Shown piece by piece: positions 1 to 64,000 of a DNA stretch of 64,000 nucleotides. The position numbers and the translations under genes are program-made. This stretch comes from Ceratodon purpureus (lineage: Eukaryota > Streptophyta > Bryopsida > Pseudoditrichales > Ditrichaceae), in assembly GCA_014871385.1 (NCBI GenBank), contig CM026426.1:98978861-99042860 (forward strand). The letters run 5' to 3'. Numbering within the stretch: position 1 is the first letter of the stretch; each line of letters opens with the position of its first letter. The notes beneath the pieces are model-generated. The model searched no databases, was not told where the DNA came from, and saw nothing but the letters and a program-made list of their open reading frames with translations.

Positions 1-1
1 G

Positions 2-130
2 TCAGGTGGCAAAAGGAAGTCAAAAGAAAGCCCAAGTCTGCGCAGTGGCCCCAACTTTGCAAGTACTGGAGGCAGCCCAAGCGGAAAAAAACTTAAGGCG
101 GTTAAGTCTGTTTTGGAAGCCTCTAACTAA
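2..130 (+). CDS. Possible C-terminal coding tail, unknown protein
   Basis: The frame starting at base 2 is open from the window edge to a TAA at 128-130. It encodes about 42 residues rich in Ser, Gly and Lys, with basic patches such as GGKRKSKES. No domain is recognisable. It could be the last exon of a gene entering from the left or a fragment of the SUVR-like gene that follows. The end of the stretch (CTAAC followed by GATGCAG) also looks like a branch point and acceptor, so coding status is uncertain. Confidence 0.25.
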   Translation, partial: SGGKRKSKESPSLRSGPNFASTGGSPSGKKLKAVKSVLEASN

Positions 131-370
131 TCGATGCAGTAGAATTGTGTACGATGCAATAGAAATGTGATGCCCGGATTTTAGTGGGAGCAAAATATGC
201 TTTCACCTTGTTTTCTGCCATGTAATGTACATATCTGGAGCTTCTTCGGGTTTGTGGTGTTTTTTTTGCGACAATACATTCTATATGTTTTCTGTCTTGC
301 AATCAAGCAATTCAGAGTGCAGACACGTGTCCCATTTTTAAATTGTGAATTTATCTACTTGACAAAACAG

Positions 371-882
371 GAATATGTATTACTTAAGGATCTTTCGTAT
401 GGCCAGGAGCGGCATCCTGTGCCAGTGGTTGCTCCATGTCAATCCCCAATCTCCCCTCCTTGGTTTTGGTACACAAAGGAAAATATGGTGCTAGTCGAAG
501 AGCCTACTGAATTATGGACTACGGTGGGAAAAGCATTCGGACCCAGACCAGGTGTTCTGGTTGTGGGAAAAATTGTATAAGGGATAATCCTTTTGGGTGC
601 AAGTGCGCCTTATTATCCGGGACTTTTGCCTACACCAAAACAGGGCTCCTTCAGGCTGACGTCATAAACCAACTGGATGACGACTTACCTTTGGAATTTT
701 GTAACAAAGGGTCAGGTTGCTATTGTGCGAATCTCCCGTGTGAAGAGAGTACCACTGATGAAGATGGAGTTTGTCCGGGCCACCGGCCAAGGACTTTTAT
801 CACTGAATGCAACTCTTTGTGTGCTTGTCATTCCAAATGTGGCAACCGTGTGATACAACATGGCATGACAGTGAAAGTCCAA
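371..882 (+). pseudogene. SUVR-type pre-SET exon of a histone-lysine methyltransferase, frame-broken
   Basis: This exon encodes the region before and within a pre-SET zinc-cluster domain, typical of plant SUVR/SUVH histone H3-lysine methyltransferases, which act on chromatin in the nucleus. The first part (371 to about 515) reads KDLSYGQERHPVPVV and then PPWFWYTKEN, the usual lead-in to pre-SET. The second part (from about 514, another frame) carries the cysteine cluster: CSGCGKNC, CKCA, GTFAYTKTGLL, then ECNSLCACHSKCGNRV. The exon follows an acceptor (ACAAAACAG, 361-370) and ends at a donor CAA|GTAAGA with GT at 883-884. The frame change around 500-540, with a TGA in the second frame at 508-510, means a one-base indel, a pseudogene or an assembly error. 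The SET domain itself is not visible downstream. Confidence 0.72.
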
Positions 883-1558
883 GTAAGATAGTCGGTGCAT
901 GTACATCATAGTTTTATTTTTTTAAATAATGCCGATGAATATTTTACCTTTACTTTATGCCTTTGAGGTCGTCACTGGGCAGGAAACCTTAACACAAACA
1001 AGGAGAAACCAGCTAGGTCGTTGAGAAGCAGTACACAACTGAAAATGCATCCTTTCTCATCTAAACACACTCTGAAGAGGCGCAATTAAAATAGTTTCAC
1101 TATTCTGTAGGACCATACAAAGAACATATGGAGCATAGAGAAGAGAACTCTATGTAAATTCAAAACCTCTAAGTAAGAATTGAAAGCAGTGCGGCTTCAG
1201 TTCTAGATTGTGCTTACACTGAATTTACACTAAGTATGCTTGCATACCTTAAAGAGCATATTCCATAATGCCGGTTCTAGATTAGAAACCTCCCTGTAGG
1301 CTGTAGCACATAATTTAGTTAAAAAACAACAAGCACAGTGCTCCTCTAATTCACTTAACACCTACGCTGCAAACAAAATCATTAGAATGAACTAACCACA
1401 GAACTCTCGGAATGGAGGAACTTCACACTACTGCAATGAACAGAACCAACTGGCCAGTACTTGCTAAGTTTTCAACCTGCATAGCGACGTAGCTTTCGTT
1501 CTAGAAGAGACACCGCTCTCTTCTAACATGGATAACCGTAATAGACGCGTCAAAAAGC
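883..1558 (+). other. No gene seen; probable intron or intergenic DNA
   Basis: The stretch begins with the GT donor of the pre-SET exon. It is AT-rich with stops in all frames, and I see no SET-domain continuation, RNA gene or repeat in it. Confidence 0.5.
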
Positions 1559-2641
1559 TTAACCCCTAAAGCATTTGGCCATAAAATCCCAAATTCTGCC
1601 TCAAATCTGCCCTGTTTTAGTTCAAGGTAGAATTATGAAAATTTAAACGTAATTAGAAGAATCTAACCGTAGGATCTAGTACCTAACTTGTACATGTATG
1701 TGTATACAAAATTTTAGACTGTAACTCCTCACCGTTTGGAAGATGGTAAGGTTTGAACTTGAGTGAAAAGTTTGTTTTGGTCTTGCCCGGCAGGGACAGC
1801 CACACTTCGGAGAGTAAAACAGCCAATTTTTTGAGATCTTGTGGTTGGAGGCTCTTCAGTTTTGGATTCTAAAGTGAGTTGGGAGTATGCTCAAAAAAAT
1901 TGAAGAGAATACAACACAGAGAAGCATTGGAAAACCACATTTCTAGTGACGGGAGTCAAATGAAATGCATATACACTGGCTCTTTTTTCACACTACAAAT
2001 GCCTAAGAAGATCATCTATATTTTGAAATCCGAACGGTGTATACGTGCATTTGTATGGAAAATAAATTGTGGAGGAAAAAAACCCAAAAAATAAACAAAT
2101 CCGAAATAGATATGAATTTTATAGTGATTTAGGAGGAGATAATGGTGAAGGAAAAATGGGTGATGAAGGTGATCCAATCACTGTAGATCTGTTTGACAGT
2201 TTTTATAAAACTTGGAACTTTGACTGAATATATCTCAAGATCCGTACGGTCAAAATTAACAAAATTTGGTAAGTAGACTAATTTGATAGCTCTGAACAAG
2301 ATCCTACGGTTGGATTTTTCAAAATCAAATTAAAAAAAAATTGTAAAACGATTTCAGAAAGGATCATTTGGAAGTCACTGTAGATTGTCATAGATTTGGT
2401 ACACCACTTGCATCGGCTACAAACCTGCCCGAGCTGCCCTGAATTGAATTTTGATCTTTAAACACAATTTATTTCTTAACTACGGGCTCGATGAAAGTGA
2501 AATTTGGTCTTGTTAGAAAGATATGACAATTTCCCATGCTGTGCCAAAGTTACAGCCACATCCGGTAAAATTTGACTCATAGGGAGCCTGACCGGACCCT
2601 AAATCATACCAAAACTGTTGAGTTGATGCTTTAGGGGTTAA
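1559..2641. mobile_element. piggyBac-like MITE, TTAA-flanked with 12-bp TIRs
   Basis: The left end reads TTAACCCCTAAAGCAT (1559-1574) and the right end is its exact reverse complement (2626-2641). The pattern is a TTAA duplication (1559-1562 and 2638-2641) enclosing 12-bp perfect inverted repeats that begin CCCC. Insertion at TTAA with CCC-starting TIRs is the signature of the piggyBac superfamily. The interior of about 1.07 kb is AT-rich and has no ORF longer than about 70 codons, so the element is non-autonomous. A 16-bp perfect inverted match at this spacing is unlikely by chance, but no second copy is available in the window for comparison. Confidence 0.6.
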
Positions 2642-2903
2642 TCAGTCGTGCAAGTGACGCACTATGAAGGCAATGATGGCCTACGCCATAGAAAGAGGGT
2701 CGAAGAAAGAAGGAACTGAAACACATGCCACAAGTAGGTAACTCATGCCACTGGGCTCGAATGTTGCCATGAAAGCTACGTGACTAGAAAGAGACTCAAA
2801 CGCAATGGCATGCCCTGAACGACCCTCCACTGACCATATATTTCTAAACGGACTCAGTTGGGAGGGAACTAGTTCTCCTTTGGCCCCGTCTCTCTCGGAC
2901 TTC

Positions 2904-2974
2904 AAAATCCTTCCCTCCACTCAGAATCCTTCCCTCCATTCGAAATTTTTCCCTCCAATCAGAATCCTTCCCGC
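2904..2974. repeat. Short degenerate tandem repeat (about 18 bp)
   Basis: The motif AATCCTTCCCTCCA-like recurs about four times with small changes (AATCCTTCCCTCC, GAATCCTTCCCTCC, AATTTTTCCCTCC, GAATCCTTCCCGC). It is a small pyrimidine-rich minisatellite without coding potential. Confidence 0.6.
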
Positions 2975-3057
2975 TTTAGCTTCTCCCGCCTTAGTGAGCC
3001 GTTACAGATCCCCTATTCATGTAGGTTTTAGCCCTTTTGACTCCTCTTCCTTATCAA

Positions 3058-4260
3058 AACCCCCCCCCCCAAAAAAAAAAAGGTTGATACTGTAGATCAG
3101 AATATAAAATCAGACTTCGAAATATATGTTAGATAAGAGAAAAAATGATGCCAAAAGAGAATGGAAAGAAATTAAACTGAAAAAACATAAAAAAAAAAAC
3201 CAATTTCGAAAAAAAAAAAAAAAAAAAAAACAGAATGGAAAAAACATGGAAGCAACAAATGAATAAAAATTAAGAAAAGAAAAAGAATCAAAGACAATAT
3301 GGAAGAAAATAGTGAAATTTTTTTTTTTAAAAAAAAAAACAATAAGTATAATGGAACAAGTAAAAGTTAAGAGACGATTGGAATGTGAACCATGTGGAAG
3401 AACTAAAAAATAAATAAAATGATACTAATAGAAGAGATTGGAAGGATAACCAATCAAAATGGCATAATGGATGGATCATAAAATAATAATAATAAAACAA
3501 ATGTGAAGAATGGGGGGGGGGAGGGGAAAAAAAAAAGGTGATAGAAACGAAAACAAGTTGAAGAATAAAAAAATATCAATATTAATCATGGAAGAAGAAT
3601 GGGGGAATAAAAAATCAAAAAGACATTTTGGAGAGAGATTGGAAGAATTAAAAATCATGCCAAAAGAGAATATGGTGACAGAATGGGAAAGAAGTTGTAG
3701 AATAAAATAAAAATACTAATAAAAATGGAAAAATGATGGAAGAATAAAAAATCAAAAACGTACATAATGGTTGAAAACAAAAAAAGGTATATGTATGTAT
3801 GTATGTATGTATATAGTAGAATAGAGGGAAAGAAAAGGGATAGAATGGGAAACGAGTTGAAGAATAAAATAATAATAATAATAGTGAGAAAAGAATGGAA
3901 AAATAAAAAGTTGAGAAGAGATTTTGGAAAGAGATTGGAAGAATTAAAAATCAAGAAGACGGAATGTTAAAAAGGAATTAAAAAATTAAAAACAAATAGA
4001 AGAAGAAGATATGAAGTATTAAAATATTAAAATATTAAAATATGAAAGAAGATAGAATGGAAGGAGATTCGAAGAATAAAAAATCAAGACGATATAGTCG
4101 AAGATAGAATAGATGGAGGTTGGGATGGAAAAAATAGAAGAATGTGAATGAAATAGAAAATAGAAATTGAAAAGTAAGAAGAAAGTGACGGAAATCAAAT
4201 TAAATAAACTAATAAATTAATAATAAATGTGGAGGAAAGAAAGAATATTGGGAAAATAAA
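3058..4260. repeat. Purine-rich low-complexity block with degenerate tandem copies
   Basis: About 1.2 kb of almost pure A/G plus some T on the plus strand. Phrases such as GAAGAATAAAAAATCAA and GAGATTGGAAGAATTAAAAA recur at intervals of about 200-250 bp, so this looks like an old, degenerate tandem array. It contains homopolymers of A and a GTAT microsatellite near 3787-3811. The apparent ORFs inside are low-complexity artefacts. Confidence 0.8.
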
Positions 4261-4931
4261 GAGTATGCCATTATCCGTTTCAGTATTGCTATTTTAACAC
4301 CTTTACACTCTCTTTTTTTAATTTTAAAAGGTTATGTTCAAATATTTAGACATACCTTTGGTATATCTGGTCAGAAGGGGGATGTTATACACTAAATATT
4401 CTCATACTTATTCTTAGCCTTATAATTGGACATTCGGTGTTCACTTGAATTGACATATGATATTAGCCTATTACCGTTCACACATATATAAATGTATGTG
4501 TACCAAATTCATTGAAGAACTATATGTGATCGTTATTTAATAGTGTCCGTAATTTATATGAGATTGTAATTGAATAGTCTTGGTAATTTATTTTTTTTAT
4601 GTTTTTTTGTTTTTTTTTTAAAAAAAATATTTGAATTTGTTCCATTCCCAATGTTATTTTTTTCTAATCTTAGAATATTAAACATATTTTAAGTGAGCAC
4701 TTACATATTTCTAACAAAACCTCGCTTTGCTCGATGTAGGTTCATGTGTTTATCAACGAGGTCTTATATGTATTTACTGATCCACTGTATGCGCTGCTGA
4801 GGAAGAATCCTAAGCAGAGAACAAGCGGAGATCCTGAACATCTCTAATTTTGATATTTTTATCTTTTGTCGTTAGTCCAGTTGGAGAAAGCGAACGGTGT
4901 TCTCTAAATTTGCAAAAGGGGATTGTCTGTA

Positions 4932-5196
4932 CTAGGTCCAGAATAAAGGGGGATTAATGTAATTATACCCACAACAAAACAACAGCTTGCGACAGTTCTT
5001 TATTAAGGTACTGCAATAGTTGGTAACCGTGTCTGGAGTCTGGACAACCGTGGGGGAACTTTGAAGCAGCTCTTTTGCCATTACTGAGTCGATGTCAATC
5101 CTAGTGCGGAATGTGCATTTAATCTTTTGGTTACTTATCCGGCCCTGGGTTTCCCCAATGAGGACTTGTATTTTATTCTCTGTAATGAATTTTGCT
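4932..5196 (-). CDS. Possible isolated exon, unknown product
   Basis: On the minus strand a T-rich tract ending in TTGGAAG could act as an acceptor. It is followed by about 85 codons of ordinary amino-acid composition, including KFITENKIQVLIGETQGR and RTRIDIDSVMAKELL. The frame closes at 4932. I do not recognise the protein and see no partner exon, so it may be a chance open frame or a relic exon. The surrounding 4261-5510 is otherwise AT-rich with nothing else recognisable. Confidence 0.22.
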
Positions 5197-5510
5197 TCCA
5201 AAAAAAAAAAAAAAGAATGTGCATTTATACAAATCAATCTTTTCTAGCTATGTTTAGTTGTTCTGCTTAAACTATGTTCAGTCAGATCTTTTCAAATACT
5301 TGGGCACTGGAATTGTAATGGGATGCGACAAACCGACAAGCAGGAAAAGACATGAGGCCTGCACAACAACAAGGCATATTCTGGACCCAGTAGATACAAA
5401 TTCATACGACGCATAACACATTCACTCACAATAAAAATGATATAACTTGTAGTATAGTATAAAAATGGGTCCAGTCTTCTCTCTCTCAAGAGATACGTTC
5501 TGGCTGTGAA

Positions 5511-5927
5511 CTATTCGTCGTCACTATTTTCCCATACTTGAGCTAAAGCATGCCTCACAACTTCGACCACCTCAGAAGATATCTTGTAGACAGGGTCTCC
5601 ACCTTTAAGGCAGTATGGGGCGAGTTTCATTCGAAACTTGCAGGCTATAACCAGGTGCGATGAAACATGTGCTACGACTGACTTTTCAAGATATGTGTAA
5701 GTGTAACCACCCCGGCCAAACTTTTTGTAATAAGTGCCGGCAATGACAGAATCTCATGCTTCAAATTCGGTCCCCCAAGGACACGCAAGAGGAGCCCGTA
5801 GTTTATACTTTCGTCGTTGGCATTGCAGTACATAGAAGTCAACACCCTCTTCATTTGGTTGTTCCGCGGGAACCGCAAAATTGTCACCAATGTCAATGAC
5901 GTCGTCTAGCCTCTCACCTTGCTGAAC
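5511..5927 (-). pseudogene. DDE-type transposase-like gene, exon 4 (C-terminal domain)
   Basis: Exon 4 follows acceptor TTTCTAG (first base 5927). It begins VQQGERLDDVIDIGDNF and runs about 138 codons to a TAG at 5511-5513 after SDDE. It contains GVDFYVLQCQRRKYKL and GTYYKKFGRGGYTYTYLE, a small beta-rich C-terminal domain that follows the catalytic region in this type of protein. One in-frame TGA at 5754-5756 interrupts it. Splice phase agrees with exon 3. No terminal inverted repeat for the whole element could be identified by eye. Confidence 0.55.
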
Positions 5928-6056
5928 CTAGAAACATGAAGTAGACAGACATTAGAAAATTATCCTACATTACTGCAGCCATCTAGTTAACGTTACAAAC
6001 TTTTAACATGAAGCAAAATAGAATTTTACAAGAAAAATACACGGATATGGCAATAC

Positions 6057-6512
6057 CTATTCCACAACATCGTCGTCGCGGGAGTCAAGCGCTTCTGTTG
6101 GGGATTTAGGATGCAGCTGTACTGCACACCATGGAGGAACATGGGAGGATTGCTCACAATTCTCCCAATCCTTCTGTATGCATGATAGACAGAAGCATGA
6201 CAGTGGTCTAACTAGTAAGCATGTATTATTTGTGGTAGAGTTTCCCATAATTGAATGAAGAGATCTCCAACCAGAAAATAGTGTGGCATGCCATTGGTGA
6301 ATCCCTACAGATCTCGTTTTCACCAACGTGCCAAAAGGTACGGTGAATATCTCTACTTGTGGACCCAACATACGAGGAAGGGACCCTAGTAGAGAAACCG
6401 TGCTGGAGAAACTTAACACATTGGAGTGCGTTCTACAACTGCCTGTCAGGATTCCGAATTTGTTCAATGCGTAATGCACGCTTTACAACTGCCCCTGCGC
6501 CATCCCATTCCC
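6057..6512 (-). pseudogene. DDE-type transposase-like gene, exon 3 (third acidic motif)
   Basis: Exon 3 follows acceptor ATGCAG, first base 6512, and completes the split Gly codon of exon 2. It encodes EWDGAGAVVKRALR, the likely third catalytic block, and later FHRTFWHV-like and LSCFCLSCIQKDWENC (Cys-rich) blocks. Lesions: an in-frame TAG at 6433-6435 in a position where Gln fits, a one-base frame change around 6240-6250, and a TAG at 6057-6059 that is the very last codon before the donor GTATTG, where exon ends normally read CAG. The pattern indicates a recently dead gene. Confidence 0.6.
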
Positions 6513-6701
6513 CTGCATTTGCATCCAGAAATGTTTCGTGAATTCATATTGCACAACATAGCACATCATTCTAAATCCCCTACATAATACACAGTATGCT
6601 CCAGTCGCAGATGTACATAGAGTACATAATGTGTACTTCAAAAGTACAAAGAGTACAGAAAATCCACTCACATAAGTACAAAGGTACAGATGGACAAGTA
6701 C

Positions 6702-7761
6702 CTTTCCCGTGTCCAGTTGCGAAATAGTTCCAGGTCATGGAACAGCCTCCAGTGAGACTAGGATATCTAGCAACAAAATACATTGCAGTAGCTCCTTTAA
6801 ACTGACCTGCGCAGCCATCAGAGAATACCCAATGCTCCCTCGGTTTTTCCCCGTTAGCAATCAACCACCTCCAGTGAAGCATGAGACAATGCTGAACAAA
6901 CAAGCTATCATGTTTTTTATCGTCTAAAATGTAGTAGTGTGTATGTTTTATGATGATCAAATCACCACTCACATCACGAACTCTCTGCAAAGTGATGTGG
7001 ACCAATAGGGACACATACTCAGACATATAATACATGCTGTGGACTTCATTTTGAATCTTGAATTCATAGTTCTCTGCAAAATCGATGTGGGAAACTAGAA
7101 CTTCCTCGGGCAAACCTTCCATCATCTCCTTGCACTGCCAATCCTGCCAATTGGCAATAAAAGTATGCTTGATAAAAGCCTTTACCTTGGGTTTCAGGTA
7201 CGTAACAAACTCCAACGGATTAGTCTCTTGATATACCTCCTGCAGCCTTTTCTTCGCCTTCCCTGTCTCACGGTCAGTGCCAATCGTAACATACGAGAAA
7301 TGCTTCCACCTTAGTTTCGGTTCCTCCAGTGAAGACATCTCCTATGGGCAAAAACCTAGAGTATCTACGCCACACTCTAGACAGTCACCCATTAGACAAT
7401 CGAGCTTGTGCCATTCATCGAACTCTGGCTTTGAGCAAAGATAGGCTTCCCACAATTGAGTGATCCTCTTGTATACTCTGTGATGAGCATCACAGCCTAT
7501 ACCCTCACCCGTTGCAGCCTTCACAGAAGTAGAACAAACATCACAGTCACAAGAACAATCTTGCTCTGCATGCAGTCCCCTCTTCTCCTCCCTGAGAGTG
7601 TTCAGTCCTACCCTCATGAGATCCATTTCCACATGGTAAATACAACAGCAAACATTACGGTCCCTCAAAGGTTTCACATACCATGGCTTCAGGTTCTCAA
7701 ACCTTCGCTGGCCAATTTTACACTCTGGATGAGCCTCCTTGAATTGCAGAAAGAATGTTGT
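6702..7761 (-). pseudogene. DDE-type transposase-like gene, exon 2 (Cys-rich and first two acidic motifs)
   Basis: Exon 2 starts after acceptor TTGCAG (exon base 7761) and ends at donor AAAG|GTACTTG (6702). It contains the RFENLKPWYVKPLRDRNVC block, a Cys-rich putative zinc site (CSCDCDVCST and C-rich residues nearby), then HIDFAENYEFK and FSDGCAGQFKG. The last two are candidate first and second catalytic acidic motifs of an RNase H-like transposase fold. It ends in WNYFATGHGKG. A single in-frame TAG at 7342-7344 interrupts the frame; the codon three further on is an ATG, so the two open parts are in the same frame. A TAG of this kind fits a CAG-to-TAG change, as in the other exons. Confidence 0.65.
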
Positions 7762-7780
7762 CTGCAACCAACATACAAGT

Positions 7781-7884
7781 ATTATTAGTACTACCGCATT
7801 GTATAGTTAGTACTACCTCATAGTATTATTAGTACTACCGCATTGTATTAGTACTACCGCATTGTATTAGTACTACTGCATTGT
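7781..7884. repeat. 19-bp tandem repeat in a transposase intron
   Basis: The unit TATTAGTACTACCGCATTG recurs about four times, partly with insertions, inside the intron between exons 1 and 2. The whole intron (7762-8397) is rich in the tetranucleotide GTAC. Confidence 0.75.
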
Positions 7885-8397
7885 AAAACAGTACAGTTAC
7901 AGAGTACAAATAGTAAGCAAGGCATATCACTCCAGAGTACATCTACAGTACTCATATAGTCACCTTAAGTACCCTTTCAGAAGCAAGTACTAATTAAACG
8001 TACATACTGAGCTTAAAGTAGTGTGATGAACACCACAACCAACATAAAGTACAACATCTAATTTGAAAAGTACATGTCCACCGAACCTTAGTGTACAAGA
8101 AATACGAAGTAGATGTATCCAATGCCCTGAAAGTACTTATCATACTACACTTATAGGATAGCTAGTACAGGCAGTATTACAAGTACCGAAGTTGTTTATA
8201 TCAAGGGTGATACTTTTCGAACTTTGAAATCCAAAAAGTATTGTAAGGGGACATCTGCGACTCTACTAGTACTTCACTGCAATTAGGCTGGCTTACAAAG
8301 GGAGTCAAAGTACATCAACGATCAACCACAGTGTACATTAGATTTCAGTAGTACACGCGGTCCAACACAATTTTCATGCAAAGTAACTCGAACATAC

Positions 8398-9183
8398 CTG
8401 AGTGACTGTCAAAAAGTGCTTCGCGTGTGTCTCTCCACCTCTCTTCAGCCCACCGTCCTTGTTGACGACGTCCTTCCTGTTTGGCGAAACTCTAGTTTGA
8501 CTGTGCCACCAGGCTTGCACTGTAGCAAGAGTGTATTGTGATGATCCGTCTTTTCTTTTCTGCCTGCAAAGTGGTGCAAATCGAGAAGCTCCCTCCTTGT
8601 ATTCCTCTCTTCTTTCCAAGGCGGCTTGAATATTTTCTGGCTTGGTTCCTAGAACACGTGAAAGAGCCCTAACACCCCCAACATTCCCACTCACAGCAGC
8701 ATCCAGAAGTGCTCCTTTTCTAGACAGCATGTTATTTGAGAACGGTATGGACACAGACTGTAATTCGGCTCTATAACTTTGAATAAAATAATGAATACTC
8801 TTAGCTTCTGAATGTCGTGGATAATAGTAAGGTAACAAAGGCCAAACAAGACTGTGTCGAAGAACCTTCTCAAACACAATCTGACGACAATGGGGACCAG
8901 GAAGTAGGTTGAGCTCATCACACATGCTGTGCACAATTTTTTGAGCAACCCTAGATGCATCTCGTGTAGAAATGACATCTGAATTCTCAGGCGCTGTGTT
9001 CGTCGTAGAAATCTCTCCTCCTTCCGAGTCCATTGAAATTCTCCTGCGACGGCGTTCCTGGTGCAACCGATCGCGCTCTGCCTTCTCTAACTCTGCAGCC
9101 TCTACAGTTTCCATTTCTGACACCCTCTCCGAAAGACCAGCACGTTGCTGCCTCGACCTCTGTCTCCGGGCTTGGTCCCCCAT
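8398..9183 (-). pseudogene. DDE-type transposase-like gene, exon 1 (N-terminal region)
   Basis: This is the first recognisable exon of a four-exon minus-strand gene (9183 to 5511). It starts at ATG 9183 with a basic, coiled-coil-like stretch (GDQARRQRSRQQRAG onward, ending ERRRRR), followed by an alpha-helical region. It ends in motifs such as TRVSPNRKDVV and the donor CAG|GTATGTTC, GT at 8397-8396. I know similar domain orders from multi-copy, transposase-like proteins in cnidarians, other animals and algae: basic N-terminus, SP-x-KKD box, Cys-rich region, then D...D...E/D blocks. I cannot name the superfamily with certainty. The exon has no internal stop. It joins exon 2 in phase 0. Confidence 0.6.
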
Positions 9184-9407
9184 GCTACAAGTGATGAGAG
9201 CCGTGAACCCACAGAAGAGACTACGCCGTTAGAGAAGGTAGATCACATTCTGGAAAATAGAGGTTGGAATAACGTTGTCCTGGACCTACGTGCAAATACA
9301 GTGGAAAACAAGTACAACATGTTTCCATCAAATAACATTAACTGGGTAGCATAACAAGTACATAATCGAAACTCAAAAGCTCTGGAAAAACTTCACGATT
9401 TACTCAC

Positions 9408-9912
9408 CTGAAGCACATTGGAAGGAGTCTGACAGTTGAGGTAGCTGTCGAATTCTTCTTGATGGAGACCGTCCTCAAAGATGTAGGATCCAAATAACGT
9501 GTTGGGATTCTGGACAAGGCGCTCACGGGACTGCAGCGCCTGGTTTGAATGATGCAGGTACCAGCTAATATCTCCAACCTTAGAAGTGGGTGTCTCGGAT
9601 ACGTGGGTACTGCTAGACACATCATCTGAGGGACTATCACATGAATGGGTGGTGAAATGCTGTCCTAGACTCTCAATCCCTTCGTCGACAAAGTCGCAGA
9701 CAGCATAGTAAAGGGTAATTCGCTGCTGAACAAGCTGCGGAGGATCTCGCACGACGTAGTATGAAGTTATGAGGGACTGGACTAGTGTAGAGCTCGGAAG
9801 ATGCCCTTCCCCAGAAATTTGTGTGGCAAACCCTGGCGATGGCTGCGCCGCAGCTAAGCCTCCTTGCAACTCCAAAAAACAACTTCGGTCAACGTCCACA
9901 ACCCTTGCATGC
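9408..9912 (-). CDS. Candidate internal exon upstream of the transposase-like gene, unknown
   Basis: An open stretch of about 168 codons lies between a plausible acceptor (GCCTACAG, exon base about 9912) and a strong donor CAG|GTGAGT with GT at 9407-9406. It contains GGLAAAQPSPGF, SYYVVRDPPQLVQQR and a Ser/Thr/Asp-rich linker. No domain is recognised. It ends in phase 0, which does not match the ATG-led exon at 9183, so it is either a 5' exon spliced differently or part of another gene. Confidence 0.35.
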
Positions 9913-9929
9913 ACTGTAGGCGCATGCAA

Positions 9930-10606
9930 GAGAAAACAACTTTAGACGGACAGATTCAAGTAAAATACATCCATCCATTAACTAACAGAAGATCCACCTG
10001 CATTCAAAATCGGCTAGATCCACTTATATTGGACCTTATCAACAACGCGTACGGCAGAGATCTGGGGCCAATGGAATCCGACGGTCCAAAATTCCGCAGA
10101 AAAGTACTCTAAGTACTTCTCATTTTGGAAGTACATTTTCAACTACTCTTAGTGGCGGCCGCCTAAATTCTGAATGTCTAATATAACAACTGATAAGAAT
10201 GAAATGGCCGTTAGCCAACATGGAGCACACGTCCAGAAAGCCTTCTACGTAGGAAAATCACGAAAGATGCTTATATTTTAGGAATTCTAGGCTGCGAAAA
10301 AAAAAAGGCAATAGGCAGCGAATATTTCCATGGATCTTCAACTTCTTCCAGATTTTTCAAGTGGGATCCGTAGCCTTTTATGAGTCCCATACCCTGTTAC
10401 AATATTACAGCAAAATATAACATCTAAATATTAGAAAAACTGTACTTTGTGGAATTTTCGACAATCTGACATACTTTTAAATTCGGGAAAAGTACTACTT
10501 TTGAAGCTCCATACGACTCTTTTTCTGATCTTGGGCTTTCAACAACAATGCTAGGCAATGTGTCAATCATGTTCTGTAATGGGAAATGCATTTGCATAGT
10601 TTTTTC
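9930..10606. other. No gene seen; GTAC-containing spacer
   Basis: Stops in all frames. AAGTACT-type words cluster at about 10100-10140 and 10440-10660, as in the introns of the neighbouring transposase-like gene. This could mark the subterminal region of that element, but no defined terminus was found. Confidence 0.4.
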
Positions 10607-12150
10607 CTAGGAAAACAGAGTACTTTCTACTGGGTATTTTCTGAAAAGTACTTTTCTGACATACTTTTTACCTAGGCGTAGTGTGTTTCCACCCATGTGA
10701 GGTATGTCATTGAGGATGTGGATTGTGGGGGTGGTGGTAGTAATGTCTTCTTCGAGGTTGCGTTCATGTATGGATATGTGGACTTGAGGGAGGGAAGTAG
10801 CTGGGGAAATAAAACGAAGGTCTCGAGCTTGGGGTGTGGGGAAGTGTGTTTGGAGGATGGTTTTGTAATGGTTATGTTGTTGGTTTGTATAGTAAGTAGT
10901 GAGGTGAGTGAGGTTGTGAGAGATGGTGTTGGGGAGGTGATAGGGAAAGAGTGTCCGTTGGGGCATCCATTTGGTGTAAGAGGGGGTGGTTGGGGAGAGC
11001 CATTGGCAGAGGAAGGAGGTGGAGGTTGTAGCTATGCGGAAGTGGTCAAGGACTTTAATGGTTTTGTGGGCGAGGATAGTGGAAATAGGGAAATGTAGGG
11101 GATTTTTGGGGATGTATCGAGGTGGAGGGACTAGAGGAGGATGTGGGGGAGGTGGGGGAGGGATATGGGGATGGTGGCAGCGAGGTGTGAGGGTGCGGTT
11201 ATCTGTGATGAAGCGGGCGAGGAGCGTACATGGCGAGGGGTGGGTGGGGCATTGAGGCGGGCAGGTGGGGGAGCAACTGGGGTAGCAGAAGAGCTGTACT
11301 GCAATGTATAAAGCACTCTTTTTGAGTTTGTTTTGGGTGTGGTAGTAAAGTTTGAAGTCATCTGGGGACATGAGGGTGGTGCCATTGGGGAGAGTGAGGT
11401 GTTTGCTTCGGAGATGTTGTGTTGTAAGAGTTTATGTAGGAGTTAAAGAGATAGAGTAGGGTGGAGGGTGGGGAGTTCAAGTCGTGCCTGGATCTGCCAT
11501 TGGGTTTCAAGCTGGGTGGCATGGAGTTGGAAGTTTTTGAAGGTGCTTTGGAGGTGGATGTGGCCAATGTGTTTGAGAAGGTATAGAGTACGCGTAATGG
11601 GAGATCTGAGGCAATCTTGGGTTTTGATGCGGGGAATGTCTTTAGCGCCACCATAGATGGAGAGAATGCGTTGTGTGAGTCCTCTGTATATGATGCCTAG
11701 TCGACCTGGGTCATTAAGTGCATTACGGAGTTGTTCACCAATACAGCGTAGGTAGGAAGTAGTGAAGGAGAAGGCATTTAAGCCAAAGTAATGATGGGGA
11801 AGTTGTGTAATGGCGTTGGATGTACTTTTGGGAAGGCCACAAGTTAGTTTTTGGATGCCTATGATTTTCTTGTCTAGTTTTTTGATGGTAGGAAGAGAAT
11901 AGGGGACGACATAGAAGCTATATGACAGGCCTGTGCGGATGACTGTATCCACCATGCTAATGCATTGTTTGATTGTGGCTGGACTTTGAGCTAGTTGTTG
12001 GCATTTGCATGGCAATGTGAGCCTTTGCATGGCAATGTGGGTTTGGATTTTCCATTTTAAGGATGGAACGAGTTGTATTCTAAGGTAAACACAGGGTTCG
12101 TGTTGATGTAGGATTGGTATGGGTTGAGAGCGGTAGGTGATGTTGTGAGA
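10607..12150 (-). pseudogene. LINE ORF2 thumb and C-terminal region
   Basis: Downstream of the RT palm the same frame continues after a TAA at 12151-12153 (Gln context) through VYLRIQLVPSLKWKIQTH and then a 195-codon open segment ending at TAA 11443. This includes IKKLDKKIIGIQKLTCGLP and other helical blocks typical of the LINE RT thumb and connector. It then shifts frame to a Pro/His-rich tail ending at 10607. No RNase H domain or CCHC knuckle is seen. Confidence 0.6.
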
Positions 12151-13545
12151 TTAAATGTGTTGTTTGAATTTGGTAGGGTTGGATTTGGCATTGTTAGGGT
12201 AGCCGGTGATAGCACATTTAGAGACTCCGAGGTCCATGTCTGCCCGGGCACAGAAGCGATCAAGGCGGGTGAGTTGAAGTTGTAGGGAAGTGAGGTGGTC
12301 TGAGAGTGCAGCGAGGTCGTTGGCGTATGCTTCAGAGCTGATAGTGAGTTGGGATGTGCCAAATGTGTAGCCATGGAGGCGGCGGTGGAGCCATCGAAGT
12401 AGGCGTTCTAGGAATATGATGAAGAGGTTAGGGCTCAAAGTGTCTCCTTGAATGGTCCCACGCTGGATAGGAATGGGGTTGGTGTGGCCAAAGTGATCTC
12501 CAGTAATGATGGTATGGGAGTTGGCATAGATGTTACCAATTAAAGAGACAGAGTCAATGGGGTAGCCTAGATCGGTGAGAATGGCAAGGAGCCGTGGGTG
12601 GTTGAGGGAGCCAAAGGTGTTTTTGAAGTCTATGTAGAGGAGATATATGTCTTGTTTGGTAATTCTAGCGTCTTCAAGGGCGGCAATGAGGAGTTATAGT
12701 CGGCGGGATGTGCTACGTTCCGCGCGGATGCCTTCTTGGCTGTCATGGAGAATTTGGTGTTTTTCTCCATAGGTGGAGAGGAGCAGAGTAAGAGTGCTAG
12801 TGAAGAGTTTGCAGATAGTGTTGGCGAGTGCGATGGGGCGGTGGTTAGGAAGGAGTGATGAGTCACCTTTTTTGTAGAGGAGTATGGTGTGGCTCATCTT
12901 CCAGAGTTCTGGGATTTTTTTTTGTTTATAGCAGTGTGTGAAGAAGAGAAATAGAAGTTTGTGGAAGCTAGCGGGCATGGATTTAAGAATGAGGTTAGGA
13001 ATTTTGTCAGGACCGGGGGCTTTGTCTTTGGCAAGGTTTTTAAGACAGAAATAGTAGGTGCCTTGGTCAAAGAGTTCGTGGAGGGGTTGGAAGGGGGTGC
13101 CGCGTTGTTCGAGCACGAAGCCATCTAAGTCATGCCACGGGTATTGGTGAATGCCACAGGTGCAGTGGAGAGGGTGATCGGGTTGAAAGTAACATGTGGG
13201 GACCGTAGGGCGGTTGGAGAGAGATTGTTGGGTATGGATTTTGGTGGCTATATTGTCAGGGTTTGTGAGAAGGTTGTTGTTACAGTCGGTGAGGCAGTCA
13301 AGGGGAGGGGATTCTTGGTTTTTAAATACCTTTTTGTTGATTTTTTTGGGGCTTTTGTCATAGAGTAATCGGTATTTGGAGATGGCCTTTTTAACACAGA
13401 TTTGGGTGTACTTGGTGGTGATTTGGCGGGCTTGGGCTTTAGCGGTTTTGGCAAGTGCGGCGAGAATAAGGAGCCAGTTTTGCGGGGGAGTAGGAGGGTA
13501 GGAGGGGGGGGATGGTAGGAGATTGGTGGGATTGGAGTTTGTCAA
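12151..13545 (-). pseudogene. LINE ORF2 reverse transcriptase, catalytic box altered to YAND
   Basis: RT motifs are plain: KDKAPGPDKIPN, LLYKKGDSSL, NHRPIALANTICKLFT, DSQEGIRAERST, then LLYIDFKNTFGSLNH, IQRGTIQGDTLSPNLF and AYANDLAAL. The catalytic YADD box reads YAND (12316-12327), with Asn codon AAC at 12319-12321 where the second metal-binding Asp codon GAC is expected, so the enzyme would be inactive. A TAA at 12694-12696 lies where LINE RTs usually have Gln (CAA), in the same frame on both sides. Both changes are single C-to-T or G-to-A transitions. Confidence 0.85.
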
Positions 13546-14848
13546 GGATGGGATGAATGTACCAGTTGGGGTTGTTGTTGACTAAGTGTATGGTTTTGCG
13601 AAGGAGGTGGTAAGTAGAGAGGTGCTTTTTCCATTGTTTTTGGAGCTTACGGTGGAGGAAACCACCTTGTTGGGTGGTTTGAGGGGTGAGGGGTGGGAGT
13701 GGTGGGGCAGTACAGGTTTGGTATAGTTTGTCGGAGAGTTGGTGAGTAATTATGTCTAGGGTATGACAGGCGGATTGCCATTGTTGTGGGTCAAGACTGT
13801 TGAGTGTGAGAAGGGTGGTGAGAGCGTTGATGTGGTGGGCATTTTCCTTGTAGAAGAGAGTGGTGAATTGTTCGAGGTTGGTGGCGGAAATCAGGTTGAG
13901 GAGTCTAGGAGGGGGATCGGATTTAGGTGGGCAGGGGCGGGCGATAAGGGAGTTGGGTAGGACAAAGAGGGTGACAGGGGAGTGGTCTGAGTTATGGAGG
14001 TGATCATGGTTGACTGAGGAGGTGTAGGAAAGGAGGTGAGGTGTGTGAATATAGTAGCCATCTATGAGGCTGGTGTGACTATAGTCAAGGCCTCCTTGAC
14101 GAGAGAAAGAGCTGTCTATGGGGATGTAGGTAAGGTGGATGGAATCAATAAAGTCACGCCAGGCATAGTCCTCGGTTTGTGGGGGGGAAGTGACTGTGGC
14201 ATGTTGTCGTCCGATTAGGGCAATGTCGCGGTTAAAATCTCCACACAGAATGTAAGAGTGGTTAGGGTGGGAGGTAATTTCGCAGCAAATGGTATTTTGA
14301 AGGAGGGGTAGGAGTTGAGTATCGTCGGGGTGAGATGGCATGTATATGTTAAAGAGTAGCCAAGGTTGGAAGGTGTGGTTTTTGATGTCGATAATTTGGA
14401 GGTAAGGGGAGATGGAGGCAAGAGTAGGTATTTTAGTGACGTTGGCAGGGAAGGCATAGTTTTGGTGGACGAGGGTGAGAAGCCTTCCGCAGGTTGGTTT
14501 GTATGGCATTCGTTGTTGAATACAACGAGTAAGTGCATGAGTGTTGTTGAAGATGAGTTTGTGGGGGAAGAGGTTTTGGATATATTTGGTGGATTTGGTG
14601 GCAGTGACTTTAGTTTCTTGGATAGTGATAAGGGCAGGGAGGTGGTCGGAAGCGGTGGTGAGATGGTGGAGGGTAGGGAGGGCAGTGTTGAGAGAGGATG
14701 CATTCCAGGTGAGTAGATGGGTGGGAATGCTAGTGTGAGGGATAGGTGCGGGGGTATGGTGTGTGGGGGGGTTTAAAGGGATTGGGTGGGAGTAAGCAGG
14801 AAGCGAATCTTTGCATTCGAGTGCCTCTTGTAGGAGTTCGAGAGGCAA
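13439..14848 (-). CDS. LINE ORF2 apurinic endonuclease domain
   Basis: This open frame of 469 codons carries the APE-type endonuclease that nicks target DNA to prime reverse transcription. Visible motifs in order are LLTWNASSL (residues 45-53), IQETK with the catalytic Glu at 78, NIYMPS (167-172), ILCGDFNRD (200-208), and SDHSP with the catalytic His at 289. The remaining part leads into the RT. The frame is lost around 13500 in a run of Gs (plus strand), where an indel shifts it to the RT frame. The endonuclease itself looks intact. Confidence 0.8.
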   Translation of the reverse strand: MPLELLQEALECKDSLPAYSHPIPLNPPTHHTPAPIPHTSIPTHLLTWNASSLNTALPTLHHLTTASDHLPALITIQETKVTATKSTKYIQNLFPHKLIFNNTHALTRCIQQRMPYKPTCGRLLTLVHQNYAFPANVTKIPTLASISPYLQIIDIKNHTFQPWLLFNIYMPSHPDDTQLLPLLQNTICCEITSHPNHSYILCGDFNRDIALIGRQHATVTSPPQTEDYAWRDFIDSIHLTYIPIDSSFSRQGGLDYSHTSLIDGYYIHTPHLLSYTSSVNHDHLHNSDHSPVTLFVLPNSLIARPCPPKSDPPPRLLNLISATNLEQFTTLFYKENAHHINALTTLLTLNSLDPQQWQSACHTLDIITHQLSDKLYQTCTAPPLPPLTPQTTQQGGFLHRKLQKQWKKHLSTYHLLRKTIHLVNNNPNWYIHPILDKLQSHQSPTIPPLLPSYSPAKLAPYSRRTCQNR

Positions 14849-14950
14849 ATACGGGAATGGGAGGGTGAGATCATGAAGGGGGGGTGGGTCTAGGTGTTGG
14901 TTGATAAAGTGACAGAGTTCTTTGTTGATGGAGGGAGGGGGAGTGTAGAA

Positions 14951-15607
14951 TTAGGGGTTAGTTTGGTGGAAGTGTGTGTAAGGATGGGAGGTGGGGATGT
15001 GGCGTTCTGGAGGGTTGGTTAATTGAGTCATCTTGTGGAGTAGTGTTGCAGTCCAGTCAGGGTCTAGGGTGAGGATGAAATGGGAATCACAAATGTGGAG
15101 GGAAGGACTAACGGTGGTAATAAGGGCGTATAGGATGTGGGAGGGGTGGTGGTGGTGATGTTGGAGAATGTAACAGGAGAGGTGTGGGAAGTCACTTGTA
15201 GCGTCAGTGTGGCTGGGGTGGGTGAGGCAGAGGAGAGGGGCGTACTGTCGGACAAGGTGTTGGTATTCAAGATGAAATTTGATTGTACTGGGGATAAAGT
15301 AGAGGTGGTAGCGGTTTTTGTGGGATGGGGGGTGGTTGGCAAGTAAATTGGGCATGGGCCCAGGGTTTTGTTCGATGTCTCCGCAAAGGATAAGAAGTTG
15401 AAGGTGATGTGGGGTATAATAGTGAAGTGTGTAGGTTTTGGGGCGGCGGTGATGGAGGTGAGAAAATGAGGGGAAGGTGAGGTGGACGGAGTGGAATGGA
15501 GGAAACTGGAGAGGGAAAAAAGAGGGGGGAGGGGGGGGGCGGAGGGGGAGGTGTTGGAGGAGGGGAAGGAATGTGAAAGTGCATAGGGGAGGGGTTGGTG
15601 GAGCCAT
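14951..15607 (-). CDS. LINE ORF2 N-terminal segment with 2A-like motif
   Basis: The frame starts at ATG 15607 and is in the same frame as the endonuclease downstream, separated only by a TAA at 14951-14953. Residues 76-84 read GDIEQNPGP, preceded by LLILC, matching the 2A consensus DxExNPGP at which ribosomes skip a peptide bond. After it come about 130 residues of globular character (HLEYQHLVRQYAPLLCLTH, HICDSHFILTLDPDW). A 2A site would release the proline-rich upstream peptide from the endonuclease-RT protein. Such motifs are known near the N-terminus of some LINE proteins in animals and trypanosomes. Confidence 0.6.
   Translation of the reverse strand: MAPPTPPLCTFTFLPLLQHLPLRPPPPPSFFPLQFPPFHSVHLTFPSFSHLHHRRPKTYTLHYYTPHHLQLLILCGDIEQNPGPMPNLLANHPPSHKNRYHLYFIPSTIKFHLEYQHLVRQYAPLLCLTHPSHTDATSDFPHLSCYILQHHHHHPSHILYALITTVSPSLHICDSHFILTLDPDWTATLLHKMTQLTNPPERHIPTSHPYTHFHQTNP
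15356..15382 (-). other. 2A-like ribosome-skipping motif (GDIEQNPGP)
   Basis: The minus strand encodes Gly-Asp-Ile-Glu-Gln-Asn-Pro-Gly-Pro. All invariant positions of the 2A consensus (D, E, N-P-G-P) are present, and a leucine-rich stretch (LQLLILC) precedes it, as in functional examples. Confidence 0.75.
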
Positions 15608-15729
15608 GGTGTCGAAAATGGGGGGAACAAATGGGGATAGGGAGAAAGAGTGTTTGTATGGACAAGGCCATTAGGCCGAGTCCATTGTTTTGTGGTAAAT
15701 TTTGTAGAGTGGGGAAAGCGAAAGAAAAA

Positions 15730-17095
15730 CTAAAAAGAAATGGTAGGAGATAGCGATGGGGCAAGGAAGAGAGAGAAGCGGTAGAGAGATAGTAGGAGAG
15801 GGAGGGGAGAGTTGGGGGGCAAGGGAGAGATGGGGGAGGGAAGAGGTGTGGTGGAGGGGGGGAGATACCCGGGAAGTGAGAACCTAGGTGGGGGGAGGGG
15901 CCGGGTATGGATGCGGTGGGTGGAGCGGTTATGAGGGCGGGTTGGAGCCCGGGTATGGGGACGGAGGAGGGGCCGGGTAGGTGGCCGGGTATGGAGCCGG
16001 GAGGGGAGGTAAGGGGCAGGCCGGGTGTGTGGAGACTGCAGGAGAGAGAAGGGTTTCGGTGAAGCAATGTGTCGAGGGGAGGCGTGAAGGAAGCTGTGTC
16101 GGTGATGTGCGGGGAGAAGGAGCGGTACGCGGATGAAGCGGGGGTGGAGGCGATCGTGGGAAGCAAGGAGGGGGGGGTGTGTCGAGGAGAAGGAGAAGCG
16201 GTCGAGTGGGGGGAAGAGGAGAGTTTGGGATGGTGCTGCTGATGTATGCGGCAAGGCAGGGAGGAACGTGATAGCAGCAGGGAGAGCTGCGTGGGTGGAC
16301 AGGTTTATAGGGGTATTGGTGATCTCGGGACAGTAGGGGGGGGGGTTTGCCACGTAGCGGGTGGGAGATAGGTTGGGAGAGAGTGGGGTGGGTAAGGGGG
16401 AGTTTGTAAATTTACGGGAGTTGTTGATGTGAGGGCAGTGTAATGGAGTCGGGTGCATAGGTGATTGTAGGCGTGGCAAGGGTGGGATTAGAAGATTGCG
16501 GGGTGGGAAAATTCGGGAGTGAGGAGGGATGATCATGGCGTTGTATGTAAGAAGCTGGAGGTTGGGGGGGAATTGGGGAGGGCTGTGTGGTGGGGTGAGG
16601 AAGTTGGTGTTTGTAAGCGGAGGAGGGAGGGTTTGGAAATGGGGCAGTCGGGGGAGTATGCGTGTGTGATGGTGGAGGGTAGGGGTAGTGGATGGGAAGG
16701 AGAAGATGGGGCGAGGGATGTCCGAGGGGGGGGGGGAAGGAGAAGAAAGAGAATGCGGGATGGCGGAGGGACAGGAGAGCTGGGGGGAGGTAAGCTGATC
16801 GGGGGACGGGAGGTGAGGGGATTGATCATAAGGATCGGAGATTGAGGGGAAGGGGGGGAAGAGACGGGGTGCAGGAGGAGAAGGAGCAGCAAAAGAGCAA
16901 ATAGTGTCGAAGGGGAGGGGCGGCGGAGAAGGGGGTGCCACTGACGGCGGGGGCGGCAGGGAGGGAAGGTATGTGCAGGACAGGGCGAGGCGTTTGTAGA
17001 GAGGTGATGTAGATTGATGAGGGAAGGCCAGGAGATGTAAACAAAAGGGGTCGTTTTATTAGAGGGGGGCGTAAATGGCGCAGTTCATGTTGCAT
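15730..17095 (-). other. LINE proline-rich linker region between ORF1 and ORF2
   Basis: Open minus-strand frames of 403 and 89 codons are almost entirely Pro, Ser, Leu, Thr, His and Arg. Several overlapping frames on both strands are open, which is typical of skewed C-rich DNA. I treat it as part of the LINE but do not claim a defined protein. Confidence 0.35.
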
Positions 17096-17179
17096 GTGTA
17101 ATCATATGCTTAGAATTTGTGGGTGTGTTAATCATTTAGAGGGGTGGAAGGGAGATCCGGGGGTGGGTTGTTGCTGCAG

Positions 17180-17691
17180 GGGTCCCGCAAGAAGGGCCGT
17201 AGAGATCCCACTCATGTGCTTCCAGTAGTCACTCCAGGCCGTGGTGAGGAGTTGTAGCTACAGGAGGAGGTGAGCGTGCTGGGCCGTTTGGGATGCGGCT
17301 GCAGCGTGGACTGTCATAGTGGTATGCTCCGTGATTTTGGAGCGGAGGGAGGACAAGCGGGTCTAGAGGCTGTCGACCCCAGCTTGCAGAGAGTCGCGAA
17401 GGTCTGATAGGGAGGGTCCTTGCGGCGTCTCATTCTTGAGGGCCGTGAGGGCCTCTTACAGGATTTCTCTCGTGGGCCAATTGTCGTGAAGGCGGGCGTG
17501 GGGGGCAGGAGCAGCTCCGACCAAGCTTCGGTGGTGCGGTGTATAGTCCACGAGTTTGCCGAGCAGGGGGACAGCGTGGCGGGAGCACCAGGCGGTATAG
17601 ACCGCACTATTTAGGCATCTGATGGTGGCGGCTTCGTCTTGACGACCTAACTCGTCGTCTTGTGCTTGGTTGTAGGAGAGGGCGGTAATGT
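17180..17691 (-). pseudogene. LINE ORF1 coiled-coil region with three nonsense codons
   Basis: The minus strand continues with an alpha-helical heptad-like stretch including EALTALKNETPQGPSL and TRLSSLRSKITEHTTM. The frame is interrupted by TAA at 17456-17458, TAG at 17363-17365 and TAG at 17258-17260. In each case Gln would fit the heptad context (for example LLL-stop-LQLL), so single C-to-T changes of CAA or CAG codons explain all three. This would be the multimerisation part of ORF1. Confidence 0.45.
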
Positions 17692-18594
17692 TCAAGGCGC
17701 CGAGGAGCTTGTGGAGCGCAGCAGAAACTGGAGCTGAGAGTATTGAATATTGAGGCCGCGGACCAAGATGGTCGTGCTGAGGGCATCGGCGGCAACGATG
17801 CGGGGGGAAGCAGTAGAGGAGGTGAGGTTTGTTACGTGTACGGGGTTGTCAAGGAGCAGTTGGGGAGTGGAGAGCAGGAATTGCTTCAACAGGTGACTAG
17901 TAACAGTGATGTGTGCTGTTGTTGTGGAGGTAAATTTCTTTGCCGCCCCTACCACCTCTGCATAAGCTGACTTAGTGTAATAATGTTTGATAAGGTCAGG
18001 GAGGAGGGTAAGGGAGTCATAGGAGCCGAGGATCTGACCTAAGAGTTGAAGACGGCGGTTGTCGGCGGTAGAGAGAAATTTGTACCCTTTCTCTACCTTG
18101 CCGACAAGATATTCAAGATTTTGCATCTGCAGGGTGAAGACCCGGTAGCCACGGAGGAGGGCAATGCCATCTACCTCAGGGTTGCAAAGATCTATGCGTA
18201 TGAAGCCGCGCCACCCGTGCGTTCGGCGGTTTACAATAGCAGAAACCGGCTCCCGGAAACAATTGGCCAGCGGAATGTTCATGTGTGCGAAGCGAGCAGT
18301 AGCTGCCTCCTGTACCTGCGGCTTGGTCATGTGATGGTAGTCGGAGTCGAAGCGTATGATTATCTGGTAACTTTGTGAAAGCCCTGTAGAGAGAACAATT
18401 TCTGTGTCAAGAGGGATTTGGGTGAGGTGTAAGTATTGCCCGGGAATTCCATCGGGCCTGCTAGAAGGAAATAGTTTTTGAGGCACATGGGGAAAAGCAT
18501 GTCTACAGGTGTGATATTCAATGACTTCGGAGTCAAGCATGCTACCGGAGGCTAAAGCATCATGGGGATACTCACGGCATTCAGGGAGGCCCAA
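17692..18594 (-). CDS. LINE ORF1-like globular region
   Basis: About 300 codons with ordinary amino-acid composition, unlike the flanking proline-rich stretches. Features include HMTKPQVQEAATARFAHM, GWRGFIRIDLCNPEVDGIAL and LLRGYRVFTLQM, which together look like a small alpha/beta nucleic-acid-binding domain, and a helical second half. In LINEs this place is taken by the ORF1 RNA-binding protein that forms the ribonucleoprotein. I infer that role from position; no specific family match is claimed. The frame changes near 17690 into the coiled-coil part. Confidence 0.5.
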   Translation of the reverse strand: MGLPECREYPHDALASGSMLDSEVIEYHTCRHAFPHVPQKLFPSSRPDGIPGQYLHLTQIPLDTEIVLSTGLSQSYQIIIRFDSDYHHMTKPQVQEAATARFAHMNIPLANCFREPVSAIVNRRTHGWRGFIRIDLCNPEVDGIALLRGYRVFTLQMQNLEYLVGKVEKGYKFLSTADNRRLQLLGQILGSYDSLTLLPDLIKHYYTKSAYAEVVGAAKKFTSTTTAHITVTSHLLKQFLLSTPQLLLDNPVHVTNLTSSTASPRIVAADALSTTILVRGLNIQYSQLQFLLRSTSSSAP

Positions 18595-18906
18595 TTGGCG
18601 GTTGAGGTGCTCGTGGACACTGAATGAGAGCCAAAGGAGAGGGAGGAAGGCAGCGAGGGGAGGTAAGGAGGAGGGGGAAGGGGTGTTGCCTTGAAGAGTC
18701 GGTGTAGGGTTGGGAGGCGATGGCAGTGTGCTGGCAGGGGCAGGCAGCGGGAGGGCCGAGGTTGCGGTTGGTGGAGCAGGAGGCTGGGTGGTGGAGTGCA
18801 GGCGGCTCCCATCACTAGGGACGGAATCGCGGGATGAGGTGCTTCTGGTCTGGTGCGGCGGGGAGGTAGACGGATCGCTGGAGTTGTCGTCGGCGAGGAG
18901 ATGGCA

Positions 18907-20601
18907 TTAGGTCGTGTGGCGTTTGGCGGAGGAAGAGGGCTCTGCAGCGGTGTCTGGAGAGGACCGTCGGGGAAGGGGGTGACATCCTGGGGGATAGTCT
19001 CGGACACCTATAGGAGATGTTTCAGATGGCGGAACGCTGGTCGCCCTGCTGTTAATCTTAATTAACAGCCGCTTCTTCGTGGTGCCAGTCAACGAGGAAG
19101 TGCGCCTGGATTTGGTGAGGGAGGCAGGAACAAGTTTAGAGAGACTAGCGGTGGCACGTACTTTTTCATCGTGGAGGGTGCGGGAGAAGGGAAGGAAGGT
19201 GGGAAGGAGTGGTGGGCGGGAGGAGAAGGTGTGAGAGGTATGAGTGCGAGGGAGAATGTTATATGATGTTGGAAGGGGAGGGTGGGGTGGAGGGGGGCAA
19301 TGGGACAACAACAAGGGAAAGAGGTAGGTGCGATAGGGGGTGCGGGGTGTAGGGAGCCAGTGGGGGTGGGGAGCGGCGCTGAGGAGTGAGAACTCAAAGT
19401 CAGAGATTTCGAGAAGATTTGGGAGAGGGGTCGAAGTGGGGGAGGGAGCCAGGTGGTGGTGGAGTTGCGGTGCACAAGGAGGCTTGGAGAGAGTAGCGGA
19501 GGAAGGGAGGGGGCGTCTGGTTGGGGTGGCGGGAGGGACCAAGGAAGGGGGGCAGCGACAGTGGGTGGGTGATAGGGGAGGGGGAGGGGATCGGGGAGAG
19601 TAAGGCCGGGAGGGGGAGGAGTGGATAAGCAGGGTGAGTGCGGGATGGTTAATGGGGGGTGGTTTGTGTATGTGTAGGACGGTGGAATGTAAGGGGCCGG
19701 GGTGTGCAGGATGTGGTTTGGAAGGGGGGCAGTGTCGGGGATACGAGCATAACCATAAGGCGAATAGAGTAAGCGGGGCAGCGACGGGAGGAAGAGGGGC
19801 GCGGGAGAGCGTTGGTGGCGCAGCATGTGGGAAAGGTGGATGTGCAGGGCTGGGGTAGGATGGGGTGGGGACATAGTGTAGATAGGGAGAGTTGGGAGTT
19901 GTAGTGGACAGGAGATCTTGGTAGGGGAGCCTTGGTAGCAGGGCAGAAATTTGTACAACATGTTCATGGAGAAATAAAGATGAAATTGGTGTATTTTGCG
20001 TGTAATGGTGATGTGGTGAGGATGGCGTGGAGAGTGGCACAGGGTGTGGGATGGGGAGGGAATGTGTGTACGCTTGTTGTGTATGGGGAAGGGAGGGGGT
20101 TGTGTGGGGTGGGGAACCATTGGAGGGAAGGAGGGATGTGTTGGTGTGGCAGAGGTGCTGGCGGAAGGGAATCTTGGGGGCTGGTGGGACGGGACAGGGA
20201 GGGGGATGTGTAGGGGAGGTGCGACAAAGCACTGGGAATGGTGTGGAGGAGGTGGGGGAGTAAGGGGGCGAGAGGGGGTAACAGGCGTTAAGGGGGGCGG
20301 GGAAAATCGAGGCAGCGGCGGCATGAGAGCGCCAGCTTGGGGATTGTCTATCAGAGGGGCAGCGGCTGGGAGAGGAACCTTGTAGAAGCAGCAGAAGGAA
20401 TAGACAAGTCGTCAGGGGAAGAGGCGCTCCGCGGCTTGGGAAGTTGGCGAGGTGTTGAAAAACACATTTTCGAAGATGGGGAAGACGAGGCCGAGGTGTT
20501 GGAGATGGCTCTGCAAAGCGGCGCACTGGTTGGTGAAGCGAGGGGAGGGTCGGAGACGGGCGGAGCATCGTCAAGGAGATGGCGGAGCGGCGGTGCGCCA
20601 T
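18907..20601 (-). CDS. LINE ORF1, proline-rich N-terminal region
   Basis: A 564-codon open frame begins at ATG 20601 and ends at TAG/TAA-type stop 18907. Composition is dominated by Pro, Ser, Thr, His and Leu with no globular domain until a basic patch near the end (residues about 480-500, KSRRTSSLTGTTKKR and similar). A disordered, basic N-terminal ORF1 region could bind RNA, but the composition is also what a C-rich strand would give by chance. The length of the open frame and the position at the 5' end of the element are the main support. Confidence 0.45.
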   Translation of the reverse strand: MAHRRSAISLTMLRPSPTLPSLHQPVRRFAEPSPTPRPRLPHLRKCVFQHLANFPSRGAPLPLTTCLFLLLLLQGSSPSRCPSDRQSPSWRSHAAAASIFPAPLNACYPLSPPYSPTSSTPFPVLCRTSPTHPPPCPVPPAPKIPFRQHLCHTNTSLLPSNGSPPHTTPSLPHTQQAYTHSLPIPHPVPLSTPSSPHHHYTQNTPISSLFLHEHVVQISALLPRLPYQDLLSTTTPNSPYLHYVPTPSYPSPAHPPFPHAAPPTLSRAPLPPVAAPLTLFALWLCSYPRHCPPSKPHPAHPGPLHSTVLHIHKPPPINHPALTLLIHSSPSRPYSPRSPPPPLSPTHCRCPPSLVPPATPTRRPLPSSATLSKPPCAPQLHHHLAPSPTSTPLPNLLEISDFEFSLLSAAPHPHWLPTPRTPYRTYLFPLLLSHCPPPPHPPLPTSYNILPRTHTSHTFSSRPPLLPTFLPFSRTLHDEKVRATASLSKLVPASLTKSRRTSSLTGTTKKRLLIKINSRATSVPPSETSPIGVRDYPPGCHPLPRRSSPDTAAEPSSSAKRHTT

Positions 20602-20739
20602 GGCGGGGAAGGGCGGCTAGGGCATGACACCAAATTCTCAGAGCTCAGGGACCAACTCCCTCACAGTTCTTGAAGAACAATCCATGAGAGCTCACTGTTT
20701 GTTGAGCTTGTGTATGCTTGTGGTGACCAATTAAAAGCA

Positions 20740-22480
20740 CAATAGTATCAATGAGTTAATACGAATTACCAAGCAAACATAATGCAAACCGCCTAGGTTT
20801 GAAACCCATTGCGGCTACTGTCTGCTTCGATACTAGCCCCGGGGCACCAAAACATGAAGAGAAAATTAAAAAAAAATTGCCATCATTGGCACTGTTTGTA
20901 GGCAGTGCCTTCGGCCGAGACTATTCCCACCATTGCATGATCTAAACATACGCAAAGAGTTGAGATAAAAGAGCTCAACATAATACAATCCGCCAGAGTG
21001 TATAGCCCATGACAACCATTCCAACAAGCCAATGACGGGTACTCTCAGCTCCGACAGTATCCCCAAGGCACCAACTTTTGAAGAAAAGTATAAAATAGAA
21101 ATGGCCATCATTAGTACGGCTCGCTGACAGTGCCTCCCGTCGAGACCATTCCAACCATTGCATAAACAAAACATAAGCAAGGAGAAGAGATCAATGAGCT
21201 AAACATAATGCAAATCCGCCTGAGTGAATAGCCTCTAACGGGTACTGTCTGCTTGGACAGTAGCCCAGAGGCACCAAAACATGAAGAGAAAATTAAAAAA
21301 AAGAAGATCAATGAGGTCAACATAATGCAATCTTTCTGAGTGTTTAGCCCATGACGGGTACTGTCTGCTCCGACAGTAGCCCCAAGGCACCAAAACATGG
21401 AGAGAAAATTTTTAAACAAAAAGATCAATGAGCTCAACGTAATGCAATCCGCCTGATTGTATAGCCCATGACGGGTACTGTCTGCTCCACCAGTAGCCCC
21501 GAGGCACCAAAACATGAAGAGAAAATTTTTAAAAAAAAAGATCAATGAGCTCAACATAATGCAATCCGCCTAAGTGTATAGCCCATGACGTGTATTGTCT
21601 GCCTTGAGAATAGCCCCGAGGCACCAAAACATGAAGAGAAAATTAAAAAAAGAAAAATCAATGAGCTCAACGTAATGCAATCCGCCTTAGTGTATAGCCC
21701 ATGACGGGTACTGTCTGCTCCGACAGTAGCCTTGAGGCACCAAAACATGAAGAGCAAATTAAAAAAAGAAAAATCGATGAGCTCAACGTAATGCGATCCG
21801 CCTGAGTGTATAGCCCATGACGGATAATGTGTGCTCCAACAATAGCCCGAGGCACCAAAACATGAAGAGAAAATTAAAAAATAAAGATCAGTGAGCTGGA
21901 CATAATGCAATCCGCCTAACGACGGGTACTGTCTTCTTTAACACAAGCGACGAGGCACCACAACATGAAGAGAATTTTTTAAAAAAAAAAGATGAATGAG
22001 CTCAATATAATGCAATCCGCTTGAGTGTATAGCCCATGACGGATATTGTCTTCTCCAACAGAAGCGAGGAGCCACCAAAACATGAAGAGAAAATTTAAAA
22101 AAGAAAGATCCATGAGTTCAATATAATGCAACCCGCTTGAGTGTATAGCCCATGACGGGTACAGTCAGCTCCGACAGTAGCCCCGAGGTACCAAGGCATG
22201 AAGAGCAAATTAAAAAAAGAAGAATCAATGAGCTCAACGTAATGCAATCCGCGTGAGTGTGTAGCCCATGACGGAGAATGTCTGCTCCGAAAGTAGCCCG
22301 CAGGCACCAAAACATGAAGAGAAAATTAAAAAAAAATAAAATCAATGAGCTCAACATAGTGCAAATCCGCCTAAGTGTATAGCCTATGATGGGTACTGTC
22401 TGCTCCAACAGTAGCCTGAGGCACCAAAACATGAAGAGAAATTTAAAAAATAAAAAGTCATTGAGCTCAACTTAATGCAA
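20740..22480. repeat. 116-bp satellite array, about 14 units
   Basis: Units of about 113-117 bp repeat head to tail; successive GAGCTCAAC anchors lie at 21430, 21547, 21663 and 21779. Each unit contains ATCAATGAGCTCAAC, AATGCAATCCGCCT, a hairpin TACTGTC-TGCTCC-GACAGTA (for example 21359-21378), AGGCACCAAAACATGAAGAG, and an A-rich tail. The leftmost 0.4 kb contains a longer variant of about 230 bp that includes GGCCATCATT and other insertions. Apparent ORFs with repeated CFGASG-type phrases are products of the repeat and not genes. Confidence 0.95.
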
Positions 22481-22864
22481 TCTGAGTAGGCAAGCTGAGC
22501 AAGCGAGCAGAGAAGCAGAGCAGCCTGATGCAGCAACAACAGAGAAGTAAACCCCAATACCAACAAGTCGAGCATACTCTAATGTCCTCCAATCCCAAAA
22601 CCCAACACTCGGAATTTAATTGAATGCTAGTTCAGAATGCCAATCTTCAGAATCCGCAACTTCACAAATCCTCAAATGCAGAAATCCAACTCTCCAAATC
22701 CTCCCAATTTCGATCTCCACAACTATTTAGTTTCTATTCACATCAATATTTAGTTCAAAAAAGTCAAATACAACCATTATGTACAATTCACGACCTAACT
22801 TAGATCCGTACGACCTCAAAGCCCGTATCGTATCATTCAAACAACATTAAAAAACGCAACTCAC
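22481..22864. other. No gene seen
   Basis: AT-rich spacer between the satellite and the next candidate gene. It contains runs of short similar phrases (AATCC, CAAATCC) but no ORF, RNA gene or clear repeat. Confidence 0.5.
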
Positions 22865-23193
22865 CTGCTCATCCTCCTCTCCTCCAAACCTCTCCGTCCC
22901 CTCGCTCTCGCCTCCACCCATCTGCACGAGCTCATTTCCACTCGCGGGTTCCTCCCACTTAAGCCCGTCGTGTGCCATGTCTGGCGCTCCCCCTCCAACT
23001 GCCTGGTCGCCCCCTGCTCGCCTCGCCCCTGCTCGCCCGCCTCCCGTGCCGCCATCGCCAACCCTCTCTCACTAGCTCGCAGAATTTCTTCCCTCGCCCG
23101 CCCCGCCACAAGTCGCAGGTGCTCACTTTCGCTACTCTTCCCAGGTTGTAAGTGTGGTGTCGAAATCCCCACCTCCCTTATCCATTGGTTGCT
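22865..23193 (-). CDS. Candidate gene, exon 2, unknown
   Basis: An open stretch of about 109 codons follows a plausible acceptor (TTTTTGCAAAG, first base 23193) in phase 0, matching exon 1. It ends at donor GAGCAG|GTGAGT with GT at 22864-22863. It encodes a helical, Arg/Glu-rich sequence including GRAREEILRASERGLAM. The continuation would have to lie beyond the satellite or is lost. The exon is inferred from splice signals only. Confidence 0.35.
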
Positions 23194-23380
23194 CTTTGCA
23201 AAAATAGACAAATATTACAACTATGTTTTAGAGGTAGATAACAGACTTAAAGCATCTTCTTCTAACTTACACCCACTAGATTTACAATATTTAAATTAGA
23301 GATTCATCTTCAAATTAGAATTCCACACAAAAACATAGAACTCCCTTAATCAAAAATCCACTTGGTTTCGAGATACTTAC

Positions 23381-23854
23381 TTCAGCAGAATTAAAATATT
23401 GATCTAATTCAGAATCCGGCTCCCTGGTCGAAGAGTCATTAAATCTGATTGAAGGCTGCGGTGACTCTACTCTTTGAGTACAATTACACTCTAAATCTTC
23501 CGTCATTTCCACAACTGCTTCCCCGCTATGGAGTACCCTGTACTCCTGATTCTCTATGACGGTGTCTTCGATCAACTCTTCTTTTACCTCCACAATACTT
23601 TCTAGTATAAGTTCACGTATGCTACAAAACTTCAAATCTAAAGGCAATCCAGCTCCCCGAGCCTTCAAGGGTGCTCTCGACAGCGCTGCTTTTAAATCTA
23701 CCTTCCTACGTGATGCTCTCCTCTTTCTCGCTCTCTTATTCGTAAAATCTGTGGAATATGGTTTCCTCCTCCGTTTAGAAGTGACATAAGTGGAGGGAGT
23801 AGACCCTCCACTATCCTTCATGGGTCTAAGTAACCTAATGACCCTCCTCACCAT
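23381..23854 (-). CDS. Candidate gene, exon 1, unknown basic/acidic protein
   Basis: ATG at 23854 lies just downstream of a TATA box (minus strand TATATAAG, 23889-23882). The exon encodes 158 codons: a Lys/Arg-rich first third (SKRRRKPYSTDF, NKRARKRRASRRK, resembling nuclear localisation signals) followed by an acidic region (ESIVEVKEELIEDTVIEN). It ends at donor GAA|GTAAGT, GT at 23380-23379, in phase 0. No domain is recognised. The coding-like composition, promoter and consistent splice phase with the next exon support a real gene, but no homology is known to me. Confidence 0.45.
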
Positions 23855-23881
23855 AATGGACTCTCTAGAACTTCAACTCTG

Positions 23882-23889
23882 CTTATATA
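23882..23889 (-). promoter_or_regulatory. TATA box of the candidate minus-strand gene
   Basis: Minus-strand TATATAAG lies about 28-35 bases upstream of the ATG at 23854, placing transcription start very near the start codon. The match is good for a plant TATA box, but no further element is identified. Confidence 0.4.
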
Positions 23890-24641
23890 CTCCAAAATGA
23901 TTCCATTACTCAAAAATTTCTCATAATAAATGGGTATACTCTGAGAAATTATAAATAAAATTATTTTGAATTAAAGTTGATGTAAAAATAAACATAATTA
24001 AATTTAAATGCTAAATCAATAAAATCATGACTATAATTGAAATGAAGACAAATGTTAACCCATCACAGAAAGCCTGGCCAAAATTCCAGAATGAAAGGCG
24101 GCTAAAACTATTCTTGGACGTGCTCTTTTGTACAATAAATCAAACCACGATCTACTCTACTACTGACATGAGTTAATATAAGAAGACATAAATTCTCATT
24201 TCGGCGCAAGGGATACATACCTCAATTACTACGGTTAGACAACACTGTCGTTATTCTTAATTAATTTTCATTCTCCGTTATGTATCCAAAAGCAGCATTT
24301 AAAATGAAGAAGCATTTTAAAGCTCATTCTAATATTATAACCCATCATAACAAATAGAATCTACTAAACGATTTAAGTCACTACGGTGTGATCCCCAAAT
24401 CATACCTTCTTTACCCAGGCACGCAGAAAGTTGCATTCTAATTAGTTAGCGCCGCCTCTCTTTAATCATACATTCGTTACCTAACAGAATGAATTATTAT
24501 CTAGTCGTCCACATGGACATTCCAACTTGAATAAAACAATCAATACCGATGCATCATTCTTCTCACTTTGCTCTCGCATTACCGCTGCGCTAGTACATTC
24601 ACTCTTCTCCTCTTTCCACTGCGATTGAGTTTCCTGCGAAC
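23890..24641. other. No gene seen
   Basis: AT-rich intergenic DNA between two divergently arranged coding units. I see no ORF, tRNA or defined repeat. Confidence 0.5.
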
Positions 24642-26081
24642 ATGGGGATGGTCTGTCTGTATGCGCAAGGCATGGGAATCCTTCTTAGGTTTCGCGTAGA
24701 TGACAATGGTCTAGCTACTGTGTCCTCTCTTCGCCTGAGTCTCAGATTCCATTTCCGTGAGGATTCCATCAGTATAGAGGAGGAGATCTTTGATGACGTT
24801 ACTGCCGAAGTTACCCACACCCTCGCGCAACTTTCACTGGGAGATGAGAACAATATTTTGCAGTGGAGACTTCTCCCCGGTTCCTATAGAGTCTATGGTC
24901 TCACAGATTCTCTGATGGCTCCATCCACAAAGATCCTCACACCCCGTCGCTCTTCTACTTGCACAATTCAGACTCCCTTACCTCGTGATGTCAAAGTCAA
25001 GGTTGAGCCTCGCACCGAGACTGAGATGTAGAGAAACCTCCACCTCCGTCTGTCATATCACTGTCTTCAGAAGACGAAGTCAGTCCCGTCAAGTTGGTGC
25101 CTAAGGTCCCGACTGATGCTCCTCCTTCCAATGTCTCTCCTCCATTGTCCCACGTCACAGTTAGCATTGTTCCGCTCCTTCAACAGCTTGCAACAACACG
25201 TGAGTCAAAAAACATTTAGATAAAGATAGACTACTCCACTATTAGACCCGAGAGAGTAGAGTACTTGCCTGCGAAGTTTGATGGTCTGGTTCTTTTTGAA
25301 TTGCCCCCAGCTACTGCAGGATCCTCTAAGCTTGCCGCAAAGTCAATGCAGGGAATGGACAAACGATACGACGGACACTTGTGGACCAAGACCATGACAA
25401 TAAACATCAAAAACGACGTCGGACTCTCTTTTCGAAGTTTGAGCTGCGTCGGATGGCTGCGTTGCAGCAACAAGGAGTGCGACTTCCTGAAGCATGTTCC
25501 CAAGATCTTCAAGGTAAAAGGGACCGAGTTTGAAGGATGTACTCTTCGAGATTTTCCCTTGTCCCAGCCTCCTCCATCCGACTCTACACTAGTTTACAAG
25601 GTATGTAAAGAACCTCCATCATGTGTTGCTACACGCGAGGCTAAGATATATTACGTAGTGGGCAAAGCGAATCAGACTAGAGCTTGTATTCACATAGGAA
25701 CACATCATCATCCAGTGAAAGTTGGAGACTATAGAGACTCTAAAGCAGAGATTAGTAACTTAATAGAGGAGCAGGTAGAGATGAACAACAAAGCAACGAA
25801 GAGCGCCGTTGTCTTGGAGGCGAGCAAACTCCTCATTGGGAGCTACCTGCTACAGGCCGAGGATGCACCACCGAGGAAGCTGACGATGGAGGAGCTGGTT
25901 CCTATTCCGGATCGATGCAAAGACATGGCGTCACCAAACATCCGCAACAAAGTCCTAACCTTCAAAAAAATCAGAAGGTACGGAATCATGGACGGTATCA
26001 CCAAGCTCCGTGGAAACAGTCTGTGGGCGTTTGTCCAAGACAATAAGTTTCCTGGTCAGGGAGCTATGCGTGACGGGGTAA
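24642..26081 (+). pseudogene. MULE-like transposase gene, 5' part (zinc-binding N-terminus), split by an LTR
   Basis: The N-terminal 129 codons (ATG 24642) end in an acidic/basic linker. After a one-base frame change near 25025 the frame continues as EKPPPPSVISLSSEDE and, past a TAG at 25217-25219, into YSTIRPERVEYLPAKFDG. It is then open to the insertion point at 26081. It carries a zinc-binding domain of the FLYWCH/WRKY-GCM kind: VGWLRCSNKECDFLKH with the Cys pair, and ACIHIGTHHHPVKVG with the His pair. A helical region follows, then TSPNIRNK- and GITKLRGN-type blocks (ASPNIRNKVLTF, RRYGIMDGITKL). Such domains precede the catalytic domain in Mutator-like (FAR1-type) transposases. The family assignment is inference from order and spacing. 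Confidence 0.6.
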
Positions 26082-29000
26082 TGTCGTGTCACGACTTTCC
26101 ATGAATTATTGTTTTGTCTATGTTTTTAGATTAAAAGTGTTAAAAAGGATAGAAGTTATAGTTAGTTAGAATTAATTGTAGACATTAGATTAGAATGACA
26201 GAAATAGAAATTAGGAAAAAATAAAAATAGTTAAATATGTTAAAAAGTAGTAATTAGAGATAGTTAGATTTCCGCCCTTTTGGTGGAAACTTAGAGGTAG
26301 AAAGCGGAAAGGCGATACCCGGCCCATGCAAAAGCCCGGATCTCACCCATCCCGGGTTTCGACCCGGATATCGGATCGGCGGCTAGGGTTAGAAGCCCCT
26401 CCTTCGAGAGAGGAGTTCTCTCTTTCCATCTTTCTGAGGTGAGGGTTTAGAGGAGAGATGTGGGTGGTATGTCGGTAGCCGCCGCCTAGGGTGAGGGATA
26501 GAAACTAGTGGGATCCGAGAGAGGCGGAGCGCACTGTAGAAATAACTTTTGGCAGGTAGCGGATAACGCTGGAGGCGGGAAGCACCGACAGCGGACAGCA
26601 CCGAATTGAGGCATCTCTTAGAGGGGCGGTGGTAGTCGTACGCAGCCACAGTGGGCAGCACGTCGTGTGGGGAAACCCTAGCCGCGGCGCCGCCCAAGCA
26701 AGGTGGACAGCACCGACAGTGGGATCGCGGCACTGCGGAGCAGTCACCAAGCAGACAGCGGAGGATTGGGAGCGCCGACCGCGACTGAGGAGCCGGAGGG
26801 TTTGAAGTACGCACCGATAGTGGGACGCCATGGTCGCACAGCCCAAGAAGCAAAGCCAAGACGGGACAGTGGGTCTCCGAAAGATCCACGTGGGTATCCC
26901 GAGCAATGCAGAGGAGGGCCGTGACCTAGAGGAGGACCTTAAGAGGATGGGCTGCGGTGGTTTATTGAAGAAGTCCTGGAGGGTGCGAAGCGAGGCTATG
27001 GTGAAGGAACTAACTACCGGGAAGGTGGATCCGCGGTACGCGACTACTGTGCGGGGGCGGCCCGATCGATGGAGTGCGGAGCTCTGGACAGGAGTTTACG
27101 GGTTTCCAACCGGAGGTGAGGGCATGGCATCCAAGAAGGACGACTGTACCAGAGGTAAGTTTGCCCATAAGTTGGATGCGAAGTATGGATATTATGTGAA
27201 GGACTGTAAGGACAAGAGGGAGAGGAGGGTCTTGGCATTCCTAGTGCCGATACTAAGCCCTGAGAAGCCTTACAATGTAACTCTCACCCTAGCCATTACT
27301 ATTCTTCTCTCCTTCTCGGGGGAGAGGGTAGTGGACTGGGGGAGTATCATAGGGGAGGTGGTACACAAGCTGGCCACAGCCACCAAGCGTGGGCACCCCT
27401 CATACATTGGGCCTTTCCTCTACCATCTGTACGAGCACGGAAACCTGCTCACGGAAGAGGAGACGGTCCAGTGGGCGGGCCACCAGATCATGAGGGAATT
27501 GCAGACCACTGACTCGGAACCCGACCTCGGCCCGGACGAATCAAAGGAAGAGGAGGTTATAGAGGTTAGTACCGAGGAGCAGCGAGCAGCAAAGAAGAGG
27601 AAAACGACGGAAGGGACACCTGCAATGCGGACCAGGTCCGCCACCCGAGTATTGGAAGCTGGAACGGACAGTCAGCCCAGAGGGGAAGTGTCACTGGATG
27701 CCATCATCCGCGACCTGGAGGGGGTAAGAGATAGGTGGACGGTTAACGAGGTTCAGCTCCAGCAATTGGGAGGAATAGTAGGGAACCCTCCGCGGGATAC
27801 CTTAGTGACAGCAGTCCGGGAAGCGGTACAGGATCCGCGCCACCAACGGAAGCTGGAAGGGAAGGTGGACCAACTCACGGCGGAAAATCGGAAGGTCTTG
27901 GAGAAGCTTGCGATGGTAGAGGCAGAGAAGAAGGAGCTCCAGAAACAGATGAGGGAGGCAGCCAGCTTCACAAGGAAGGTCATGGATACGGTGGGAGTCC
28001 CCGGAGATGTATGGCTCAACGCCAAGATGTTTGATGCAGATTTGAAGAACGCGGGCCACGTCTCCGGGACCAAGTTGGTTCCCTTTGTTATGGATCAGGC
28101 GAGCAAGATGGACGCGGCCCTAAGAGCAATGAGGACTCTGGTGGCTACTTTGGATCAGCTGTTCCCGTCATCTGATGAGTCTTCGGAGGATGAGGAGACT
28201 TCCTCGAGTTCAGCTGAGAAGACCCCGGGAGGCACAAGGGCCGAAGCGGAAACGGAAGCAGCGGGAGAAGAAGAGTATATTACGGACATTACTGCCCCGG
28301 ACCCTGTTTCCGCCCCTGTGACAGTGGATCTGACTTCCACCCCGGCTATTTCCGCCGGCGATAAGGAGACCCTGAGAAGCGGCCACGTGGCAGAGGCATC
28401 ACCGGCCAGCCCTTCAGTGACTTTCCAGGTAGTTTCCAGAAACCCGCCGCCACTTTTCTTGGAGAAGGAGCAAGTGACCCCGGCCACTCAGCCACGTGGT
28501 CCGCGGCAGGCGGAAGTCAGTCAGCTGATAGCCCCACTTGCGCTGGATTCCTCGGAACTGAAGGAGCGCGCCGCCGAGATCTCAGGCCCACTTGGCCACG
28601 ATGCGACAGTTGGACCGTCACTAGCCTCAGTGGCCGCGACAGACAAGCTGGGCCGCAAGGAAAAGCGGAAGCTGAAGAAGATGGAGGCCAAGGAGAGGAA
28701 GAAGAGGGGCAGTGGGTAGATTTTAGGGCTCTATTTAGGAGATATTTTTGGTAGGAGGCTTCGGATGCAAGTAGTCGTGATAGGTAGACCAGGGTAGTTA
28801 GATAAGTTAGACTTTATTGTTTTTGTCTTTTTGCTAGTTTCGGGCCTTGGCTCTTCGGGTAGCGGAGAGTCAGCCTGCTGCCACGTGGCCCGTGATTCTG
28901 ATCACGCGGTCCATGGCTCAGTAGTTTAAAAGGGAGAACCCTTGGGGTTTTCTCTCACCATTTTGCGATGTTTGTGTTCTTTTGTTCAATTCAGGCTTTA

Positions 29001-30238
29001 TGTTTTACTCCACATTTGTCTTGAGTTGTTTTCTTGAGTGCATGAGCAAAGTGAGTGGTCCCTCCTTCCCATTCTTGCTGTTTCCGAGTTTGCACCGGTC
29101 CCCATAAACGCTGTGTAGGTTAGTTAGGCTAGTATTCCGTGTTAGGTCAGTATGGGCTGTGAGCCTCTATTAAGCAAGTTTTAAAACATCCCTAATTCAA
29201 GCCGTTGCTCTCATGCAAGGGGGTACTTGGTGAGCTAGCAGCCGCCCCTGTTTAGGATTGGTGTACTTGCTTAATCGGTTTCGTATCACCCCCTGTGCGG
29301 AAGGTGCTAGACGGAGGAACACTAAGGGTGGAAAGGAGGAGAGGGCGGAAAGTGGAAGTGGAAGATACCAGACTTGGGTGCGGAGGGTGTACTCCGGCTC
29401 GAGGATACTTGGGGATTCGAAGGGGGTACTTCGGTACAAGGATTTGAGCTTCACCATTTCCACAATCTATCCCAACCTCGGAAGCGTGGAAACATGGCCC
29501 TACTCTGTGTGACCTGCGGAACACAGCATTGTACCCGTTGTGAGGGTAGTGGCCCATTTCCGCATTTCCACCCCTTCTGGGGGAGTGGTACGAGACTTGA
29601 GTGAGATATTTTTCCGCGAGAAGGCTGCCCCCATCGAAACACTAGGCGGAGGGAGTATTAGTGTAGGAGTACGTGAAGTAGGGAGAAAACCCTGACAAAT
29701 CAGTGGGCGAAATCCCCGGAAATAACTACAAAGCCTCTTTGAGCATTCTAGCTTAAACCGCTAGAATTATTCCGATTACGGAAGTCTGTTGGTGACGGAA
29801 AGGTGGAGGAGCACTGAAGATTCCACTAGTAATCCCGGAGAAACTGTCCTAGAGTAGCTAACTACGATGGGTTTTCCGGGATGTTTCTGTGTACATAGTG
29901 ATGGGCTCTAGGGTCGGAATTCTGGGCCTGTAGTTTGTGTTAAGATAAGGTATGGGTCTTGTAGTCTTTGGGGGTAGATAGCGTTCCACTTTCCACCTTT
30001 GGATAGTGGAATTTTCCGTGATAGGTAGTATCCGGGATTCCTCAATTCCTTAGATTTTGTAGCCTTGGGTGTTTCTTGGGTTTGTGTTTGGGGTTTTTAT
30101 GTGTTTCTTTTAGATTATCTCTTCTCTCAGTTGTGTTTACAACCGCAGGTTCTTCGTGGGAACGAACTTGGCGCGGTTTTAGCGTGTTACGCGTTATTTA
30201 GGTTATTTAACTGAATACGTTACCACCGTGCTACGACA
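26082..30238 (+). mobile_element. Giant solo LTR (4.16 kb) carrying a 629-codon ORF
   Basis: The segment begins TGTCGTG and ends CTACGACA, giving LTR-type TG...CA borders with a 6-bp inverted match (TGTCGT/ACGACA). It sits exactly between two halves of one gene: upstream reading ends FPGQGAMRDGV and downstream reading resumes IFVFKMSEVG. It contains no gag or pol. Its ORF is homologous to the one inside the LTRs of the Gypsy at 35337-48701, so I interpret it as a solo LTR of a related element. The 5-bp flanks (GGTAA and ATCTT) do not match, so the target duplication is lost or the two ends derive from different copies. Confidence 0.65.
26830..28719 (+). CDS. LTR-encoded protein (LTR-ORF family), intact, unknown function
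   Basis: Intact 629-codon frame from ATG 26830 to TAG 28717-28719, inside a solo LTR. Residues about 33-210 form a domain shared with the LTR-ORFs at 36271-38466 and 58301-60175: DLKRMGCGGLL, TVRGRPDRWSAELW with YGF, CKDKRERRVLAFLVPIL, SGERVVDWGSI and PFLYHLYEHGNLLT. A coiled coil follows at about 335-385 (KLEGKVDQLTAENRKVLEKL), then a second conserved block with NAKMFDADL. The C-terminal third is acidic, Ser/Thr/Pro-rich and ends in a Lys-rich tail (KEKRKLKKMEAKERKKR). No known enzyme motif is present. Coiled coil plus basic tail suggests a multimerising nucleic-acid- or chromatin-binding protein; this is inference. Confidence 0.8.
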   Translation: MVAQPKKQSQDGTVGLRKIHVGIPSNAEEGRDLEEDLKRMGCGGLLKKSWRVRSEAMVKELTTGKVDPRYATTVRGRPDRWSAELWTGVYGFPTGGEGMASKKDDCTRGKFAHKLDAKYGYYVKDCKDKRERRVLAFLVPILSPEKPYNVTLTLAITILLSFSGERVVDWGSIIGEVVHKLATATKRGHPSYIGPFLYHLYEHGNLLTEEETVQWAGHQIMRELQTTDSEPDLGPDESKEEEVIEVSTEEQRAAKKRKTTEGTPAMRTRSATRVLEAGTDSQPRGEVSLDAIIRDLEGVRDRWTVNEVQLQQLGGIVGNPPRDTLVTAVREAVQDPRHQRKLEGKVDQLTAENRKVLEKLAMVEAEKKELQKQMREAASFTRKVMDTVGVPGDVWLNAKMFDADLKNAGHVSGTKLVPFVMDQASKMDAALRAMRTLVATLDQLFPSSDESSEDEETSSSSAEKTPGGTRAEAETEAAGEEEYITDITAPDPVSAPVTVDLTSTPAISAGDKETLRSGHVAEASPASPSVTFQVVSRNPPPLFLEKEQVTPATQPRGPRQAEVSQLIAPLALDSSELKERAAEISGPLGHDATVGPSLASVAATDKLGRKEKRKLKKMEAKERKKRGSG

Positions 30239-30870
30239 ATCTTTGTCTTCAAGATGTCGGAGGTGGGGCCGGAAAGTGGTGTTGATTTAATTAGCGGAAT
30301 GCAAGCTGGCGGAATTCAGGAGAACGCCTAGATCATGTTCGACCATGTACGACTGGTGAAAGAGTAGTCGACGATGGCGTGCCATGTGTACGACGCCACC
30401 TACTGCCGCGTGATGACATTCGCCACTTGCGACATGCAGTCCGTGGACACGGAGGCCCAGCTCGTCTTCTCGAAAAACCTGAACCTGGTCATGGAGAACA
30501 ATGGCGTTGCGGCGCCAAACTTCAAGGGATTCATGGTGGATAACGCACAGGCGAATTGGAATGCAGTGCGAATCCTATACGGCAATGGCAACAAAGAGGA
30601 CCGAATGGTGGACCGGGAGAGGTCGTGCTTGTTCCACTGGACACAGAACATGGTCTAGTATACGGAGAAGCACTTCCCCGAAGAACTCTGGGAACAACAC
30701 AAGAAGATGTGTACTCGATACGAGATAGCGATTAGCATGGCAGAGGCGGACACTCTGTATTAGTCATTGCGAGCATGGTGGGCATCCACCGGGGTCATTA
30801 GCAAGAGCGGACTTATCAAAATCAATCAATGGCTGTCATTCTAGCACTACCGAATCCACCTGCAGGGGAG
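30239..30870 (+). pseudogene. MULE-like transposase gene, catalytic part, with five TAG codons
   Basis: The frame of 25265-26081 resumes after the LTR. Blocks in order: FKMSEVGPESGVDL; ACHVYDATYCRVMT, the likely first catalytic Asp (VYDATY); FKGFMVDNAQANWNAVR with the second Asp; and CLFHWTQ, the C-x-x-H motif typical of MULE transposases. In-frame stops are at 30329, 30365, 30656, 30761 and 30842, every one TAG. Trp or Gln fits at several of them, for example NA-stop-IMFDHV and LSF-stop-HYR. The domain order matches Mutator-like DDE transposases. The gene is dead. Confidence 0.65.
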
Positions 30871-31014
30871 ATTCATGATCACAATATGATTTCTTTACTT
30901 TGTTTCAATTTTTTTATACTAGTTTCCTATCCCTTACCTACAAAACTCCAATCCTTGATTCTAACGGCTTCTACTGTCTATATTGCAATAATTCACGGAA
31001 GAAGAACTCACAGA

Positions 31015-31522
31015 GATGCCGACCTGTAACCTCGCCAAAACGGTTCATAACAAGTGGCTCCAAGCTTCAGGAAACAAGGAAAACGACCTCTACATTCCTA
31101 CCGTGGAGGATTTCGTTCGAGCTTTTCTACAGGTTGTTAACTACTACCAGTTCCTCAAAGGTGACATTTGAGGAACAAGACCAACGAAGAAGGAATTGAG
31201 GCTCCGGATGGCGGAACGCAACGCAAAGGAATGGGGAAATCATACACTGCTCGAAGACCCCATGCTCGATATGCCAGTCGGGGAAGAATTCAACACCCGT
31301 CAACCTATCATGCCTGGAGCGGAAGTGTTTGGTTCACAAAAGCGGAAAGCCGACGTACCCAATGGAGCTGAGGAGGAGTCTCATCGCCCATACAAGACAA
31401 ACTTCTCTCGCCCGAGAGGCCCAAGACGTGCCGTCAGGGCTCGCTCAATGCAAATGCCCATCATTGTAGAAGACGACTCTGAACATGACACCGAGGTAGA
31501 AGGTACACAATATCCTGCCTAG
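31015..31522 (+). pseudogene. MULE-like transposase gene, following exon
   Basis: After a probable intron (AT-rich, about 30870-31014, acceptor ACTCACAG) the sequence encodes EMPTCNLAKTVHNKW, PTVEDFVRAFLQVVNYY and, past an in-frame TGA at 31169-31171, ERNAKEWGNHTLLED. It then has a basic and acidic tail ending at 31522 (DDSEHDTEVEG). VHNKW and the helical block are typical of the region after the catalytic core of this protein type. All parts are in one frame. Confidence 0.5.
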
Positions 31523-31569
31523 GAAGTTGAATCCCCCTTAACTTGTGAACAAAGCCTGCAACTGCCATG

Positions 31570-32057
31570 TCAACGCGGTTAAAGAAACCAAGGTCGATGT
31601 GAAGGAGTGGCACATATCGAGACTTCTCAAAGCTTGTGCAAAGTGTTGTTGAGCCCAAAGAGCTAGAACGAAAAAGAAGTGCACTGAGAGAATTGTCAGA
31701 AGGCCCAATTGCACTGCTGCACCGACCTACACTAGGGTTTGGACTAACTTTTGCAGAAACACAGCTGAGAAGACAGAGTTCTTCTTCTGCTCTGATGATA
31801 TTGAGCACTGCGTGAAAGGCACAAGGCGCCGATGGGTAGCACACTACACGAAGGATCAGGAAGTGCCCTCGATTCCTGAGGTTTGGCCAGTGAAACTAGG
31901 TACTAACCTAAAACTCACTGAGATTCTTGCGCTCGAAGCAACAGGCTTTCAACTTCCGCCGAAGAAGCCTGTCTCCCCAAGACGCCTCTTCTCCTCTGCC
32001 CCACCCTTGCAAATCTTGGTTGGATGCGAGTTCCTACTACAGCTGACCGCTACCTAG
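31570..32057 (+). pseudogene. MULE-like transposase gene, C-terminal Cys-rich region
   Basis: The segment encodes DVKEWHISRLLKACAKCC, a TGA, then KKKCTERIVRRPNCTAAPTY and EFFFCSDDIEHCVKG, GFQLPPKKPVS. Regularly spaced Cys residues suggest a zinc-binding tail. It ends at a TAG at 32055-32057. Strand and position make it the last part of the gene that starts at 24642. Confidence 0.45.
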
Positions 32058-32074
32058 GCAGGAGAGATAGCAAG

Positions 32075-32160
32075 CAGGGTTGTCATAATAGATGGACAGG
32101 CCATAAAATTGTCGTGTAGTCACGTGACGGACGTGACGGACAGTTATCGGACGGACGCTT
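32075..32160 (+). repeat. Relic hAT-like terminus (CAGGGTTGTC...)
   Basis: CAGGGTTGTCATAATAGATG at 32075 resembles the left end of the complete hAT-like element at 53636 (CAGGGTTGTCTTATCGGACG). Like it, it is followed by GGACGG-type words. No matching right end with an 8-bp duplication was found, so this is an end fragment. Confidence 0.45.
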
Positions 32161-32440
32161 ATCAGACAGGTCCTCCGCGCGAGCAAAATTTTGTCCTCAC
32201 AGTTTAAAACTGTTTTCTATGGGTGGCGCCCGTCGTCGCGTCCGCGGGCGTATCTCCGCCTGCTCGCGCCTATCAGCTATGGTTGATTGCGCCGGTCGTT
32301 TGTCTCGCGCGCACGCAGTGATCGCGCCCAATTACCCTCGCCTGATCATGGGCGCCGCACCCGTAGCATAGGATCAATCTGCTCAAGCTGTTCCAGCCTG
32401 CGCGCGCCCAACCTGCACGCGTCCACACTGTCGCCGCCGT
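32160..32440. repeat. GC-rich GCGCCCG-type degenerate repeat block 1
   Basis: Words such as CTCGCGCC, GCGCGCCC and TCGCGCCCA recur at irregular short spacing. The block ends in a TATA-like box (ATTATAAC, 32442-32449) and a C-run, a layout shared with the blocks at 33103 and 51669. Confidence 0.6.
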
Positions 32441-32575
32441 GATTATAACATGCCACCCCCCTCCACTGATTTGCACCCCCCCCCCCCCACTTAATGCATT
32501 TTGCCTTCAACAGCCCGAGGGTAGCTGATTGCTTAGTGTTATGTTGGTTTCACAACAATCGTTGTACCGTCCAAC

Positions 32576-32980
32576 ATGAATTTCAACGCATGCAATTGCC
32601 AACAAATCAAGTCGTACATGAGTTTAACGAATGGTGCCACTCCATCGGGCACTGCAGAGCGAACGGACACAATTATTTGGTCAATGCTGGAGCGACTTCA
32701 GAAACTGATCGAGTTGTTCGATGATTGGATCTCTCTCCGTGACAAATTGGTGGCCTACGCAGAGAATGGACGCCATGTGCCTCCAACCACTGAAGAGCAA
32801 TTGGCAACCTAAGCAACTGTCGAAGAACTTGACTGTGAGATTAGCGATCTCATCAAAGAACGGAAGAAGGAGATGGCAATACTTTGTGTCCCCAATATTC
32901 TCTCTAGTGCTCAAACAAACCATTTCGAGACGCACTTGAAAGACCTAGAGGAGCGGTATCTAAAGTGCATGGCAGCGTAA
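32576..32980 (+). pseudogene. Small coiled-coil protein gene, one nonsense codon
   Basis: ATG 32576 opens MNFNACNCQQIKSYMSL, followed by strongly helical sequence (IIWSMLERLQKLIELFDDW). A TAA at 32810-32812 interrupts the frame where Gln would fit (EEQLAT-stop-ATVEEL), and the same frame continues through ISDLIKERKKEM and KDLEERYLKCMAA to a TAA at 32978-32980. About 134 codons in all. It resembles small helical ORFs of transposons, but I do not recognise the family. It is preceded at about 130 bp by a TATA-like box and the GC-rich block. Confidence 0.5.
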
Positions 32981-33102
32981 TTGACATTACAATGAAGTGA
33001 CAAATTTTCAAAATAAATAGAGTATTTTTTTAACCCTGAATTTGCAAGTTCACTTTGGTTTACTCTGATTTTTAACAGTGTTCTAGTTTGTGGTGGGGCC
33101 CG

Positions 33103-33450
33103 TTATTGGGAACGCGCGCGCCCGTCCTAGACCAATGCTCGCACCCGACGGTCCCGCCAAAGCAATTCAGATTGCGCCCGATCAAAATGCGTGCGCCCGC
33201 GATGACATCCTTGCGCACGCCCCTTCCGTACCTAAACGACGACCGCTCGCGCCCGATGAAGACCGGGTCAATACCCGCGCGCGCGCGGTAAAACCCGCTT
33301 GCGCCTATCATATACCCGCCATGGAAACCGCTCGCGCCCGTTGATACCCGCGCGGGCGCGGAGGTATACACGGCCGAAACCCCGCCTTCAGTGCCCGCGC
33401 GCGCCCGCAGGGTCTCTGCTCGCGCCCGTAGCAGGATGCTCGCGCCCGTG
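33103..33450. repeat. GC-rich GCGCCCG-type degenerate repeat block 2
   Basis: About 20 copies of words such as GCTCGCGCCCG, GCGCGCGCCCG and TGCGCCCGC, spaced 10-30 bp apart. Downstream, CTTGCCTTCAACAG and GGGTAGCTGATTGC recur near 32500 and 33510, so blocks 1 and 2 with their 3' borders are about 1-kb-spaced copies of one promoter-like unit. Confidence 0.7.
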
Positions 33451-33452
33451 AC

Positions 33453-33460
33453 TATAAAAG
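33453..33460 (+). promoter_or_regulatory. TATA box downstream of GC-rich block 2
   Basis: TATAAAAG lies directly after the GC-rich block and about 200 bp upstream of the ATG of the RING-like gene at 33656. It is followed by a C-rich stretch that could be the initiator region. Confidence 0.45.
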
Positions 33461-33655
33461 GGCGATCCGCCCCCTCATTTTGCACTCCCCCCCTTTAAGC
33501 ACCTTGCCTTCAACAGTCCCCGGGTAGCTGATTGCATGGTACTCGGGTGGGTCCTAGCACTCTGACACGTGTCCAGGCTCTCGTTCTCTGGAACTCTATG
33601 GTGGTTGTGTGGTACATTTGAAAATACTGTAAATGTTTTTAACGTATAAATGTGA

Positions 33656-35336
33656 TTGAGGTTTTGGAGTAATCGTAGGCTTTTAATTATGCACTTTTGG
33701 AAGACTTCGAAGAACAATCTACCTGGAGCAGTTATGAAACAGCAACAACCGACTCCGCCTACGGAGGCAAGAGAGAGGAAAAAGCAAAAGGATGCAGGTC
33801 GAAAAGGCATGGAAACATCCAACCTAAGAGGGTTCACGTCTTAATGAATCCTGCAAAGCTGGCATTCGGAGGGTGGGAAGCCGCACCGCAACCGTGAAGT
33901 CTAGCAACGTGTGAGGAATTCATTGAATGGTGCCACATTGGTGAACAGTTTTTCCCGTTGCATCGCCATAAACAAAATCGTACTTCAAACAAGGCGAACA
34001 TGAAATGGTGCAAGAACCGTCAGTTCGGGAGGCGGTGTTTGGAGGTGTACCAGGTTCTATACGGACGGGCGATCAACGAGAGAAACGAGGTTCCGCTCTT
34101 TATCTGTAGAATGGTAAATGCCGAAGTAATGCTTCATAGACAGGTGGTTTGGAGGACCATACGGTTGACTCCTAGCGTCCAGCGGCGTCCACGAGAGATG
34201 GTGATACCTATAGAGGTCCTAAGATTTCCAGATCATGACTGGGCATACTTGGATGATCCCGAGGATCGTGCGCCTCTTGAGTGGAGTGACTCAGAACCGG
34301 ATAATGATTCTAATGGTACGGTAGACCATCCCGCTCAGTCACAAACAAAAGCAGCGACTAATGCTAGAATAACACGGTTAAAAAAGAAGGATCCTTAGCG
34401 AGCTGCGTGTTTGTCGACGAGGAATCGTGCACCGCCTGCAAATCCTACTGGAGAGGGTATTGCTCATCAGGCTCTTCTAGCAATCGTTGGGGGCCCGAGC
34501 AATGTTGATGTAGCTCCTCCTATATTGATTCCACAGATTGCGGGCCCAAGTAATGTTGATGTAGCTCCTCCTGTAATGAATCCACAGATTGCAGGCCCGA
34601 GCAATGTAATGGAAGATGATGACAATGGGTTTGCAATTGAGTTGGAGGCTACAATAGCCGCCATTGATGCCCAAGGCCAGCAAGGCGACGCATTGCGTAA
34701 CGAGCTGGAAGAAAAAAATGCGTTAATTTCTGAGATGGAGAAGACTATCCAGAACTTGTACTACAAAGCTGATAGGATGAATGAGATTATTCGGAAGCAG
34801 TATGAAGAGATTTTGCAACTTAAATTTGCAAGGAGTCCGATTAACGTACCCGAGGTGAGCCAGGCTCCAATCCCTTGTAGCCCTGGAATAAACGAGGAAG
34901 ACGTGAATGCCATCATTGAATCGGCCACGCACGATTTCCTGGAAGATACCCCGGTCCGAGTTCCCCGTAAGCCAATCATCCCATTCGCATCATCAAGTCA
35001 AGTGATGCACCCCCCAGCGGCAAATCATGTTCGTAGATTCTCAAGAGGCGGAGGACTCTTTGGGATTTTAATAGTCAGCGGTATCCACTGTCTCCAAATT
35101 GCAAGCTACCAACGGGATGCTCCGAACGTATCTGATCGAGATGAGCAGACAATACTACCAATGGAAGATTGAATGCATTCCGAACGTTGACCGTCACAGA
35201 CAGATGTACAATGAGTTCAAGAGGATTGACCACGACTACCTCAAGCTTAACTCCAAGAGAGATTTCGGACTCACGTCGTGGGCACATGAGGATGAAATGT
35301 TCCCTGACGACATACCAATGATTGGTAAGGAAATAG
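33656..35336 (+). pseudogene. RING-like protein gene, 5' part, split by a Gypsy insertion
   Basis: ATG 33656 begins a basic segment (GRKGMETSNLRGF). After a frame change near 33840 the frame reads LMNPAKLAFGGW, EEFIEWCHIGEQFFPLHRH, RRCLEVYQVLYGRAI and VPLFICRMVNAEVML, then an acidic linker, a GPSNVDVAPP repeat (three copies, about 34490-34610) and a coiled coil (about 34690-34830, NELEEKNALISEMEKTI). Lesions are a TGA at 33895-33897, a TAG at 34396-34398 and a frame change around 35050-35100. It stops at the target duplication AATAG (35332-35336). The family is not one I can name; similar multi-copy proteins may exist in charophytes. Confidence 0.5.
35332..35336. repeat. Left target-site duplication AATAG of the Gypsy element
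   Basis: AATAG immediately precedes the TGTCGG terminus and is repeated at 48702-48706. Confidence 0.95.
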
Positions 35337-36270
35337 TGTCGGAACACGGAAACGCAACTAACATCCGGATAGCGCTCTAATCGAGCGTAAACTTCCGTAC
35401 TGTCACTAGGTTCCGAGTATCGTCCAGGGATTCAATAGTGTTTCACCAAGCAGTTACTTCTAATCGTTCCGAGCCTTGCCACTGCTCGGATAGTGTCTTC
35501 GGAACGTAACTCCCGAACTATCTCCTTCTCTATTCTTCTCTCATGAGGTGTTTCGTTCACAAACCCCAACGTCTCGGATCAGTTACCGTCTCACAACTGT
35601 CCTAGAGTACTCTGGCCAGCAGGTCACACAAACGATCCTCTCCGATCCGTGGGACTACAACGACAAACCAATCCGGATCTGGGAGAACCAGGATCCGATT
35701 ATCCCTAGGCGACCCGTACCACGTTCCGACTCCCCCTCTCACTGTGCACGGAACCTCTTCAGAAGTTCAGGGAGCCCGACCAAGTAGTTCTCGATCCGCT
35801 TCGACCCTAGCGACGGCTATTCCGTATGAGGTTGATTTGAGGGCGGAACAGTGAGGCTTCACTCCTACGACAATCCGCTAAATCTTTCCGCTCAATCCCA
35901 TTTCCTTTCCGGTTCGGGTCTCGTTGCAACTCCCATCACCTTCCTATCCGAGCTACAGCGGAACTCTCATATCCTTCCCGGATCATTCACACTTAGCGGG
36001 AAATCACGCACAGTACTTACGAAACACAAATACTTTACTGATAAGGATTATAGGGGGAAAACATGCAAAACGAAGACCCGGATCACATCGCCTGCCCGGT
36101 TTAAGTAAGCAGGGGCTTCCACAAAAGTGGCGGCGCCGGCAGTTCAATCAAAACCCTAATCCCTAACTATCTACCTAGAAATTTACTTTACGACAAGAAC
36201 GGATCCTCCGATCCGGAATCTACTCCTATAAATCCGGAAAGTTACGACAAGTGGCAGTGAGAGGAATCTA

Positions 36271-38466
36271 TCACTTCTTTGTCTTCTTGTGGCTCTCCTG
36301 CTCGCGATCCTTCGACCTGGTCACCCGCGGCTCTGATCCGCCCGCCCCTGCTGCTCGTGCCGCCTTGCGCCTAGCACTCCGTTCCGCCTTTGACTCTCTC
36401 TCCTGAGCCTCCAAGGACAACCGGGTAACGATCCGGGGTTTGGGAGAATTGGGCGATTTCGGAATCATATGTGCGGGAGGAGTTCCGGACGTCGGAGTCT
36501 GAGTTTCAGTTCCGGTGGTCCTGACCGGAGAGCTCCCATGTGTCTCTGAGTCGGACTCGGAAATTGTAATCGGTTCCTTCCTTTTCCGCAACCTCCGGAA
36601 CTCACCGGCAGTGTTCGGAGGGGAACCTGCTGCTGGCGTTCCGGTGGGAGTAGGCGTCACCGTTCCGGTCTTGGCTGTGGGTGAAGGGGTCAATCCCCCC
36701 TCCTGAGTTACTCGGGTCCGTCCGGGTGGTGAAATAGGTCGTCCCCATTCCGGTCCCGCTGCCTCCCCTCGGTACTTCGCTATGATCACTTCATCTCCGA
36801 GTCGTGGAAGAACATCCGGCGGCACGGTCCGAGTCACCTGTTCCGAAACCGTCCTCTCCTCGATCCGCCTCTCGGTGACTGTCGTTCCGGTCACTTGCAC
36901 CTGTCCGGTGGGGATCGCGCAGCTCTGCTGGACTGTACTGGTTCCGGGTGACGCCGCCTGTGCTTGGACTTCCCGGATCGCCTCCGCAATCGTCCGATTT
37001 GTCATGGCGGCCTCTTCGACCGTCATCTGTTCTGCTGCTTGGAGGTTACTCCCTATCGGGGTTCGGAACCCAACCCCGCGAGATTCTCCTACCACGGCAC
37101 GAGAGGGCGATCCGGGGAGCGGAAGACCCCGGCCAGCGCCTACGAGACTGGGACTTCCGGTGCTCGGATTGAGTAGCTGCCGGACCTTCTTCAGGATCAT
37201 GTTCATCGAGTGCTCGCATTTGGAGAGGATCTTGATGATCTTCTGCTTGTCCTCGAAATCAGCCGGCTGCACTACGTTCTCATCGAATAGCCGGGCCTTG
37301 TTGATTACCGCTCCCGAACTTCCCACCAACTTCCGAAGCTCCCCCAAAGTCTCCTCCTGCTCGGCGTGGAACTTACGGATCTCGTCACTCTTCGCCGCCA
37401 GCTCCTTCGTCAACTCCTGCAACTGAAGCTCCAGCCGCTTCTTCTCACTCCGGAGAGTTGGGGCATCCTTCAACAACTCCACTTCTTGGATCACCTCTTC
37501 CGGTAAGCACCCTCCCAGCGCTGTACAGACCCTCCGGAACAGGGTTTCGATCCGATCGTAAGAAGCTTGAGCCCGATGAGTCTCCTCCCGAATCCCCCGA
37601 AACAGGTCCACCGGAAATCCCCGATCGGAACTGACCTCTCTCCGTTCCGGATCTCCCCGGGCCGTAGACGGTTCCGCATGTCGTGACGCTGGCTGCTCCG
37701 ATCTCGATCTGGACTGAGCCCTAGCAGCGCCAGGGTTCGGAACCTCCCTCGTATCGTCCTCATCTTCCGAGTCCGTTGTATCAGAGGGCTCACCTCTCGG
37801 ATCGGGTTCCATTCCGGGCGGAATCTCCGAGAAGTTGAGGCAGTTCTTCGCGTGCGTGTACGTCTCGTCCTCCTTATCGGTCAGCAAGTCATACGTATGG
37901 TAAAGGTGAAAGAGGTAAGGGGAGAGTGGGGTCGGCTTCTTTCCGATCGTCGGAACCATCTTCTGCACCACTTCCGCCATGAGTGCAGCCCAATTCACCG
38001 GGCGTTCTCCTGTATACGCTCCGAGGATGGTATTCCCGACCGTAATGGTGACTTGTGCCGGTTTCTGCGGATACAGGATCGGAACGAGGAAAGCTAAGAC
38101 CTGCCTCTGCCTCCTATCCTTGCAGGCGTCTATCTCGTATCCATTGTTCCTATGGATCTTCCCGTGGAACCTATCCTGCACGTACTGGTCCGTCCGGGTC
38201 GCCCAAAGGAGTCCCTTCTGCTCGAAACCGTAAGCTTCCGCCCACTGTTCCGCATTCCACAGCGTGGGCTTGCCTCGGACCGTATTATCCCACCGGTTGT
38301 CCGGACCCTCCAGGACCTCCCTCACCATCACCTCACTTTTCAGTAACCACGGCCGTGCCAACAATCCCTCACACCTCATCCGAGTGAGGTCGGTGATCAG
38401 TTCCTCCATATCCGATTCCTTCACTGGAGTTCCGGGGCTAAGGACGCAACACTGTACGCGCGCCAT
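36271..38466 (-). CDS. LTR-encoded protein, 731 aa, copy in the 3' LTR
   Basis: Complete frame from ATG 38466 to TGA 36271-36273. Residues 20-200 are the domain shared with the other LTR-ORFs: LITDLTRMRCEGLLARPW, NTVRGKPTLWNAEQW with AYGF, CKDRRQRQVLAFLVPILYP, TGERPVNWAAL, YLFHLYHTYDLLT. An acidic linker follows (DTTDSEDEDD), then a coiled coil (about 340-390, EKKRLELQLQELTKELAA), a second conserved block with INKARLFDEN, a Gly/Ser/Thr-rich low-complexity region and a basic end (SARRKAARAAG ... KKTKK). No catalytic motif, signal peptide or membrane segment is visible. Location inside an LTR is highly unusual. A structural, RNA-binding or silencing-countering role is possible but unsupported. 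Confidence 0.9.
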   Translation of the reverse strand: MARVQCCVLSPGTPVKESDMEELITDLTRMRCEGLLARPWLLKSEVMVREVLEGPDNRWDNTVRGKPTLWNAEQWAEAYGFEQKGLLWATRTDQYVQDRFHGKIHRNNGYEIDACKDRRQRQVLAFLVPILYPQKPAQVTITVGNTILGAYTGERPVNWAALMAEVVQKMVPTIGKKPTPLSPYLFHLYHTYDLLTDKEDETYTHAKNCLNFSEIPPGMEPDPRGEPSDTTDSEDEDDTREVPNPGAARAQSRSRSEQPASRHAEPSTARGDPERREVSSDRGFPVDLFRGIREETHRAQASYDRIETLFRRVCTALGGCLPEEVIQEVELLKDAPTLRSEKKRLELQLQELTKELAAKSDEIRKFHAEQEETLGELRKLVGSSGAVINKARLFDENVVQPADFEDKQKIIKILSKCEHSMNMILKKVRQLLNPSTGSPSLVGAGRGLPLPGSPSRAVVGESRGVGFRTPIGSNLQAAEQMTVEEAAMTNRTIAEAIREVQAQAASPGTSTVQQSCAIPTGQVQVTGTTVTERRIEERTVSEQVTRTVPPDVLPRLGDEVIIAKYRGEAAGPEWGRPISPPGRTRVTQEGGLTPSPTAKTGTVTPTPTGTPAAGSPPNTAGEFRRLRKRKEPITISESDSETHGSSPVRTTGTETQTPTSGTPPAHMIPKSPNSPKPRIVTRLSLEAQERESKAERSARRKAARAAGAGGSEPRVTRSKDREQESHKKTKK

Positions 38467-38617
38467 CTCTACTCCTCACTTCTCTCCCTCTACGATCCGA
38501 CAGCAAGAAACCCGGCAATCCAACTGCCGGTGAATCGGAAAAGACAAGGACACCTCACCGCTCTTTCACTCTCTACTTCCAGTTCGCAAAAAGGAACTCC
38601 AAACCCTAACACCCTCG

Positions 38618-38625
38618 CTTATATA
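38618..38625 (-). promoter_or_regulatory. TATA box in the 3' LTR
   Basis: Sense-strand TATATAAG (in GGGGTATATAAGCG) lies about 150 bp upstream of the LTR-ORF ATG at 38466. The same site is present in the 5' LTR. Confidence 0.65.
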
Positions 38626-38990
38626 CCCCAGGCATAATAAACGCTGTGGCGGCCCGTCATTGCAGCCGCCAACGTACCGGGGTAAACGCCTATCCGAGTC
38701 ATGATGACTTCCGCGTCGCTTCGGATCCTTGACGCGGTTACAGTAACGGTCAGTACTCGGATCGTCCACCCGTTCCGTATCTTATCTTCCGAGTTTCCGG
38801 AATCCAGGTTCCGGGAACACTTCCTATGTTAACTGTTTTATCGTTTCTGGAGTATCCGATTTGCGTTAACTGCTAATGCTGCTAGTGTCTGGCCAGTTTC
38901 TACCTAATTAACCAAAAAAATGAAAAATAAATGGAATACTTACGCCGGCTGGGGCTCTTCCGGTTTATTCTGAGTGTCTCGGATCCCACA

Positions 38991-39003
38991 TTACCCCATT
39001 TTC
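38991..39003 (-). other. Polypurine tract of the Gypsy element
   Basis: Sense GAAAATGGGGTAA directly precedes the TG of the 3' LTR. It is a short, slightly imperfect purine run in the correct place to prime plus-strand synthesis. Confidence 0.55.
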
Positions 39004-39026
39004 AAATGTGAGAGTCCCCGCGAACA

Positions 39027-42000
39027 CTATTCTTCTTCCTCCCCTTCCGGGCTTTCGCTTCCTTCGGTGTCTGTGAACTCCTCAGGGTTGTAATTTTTCA
39101 CTCGGGATCCGTTCACCCGGGTTTCGAAGCTATTTCCCTGGAGGTCCGCCAGTTGTAATGATCCGTTCTCAAAGATCCGCGTAACCCGGTAAGGTCCCAT
39201 CCATCTCGTATGTAACTTTCCCGGAAACTTTTGGTGCCGATTATCGTATAAGAGCACCAAGCCTCCTTCTATCACCTTATTGTCCTTAGGAATTCTTTTG
39301 TCGTAGGTCTCCTTACGTTTTGCCTGGACATCTACGGCGTGCTGTAGAGCGCCTCTCCTGACTTCTTCCAGATCCTGTAATGCCACGATCCGGTACCCCG
39401 GATCCTCGACTCTCGTCCCGTGACGGGCAGCCATAACCCGTAAGGTTTCTACCTCCAACTCCACTCCGTGAACTGCGGATTGTCCAAAAACTAGGAAGAA
39501 AGGACTCTTACCCATGGTTTTCTTCTCGCTGGTATTGTAGGCGTGTACAGCTGAAGGGAGCTTCCGATCCCAATCCGTCTTATGAGCCGAGACCATCTTG
39601 TTCAGAATCTTTCCGACGATGCCATTAGCTCGTTCCGTCAGTCCATTCGCTTTCGGATTATAAGGGGTCGTCTTCCGGTGCTTGATGAGATACCGTTCCG
39701 TGATATTGATGATGACATCGTTTAGGAAATGTTTTCCCCGGTCACTCACCAGTTCTAACGGATGTCCAAATCTCATCATTATTTCTTCAAAGAGAAATGT
39801 GGCTGCGGCCGCGGCGTCATTCTTCACCGTTGCTCTTGCCTCTACCCATCTGGTCGCATAATCCGTAGCCAGGATAATGTATCTCCTCTTCCGGGCTGTG
39901 ACCGGATTGATCGGTCCGATAAAGTCTATCCCCCATTTTTCAAACGGAGCCAAGGGAATAATGGGAGTGAGGGGCCAGTGGTTCCGGAACGAGGGTGCCC
40001 CGGTTCTTTGACATTGGTCGCACTGCCCTACAAATTCCTTCACGTCCCGGGAGAGGTAAGGCCACCAATATCCGGCTGATCGGATCCGCTTGATGGTTGT
40101 TTCCGAGGCGAAATGGCCGCCCGAGGGTCCGGCGTGTAAGGCCCTCATGACCTGCCTTCTTTCGGATTCCTCGAGGCACCTGCGTAACACATCATCCGGT
40201 CCCATCCGGAAAAGTACTCCGCGGATCAGTGTGAAAGGAGCTACTGTATTCTGAAATACCATCTTCTCCTCCCGCGTAAATCCCTCCGGGTACCTCCGTT
40301 GGGTTAAATACTGGATAATTTCCGAATAATCGGAGTTCTCCGTTCCGGAAATATGAAATACCTCCGCCTCTTCCGGAAACTCATCCGGAAACGTGGCGGT
40401 GATGTCCGAAACTGCTTCCGGGCCTCGCATCCTTGACAGGTAGTCAGCGTTGGCATTGGCCTTACCCGGTTTCACTACTACCTCGTAGTTGAATTCCTGG
40501 AGCAGCAAGATCCATCGTGCAATACGCCCTGAGAGATCCGGTTTGTTCACCAAATACTTCAGGGAGTCATGATCCGTATGGAACACGATCTTGTATCCGA
40601 GAAGGTAGTGTCGGAACTTCTTGCAGGCGTAAACTACCGCCAAGGCTTCCCGTTCAGTGGTAGTATATTTCCGTTCCGCAAGGCTCATCTGCCTGCTAGC
40701 ATAATAGATCGGGTGCTCCTTCCGATCCTCCCCTTGCTGCCACAGAATCGCCCCTAGGCACCACCCGGAAGCGTCGATTGTCACATGGAATTCCTTCGAC
40801 CAATCCGGTGCTGATAGGATCGGAGCGGTGGTCAGGGCCTTCTTCAGTTCCTCGAACGCCTGCTGTCTCCGTTCCGTCCACAAAAATTCTTCTTCCTTCT
40901 TCAACAGTTCCGTTAATGGGGCTGCCAATTTGGCATACGCAATAATAAACCTCCTGTAATATCCGACGCATCCTAGGAATCCCCGGACCTCTCGGACGTT
41001 GGTGGGAGACACTAGAATGAGGATAGCTCGTACCTTATCCGAATCGACTTCCAACCCGTTCCGACTTACGATGTGCCCGAGAAGAATTCCGGAAATCATC
41101 CCCATAAAACATTTTCCGGGGTGTAATTTCAGTCCGGTTTCCCTGCACCTCTGGAAGGTCCTTCGGAGGTACTCGAGATGTTCCTTCCACTTACTGAACA
41201 CCGCGAAGTCATCGATGAAGACTTCTAGAAAATGCCTCAAGAAATCTCGGAAAATATCCACCATCAGCCTTTGGAATGTTCCGGGAGCGTTACACAGTCC
41301 GAAGGGCATTCTGTTGAAGGCGAACGTCCCCCATTCCGTGGTGAAGGTCGTCTTCAGCTGATCTTCTTCCCGGATCGACACCTGATTGTAACCGGAAAAT
41401 CCATCGAGAAAGCTGTAGCACTCCTGCCCTGCCACGTGATCGAGGATAATGTCCGTAAAAGGTAATGGAAAGTAATCCTTCTTTGTGGCCGCATTCAGTT
41501 TCCGAAAATCTTGACAGACTCGGATCTTGACTTTCCCATCCGAGCCAACCTTCTTCGGGACGACGACTATGGGCGATACCCACTCGGAATTATTTACTAG
41601 ATAAATGAATCCGGCTTTCAGGAGGCTATCGATCTCTTCTTTCACCATCAGAGAGTACTTCGGGTTGAGCCTGTACTGGCGTTGTCTGACCGGAACTGAT
41701 CCGTCAACCAAGTCTATATGATGTTGGCCGAGTTCCGGAGGTATCCCCTTGAGGTCGGATGGTGACCAAGCGAATACGTCTAAATATTCCTTTAGTAAAT
41801 CCACATACTCCTTTCTCTGCTCCTTGCTCATGCTTCGCCCTAGCAGAAATGTCTTTCCGGGGGCCACCTCCACCTTCTCATAGTCGGATAGTTTCACAAC
41901 GTTCTTGACTCGTTCCGATTCCTGTTCCTCTCCCTGATCCGTCCATGCGCTCCACACCCAGACAGGAGTGTCCGGATCGAGACCCATGGCGGGCAGGTTT

Positions 42001-43172
42001 CCCTCCTCGACCTGTTGTCGGAACCATTCGGCTGAGAGTGGAACACTTCCTTCTCCGAGAGAGCGATCCTCCGGTACCGGGAATTTCACGTGCTCCGATG
42101 ATGGTTGGGGTTGCTCACTGATCGGATTATGAAATCGGAAGTCATCCTCGGTAACTTCCGAGAACTGATTCACGAAATAACTAAATACTTCGTCATCCTC
42201 CTCTTCCGGGTCGGACCAATCAGACGTATACCCATCCGAGCCACTGGTTTCCCCTAGATATCCATCCATCTTCCACGGAATCCGCTGATTGGTTTTTCCG
42301 AGTACGAACTCCTTGGCTCCCCAATCAACGAGGACTCGTGCCATGTATAGCCAGGGTCTTCCCAACAACATCGGAAAGGGACGGCCCGTACTAACTCGGA
42401 TTATCACGAAATTCAAGAGGTATGTTACCTCTCCGATCGTGGTCGGAACCTGGGACAACCTTCCCACGGGTTTAACTCTAGATTGATCCGCCATTCGTAA
42501 CACTTGATCGGTGGATTCGAACGAGGTGTATCCGAGTTCAAAGGCCGTATCTTCCAGCATCAGGTTCACACCGGATCCTCCATCTACCGGAACTTTCGGT
42601 ATAGCACATCCTTCTATTAGCACCGTCAGTTCCGGGGCTCCGTGATCCTCAACCTGTAAGAAGTTAGTAGCTACAGACGGAAGCTTCACCCCTCGGCGCC
42701 TCCGCTTCGTCCATGCCTCTCGGATTACCTTCTGGTAATTCACATTGTCATGGAGCAACTGTCCAATCGTGACATTTGCCTTGAGGGATTTGATGTCCCC
42801 AAGAATGTCATACTCGTCCACTCTGGGATCGGAAGGAATAACCACCGGAACGTCATCAAACCGGACCGAAGGCTTGGTGATCTTCCGGGCAGTGGGATCC
42901 GTGAGTTCTTTCCGAACTTCCTCACTGATATCTTCCGGGAGGTTCCCTCCTTCCACCCCATTTTCAGCTCTTGGACGGTCATTTTCTGCTGGTAAAGCTC
43001 TGGTTACCGTAGAGGGTTCGGATCCCGAATCCGAATCCACTCTCCTGGATCTTACCCTCCTCCTGGTCTTCCGGGATTTCGGCAGCTCCGGTTCCTGGGC
43101 ACGTTCTCTAGCGGAACTACGGGTTGATACTCTGTGTACTGGTACTTCCGCGCCCTCCTGTAGTTCCGTCAC
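39027..43172 (-). CDS. pol: Gypsy Pol polyprotein (protease, RT, RNase H, integrase)
   Basis: 1381 codons in the same frame as gag, following its UGA. Domains: protease with VDGGSG (Asp 197) at about 185-290; RT about 500-700 with QDFRKLNAAT, MPFGLCNAPGTFQ and the catalytic FIDD at 652-655; RNase H about 790-915 with TIDAS (Asp 800), Glu 842 and HTDHDS (Asp 867); integrase with HHCC zinc site (His 1013, His 1020, Cys 1051, Cys 1054) and a catalytic D1083, D1144, E1180 triad in exact D60D35E spacing; then a GPY/F-like module (LHTRWMGPYRVTRIFENGS). No chromodomain is evident; the C-terminus is acidic. All key residues are present and the frame is unbroken to TAG 39027-39029, so the element may still be active. 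No ATG is needed if made by readthrough. Confidence 0.97.
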   Translation of the reverse strand: MTELQEGAEVPVHRVSTRSSARERAQEPELPKSRKTRRRVRSRRVDSDSGSEPSTVTRALPAENDRPRAENGVEGGNLPEDISEEVRKELTDPTARKITKPSVRFDDVPVVIPSDPRVDEYDILGDIKSLKANVTIGQLLHDNVNYQKVIREAWTKRRRRGVKLPSVATNFLQVEDHGAPELTVLIEGCAIPKVPVDGGSGVNLMLEDTAFELGYTSFESTDQVLRMADQSRVKPVGRLSQVPTTIGEVTYLLNFVIIRVSTGRPFPMLLGRPWLYMARVLVDWGAKEFVLGKTNQRIPWKMDGYLGETSGSDGYTSDWSDPEEEDDEVFSYFVNQFSEVTEDDFRFHNPISEQPQPSSEHVKFPVPEDRSLGEGSVPLSAEWFRQQVEEGNLPAMGLDPDTPVWVWSAWTDQGEEQESERVKNVVKLSDYEKVEVAPGKTFLLGRSMSKEQRKEYVDLLKEYLDVFAWSPSDLKGIPPELGQHHIDLVDGSVPVRQRQYRLNPKYSLMVKEEIDSLLKAGFIYLVNNSEWVSPIVVVPKKVGSDGKVKIRVCQDFRKLNAATKKDYFPLPFTDIILDHVAGQECYSFLDGFSGYNQVSIREEDQLKTTFTTEWGTFAFNRMPFGLCNAPGTFQRLMVDIFRDFLRHFLEVFIDDFAVFSKWKEHLEYLRRTFQRCRETGLKLHPGKCFMGMISGILLGHIVSRNGLEVDSDKVRAILILVSPTNVREVRGFLGCVGYYRRFIIAYAKLAAPLTELLKKEEEFLWTERRQQAFEELKKALTTAPILSAPDWSKEFHVTIDASGWCLGAILWQQGEDRKEHPIYYASRQMSLAERKYTTTEREALAVVYACKKFRHYLLGYKIVFHTDHDSLKYLVNKPDLSGRIARWILLLQEFNYEVVVKPGKANANADYLSRMRGPEAVSDITATFPDEFPEEAEVFHISGTENSDYSEIIQYLTQRRYPEGFTREEKMVFQNTVAPFTLIRGVLFRMGPDDVLRRCLEESERRQVMRALHAGPSGGHFASETTIKRIRSAGYWWPYLSRDVKEFVGQCDQCQRTGAPSFRNHWPLTPIIPLAPFEKWGIDFIGPINPVTARKRRYIILATDYATRWVEARATVKNDAAAAATFLFEEIMMRFGHPLELVSDRGKHFLNDVIINITERYLIKHRKTTPYNPKANGLTERANGIVGKILNKMVSAHKTDWDRKLPSAVHAYNTSEKKTMGKSPFFLVFGQSAVHGVELEVETLRVMAARHGTRVEDPGYRIVALQDLEEVRRGALQHAVDVQAKRKETYDKRIPKDNKVIEGGLVLLYDNRHQKFPGKLHTRWMGPYRVTRIFENGSLQLADLQGNSFETRVNGSRVKNYNPEEFTDTEGSESPEGEEEE

Positions 43173-43175
43173 GAA

Positions 43176-43181
43176 CCGTCA
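43176..43181 (-). promoter_or_regulatory. Gag-pol UGA-CGG stop, probable readthrough site
   Basis: Gag ends AAA-TGA and the next codons CGG TTC GTG ACG stay in frame into pol. UGA followed by CGG is one of the known leaky contexts used by several plant viruses for readthrough. The context and frame are seen directly; readthrough itself is inferred. Confidence 0.7.
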
Positions 43182-44849
43182 TTTGTCCGGATTCTCTATC
43201 CCACCCGAGTGACCGTAGTTTAGCCCAGTCATCTCTCTCGGAGGGACCTCCACCTGTTTGAAAGTCGGGCGGGGTTGTGCCGGTTTGGCACACTGAGGAG
43301 CCGTATGACCGTACTCTCCGCAATTTTGGCACGGAAGGATCCGCAGTGCTCCCTGCCCCTGTCGCTCAAACGGACAGTTAGGTGCGTAATGATCCGGGCT
43401 CCCACAGTTGAAGCAGTACCCGTGGGTCGGCTTTGGGTACATCGGCCTACCCGGAACGTTCTGTGGGATCCGGTATCCGGCGGGAGGACGGGCTATCTGG
43501 ATCGGAGCCTTCCCCCGTCCGTAAGTGGTCTGAACCTGATATACAGGTTGGTACTCCTCCATCTGAAACTCTTCCTCTTCCGGATAGGCAAAGTATACTT
43601 CTTCTTCCGGATGGACGTAGTGGATACGTTTCTGGCGGGGTTCAGTACACTCCGGAGGATAATGTCCTTGCTTTCCGCAGTTAGCACACCACACATTAGC
43701 TCTGCTGGTGGGAATCATCTTACGAGGTTTCCGATTCTCGGAAAGGTGGACGTTGAGTTCGGCAATCGATTCTCGGATCTCCTTCATCTCCTTCATGACC
43801 TTCCGAGAATCGTCATCCTCCACCTTCACCTTGATCAACTCTCGGTTCCGTCTAGGCCGGGAGTCTCTACTGGAGCCCCCTCGGCGTTTCGAGGCTCCCC
43901 TGGAGTCCTCTTCCGACTGATCGGAACTGGATGAAGTGGAATCGCTCTTACTGGTAGAGTCGGAATCTTCCGAAGAGGATTCGTGCCTCCGCCGGCGCTC
44001 TCTCTCCTTCCGGATTTTCTTACCCCGCTTCTCGGTATGCTTCAGAGACTTCCGTAGAGATTGGGCCGAGTTCTCATAGTTCTGAGCCGCTTCCACGGCT
44101 TCCTGAAGTGTGGCGGGACGGGTTTGTCGGATCTGAAACCCCATCTCCTCTGGGAATCCGGCGACAAACCATTCCACTTGTACACTCGGGGCTATGGCCG
44201 TAGTGAGTTTCTGTATGAGCGCCTTTACCCTCTGACTGTACTTCCGTACTGACTCGGAAGATCTCATCGTCATCCGACTCAGCTTTCCGAGTGCGCGAGC
44301 TTCTCCTCCGGCCTCACGGAACGTACGTCGGAACAAGGTCACGAAACTGGTCCAGTCGTTACGTGTACGTTCCGGAACGTCTTGGTACCACTGGAGAGCT
44401 TCTCCCTTCAGAAGACCCAGGAATATCCTCCTCTTCGCATCCGGATCTTCCTGATTGGCCAGAGCGATGGATTCGAACTCACAGAGCCATTCGTCCACGT
44501 CTTGACTTCCGTCCCCTTTGAATCTGTTGTACTTCAGTCGGGTAGAGGGTGCCATTGGATTGTCTTCCTCGTCTTCTTCCTCTTCCTCGGTCTCCTCTTC
44601 TACTCCTGCGTCGGCTCCGACTTCGTCAGCTACGACCTCTTCTTCTTCCGGATCTGGAGCTGTACCTGCTCCGGCTGTGGAGGTTCCGGCCAACGACACC
44701 ACGATTACGTCTCCTTCTCGTTCTACAGCAGTCTGGATCCGGGGAAGTAGATTCGTTCCCGGTAGATCGTGTACCAAAACTCTTCCCCTCTTCTGTAGCA
44801 ACCGAGTGGATCTTCTTCCCCCTAACTCTTCCGGTTGCGCCCCAACCAT
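43179..44849 (-). CDS. gag: Gypsy Gag (capsid and three zinc knuckles)
   Basis: First ATG at 44849 (CCATGG context) gives 556 codons; the same frame is open 50 codons further upstream without an ATG. An acidic region (EETEEEEEDEED) precedes the retrotrans_gag domain at about 105-240 (YNRFKGDGSQDVDEWLCEF, LLKGEALQWYQDV, SVRKYSQRVKALIQKL). An Arg/Ser-rich linker is followed by three CCHC knuckles (CX2CX4HX4C) at about 388-401, 479-492 and 507-520 (CANCGKQGHYPPEC, CFNCGSPDHYAPNC, CQNCGEYGHTAPQC). It packages element RNA in cytoplasmic particles. It ends at UGA 43179-43181, two codons before the GTG that opens pol in the same frame. Confidence 0.95.
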   Translation of the reverse strand: MVGAQPEELGGRRSTRLLQKRGRVLVHDLPGTNLLPRIQTAVEREGDVIVVSLAGTSTAGAGTAPDPEEEEVVADEVGADAGVEEETEEEEEDEEDNPMAPSTRLKYNRFKGDGSQDVDEWLCEFESIALANQEDPDAKRRIFLGLLKGEALQWYQDVPERTRNDWTSFVTLFRRTFREAGGEARALGKLSRMTMRSSESVRKYSQRVKALIQKLTTAIAPSVQVEWFVAGFPEEMGFQIRQTRPATLQEAVEAAQNYENSAQSLRKSLKHTEKRGKKIRKERERRRRHESSSEDSDSTSKSDSTSSSSDQSEEDSRGASKRRGGSSRDSRPRRNRELIKVKVEDDDSRKVMKEMKEIRESIAELNVHLSENRKPRKMIPTSRANVWCANCGKQGHYPPECTEPRQKRIHYVHPEEEVYFAYPEEEEFQMEEYQPVYQVQTTYGRGKAPIQIARPPAGYRIPQNVPGRPMYPKPTHGYCFNCGSPDHYAPNCPFERQGQGALRILPCQNCGEYGHTAPQCAKPAQPRPTFKQVEVPPREMTGLNYGHSGGIENPDK

Positions 44850-45014
44850 GGAAGAGATTGGGAATTCTTCTTCCGATTCCTCGGAAGGCAAGATCTGCAC
44901 GTAAGACTTCCGCCTACCGCATATCCACCTGAATGAAGCCTTCACGGTCTGACTCCACTTTTCTTCAAATCTGCGCTCACTTATCTTCCGAGTATCCACC
45001 TGGTTCGCAGCTTA

Positions 45015-45037
45015 TCGAATCCCCGGCAGCAGCGCCA
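45015..45037 (-). other. Primer binding site complementary to a tRNA 3' end
   Basis: The plus strand reads TCGAATCCCCGGCAGC followed by AGCGCCA. This is a tRNA T-arm 3' half, acceptor strand and CCA end, so the element RNA is complementary to about 23 nt of a tRNA. It begins ten bases inside the 5' LTR border. I do not assign the isoacceptor. It is not the usual initiator-Met primer. Confidence 0.8.
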
Positions 45038-45981
45038 GATTTTTACGTGTCGGAACACAAAAACGCAACTAACATCCGGATAGCGCTCTAATCGAGCGTA
45101 AACTTCCGTACTGTCACTAGGTTCCGAGTATCGTCCAGGGATTCAATAGTGTTTCACCAAGCAGTTACTTCTAATCGTTCCGAGCCTTGCCACTGCTCGG
45201 ATAGTGTCTTCGGAACGTAACTCCCGAACTATCTCCTTCTCTATTCTTCTCTCATGAGGTGTTTCGTTCACAAACCCCAACGTCTCGGATCAGTTACCGT
45301 CTCACAACTGTCCTAGAGTACTCTGGCCAGCAGGTCACACAAACGATCCTCTCCGATCCGTGGGACTACAACGACAAACCAATCCGGATCTGGGAGAACC
45401 AGGATCCGATTATCCCTAGGCGACCCGTACCACGTTCCGACTCCCCCTCTCACTGTGCACGGAACCTCTTCAGAAGTTCAGGGAGCCCGACCAAGTAGTT
45501 CTCGATCCGCTTCGACCCTAGCGACGGCTATTCCGTATGAGGTTGATTTGAGGGCGGAACAGTGAGGCTTCACTCCTACGACAATCCGCTAAATCTTTCC
45601 GCTCAATCCCATTTCCTTTCCGGTTCGGGTCTCGTTGCAACTCCCATCACCTTCCTATCCGAGCTACAGCGGAACTCTCATATCCTTCCCGGATCATTCA
45701 CACTTAGCGGGAAATCACGCACAGTACTTACGAAACACAAATACTTTACTGATAAGGATTATAGGGGGAAAACATGCAAAACGAAGACCCGGATCACATC
45801 GCCTGCCCGGTTTAAGTAAGCAGGGGCTTCCACAAAAGTGGCGGCGCCGGCAGTTCAATCAAAACCCTAATCCCTAACTATCTACCTAGAAATTTACTTT
45901 ACGACAAGAACGGATCCTCCGATCCGGAATCTACTCCTATAAATCCGGAAAGTTACGACAAGTGGCAGTGAGAGGAATCTA

Positions 45982-48177
45982 TCACTTCTTTGTCTTCTTG
46001 TGGCTCTCCTGCTCGCGATCCTTCGACCTGGTCACCCGCGGCTCTGATCCGCCCGCCCCTGCTGCTCGTGCCGCCTTGCGCCTAGCACTCCGTTCCGCCT
46101 TTGACTCTCTCTCCTGAGCCTCCAAGGACAACCGGGTAACGATCCGGGGTTTGGGAGAATTGGGCGATTTCGGAATCATATGTGCGGGAGGAGTTCCGGA
46201 CGTCGGAGTCTGAGTTTCAGTTCCGGTGGTCCTGACCGGAGAGCTCCCATGTGTCTCTGAGTCGGACTCGGAAATTGTAATCGGTTCCTTCCTTTTCCGC
46301 AACCTCCGGAACTCACCGGCAGTGTTCGGAGGGGAACCTGCTGCTGGCGTTCCGGTGGGAGTAGGCGTCACCGTTCCGGTCTTGGCTGTGGGTGAAGGGG
46401 TCAATCCCCCCTCCTGAGTTACTCGGGTCCGTCCGGGTGGTGAAATAGGTCGTCCCCATTCCGGTCCCGCTGCCTCCCCTCGGTACTTCGCTATGATCAC
46501 TTCATCTCCGAGTCGTGGAAGAACATCCGGCGGCACGGTCCGAGTCACCTGTTCCGAAACCGTCCTCTCCTCGATCCGCCTCTCGGTGACTGTCGTTCCG
46601 GTCACTTGCACCTGTCCGGTGGGGATCGCGCAGCTCTGCTGGACTGTACTGGTTCCGGGTGACGCCGCCTGTGCTTGGACTTCCCGGATCGCCTCCGCAA
46701 TCGTCCGATTTGTCATGGCGGCCTCTTCGACCGTCATCTGTTCTGCTGCTTGGAGGTTACTCCCTATCGGGGTTCGGAACCCAACCCCGCGAGATTCTCC
46801 TACCACGGCACGAGAGGGCGATCCGGGGAGCGGAAGACCCCGGCCAGCGCCTACGAGACTGGGACTTCCGGTGCTCGGATTGAGTAGCTGCCGGACCTTC
46901 TTCAGGATCATGTTCATCGAGTGCTCGCATTTGGAGAGGATCTTGATGATCTTCTGCTTGTCCTCGAAATCAGCCGGCTGCACTACGTTCTCATCGAACA
47001 GCCGGGCCTTGTTGATTACCGCTCCCGAACTTCCCACCAACTTCCGAAGCTCCCCCAAAGTCTCCTCCTGCTCGGCGTGGAACTTACGGATCTCGTCACT
47101 CTTCGCCGCCAGCTCCTTCGTCAACTCCTGCAACTGAAGCTCCAGCCGCTTCTTCTCACTCCGGAGAGTTGGGGCATCCTTCAACAACTCCACTTCTCGG
47201 ATCACCTCTTCCGGTAAGCACCCTCCCAGCGCTGTACAGACCCTCCGGAACAGGGTTTCGATCCGATCGTAAGAAGCTTGAGCCCGATGAGTCTCCTCCC
47301 GAATCCCCCGAAACAGGTCCACCGGAAATCCCCGATCGGAACTGACCTCTCTCCGTTCCGGATCTCCCCGGGCCGTAGACGGTTCCGCATGTCGTGACGC
47401 TGGCTGCTCCGATCTCGATCTGGACTGAGCCCTAGCAGCGCCAGGGTTCGGAACCTCCCTCGTATCGTCCTCATCTTCCGAGTCCGTTGTATCAGAGGGC
47501 TCACCTCTCGGATCGGGTTCCATTCCGGGCGGAATCTCCGAGAAGTTGAGGCAGTTCTTCGCGTGCGTGTACGTCTCGTCCTCCTTATCGGTCAGCAAGT
47601 CATACGTATGGTAAAGGTGAAAGAGGTAAGGGGAGAGTGGGGTCGGCTTCTTTCCGATCGTCGGAACCATCTTCTGCACCACTTCCGCCATGAGTGCAGC
47701 CCAATTCACCGGGCGTTCTCCTGTATACGCTCCGAGGATGGTATTCCCGACCGTAATGGTGACTTGTGCCGGTTTCTGCGGATACAGGATCGGAACGAGG
47801 AAAGCTAAGACCTGCCTCTGCCTCCTATCCTTGCAGGCGTCTATCTCGTATCCATTGTTCCTATGGATCTTCCCGTGGAACCTATCCTGCACGTACTGGT
47901 CCGTCCGGGTCGCCCAAAGGAGTCCCTTCTGCTCGAAACCGTAAGCTTCCGCCCACTGTTCCGCATTCCACAGCGTGGGCTTGCCTCGGACCGTATTATC
48001 CCACCGGTTGTCCGGACCCTCCAGGACCTCCCTCACCATCACCTCACTTTTCAGTAACCACGGCCGTGCCAACAATCCCTCACACCTCATCCGAGTGAGG
48101 TCGGTGATCAGTTCCTCCATATCCGATTCCTTCACTGGAGTTCCGGGGCTAAGGACGCAACACTGTACGCGCGCCAT
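45982..48177 (-). CDS. LTR-encoded protein, 731 aa, copy in the 5' LTR
   Basis: Same protein as at 36271-38466 with a single residue change seen (Arg for Gln in EEVI-R-EVELL, codon near 47196). ATG 48177, TGA 45982-45984. In this copy the ORF would be the first cistron of the full-length element RNA: promoter, LTR-ORF, primer binding site, gag-pol. Gag would then need internal initiation, reinitiation, splicing or a second promoter. Both copies being intact may reflect youth, since reverse transcription makes the LTRs identical, so it is not by itself proof of selection; the conservation in distant LTRs is better evidence. Confidence 0.9.
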   Translation of the reverse strand: MARVQCCVLSPGTPVKESDMEELITDLTRMRCEGLLARPWLLKSEVMVREVLEGPDNRWDNTVRGKPTLWNAEQWAEAYGFEQKGLLWATRTDQYVQDRFHGKIHRNNGYEIDACKDRRQRQVLAFLVPILYPQKPAQVTITVGNTILGAYTGERPVNWAALMAEVVQKMVPTIGKKPTPLSPYLFHLYHTYDLLTDKEDETYTHAKNCLNFSEIPPGMEPDPRGEPSDTTDSEDEDDTREVPNPGAARAQSRSRSEQPASRHAEPSTARGDPERREVSSDRGFPVDLFRGIREETHRAQASYDRIETLFRRVCTALGGCLPEEVIREVELLKDAPTLRSEKKRLELQLQELTKELAAKSDEIRKFHAEQEETLGELRKLVGSSGAVINKARLFDENVVQPADFEDKQKIIKILSKCEHSMNMILKKVRQLLNPSTGSPSLVGAGRGLPLPGSPSRAVVGESRGVGFRTPIGSNLQAAEQMTVEEAAMTNRTIAEAIREVQAQAASPGTSTVQQSCAIPTGQVQVTGTTVTERRIEERTVSEQVTRTVPPDVLPRLGDEVIIAKYRGEAAGPEWGRPISPPGRTRVTQEGGLTPSPTAKTGTVTPTPTGTPAAGSPPNTAGEFRRLRKRKEPITISESDSETHGSSPVRTTGTETQTPTSGTPPAHMIPKSPNSPKPRIVTRLSLEAQERESKAERSARRKAARAAGAGGSEPRVTRSKDREQESHKKTKK

Positions 48178-48328
48178 CTCTACTCCTCACTTCTCTCCCT
48201 CTACGATCCGACAGCAAGAAACCCGGCAATCCAACTGCCGGTGAATCGGAAAAGACAAGGACACCTCACCGCTCTTTCACTCTCTACTTCCAGTTCGCAA
48301 AAAGGAACTCCAAACCCTAACACCCTCG

Positions 48329-48336
48329 CTTATATA
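48329..48336 (-). promoter_or_regulatory. TATA box in the 5' LTR
   Basis: Sense TATATAAG about 150 bp upstream of ATG 48177. It would drive the full-length transcript and the LTR-ORF. Confidence 0.65.
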
Positions 48337-48701
48337 CCCCAGGCATAATAAACGCTGTGGCGGCCCGTCATTGCAGCCGCCAACGTACCGGGGTAAACGC
48401 CTATCCGAGTCATGATGACTTCCGCGTCGCTTCGGATCCTTGACGCGGTTACAGTAACGGTCAGTACTCGGATCGTCCACCCGTTCCATATCTTATCTTC
48501 CGAGTTTCCGGAATCCAGGTTCCGGGAACACTTCCTATGTTAACTGTTTTATCGTTTCTGGAGTATCCGATTTGCGTTAACTGCTAATGCTGCTAGTGTC
48601 TGGCCAGTTTCTACCTAATTAACCAAAAAAATGAAAAATAAATGGAATACTTACGCCGGCTGGGGCTCTTCCGGTTTATTCTGAGTGTCTCGGATCCCAC
48701 A

Positions 48702-48706
48702 AATAG
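48702..48706. repeat. Right target-site duplication AATAG of the Gypsy element
   Basis: AATAG follows the CCCACA terminus, matching 35332-35336. Confidence 0.95.
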
Positions 48707-49622
48707 ATTGGACGCAGTTGGAGTGGGAGTACAAGACCGCCAAACCTACTGAGAAGACCCCTGAGAATAGTAATATACAGCCAAGATTGCTCTGGCCCAA
48801 TCCACCAAAGTATGTGTTGGATGGAACCAAGTGTCCCGTTTGTAACAATCCATTTGGGCCAGAGGGGGGCTGGTCATTGAAATCCTGTCAGTGCATGTAT
48901 CATCCACAATGCTTGATTTCCCAAGACATGATACGTCGGTGGTGTGCACTATGTAAGGCCCCCTTACACAAGCGTTTTTATGAGCAGTTCGACTTAGCGA
49001 CCTGGATGCCACCGCATTGGGAGCATATAAAGAAAATACTCTTGACTTTCCGGACAAGTCGGGTGAGGACTTGATTTGGAATTGGCTTATGGAAATGCAC
49101 CAGACCTATGCTAAAGAAATGAGCGCGCAGTGGGGGTGGGATCAGGATCCTGCGGAGATTGTAAGGATCTGCCACGAACTCATCAGGGGCAGGACAGACG
49201 ACGAACTCGAGGGAAGGAGGAATTTCTTCTACCAAGTGCTACGAGGGCACTGGGATGTTCAAACCAATACATTCCAGTACGGCGCCCATCCTCTTGGATT
49301 TAGGTGGAATTCCAAAGGGAAGATGGTGGTGGATCTGCACAAGGAGTTGCACGAAATGACACAAGAGGAACTCCAGATCGCTAATGACTTACAAGCCGCG
49401 GAATCTGAATGGGATATATTGTTCAAGGCTCAAGCCGTAGATTTCCTATGCGCGCAACATACCCTGAACACCCTAACAGTGCTCCGTCGAATGCGCGACA
49501 ACAACTTCATGGAAGCAATGCTTGGAGGAGATGGCATAGCGAAGAGATCCTGTTCTGCAAAGCGGAAACTCATCGCTAGCGATTGGGCAGAAAGTAGTGC
49601 GGCGGGGAGCTCTCGTGCATGA
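48707..49622 (+). pseudogene. RING-like protein gene, 3' part
   Basis: The frame interrupted at 35336 resumes as DWTQLEWEYKTAKPTEK. It then carries a zinc-finger of RING-like spacing, CPVCNNPFGPEGG ... CQCMYHPQCLI ... RRWCALCKAPL, that is CxxC, CxCxxH, C and CxxC. A frame change near 49015-49030 leads to YKENTLDFPDKSGEDL and a helical region up to TGA 49620-49622 with a Ser/Ala-rich end. RING-type domains usually bind E2 enzymes or act as zinc scaffolds; in this multi-copy, decayed gene the role is unknown. The exact frame match across AATAG proves it is the other half of 33656-35336. Confidence 0.55.
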
Positions 49623-50049
49623 CACGATGAGGGTGGATCGAGTTCCTCTGCATTGGGCACGTGACGTCGTGGGGATCCATGAGTGAAGACCACGTTTTGT
49701 AAAAAGATGTCGGAATATAAATACATGTAGAAGGCATAGGGAATTGGATAGGTTTAGGATTACATTCACATGTTTAATATTTGTTAAACTCAAACAATGT
49801 ATGTTAATTTTCTTCCCGGAATCATTGTTGTGGTTCCCAAGACGCTTTTATTCTCCCTACATTGGTCTCCCGTTTTTTGATTGCCAAACATGTTGTCCAT
49901 TCCGTCTGTTGTCTCTTCTACTTCCATCATATTATAAGTGTATAAATAACTCTGGTGCACAAAAAAATGTTTTGCATGGTAAGTGGATTTAAGTCGCGGT
50001 AAGAAAATTTAATTTATGGTAAGTGTATTTAAGGTGTAGACTGGACTTT
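49623..50049. other. No gene seen
   Basis: AT-rich spacer with a few GGTAAG-TGGATTTAAG repeats near 49975-50060 (three short tandem-like copies). No ORF of note. Confidence 0.5.
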
Positions 50050-50074
50050 ATGTTACGTGGATTTGAACCGTGGA

Positions 50075-50460
50075 CCCGCCCGCATGCACGCGCCCGTAGT
50101 GTGCGTGCCCGCGCACGCGCACAGTAGTCCCCGGCGAGAACACTCTTCTATGTACTGACGAACGCGTCCGTACGCGCGCGCGCAAACTGCTTGCGCCCAT
50201 CGATTGACGTGCGCGCGCACGGATACCGAATAGTGGAAACTCATTCTCCCCTCCACAATGTCTCTCGCGTTCTGCTCGCGCCCCATGTTGCACGCGCCCG
50301 GCTGCTCGCGCACAAGCACAAGCACTGCAATCGTATCATGCAACTAATTTCTCCCCTCGAACTCCCTCTTTCCATTTGCACGCGCCCGCCAGTGCTTGCG
50401 CCCGTTTTGCACGCGCCCGCCGATGCTCGCGCCTGTTTTGAACTCGCCCGAGCACTCCAA
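50075..50460. repeat. GC-rich GCGCCCG-type degenerate repeat block 3
   Basis: Repeated CACGCGCCCG, GCTCGCGCC and TTGCGCCCG words. No TATA-like box follows; the block passes into CT-rich duplicated DNA. Confidence 0.65.
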
Positions 50461-50479
50461 CAAGATCACTGAAATAATT

Positions 50480-50701
50480 TTTCTAATTCCACCACTCCCC
50501 CATCCTATCACCTTGTTTTTATTTGTTACTCCTACACACTTTAATTTGTTTTTTTTTCTTTTCTCCTTCTTAGAACGCCATGCTTTCATTTAATTCCTTC
50601 GCTCATTTCGTCCGTTCATTTTTCTAGTTCCACCACTCCCCCATCCTATCCCCTTGTGTTTATTTAATACTCCTACACTCTTTAATTTGTTTTTTCCTCT
50701 C
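50480..50701. repeat. Two-copy tandem duplication (period about 142 bp)
   Basis: Phrases TTCCACCACTCCCCCATCCT, CACTTTAATTTGTTTTTT and others occur at about 50480-50565 and again at 50622-50701 with small changes. Confidence 0.7.
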
Positions 50702-50877
50702 AAGGTTAACATTATTTTATAATTTGAATGCGTATTCGATTTTTTTATTTTTTTTACTTTTAGTTCCACCAATCTCCCATTGTAATGAATTATATTTCAC
50801 TTTAGTCCATACTCTCCCTTGATTTTTGATAATTTTATTTTTTTTGAACTTCCAGTATGCGTGCTATTTTAATTCAT

Positions 50878-51182
50878 TGCGCGCGCCTGTACGATCGCGC
50901 CTGTTCTTCCGCGCCTGCAGGCGCCCGCGCGATTGCTTCCGCGGTCGCCCCATTGGACCTGCCCACACGCGCACGCACCCGCCCACGCTCGCCCGCGCCC
51001 GCAAGTACTCGCGCGCGCCCGCATTCCACGCGCAATCGCGAGCCCGCCCAACTGCTCGCGCCCTGCTCGCGCCCAACCGTTCGTGCCCAACTGCTCTTGT
51101 GCGACTGCTCGCGCGCGAGTGCTTGCGCCCGTCCCCCACTACGCCGCGTGCGCGCGCGCTTGTGGTTTTGACTGGATTAACG
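50878..51182. repeat. GC-rich GCGCCCG-type degenerate repeat block 4
   Basis: Dense GCGCCCGC, CTCGCGCCC and GCCCGC words; all frames are open or nearly so because of composition. The apparent Arg/Ala/Pro-rich ORFs are not credible genes. Confidence 0.7.
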
Positions 51183-51264
51183 CGGTAACTTGAAAAATTT
51201 ATCTCATAGTTTTAGTTAACTCTGCCCGAGGTTAGCTTAAAACGACTTACCTTCCACTGAGAGG

Positions 51265-51640
51265 GCAGACACACGGAGAGCCTTTGGACCACTTGCCCCA
51301 GTTCTTAGTCATGTGTGAAGGGGTGAGTCATTGACAGGCTTCAATTGTGTCTCAATCTTATAACTAAATAGGATTCCCCTTATTTTTTAAAGATGTTAAC
51401 CTATATAGAGCTCAAACATTCTAAGTATCTAAATTTTTTTTCATTTTTTTCATCTAAATAAAGAGCCAGTGGACCACGTGCTCTAGTTCTTAGACATGTG
51501 TGAATGGAGTGGGTAGTTCTCTGGCTTCTCTCATGTGTCACAATCTGAAATCTAAATAGGATTCCTCTTATTTTCTGTAGATGTTCACGTGTTTGTAGTT
51601 CACACACTTTAATTTTTTTAAATTTTATTCATTTTTAACT
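51265..51640. repeat. Two-copy diverged tandem duplication (period about 183 bp)
   Basis: GGACCACTTGCCCCAGTTCT ... CTAAATAGGATTCCCCTTAT (from about 51281) recurs as GGACCACGTGCTCTAGTTCT ... CTAAATAGGATTCCTCTTAT (from about 51470). Confidence 0.7.
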
Positions 51641-51668
51641 CTCATTGTAATTTCTTCTCAGTGAATTG

Positions 51669-52030
51669 AGCGCGCCAAATCGATCTCGCTTGTCTCCTTG
51701 CAATCGCTTGTGCGCGCCCGCACTCAACCGCCAGTGCGTGCCCGCGCCTGCATTCGCCCGTCAGTGTCCGCCCGCGCTCGCACGCTTCGTCTCGTCTACG
51801 CTCGTGCGCACAACACATCGCGCACGCACCCACTCGCCCTCCAGCGCTCGCGCCCGCATGCGCCCGCCCCTACCCGTCTTTCCTCGCGCGCACACGATCC
51901 GCCACGCGGCCTGCAATCTCGCATACCCACCTGCGCCTGCCCGTTCGCTTCGGAGCGCGCCCGATCTCCTGGTGCGCGCGCGCCCGTTGGATCCCGCCCG
52001 TCCGGACAGTACTCGCTCGGTCGAGGGCGG
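51669..52030. repeat. GC-rich GCGCCCG-type degenerate repeat block 5
   Basis: Words such as GTGCGCGCCCG, CCCGCGCTCGC and GCTCGCGCCCG repeat. As at 33103 the block ends in a TATA-like box (52034) and a C-rich stretch upstream of a coding unit. Confidence 0.7.
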
Positions 52031-52033
52031 CAG

Positions 52034-52041
52034 TATATAAA
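52034..52041 (+). promoter_or_regulatory. TATA box downstream of GC-rich block 5
   Basis: TATATAAA lies just after the block, about 245 bp upstream of the ATG at 52285. Confidence 0.45.
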
Positions 52042-52284
52042 CTGCCCCCTTCCTTTGACATCCACCTTACCTCCTTGCGTGTTTCATGTCCTGGGTCTCC
52101 TTGAGGGCTCCTTGCCTGAAACTGTTAGCTTGGGGAGACACTTGGTTTGGGTGGGGAATTGTAATAAGTCTTCTCTCCATAAATCAATTTGTCAAGCATT
52201 TTTCAGACACACTAAGTTATATCAGATAATAATCTTTTGGGTCTACCGGTCCTATTAGTCCGGAGACTACCCTAATCATTCACT

Positions 52285-52815
52285 ATGGATCCGGTTGAAG
52301 TGGATGCTCCGGCTAGAGCCATTCCGAGACTCGGTACGAGAGAGTGGGCACCATGGTTTATGGTCAAGCTCAAGGAAGGGTCACTGTCAATTAAGGAAGC
52401 CCAATGTGTGTATTGCAGGACCAAGCTTTCGTACGTGAAGTCTAGGTGCCTACAGCATTATGGTTGGGATTAGCCCAATCTCTTGAGGGTTTGCCAAAAG
52501 GCACCTACCGTAGTGAAGAGGAAGTTTCAGTATTGCGCTGGAAAGATTCCCGGCCCTTTGACACAGGAGGAGATGGATGGTATGAGGCCAACATACCCCG
52601 CGTCAGTTCAACGTCTGTGTTCTAGTGCTTCCACACACGGCACTCTGTACGGTGGATCCGAACCCTCAGATAGAGGGAGGATTTCCCAACCAAACCCTAA
52701 CCTCTACAAACCCTTTAAAACCCTTCAAAACCCAACAAATGTAAGTACTCAAACCACTCATAACAAGTTGGAAACATACAATACAAGTGGAGAAAACAGT
52801 CAAAACTACAATTAA
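52285..52815 (+). pseudogene. BED-type zinc-finger protein fragment (hAT-like N-terminus)
   Basis: ATG 52285 opens MDPVEVDAPARAIPRLG, then EWAPWFMVKLKEG, CVYCRTKLSYVKSRCLQHYG. A CxxC pair and a later C..H pair in the order of a BED finger, used by hAT transposases to bind DNA. A TAG at 52471-52473 interrupts; the same frame continues RVCQKAPTVVKRKFQY, also usual after BED fingers. It then runs into low-complexity sequence and stops at 52813-52815. The catalytic hAT domain is absent here. Confidence 0.5.
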
Positions 52816-52941
52816 TGAGTACAAAACCCAGTCAAAACCATAGTACACAGCCTCCAATGGGCTCTCCAACTGCTCTAACTCTAACTGCTCTAAGGTAGAA
52901 TACCCACAGGAAACCCTAATCCTGCCCTTTAAACCTAGCAG

Positions 52942-53033
52942 TGTTCATCCAGTCGGCTGGACAGAGTTCATTCAATCGGCTGGACAAAGTTCATCCAGTC
53001 GGCTGGACAAAGTTCATCCAAGTAACTGGATGA
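52942..53033. repeat. 23-bp tandem repeat, four copies
   Basis: GTTCATCCAGTCGGCTGGA plus CAAA repeats at 52942, 52965, 52989 and 53012. Each unit holds the small palindrome TCCAGTCGGCTGGA. It lies near the possible outer end of the decayed fourth LTR. Confidence 0.85.
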
Positions 53034-53259
53034 CTGTTCTGAAACTACAGGGGTAAAACTACGAGAGTTTATAAGGGAAAATAACTGTAGAGTAAAAGGG
53101 GAGGGGAGATGAGGAATCTCCGGTTAACATTATCCCCTTTTTCCGGCAGTTCTATCCTCAGAACATTGGGCTGGACCGGAACAAAAGGGAAACGGGAACT
53201 CTCCTTCAAAAATGATATCGAAAACTCAAAAAATGTTTAAAGCCTAAGCCAAGTAATTC

Positions 53260-53635
53260 GCAGTTGAGATCCTGTGGTCATAGGATGCTGTAGGCCTAGT
53301 CAGTCGGCTGTCGAGGTGGTGTCAAGCAGCGATGGGGCCTCGTCGTCTAGTAGCCACGGCTCGAAATCCGGGTCGCGCTCCTCAAAACGACGTAGCCAAC
53401 GCTGTTGGCGGTCGAAGTCGGCTCAGTGGGATTCAAATGCAGCCTCTAAATCTCGCTGCTTGGTTGCTGCGTAGTCCCGGACCGCGCCGCTTAAGTCGCG
53501 AATAGGTATTGTACGAGCAGCTAGCTCCAAGGTGAGCTAGTGGTCCTCTAACAGCAGCCGGTCGGCTTGCTGGAGTCTAGCACTCAGAGCGTGCTTGAGT
53601 TGCAGCCTCCGAAGTGAGGGGTCAGGGGCCAGGGC
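53260..53635 (-). pseudogene. C-terminal part of a possible fourth LTR-ORF
   Basis: Minus-strand coding-like sequence continues from across the hAT insertion: RRLQLKHALSARLQQAD, LTLELAARTIPIRDLSG, DYAATKQRDLEAAF, DRQQRWLRRFEERDPDF. It is strongly helical. It contains in-frame stops (TAG in the EDH-stop-LTLEL context where Gln fits, a TGA after FESH). With 55595-57680 it forms one long protein. Confidence 0.4.
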
Positions 53636-53825
53636 CAGGGTTGTCTTATCGGACGGACATGGGCAAAATTTCCGGACATGGACGGACGGACGGACGGACG
53701 GACCGGTCGGTCCCCGGACATAATCGGACATTGAGGGGAGGAGGAAAATTACTGGGTTAGTTTTTTTTTTTTTATAACTTACCTTTAGGGGAAACATATT
53801 GATGACATGGACAACGAACGATGAC

Positions 53826-54360
53826 GGGGAATTCCACATAGGCAAAGGGGTGCGCGAGCGGGTTCAAAGGGGGCGCGAGCTTCTGAGAAGGGGGCCAGAG
53901 CTTCTTGGAAGGGCGCGAGCTTTTGGGGGGGGGGGCGCAAGCTTCTAGGGGGGGGGGGTGCGAGCTTCTAGGGGAGGGCGCGAGCTTCTAGGGGGGGGCG
54001 CGAGCTTCTAAGGGGGGGGGCGCGAGCTTCTAAGGGGGGGGGGCGCGAGCTTCTAAGGGGGGGGGGGCGCGAGCTTCTGAGGGGGGGGGGCGCGAGCTTC
54101 TAGGGGGGGGGGGCAAGTGCTTCTAGGAGGGGGGGGCAAGCTTCTGAGGGGGGGGGGGGGGGGGGGCAAGCGCTTCAAGGAGGGGGGGCCAACGCTTCTA
54201 GGAGGGATAGGGGGGGCCAGAGCTTCTTGGGGGGGGGGGGGGGGGGCGCAAGCTTCTTGGAGGGGGGCGCAAGCTTCTAAGGGGGGCTAGAGCATCCGGG
54301 AGGGGGGGCCAGAGCTTCTTGGAGGGGAGGCCAGAGCTTCCGTGAGGGGGGGCGCGAGGT
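53826..54360. repeat. G-run minisatellite arm of the foldback element
   Basis: About 20 units of GCGCGAGCTTCTA or GGCCAGAGCTTCTT followed by 6-20 Gs. The mirror arm at 55060-55400 has the reverse-complement unit with C-runs. Such DNA is prone to slippage and assembly error. Confidence 0.85.
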
Positions 54361-54559
54361 TATGGGTTTAAGGTGATTCTGGAGAACGGGGCATACAATT
54401 GATATTTTATTTTTTTCCGTTCCATTACAAAAATAGCAATAAAATTTTATTCTCTACAAGAGTACATAGCCGTCAAAAAAAGATTTATTACGATTTTGCA
54501 AACGTGTAAACAAAGCCATATAGGCAATCAAAATGTTACATATGCAATTCACTATGGTA

Positions 54560-54796
54560 CTACAATGTGCCTCTAAAACAACTATCGGGAGCTTTGAAGT
54601 TGTAAGGGGGACTCATCAAATCATCCACAACTCTTGCAAGTGATAGCCTCATCGTGGGGTCTTCGTTAAGCAAGCCATTCAACTTCGTTGAGAATGCAAT
54701 CATTGACATTGTATCCTTGAAGAGGTATGGGCATTGTTCGTCCCTCCATATCATCTTTGCCAAATAGCCTACCGAAAATGCATTAGATTGCTCCAT
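54560..54796 (-). pseudogene. Captured protein-kinase C-lobe fragment
   Basis: ATG 54796 to TAG 54560, 78 codons. SVGYLAKMIW corresponds to the kinase subdomain IX segment (usually SxG.xLxEM), and GLLNEDPTMRLSL to the subdomain XI segment with its conserved Arg. It lacks the ATP-binding and catalytic-loop regions, so it is not an active kinase. Its place between the inverted arms of a hAT-like element suggests gene-fragment capture. Confidence 0.5.
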
Positions 54797-55059
54797 CCTG
54801 GAACTCTAAATTTTATATTATAATCCCCTTTCTCTTCCAATATTAATGTTTCATCTCTTAATGTTTTGTGCATACTTCCCTCTGTAATGATTCATTTATT
54901 TATTTCTCTTCCAACCTTGTTCCACTCTATACTGTTTTTTATTTTTTTGACGGCTATGTACTCTTGTGGAGAATAAAATTTTATTGCTATTTTTGTAATG
55001 GAACAGAAAAAAATAAAATATCAATTGTATGCCCCGTTCTCCAGAATCACCTTAAACCC

Positions 55060-55400
55060 ATAACCTCGCGCCCCCCTCCGGGAAGCTCTGGCCTCCCCTC
55101 CAAGAAGCTCTGGCCCCCCCTCCCGGAAGCTCTAGCCCCCCTTAGAAGCTTGCGCCCCCCTCCCAGAAGCTCTAGCCCCCCTCAGAAGCTCGCGCCCCCC
55201 CCCTAGAAGCTCGCGCCCCCCCCCCCCTCCTAAAAGCGCTGCCCCTTCTCCCCTTAGAAGCTTGCGCCCCCCCCTCCCCCCCCACCCCAAGAAGCTTGCG
55301 CCCCCATCAAGAAGCTCGCGCCCCCCCCCCCCCCCCCCTCAAGATGCTGGCGCCCCCATCCCCCAAGGCGTTGGCGCCCTTCCTCTTAGCCACGTCATCC
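55060..55400. repeat. C-run minisatellite arm of the foldback element
   Basis: Units of AGAAGCTCGCGCC or AAGAAGCTCTGGCC followed by C-runs, inverted relative to 53826-54360. Confidence 0.85.
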
Positions 55401-55594
55401 CCCGTGTCAACTCTATATGTGGAATATTTGGTCACATGTCAGACGCGTGGCATCCTAGGTGGCCAAGGTAACTCCCATTTCACCATTTGGATGGTCAAGC
55501 GTAAGTCTTGGTCAAACCGACCTCTCATGACCTTAACGGACGGACGAGTGGACCGGACGGACGGACCGTTCCTTATGTCCCATGAACAACCCTG

Positions 55595-56450
55595 GTCAGG
55601 GCGAGAGGACTGAGTAGTTGCTGTCGCTAGTCGGGCTTGCAAGGACTGAACGATGGTCTGGAGGGCGGTGTTGTCCTGGATCAGCTGGTCACGAGCAACT
55701 GCTGTGGACCGCAATGTAGTGGCAATTGAGGCCACCTGAGCCGTAAGGTTGTGCACCGTGGCTGTCAGGGTGTCGACTCAGGACGCGGCTTGCTGTCGAG
55801 TGGCCTTAAGCTGCCTGGCTACAGTCTTCGTCTTGACAAGAACCGTGGCTAAGGCTTGTAAGTTGTTCATCAGCAGTTAGTAGTCCGAGGTTGGATCAGG
55901 AGAACCTAGGAGAGAGGGGCCGTTCGAGTCATCTGATGGGCCACCTGAAGGCCCATCCGAGGGTAGACGGTCTGGTCGGCTGTGGATGGGGGCCGCACCC
56001 GTGCTGATAGAGGGGGTTGGGCTGACTATAGGCACTGCCAAGTTACGGGGAGGTCGTGGTGCTGAGCCCGAGGAAGTCTGAGGCGCCGTTGTGTGTGGAG
56101 GTGAATCGGCCGCGGGAACGAAAGGAAGGATACGCGCGCTGAGAGTGCCACGGGGGGTAGTTCTGTTAGAGATCCGGATGCCCCAGCCATGAAGATGGGA
56201 AGAGGCCGCCAAACCGTCAATGCCCAGTCATTGCGAAGTATAGCCGGGCCTTTAGCCGCGCCTGGAGAATGTGCTTGATGGGGCGCAGCAAGGTGATGGG
56301 GTCGAATTGGTGAGGGCGGATCAAGAGTTGGCTTGATGTGAGGGACTTCCTTGCTAAATGTCCCCTCAGAAGACTCACTGGAGTCACTAAACAGCCGCAG
56401 TATCGGAGCTGCAAGTAGGCTACTAGGAACCTCGGTCTCTATCAATCAAG
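55595..56450 (-). pseudogene. Middle part of a possible fourth LTR-ORF (coiled coil and disordered region)
   Basis: Reading 5'-3' on the minus strand: a Ser/Pro-rich region (SDSSESSEGTFSKE, HSRPDRLPSDGPSGG) is followed by a coiled coil (NNLQALATVLVKTKTVARQL, VHNLTAQVASIATTLRS, DNTALQTIVQSLQARL). Frame changes and stops are present. The order disordered region then coiled coil recalls the other LTR-ORFs, but residue-level homology is not clear here. Confidence 0.4.
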
Positions 56451-56523
56451 TCGGCTAGTTCCGGGCCAGTGGCCGGGATCGCAATGGATAGCAACAGCTC
56501 GGAGATGCGAGATCGCTTGGCGG

Positions 56524-56936
56524 TTATTGAACTGGTGGTGTGTCTGAGACAAAATCAGGCTGACGGTCATGTTTGCCATCGCGTACCAACCGACGGCGAC
56601 GTTTACCAACATCAGATGATCCCTCCTGAGAGTTGCCCGTCGGTGCTGGCGCGGCAGTCGGCTCAGAAGCCATCATCGGACCTTGAAACCGATCGTCGCT
56701 GGCTCTGTCACGGAGGTGGGAGCCGACCATTGGGTGCGTAGGTGGGTCCGTGAGAAGGGTGCCCTCGTGGCTACCATCCATGGTGTTGACGCTAGAAGCT
56801 ACTGGGGCGGGCTTAAGGATCTCCTCTCGATCCGCGAACCAGCACAATAACGCTGCATCTATAACAGAAGCACCTTGAAGTCTGCGCTTGCCCGGGGCCT
56901 GTGAATGAATGTATAGGAGATGTCGGCGAAGGTTCG
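56524..56936 (-). pseudogene. Possible fourth LTR-ORF, segment after the globular domain
   Basis: After a TAG at 56937-56939 (Trp would fit in ITF-stop-RTFADISY) the same frame gives RTFADISYTFIH. A shifted frame then gives LCWFADREEILKPAP and a Ser/Asp/Arg-rich stretch (SSDVGKRRRRLVRDGKH). It is the link between the N-terminal domain and the disordered region. Confidence 0.35.
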
Positions 56937-57680
56937 CTAAAACGTAATGGGACTAGTCAAAGCCTCCTCCGTAGCAAAAATTTCCTCTAAGAGGTCGTTG
57001 CTCACAAACAAAAGTCGTTGTTTGAAGCCAATTGCATCTTCGAGGGCTTGAGCCCGAATCTGATACGCTAAAGACAAGGCAGAAGTGCGGTTGTCGTCGT
57101 GGATATGCTTGTCGGCTGTCAATCCATACTTTGCAAAATTCTGGTGGAAGCCCGGTGGATAGCGCTGGCCGACTAAATTGGCTCCTGACTCAAAACCAAA
57201 AGCCTCGCGAATGACAAATGCTGTGATTTCCACCAGTTTGCCTCTAACGAGGGATCGAATTGTCTCACCTTGATCAGATGAGCAACGACGATTTCCCCGG
57301 GCAGGCGAAGAAGAGTCAAAACCCTCGATAAAATCAAGGATTAGCTCCTTCCGGGGTTCAGGCCATCTGAAGTGATAAAATACATCAAGGCTAGTGAGCC
57401 CATCCCAGTCGTCATCTTCTGCCCCTGTCCAGAAGTTCCAACGACTGAAAGGTTCGAAAACCACATCCCAACGACGGTGAGGTTTCTTGGGGATGCAGAC
57501 TCGCTTGGGCAGTCGGCTATCCAAAGGAGTGACCTTGCGCTTCGCACCACGTCGCTGAGCGGTTGATGTCACAGCCTCGGTTTGATCAGCAACGTCCACA
57601 GCTAGAGAGGGCGGTACCGCACCTTGTTCGTCGTGACTAGGTGGTGTGGGCTGTTGGGTGCTAGGGCCTGCCTCGTCCAT
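56937..57680 (-). pseudogene. N-terminal domain of a possible fourth LTR-ORF
   Basis: ATG 57680, 247 codons to TAG 56937. A Pro/Ser-rich lead and a basic patch (RRGAKRKVTPLDSRLPKR) precede a globular domain with RRWDVVFEPFSRWNFW, ELILDFIEGFDS, IRSLVRGKLVEITAFVIREAFGFESG and KQRLLFVSNDLLEEIF. The VRGK ... FGFE spacing recalls VRGK ... YGFE in the LTR-ORF at 36271-38466, and also plant transposon-associated N-terminal domains. It lies downstream of a minus-strand Gypsy pol, where a 3' LTR would be. Similarity is weak, so assignment is tentative. Confidence 0.4.
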
Positions 57681-57705
57681 GGATTCCTGCTCTGGATTGG
57701 GCTGC

Positions 57706-57710
57706 AGCAC
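57706..57710. repeat. Left target-site duplication AGCAC of the solo LTR
   Basis: AGCAC directly before TGTGGAAAG; the same five bases follow the CTACA end at 61237-61241. Confidence 0.9.
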
Positions 57711-60700
57711 TGTGGAAAGTGATTTCCACGGTTGGCACACCGGAATACTAATCCCGGTAGAAAAATGATAAAAATTAAATAAATTTTGTGTTAGGAACAC
57801 AGAAGTACTACTGAGATAAATGAAACAACCGGTTAAGACGGTTGGTTGAATAAATAAGAGAACCGGAAGGTCAACCGGGTGAGGTCCGGTCGTCCGAGTC
57901 GAAGGAGAGGAAGCACCGTCCATGTGACAGAACCCTGACACAGCGGACTTAGGGTAACCGCCGGAGGGTGCGATGCACGCGGGAAAAATGGCTGCGACCA
58001 TTAAAGCGCCGCCGGCCGCGACCGTCCAATGATGAAAGGCTACGACCGTCCGTCATGATGAGCTACAAACGGGTGGAAGTGAGTGCAGGTATGAAAGGAG
58101 GAAGAGCAGCCGTGCTCCTCCTTTCTTTTGTCATTTTGTGGCGCGCTGGATCCTTGTGTTCCACGGCGAAGGGCGCAGTTAGGGTTGTGACGATAGGAGA
58201 GAGAGACGGTGAGACGGAAGTGTTTCCGTTAGTTGAGGGATTGTGGTGAGGATCGTGCGTGCAGGTGCTACCGGAGTGACGGTGAGGAGGACTTAGCAGG
58301 ATGGGTAGAAAGGGGAAAGAACCGGCGGAGGAGGAACAGTTGTTGAAGGTACAACGGGTCATGCCGTTGATGCCGGTAGATGACGGAGAGAGGGAGCTCC
58401 TCCGGGCCGCTTTAGATGTCATAGGCTGTGCGTTACTATTGGACAAGGCGTGGGGTTGGAAACATTCCCTTCCGGCCCAGGAGATCCTCGTCAAGAACCC
58501 CGACAATTGAGGAACCATCCGGGGAGAACCGGAGCAGTGGATGGCACAAGACTGGAGGGATACGTACGGCTTCACCAACGTTGGGGAGGTCTCAGCACCG
58601 GAGGCCCGGGACTTTGTGTGCACTTATATCACGGGGTCCGGAGACAGGAGAGAGGGGTGGGACCTGGACGACATCAAGGATCCAAGAGCCCGGAGGGTGG
58701 TAGGGTTTATGAACCCTATTTTCCATCCAAAAAAGCCCAAACGGATAACCATCAAGTGGGCGTCCATTTTCCTTGGGGCCATGGACGGTGAGTTCTCTGT
58801 AGACTGGGGCCTCATGATAAAGAGGATAGTCGACCGGCAGGTAGCCAGCCTCCGGAAGACCAAGAAACAGGCCACCTGCCTTCCGTCTTTCCTCGTCCAC
58901 CTCTACCGTCACCAGGGGCTGTTGAACCCCAAGGAGATCCTGGAATATGATGAACTGAAGAGCTTGCAATTGTACGCTGAACCGGAAGAGGTGTCCGATC
59001 AGGACGATGATTATGATTGTATGGAGGTCTCTCCCACGATCGCTAAGAGACCCCGTCCCAGCCCGGAGAAGGGACAGCCGTCCGGATCACCTCGGACTCC
59101 CACCTCAACCAAGCGAACCCCGAACACGGAAGTCTTCAAACCCACCGGACCACCGGAGCACACCGGGGAATCGTGCCAGGACTTAGTCAACCTTTCGGAG
59201 CAGGTGTCGGCGTATGCCCAGTTCCTACAGTCAACTAGGCAGCTGGAGGGCCGGTTGGTTAAGGAGGTCATTTCCCTTACGGGCTCTGACCGGTTAAAAG
59301 GAATGTCTGGTTATCCTTCGCAAGCACCGGGACTTAGCCAGTCTGCAGGCCAAGCACATTGACAATATGGAGCAGTACCAGGAGAGGATTAACAAGCTCG
59401 ACAGGAGGTACATGATGCCCAAAGGGACTTCAATGACGCCCGTGACTGGGCAGCCCATGCCATTCAGTCGGTTGTCGAGGTCAAGGCCACTTTAGCCCTT
59501 CCAGTGGATGTGGCCAATCAGTGCGCCGTTTACCAAGCCTTCTTGACCCGTCAACCGGATCCGGTTCGGACGAAGATCGTGAAATTCATGCACGACCAGA
59601 CGCAGGTGATGAGGGACGCTTGGTTGCAGATGAGGCACTTCGTGGAGATCATGAGTGCCGGAAAGGACGGCCAGTCAAGACCACCAGAGCCACCGGCAGA
59701 TCGGGAGGATCCCAGACCATCGGCACCAACCAGTGGACCGGCCCAGGTGCCACCTTCAGCCTCTCCCATACGGTCGACCGTCCGGCCAGTGCAACCGGAG
59801 TCAGGACAACCGCTGGAGGATCCTATCCCGGATACCTTGGACAGTTTGCACAATGTGCCTACCCTGGCTGGAATTGAGACTGTTAATCCCGGAAACATCT
59901 CTTTGGAACCGGACCAAGGCCCACCACCAGAAGACTTTGTACCGGTACGGGGATCTCCGGAACATCTCCAGGTGGATCTCAGCGCAGTTCCGGTGGCTGC
60001 ACGATCTCCCTCCCCGGCTGTTCAAGCAGGACGATCCCAGAAGGCCATCGACCAACCGGCAGCTGATACCTCGGAAGAAGGCCCCTCGCTGAAAAGGCTG
60101 AAGAAGGGATTACAGAAGAAGGAACGGTCGGATGGAACCCGGCACAGCCCCCGTTTCGATAAGAACAAGGAGTAGAAGTTAGGATAAGGACTGGATAAAA
60201 TGGCAGCTACTAACGATGGGGCTCAAGTGCACCTGGCTGTCAATCCGGATAGATAGCGGCAGTAACTAGGAATAGAAGGCGGCCACCGGTCCGGGATTCC
60301 CGGATCCAAGATCCGGAATTTCTGGATCTCGGTTGGCCACTTGGTTGCTTTAGGATCGATAGGTTTTAGTATTTAAGTTGGACGTTTTTCCAAGGCCGGG
60401 GACTTGATTTTGTACGCCGTTTTGTTGTTGCAATTGAGAATATACTTTTGGATTTGTTGTGTCGACCGGCTGGCTGACGGGTCCGTTGCCGTAATGGTTT
60501 GTTGGTACTATTGTCTTCACTAGTGTTCCGGAGGAGTGTTGAACAGTGAGATAGTTTGGAGAGCGCCCGGAGAGACTGGGAAGGTGTCAAGCGTCGAGTG
60601 TTGACGGTTTCCAGTCCCGGAAGGAGCCCGGAGGGGAGGAGAGACGTACTGCAGCACGGCTGCTAGTCTTAAGGACACGGAGGGCCGTGTGTACACCGGG

Positions 60701-61236
60701 ATCCGGAAACAGACCGGTCGCTTCCTGTAGATGGGATAAAAGCCGGATTTCCTACTGCGAACCAATCCGGAAAGGAGATGATATAGTTAGGATGCCGTTC
60801 AACCGTGAGGTGATGTCGTTGTAGTATAATTTCCGTATCCATAACCGGCACTGAGTAGCTATCCGGACCGGTACCTAGCCATACGGTAGGATTATTACTC
60901 CACTCTCCAAGTGGTAGATAGGAACAGTGGGGTGTCCAGCCACTTTAAGTCACGGGACGGTGGAAAATCCTGCCACTTGAAAGGATAGACGGATCAGTGG
61001 GAACCGGCCACTAGTCTAAAAAAACTGGAAAATAGGAACAAGGCAAAAACTACCGGATTAGGCCAACCGGTTGAAAGACGGAATACGGTTGGATTCGGGT
61101 GGTGATTTCCGTTATGATCTAAAAGGAGGAAAACTATAGGTCTTCGTGGGAACAAACACGGAGTGGTTTACTTTGGGGGGTATTGAGTGTGAATTAAGTG
61201 CCTCCCGGAGGAATACGGATACCACGTCGTGCTACA
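57711..61236 (+). mobile_element. Giant solo LTR (3526 bp) with decayed LTR-ORF
   Basis: Begins TGTGGAAAGTG, ends GTCGTGCTACA, flanked by the perfect 5-bp duplication AGCAC. No gag or pol inside, so it is a solo LTR formed by recombination between the two LTRs of one insertion. It lies in opposite orientation to the surrounding minus-strand Gypsy remains. Length, ORF position (590 bp from the start) and ORF content match the LTRs at 26082 and 35337. Confidence 0.9.
58301..60175 (+). pseudogene. LTR-ORF family protein, third copy, disabled
   Basis: ATG 58301 begins GRKGKEPAEEEQLLKVQ. The frame is stopped by TGA 58508-58510 inside KNPDN-stop-GTIRGEPEQWMAQDW; the aligned copy reads GPDNRWDNTVRGKPTLWNA, so a nonsense change is clear. 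The shared domain follows (DTYGF, DPRARRVVGFMNPIFHP, FSVDWGLM, SFLVHLYRHQGLLN), then a Pro/Ser/Thr linker. Two compensating frame changes near 59300-59400 bracket a coiled coil (HRDLASLQAKHIDNMEQ). The C-terminal 223 codons (59504-60175) end in a basic tail (LKRLKKGLQKKERS). Homology is clear, function unknown. Confidence 0.75.
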
Positions 61237-61241
61237 AGCAC
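61237..61241. repeat. Right target-site duplication AGCAC of the solo LTR
   Basis: Matches 57706-57710 exactly. Confidence 0.9.
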
Positions 61242-62120
61242 TCCTTGCGAAAAATATCGCTCTAGGGTTCCAAATTTCCCTCGACGACGGCGATGAAAAC
61301 TGCTGGGAGGTCGGCTACTCTGCCCGTCCATGCGGCAAGGAAGTGAAGGGATCTGTAGGTGCGCTCCCTGCAAACAGTGCACTGGAAATTCCCCTAGACC
61401 CGAATCACTGTTGGTACTCAAAACTCGGGGCGGATCGTCCGGAGGGGTCTGTAAATTAGTAGCACAGAGATATGGTGCAGAGAAAGGGGGCAGAGATAAT
61501 TGTGCAGGAGGGGGCAACCTCGGAGACTGTGAGCGGTCTAAGAAGTGACAGAAGGAGGGAGAAGAAGGTAGAGAACTCGAAGGGGGTGAGGATGGAGACG
61601 GAAAACTGACTCGTAAGACCGCACCAATTTCTACCTTGACTCGAGAAAGCTGCCCTAACGAGACAGGGAAAACTTGAGGCGACCCTTGGTTCTCAACAAC
61701 TGAAGAAGGTAGACAATCAACAAGGCAAGGGCGATCGAGGAAGGTGTGACGTGTCTGGAATACGAGTGGGATGGCGCCGTCAGTGCCGTAGAAGTGGGAC
61801 CACGCCGCTCGTGCCCTTGGGGCTGGTCGCTGTTGGGCGGCTCCTGGGTTGCTGGCGGAAGTCGCTCGAACTCCGGGGCCTGAGAGGGATAGAGGGGGAC
61901 TCAGCGCTGGTACAGTAGTGCAGCTCGAACGAAGGGTGTCGTCTTGAAGGTGAGCGGTAGCACGTTCAATGGCGTCGTGAGCCGCTGATGGTTGAAGACT
62001 GCTAGCAGAACCTCTAAGGGGGCAGTCGCACGAAGACGGCACCGACGAGGGAAGTTGCGCCTGTAGAGATGGGAAGACTGAAGTCCCCCGACGTAAAGGT
62101 GGCGATGGAAGGGGATCACC
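61237..62120 (-). other. Decayed region between Gypsy pol and the fourth ORF
   Basis: The minus strand is open from 62042 to the solo LTR and joins in frame across it (SQGVL|QPNPEQ) to the segment leading into ATG 57680. Composition is Ser/Pro-rich without a domain. If the fourth-LTR idea is right this is U3 and leader DNA of that LTR. The coding potential is doubtful. Confidence 0.35.
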
Positions 62121-62147
62121 CGTGGCGGCTGAGGTTGAGGAGCTTGC

Positions 62148-62928
62148 CTACACCACGTCTCGGCTAAGGGTGGGGCGCAACCAGTCCTGAGTGGCCGAGG
62201 GAGCAGAAAAAGAGAAATGTTGGGCTGACGGAGAGGGTTTTTGTATCAACCCTAATTCGACTTGTAGGAGGGTAGGGGCTGCCCAAGTACCCAGGGTCGG
62301 GCACTTAGCATCCCCTGGAAGGCTATGGTGGAGTGAGGAAGACCTAAGGGGAGTCGGTAGAGTGTCGGGATTTATGGCTTTGCCCTGCTGCACCAAGTAC
62401 TCAATAGCCTCGTTGATAAAATGAGTTCCTTGATCACTGATTAACGTCAGCGGACAGCCATAACGAGTCAGGATCTGTTCGTACAGAAACTTGGCAGTCA
62501 CTGCTGCGGTATTAGTGCGCAGGGCCTTTGCTTCCACCCATTTGGTGGCACAGTCGGTTGCCACCAAAATGTACCTGTTGCCGGTTAGCTGCTGCTGGCT
62601 TGATGGGGCCTACAAAGTCTAGACCCCACTTCATGAAGGGCTCCGCAGGTAGGCTAGTGACCAACTGAGCCAGTCCAGTGTTGGCTAAGCCGCCGACCCG
62701 CTGACACTTATCACATGCTCTGCAGTACTCAGACACATCCTTGTGCATTGTCGGCCACCAGTAACCCGCATCTAGGATCTTTCTGGATGTGATGTCTTGT
62801 GAAAAATGCCCCCCTGCACAGCCGTCATGCATTTCCTACATCACTGTCTCAGCCTGTACGGGGTCGAGAACTCTGCGTAACACCAGGTCTTGTCCCTTCT
62901 TGTACAGCACATCCTGAATCAAAGTATT
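62148..62928 (-). pseudogene. Gypsy integrase fragment, truncated before the catalytic Glu
   Basis: Minus strand: HHCC zinc site (HDGCAGGHF ... CRACDKCQ), then [10 protein letters not shown] (first Asp), a frame change near 62570, [14 protein letters not shown] and LISDQGTHF (second Asp). After EYLVQQ the expected segment with the third catalytic residue is missing and unrelated Ser/Pro-rich sequence follows. In-frame stops at 62929-62934 and after TVM near 62834 also disable it. Confidence 0.8.
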
Positions 62929-62931
62929 TGG

Positions 62932-63594
62932 TTATGCCCGTAGGATTAATCTCCGCTTCTCATCCTTAGTCATCATTGCAGTGGGTTCACCCGTACGTAG
63001 GTAGTCCATAACATCATGTAGCCATTCAGGCTTGACATAAAACAGTCCTACATCCGGAAGCTGGTCTGGAACTCCTGTCGCTGCCTCACCATTTGGAAGT
63101 CGACTAAGCAAGTCGGCTGCGCCATGCGTCTTACCGGGCTTGTACACCACTGTAAAATCGTATTCCTGGAAAAGCTGTAGCCAACGTGCAATCCGCCCCG
63201 ACACTTCGGGCTTGTTAACTAGATATACAAGGGCCATATGGTCCACATAAAACACCAGCTTGTTTCCCAAAAGGTAATGGCGATATTTATTTAAAGCATA
63301 CACCATAGCTAGAGCCTCTTTTTCTGTTGTGGTATAACTCTTCTCAGCTGAATTCAATAGTCTAGATGCATAAGAGATTGGCTGATCACACTTCCCATTC
63401 TGATTCTCAGCCAGCATGGCTCCAACTGCGATGTCTGATGCATCGGTGTGAACGTGGAACTCCAGGTCCCACCTGGGGGCAACCAAAATTGGAGCATTGG
63501 TATACATGTCCTTAATATCCACCCACGCAGCTTCACACTTCTCGACCCACTTGAACTCCTCACTCTTCTTCATCAACCTGGTGATGGGCTCCAT
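62932..63594 (-). pseudogene. Gypsy RNase H domain fragment
   Basis: Minus-strand open frame of 220 codons. FHVHTDASDIAVGAML (catalytic Asp), TTTEKEALAMVYALNKYRH (Glu), FYVDHMALVYL, where the usual HTDH reads YVDH with the Asp kept, and KPGKTHGAADLLSRLP. It continues the RT frame across a TAG at about 63640 (Gln context, GFA-stop-FNR). Confidence 0.85.
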
Positions 63595-63696
63595 GATGTG
63601 AGCATAGAATTTGATGTAGATCCGATTGAACTACGCAAAACCATTAAAGATCTGGACGTCGGTTGCATGTTGGGGTTGAGGCATCTCCTGGATGAC

Positions 63697-64000
63697 CTAA
63701 ATCTTCTTAGGGTCTGGCATCTTCCCTGCCTTGGAAACCACATGTCCTAGAATGATGCCAGAAGCTACCAGAAAAGCACACTTTTCTGGATTCAAGCTAA
63801 TGCCATACTCCCGGCACTTTTCAAAACACAGTCGCAGCTTGAGCAAATGGTCGGCTATGTCACTGTAGACTGTAAAATCGTTCAAGAACAGCTTCATGAA
63901 GATCCCCAAGTATTCCTTGAACGCCTTGTTCACAGCCCTCTGGTAAGTCGGTGGTGCGTTGGTCAAGCCAAAGGGCATGACTACCCATACGAAAGCACCC
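63697..64000 (-). pseudogene. Gypsy reverse transcriptase fragment, catalytic box FLND
   Basis: RT palm motifs MPFGLTNAPPTYQRAV and KLFLNDFTVYSD. The catalytic box is FLND instead of F/Y-x-DD (63877-63888, Asn codon 63880-63882), so the enzyme would be dead. The element runs off the right edge. A TAG at 63697-63699 closes the open frame. Confidence 0.85.

Follow-up and report, generated by a model that had tools for sequence, protein, structure and literature searches.

Why would a retrotransposon carry a complete protein gene inside its long terminal repeats (LTRs)? The question is raised by one element in the window, the 64,000-nucleotide stretch of Ceratodon purpureus DNA analyzed here. 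A preliminary description had reported a complete sense-strand ORF of 731 codons in both 3654-bp LTRs, preceded by a TATA box and encoding a non-gag, non-pol protein with an N-terminal domain, a coiled coil, a basic tail, and no enzyme signature. Packaging, chromatin targeting, and anti-silencing were named as its possible functions.

The LTR pair delimits a complete, young Ty3/gypsy retrotransposon on the minus strand (Table 1). Aligned with each other, the two LTRs differ at 5 of 3654 sites; their TG..CA termini start with TGTGGGATCC and end with CCGACA, and the 5-bp target duplication CTATT is found at both flanks of the element (35332-35336 and 48702-48706). The primer binding site presumably pairs with a tRNA-Asp-like end. 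Pfam domains follow the Ty3/gypsy order, from gag with zinc knuckles through RT and RNase H to integrase, the protease region of pol being judged by eye only. No chromodomain was among the seven Pfam families matched by pol, an absence that is a trait of the OTA (Athila/Tat) superclade; together with the tRNA-Asp-like primer binding site, it may point to a host among plants or streptophyte algae. A single UGA (43179-43181), with CGG next, divides gag from pol in one frame, which suggests that pol may be made by readthrough rather than by frameshifting; UGA CGG is a readthrough context in plant viruses. Plus-strand ORFs border the insertion on either side (34576-35172 and 49089-49622), which raises the possibility that the element inserted into a gene or into another transposon.

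Both copies of the LTR ORF are intact and lie wholly within the LTR, at positions 525-2720 of 3654, on the same strand as gag-pol; two sites distinguish them, one silent and one an R/Q change. Chance is excluded as the source of such a frame: the probability of meeting no stop in 731 codons is 1.2e-12 given the ORF's own base composition, and the longest ORF in 1000 second-order Markov LTRs had 322 codons (mean, 139). Codon usage correlates with that of gag-pol best in the ORF's own frame (r = 0.73), against 0.33-0.64 in the five other frames. The LTR holds exactly one TATA[AT]A, and no ATG occurs from there to the ATG of the ORF. The features reported in the preliminary description are real, including the N-terminal domain, the coiled coil, and the basic tail, and no enzyme domain was recognized in the product of this LTR-resident gene. 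If transcription starts at the TATA box, we infer that the LTR ORF would be the first cistron. Counting from that box, the gag AUG sits 3′ of the LTR ORF plus nine more AUGs, so that splicing, reinitiation, internal entry, or another promoter would be needed if this start is used.

Table 1. Features of the element and of related loci in the window
Feature	Position	Strand	Evidence
Ty3/gypsy retrotransposon, complete	35337..48701	-	LTR pair, TG..CA, CTATT, PBS, PPT, gag and pol domains
5′ LTR, 3654 bp	45048..48701	-	LTR alignment
3′ LTR, 3654 bp	35337..38990	-	LTR alignment
TATA box TATATAAG, 5′ LTR (LTR positions 366-373)	48329..48336	-	single TATA[AT]A in LTR
731-codon LTR ORF, 5′ LTR copy	45982..48177	-	ORF list, homologues
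Its N-terminal domain, residues 1-215, VANC21-like predicted fold	47533..48177	-	structure model
731-codon LTR ORF, 3′ LTR copy	36271..38466	-	ORF list
Primer binding site (PBS) TGGCGCTGCTGCCGGGGA, 10 nt inside 5′ LTR end	45020..45037	-	seen in sequence
gag, 556 codons, Retrotrans_gag and three CCHC knuckles, ends UGA CGG	43179..44849	-	Pfam, ORF
pol, in gag's frame after UGA: RT, RNase H, integrase	39027..43178	-	Pfam
Polypurine tract (PPT) GAAAATGGGGTAA, precedes 3′ LTR	38991..39003	-	seen in sequence
Locus A: intact 629-codon LTR ORF homologue in CGGA-rich island	26830..28719	+	homology, change-point
Locus B: broken homologue, 624 codons, 3 in-frame stops, basic tail, CGGA-rich island	58301..60175	+	homology
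Candidate solo LTR around locus B, 3526 bp, TGTGG..CA, AGCAC duplication	57711..61236	+	end/duplication search

The gene has many relatives. At least 50, many of them partial, were found in databases, a lower bound since scoring covered only the top 8000 and 7999 candidates. Among the relatives listed, one is 97% identical, one is 56% identical over the full length, and one partial protein is 76% identical; the remainder lie near 29-48% over the aligned part. Several of the database clusters are large, with as many as 166 members. Sequences were inspected for 28 of the 50, and the profiles A3, A4, and A5 were confined to 28, 33, and 37 rows. What the rows have in common is the N-terminal domain, which spans roughly 200 residues, is incomplete in some rows, and has 11 invariant positions in A5. 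An acidic linker and the coiled coil follow in the longer rows, and the full-length ones also have the basic tail.

Two diverged homologues, one intact (locus A) and one broken (locus B), lie within the window itself. Over 202 codons of the N-terminal domain, the LTR ORF and locus A differ with a dN of 0.58-0.60 and a dS of 1.8-2.6, hence a dN/dS of about 0.23-0.33, a value from this one pair with dS near saturation. This is the opposite of the ratio near 1 that the preliminary description had named as counting against its reading. Compared with the 97% identical protein, the LTR ORF product has 8 changes in its first 432 residues and 14 in the 299-residue tail (Fisher p = 0.045). As judged from these comparisons, the LTR ORF looks to be under purifying selection, most of all in its N-terminal domain. 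Overall, the existence of the gene is well supported, and we regard it as an accessory gene conserved within a Ty3/gypsy lineage.

What kind of protein it encodes was approached, as the preliminary description had proposed, by profile search and structure prediction of the N-terminal domain. In model comparison, the predicted fold appears to resemble VANC21, the closest fold being that of a DNA-binding protein whose structure was determined in complex with its target. The N-terminal domain of locus A has a weak match to Transposase_32 (PF20167), a putative plant transposon protein; it covers nearly the whole profile (19-167 of 177; E = 0.3), but its 11.4 bits fall far below the curated cut-off of 45, and it was obtained with 1 of 10 proteins only. 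Transposase_32, the plant mobile domain, Athila ORF-1, and Transposase_28 gave nothing above the Pfam cut-off in these 10 proteins. DUF1985 and DUF287 were absent from 10 proteins, mostly N-terminal domain pieces, at E values up to 10 (HMMER filters drop most weak matches), and from the 25 of 40 Pfam families listed for 28 proteins.

The VANDALs of Arabidopsis, which encode the VANC proteins, are MULE-type DNA transposons. VANC21 is reported to bind a short motif within the element that encodes it and to cause loss of DNA methylation there, and VANC6 has motifs different from those of VANC21 (PMC5735166, PMC10398659). This literature prompted a scan for over-represented short words, from which CGGA emerged; the word was not predicted beforehand. 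One LTR and the interior, 9711 bases together, contain 316 copies of CGGA or its complement: 197 on the sense strand and 119 on the other, where 78 and 54 are expected from dinucleotides; the enrichment is about equal on the two strands (2.5-fold and 2.2-fold). In a ranking of 136 tetramers (135 if one did not occur), CGGA comes first in LTR noncoding DNA (z = 7.2) and, against synonymous-codon shuffles, in the LTR ORF (z = 7.2) and gag-pol (z = 11.3; gag 5.9 and pol 9.7 taken singly). Its rank is 4 in the ORF and 1 in the flanks at locus A, and 2 in both at locus B. Six control ORFs show no enrichment (z from -0.4 to 1.2), and neither do six control regions (rank 49 to 92, |z| < 1), one of which is a gypsy relic lacking the LTR ORF.

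The positions of CGGA alone suffice to delimit the element: a two-boundary change-point analysis in 20- or 40-base steps returned 35340-48720, which is nearly exact. It also placed islands at 25900-30460 for locus A (start 24980-26360 and end 29880-32500 within 3 log units) and at 57860-61600 for locus B (start 57580-58220, end 60880-61960), the latter agreeing with the candidate LTR, although the search of this range yielded five such candidates. Neither locus is accompanied by a gag or pol match in the same orientation, and these LTR-sized CGGA-rich islands are possible solo LTRs of related families. Few CGGA sites occupy homologous positions (two between the element and locus A, three between the element and locus B, and one between the two loci), so most arose independently in each lineage. 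The preceding base is mostly C or T in the element, most often G at locus A, and mostly C at locus B (p = 1e-16), and A or T follows in 43 of 45 noncoding LTR sites; the element's form is YCGGAW. Sites are dispersed over coding and noncoding DNA and dense throughout the element, not just by the promoter. The motif does not lie in noncoding tandem repeats, and tandem arrays were limited to four short, low-score ones. Against a trinucleotide background, CGGA remains first in LTR noncoding DNA (z = 3.2) and in the interior (z = 6.2), drops to third in the LTR ORF and fourth at locus A, and loses its signal at locus B (rank 94), where the excess word is CCGG; in one control region, 48702-57000, it climbs to rank 15 (z = 2.2).

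Other features of the window were recorded alongside. The remains of another gypsy pol on the minus strand (62379-63999), 43% identical to the element's pol over their longer piece, are cut by the window end and lack CGGA enrichment. In self-alignment, a tandem array of an approximately 116-bp unit (21183-22482; copies about 81-85% alike) and a cluster of direct and inverted repeats (53869-55360; about 75-88% identical) were seen. A minus-strand ORF at 14951-15607 contains GDIEQNPGP, which we take to be a 2A-like peptide, as in some LINE elements, and a LINE may account for the ORFs around 13.4-20.6 kb. CpG observed/expected reaches its window maximum (1.37-1.55) at 50001-52000, a segment rich in GCGC and CGCG.

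The best explanation, which we hold at a little under an even chance, is that the LTR encodes a VANC-like factor that binds dispersed CGGA-type sites and counters host silencing. What was observed is the gene and where it lies, how it is conserved, the enrichment of the motif, and an apparent resemblance of the model to VANC21; on this basis the scheme would run as follows. The LTR ORF would be transcribed from the LTR's own TATA box and translated from the first AUG, giving a presumably nuclear, non-enzymatic protein with a VANC-like N-terminal domain, a coiled coil through which it would self-associate, and a basic tail. By analogy with VANC21, this protein may recognize and bind the short YCGGAW sites across the element, and once bound it may protect or reactivate its own family against host silencing. 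With the gene inside the LTR, every insertion would duplicate it and a solo LTR would still carry it whole; any LTR, even a solo one, could then act as both source and target. The fuller picture, a class I element with an anti-silencing system built into its LTR, whose solo LTRs keep making and answering the protein and whose gene and motif diverge together between subfamilies, is more tentative, and on balance we doubt it. Of the three functions named in the preliminary description, anti-silencing is favored by the apparently VANC21-like predicted fold and by a dispersed motif enriched on both strands, and packaging and chromatin targeting less so.

Several alternatives compete with this reading. 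The LTR ORF could be an accessory gene with some other role, such as transactivation of the LTR promoter, help with gag translation, or integration targeting, with CGGA unrelated to it. Reaching gag past the LTR ORF and nine AUGs, if the TATA start is used, is a difficulty that a helper of translation or transcription might overcome, and the link between motif and protein is one of co-occurrence, at three loci versus six controls; the apparent VANC21 fold match and a motif dense over the whole element rather than only near the promoter argue otherwise, and we consider this reading unlikely, if the nearest of the competitors. That the protein is instead a particle, RNA-chaperone, or packaging factor recognizing element RNA, with the motif as an RNA packaging signal, would agree with the sense-strand excess of CGGA, with the coiled coil and basic tail, and with a possible position as first cistron of the genomic RNA. 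Yet the per-strand enrichment is about equal once dinucleotides are accounted for, the closest fold is that of a protein solved with DNA, and three zinc knuckles are already supplied by the element's gag, which together make a packaging role improbable.

The motif could also lack a reader altogether, its density reflecting a bias of mutation, reverse transcription, or composition in this lineage. Enrichment that runs through coding and noncoding DNA alike would fit, as would the effect of the trinucleotide background, which weakens it in the LTR ORF and at locus A and removes it at locus B. However, one motif with sharp flanks (CGGA[AT]) dominates, the flanking base differs between loci, and the unrelated gypsy relic in the same window has no enrichment (rank 53, z = 0.3); we find bias about as improbable as packaging. 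Gag, integrase, or a host protein might instead read the motif, or nothing might. Finally, the family could be a host gene family with one member captured into an LTR, as the locus A homologue standing without gag or pol and the many database relatives on long contigs might suggest. Database clusters with up to 166 members, the position of both loci in LTR-sized motif islands, and the candidate duplication and LTR ends at locus B argue against capture, which we regard as the least probable of these alternatives.

A VANC-like, LTR-resident factor would have partial parallels in known systems. Like VANC proteins, the product of the LTR ORF is encoded by a transposable element as an accessory protein with an apparently VANC21-like predicted N-terminal fold (PMC5735166, PMC10398659), and a short motif is enriched in its own element in variants that differ between related families. 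In contrast to VANDALs, which are DNA transposons, the element is an LTR retrotransposon with the gene inside the LTR; its motif is dispersed over coding and noncoding DNA, whereas VANC motifs are described, in the text available, as noncoding tandem arrays; and the LTR ORF has no DUF1985 or DUF287 match within the proteins searched. To our knowledge, LTR-resident genes are retroviral, as in mouse mammary tumor virus (MMTV) sag, the superantigen gene of an animal retrovirus, which lies in U3 and is expressed from the 3′ end. Both are complete genes inside an LTR, but the proteins are unlike, and the LTR ORF follows a TATA box, so sag-type expression seems unlikely here. The rice elements Retrosat2, RIRE3, and RIRE8 likewise combine long LTRs (about 3 kb or more) with an additional ORF ahead of gag-pol, ORF0, of unknown function and upstream of ORF1; compared by description only, ORF0 differs in that the available text states no placement inside the LTR (PMC3485330). 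Extra ORFs of plant OTA elements, with the plant mobile domain, Transposase_28, or Athila ORF-1, are also accessory, without assigned function, and carried by non-chromovirus gypsy elements, but are described in the available text as internal, most often between pol and the 3′ LTR (PMC6317226, PMC7264820), and the LTR ORF family has no Pfam match to them in 10 proteins. In the literature searched on ORFs in or beside LTRs, we found no LTR-resident case from a plant or alga.

If this reading is true, sequence-specific anti-silencing would extend from VANDAL DNA transposons to LTR retrotransposons, and its confirmation would place a VANC-like strategy in a new element class and in a new location, the LTR. 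It would offer one reason for very long LTRs and explain how solo LTRs could stay active genes. It would also provide a readable protein-motif pair whose coevolution can be followed, and would suggest a possible function for other orphan retrotransposon ORFs.
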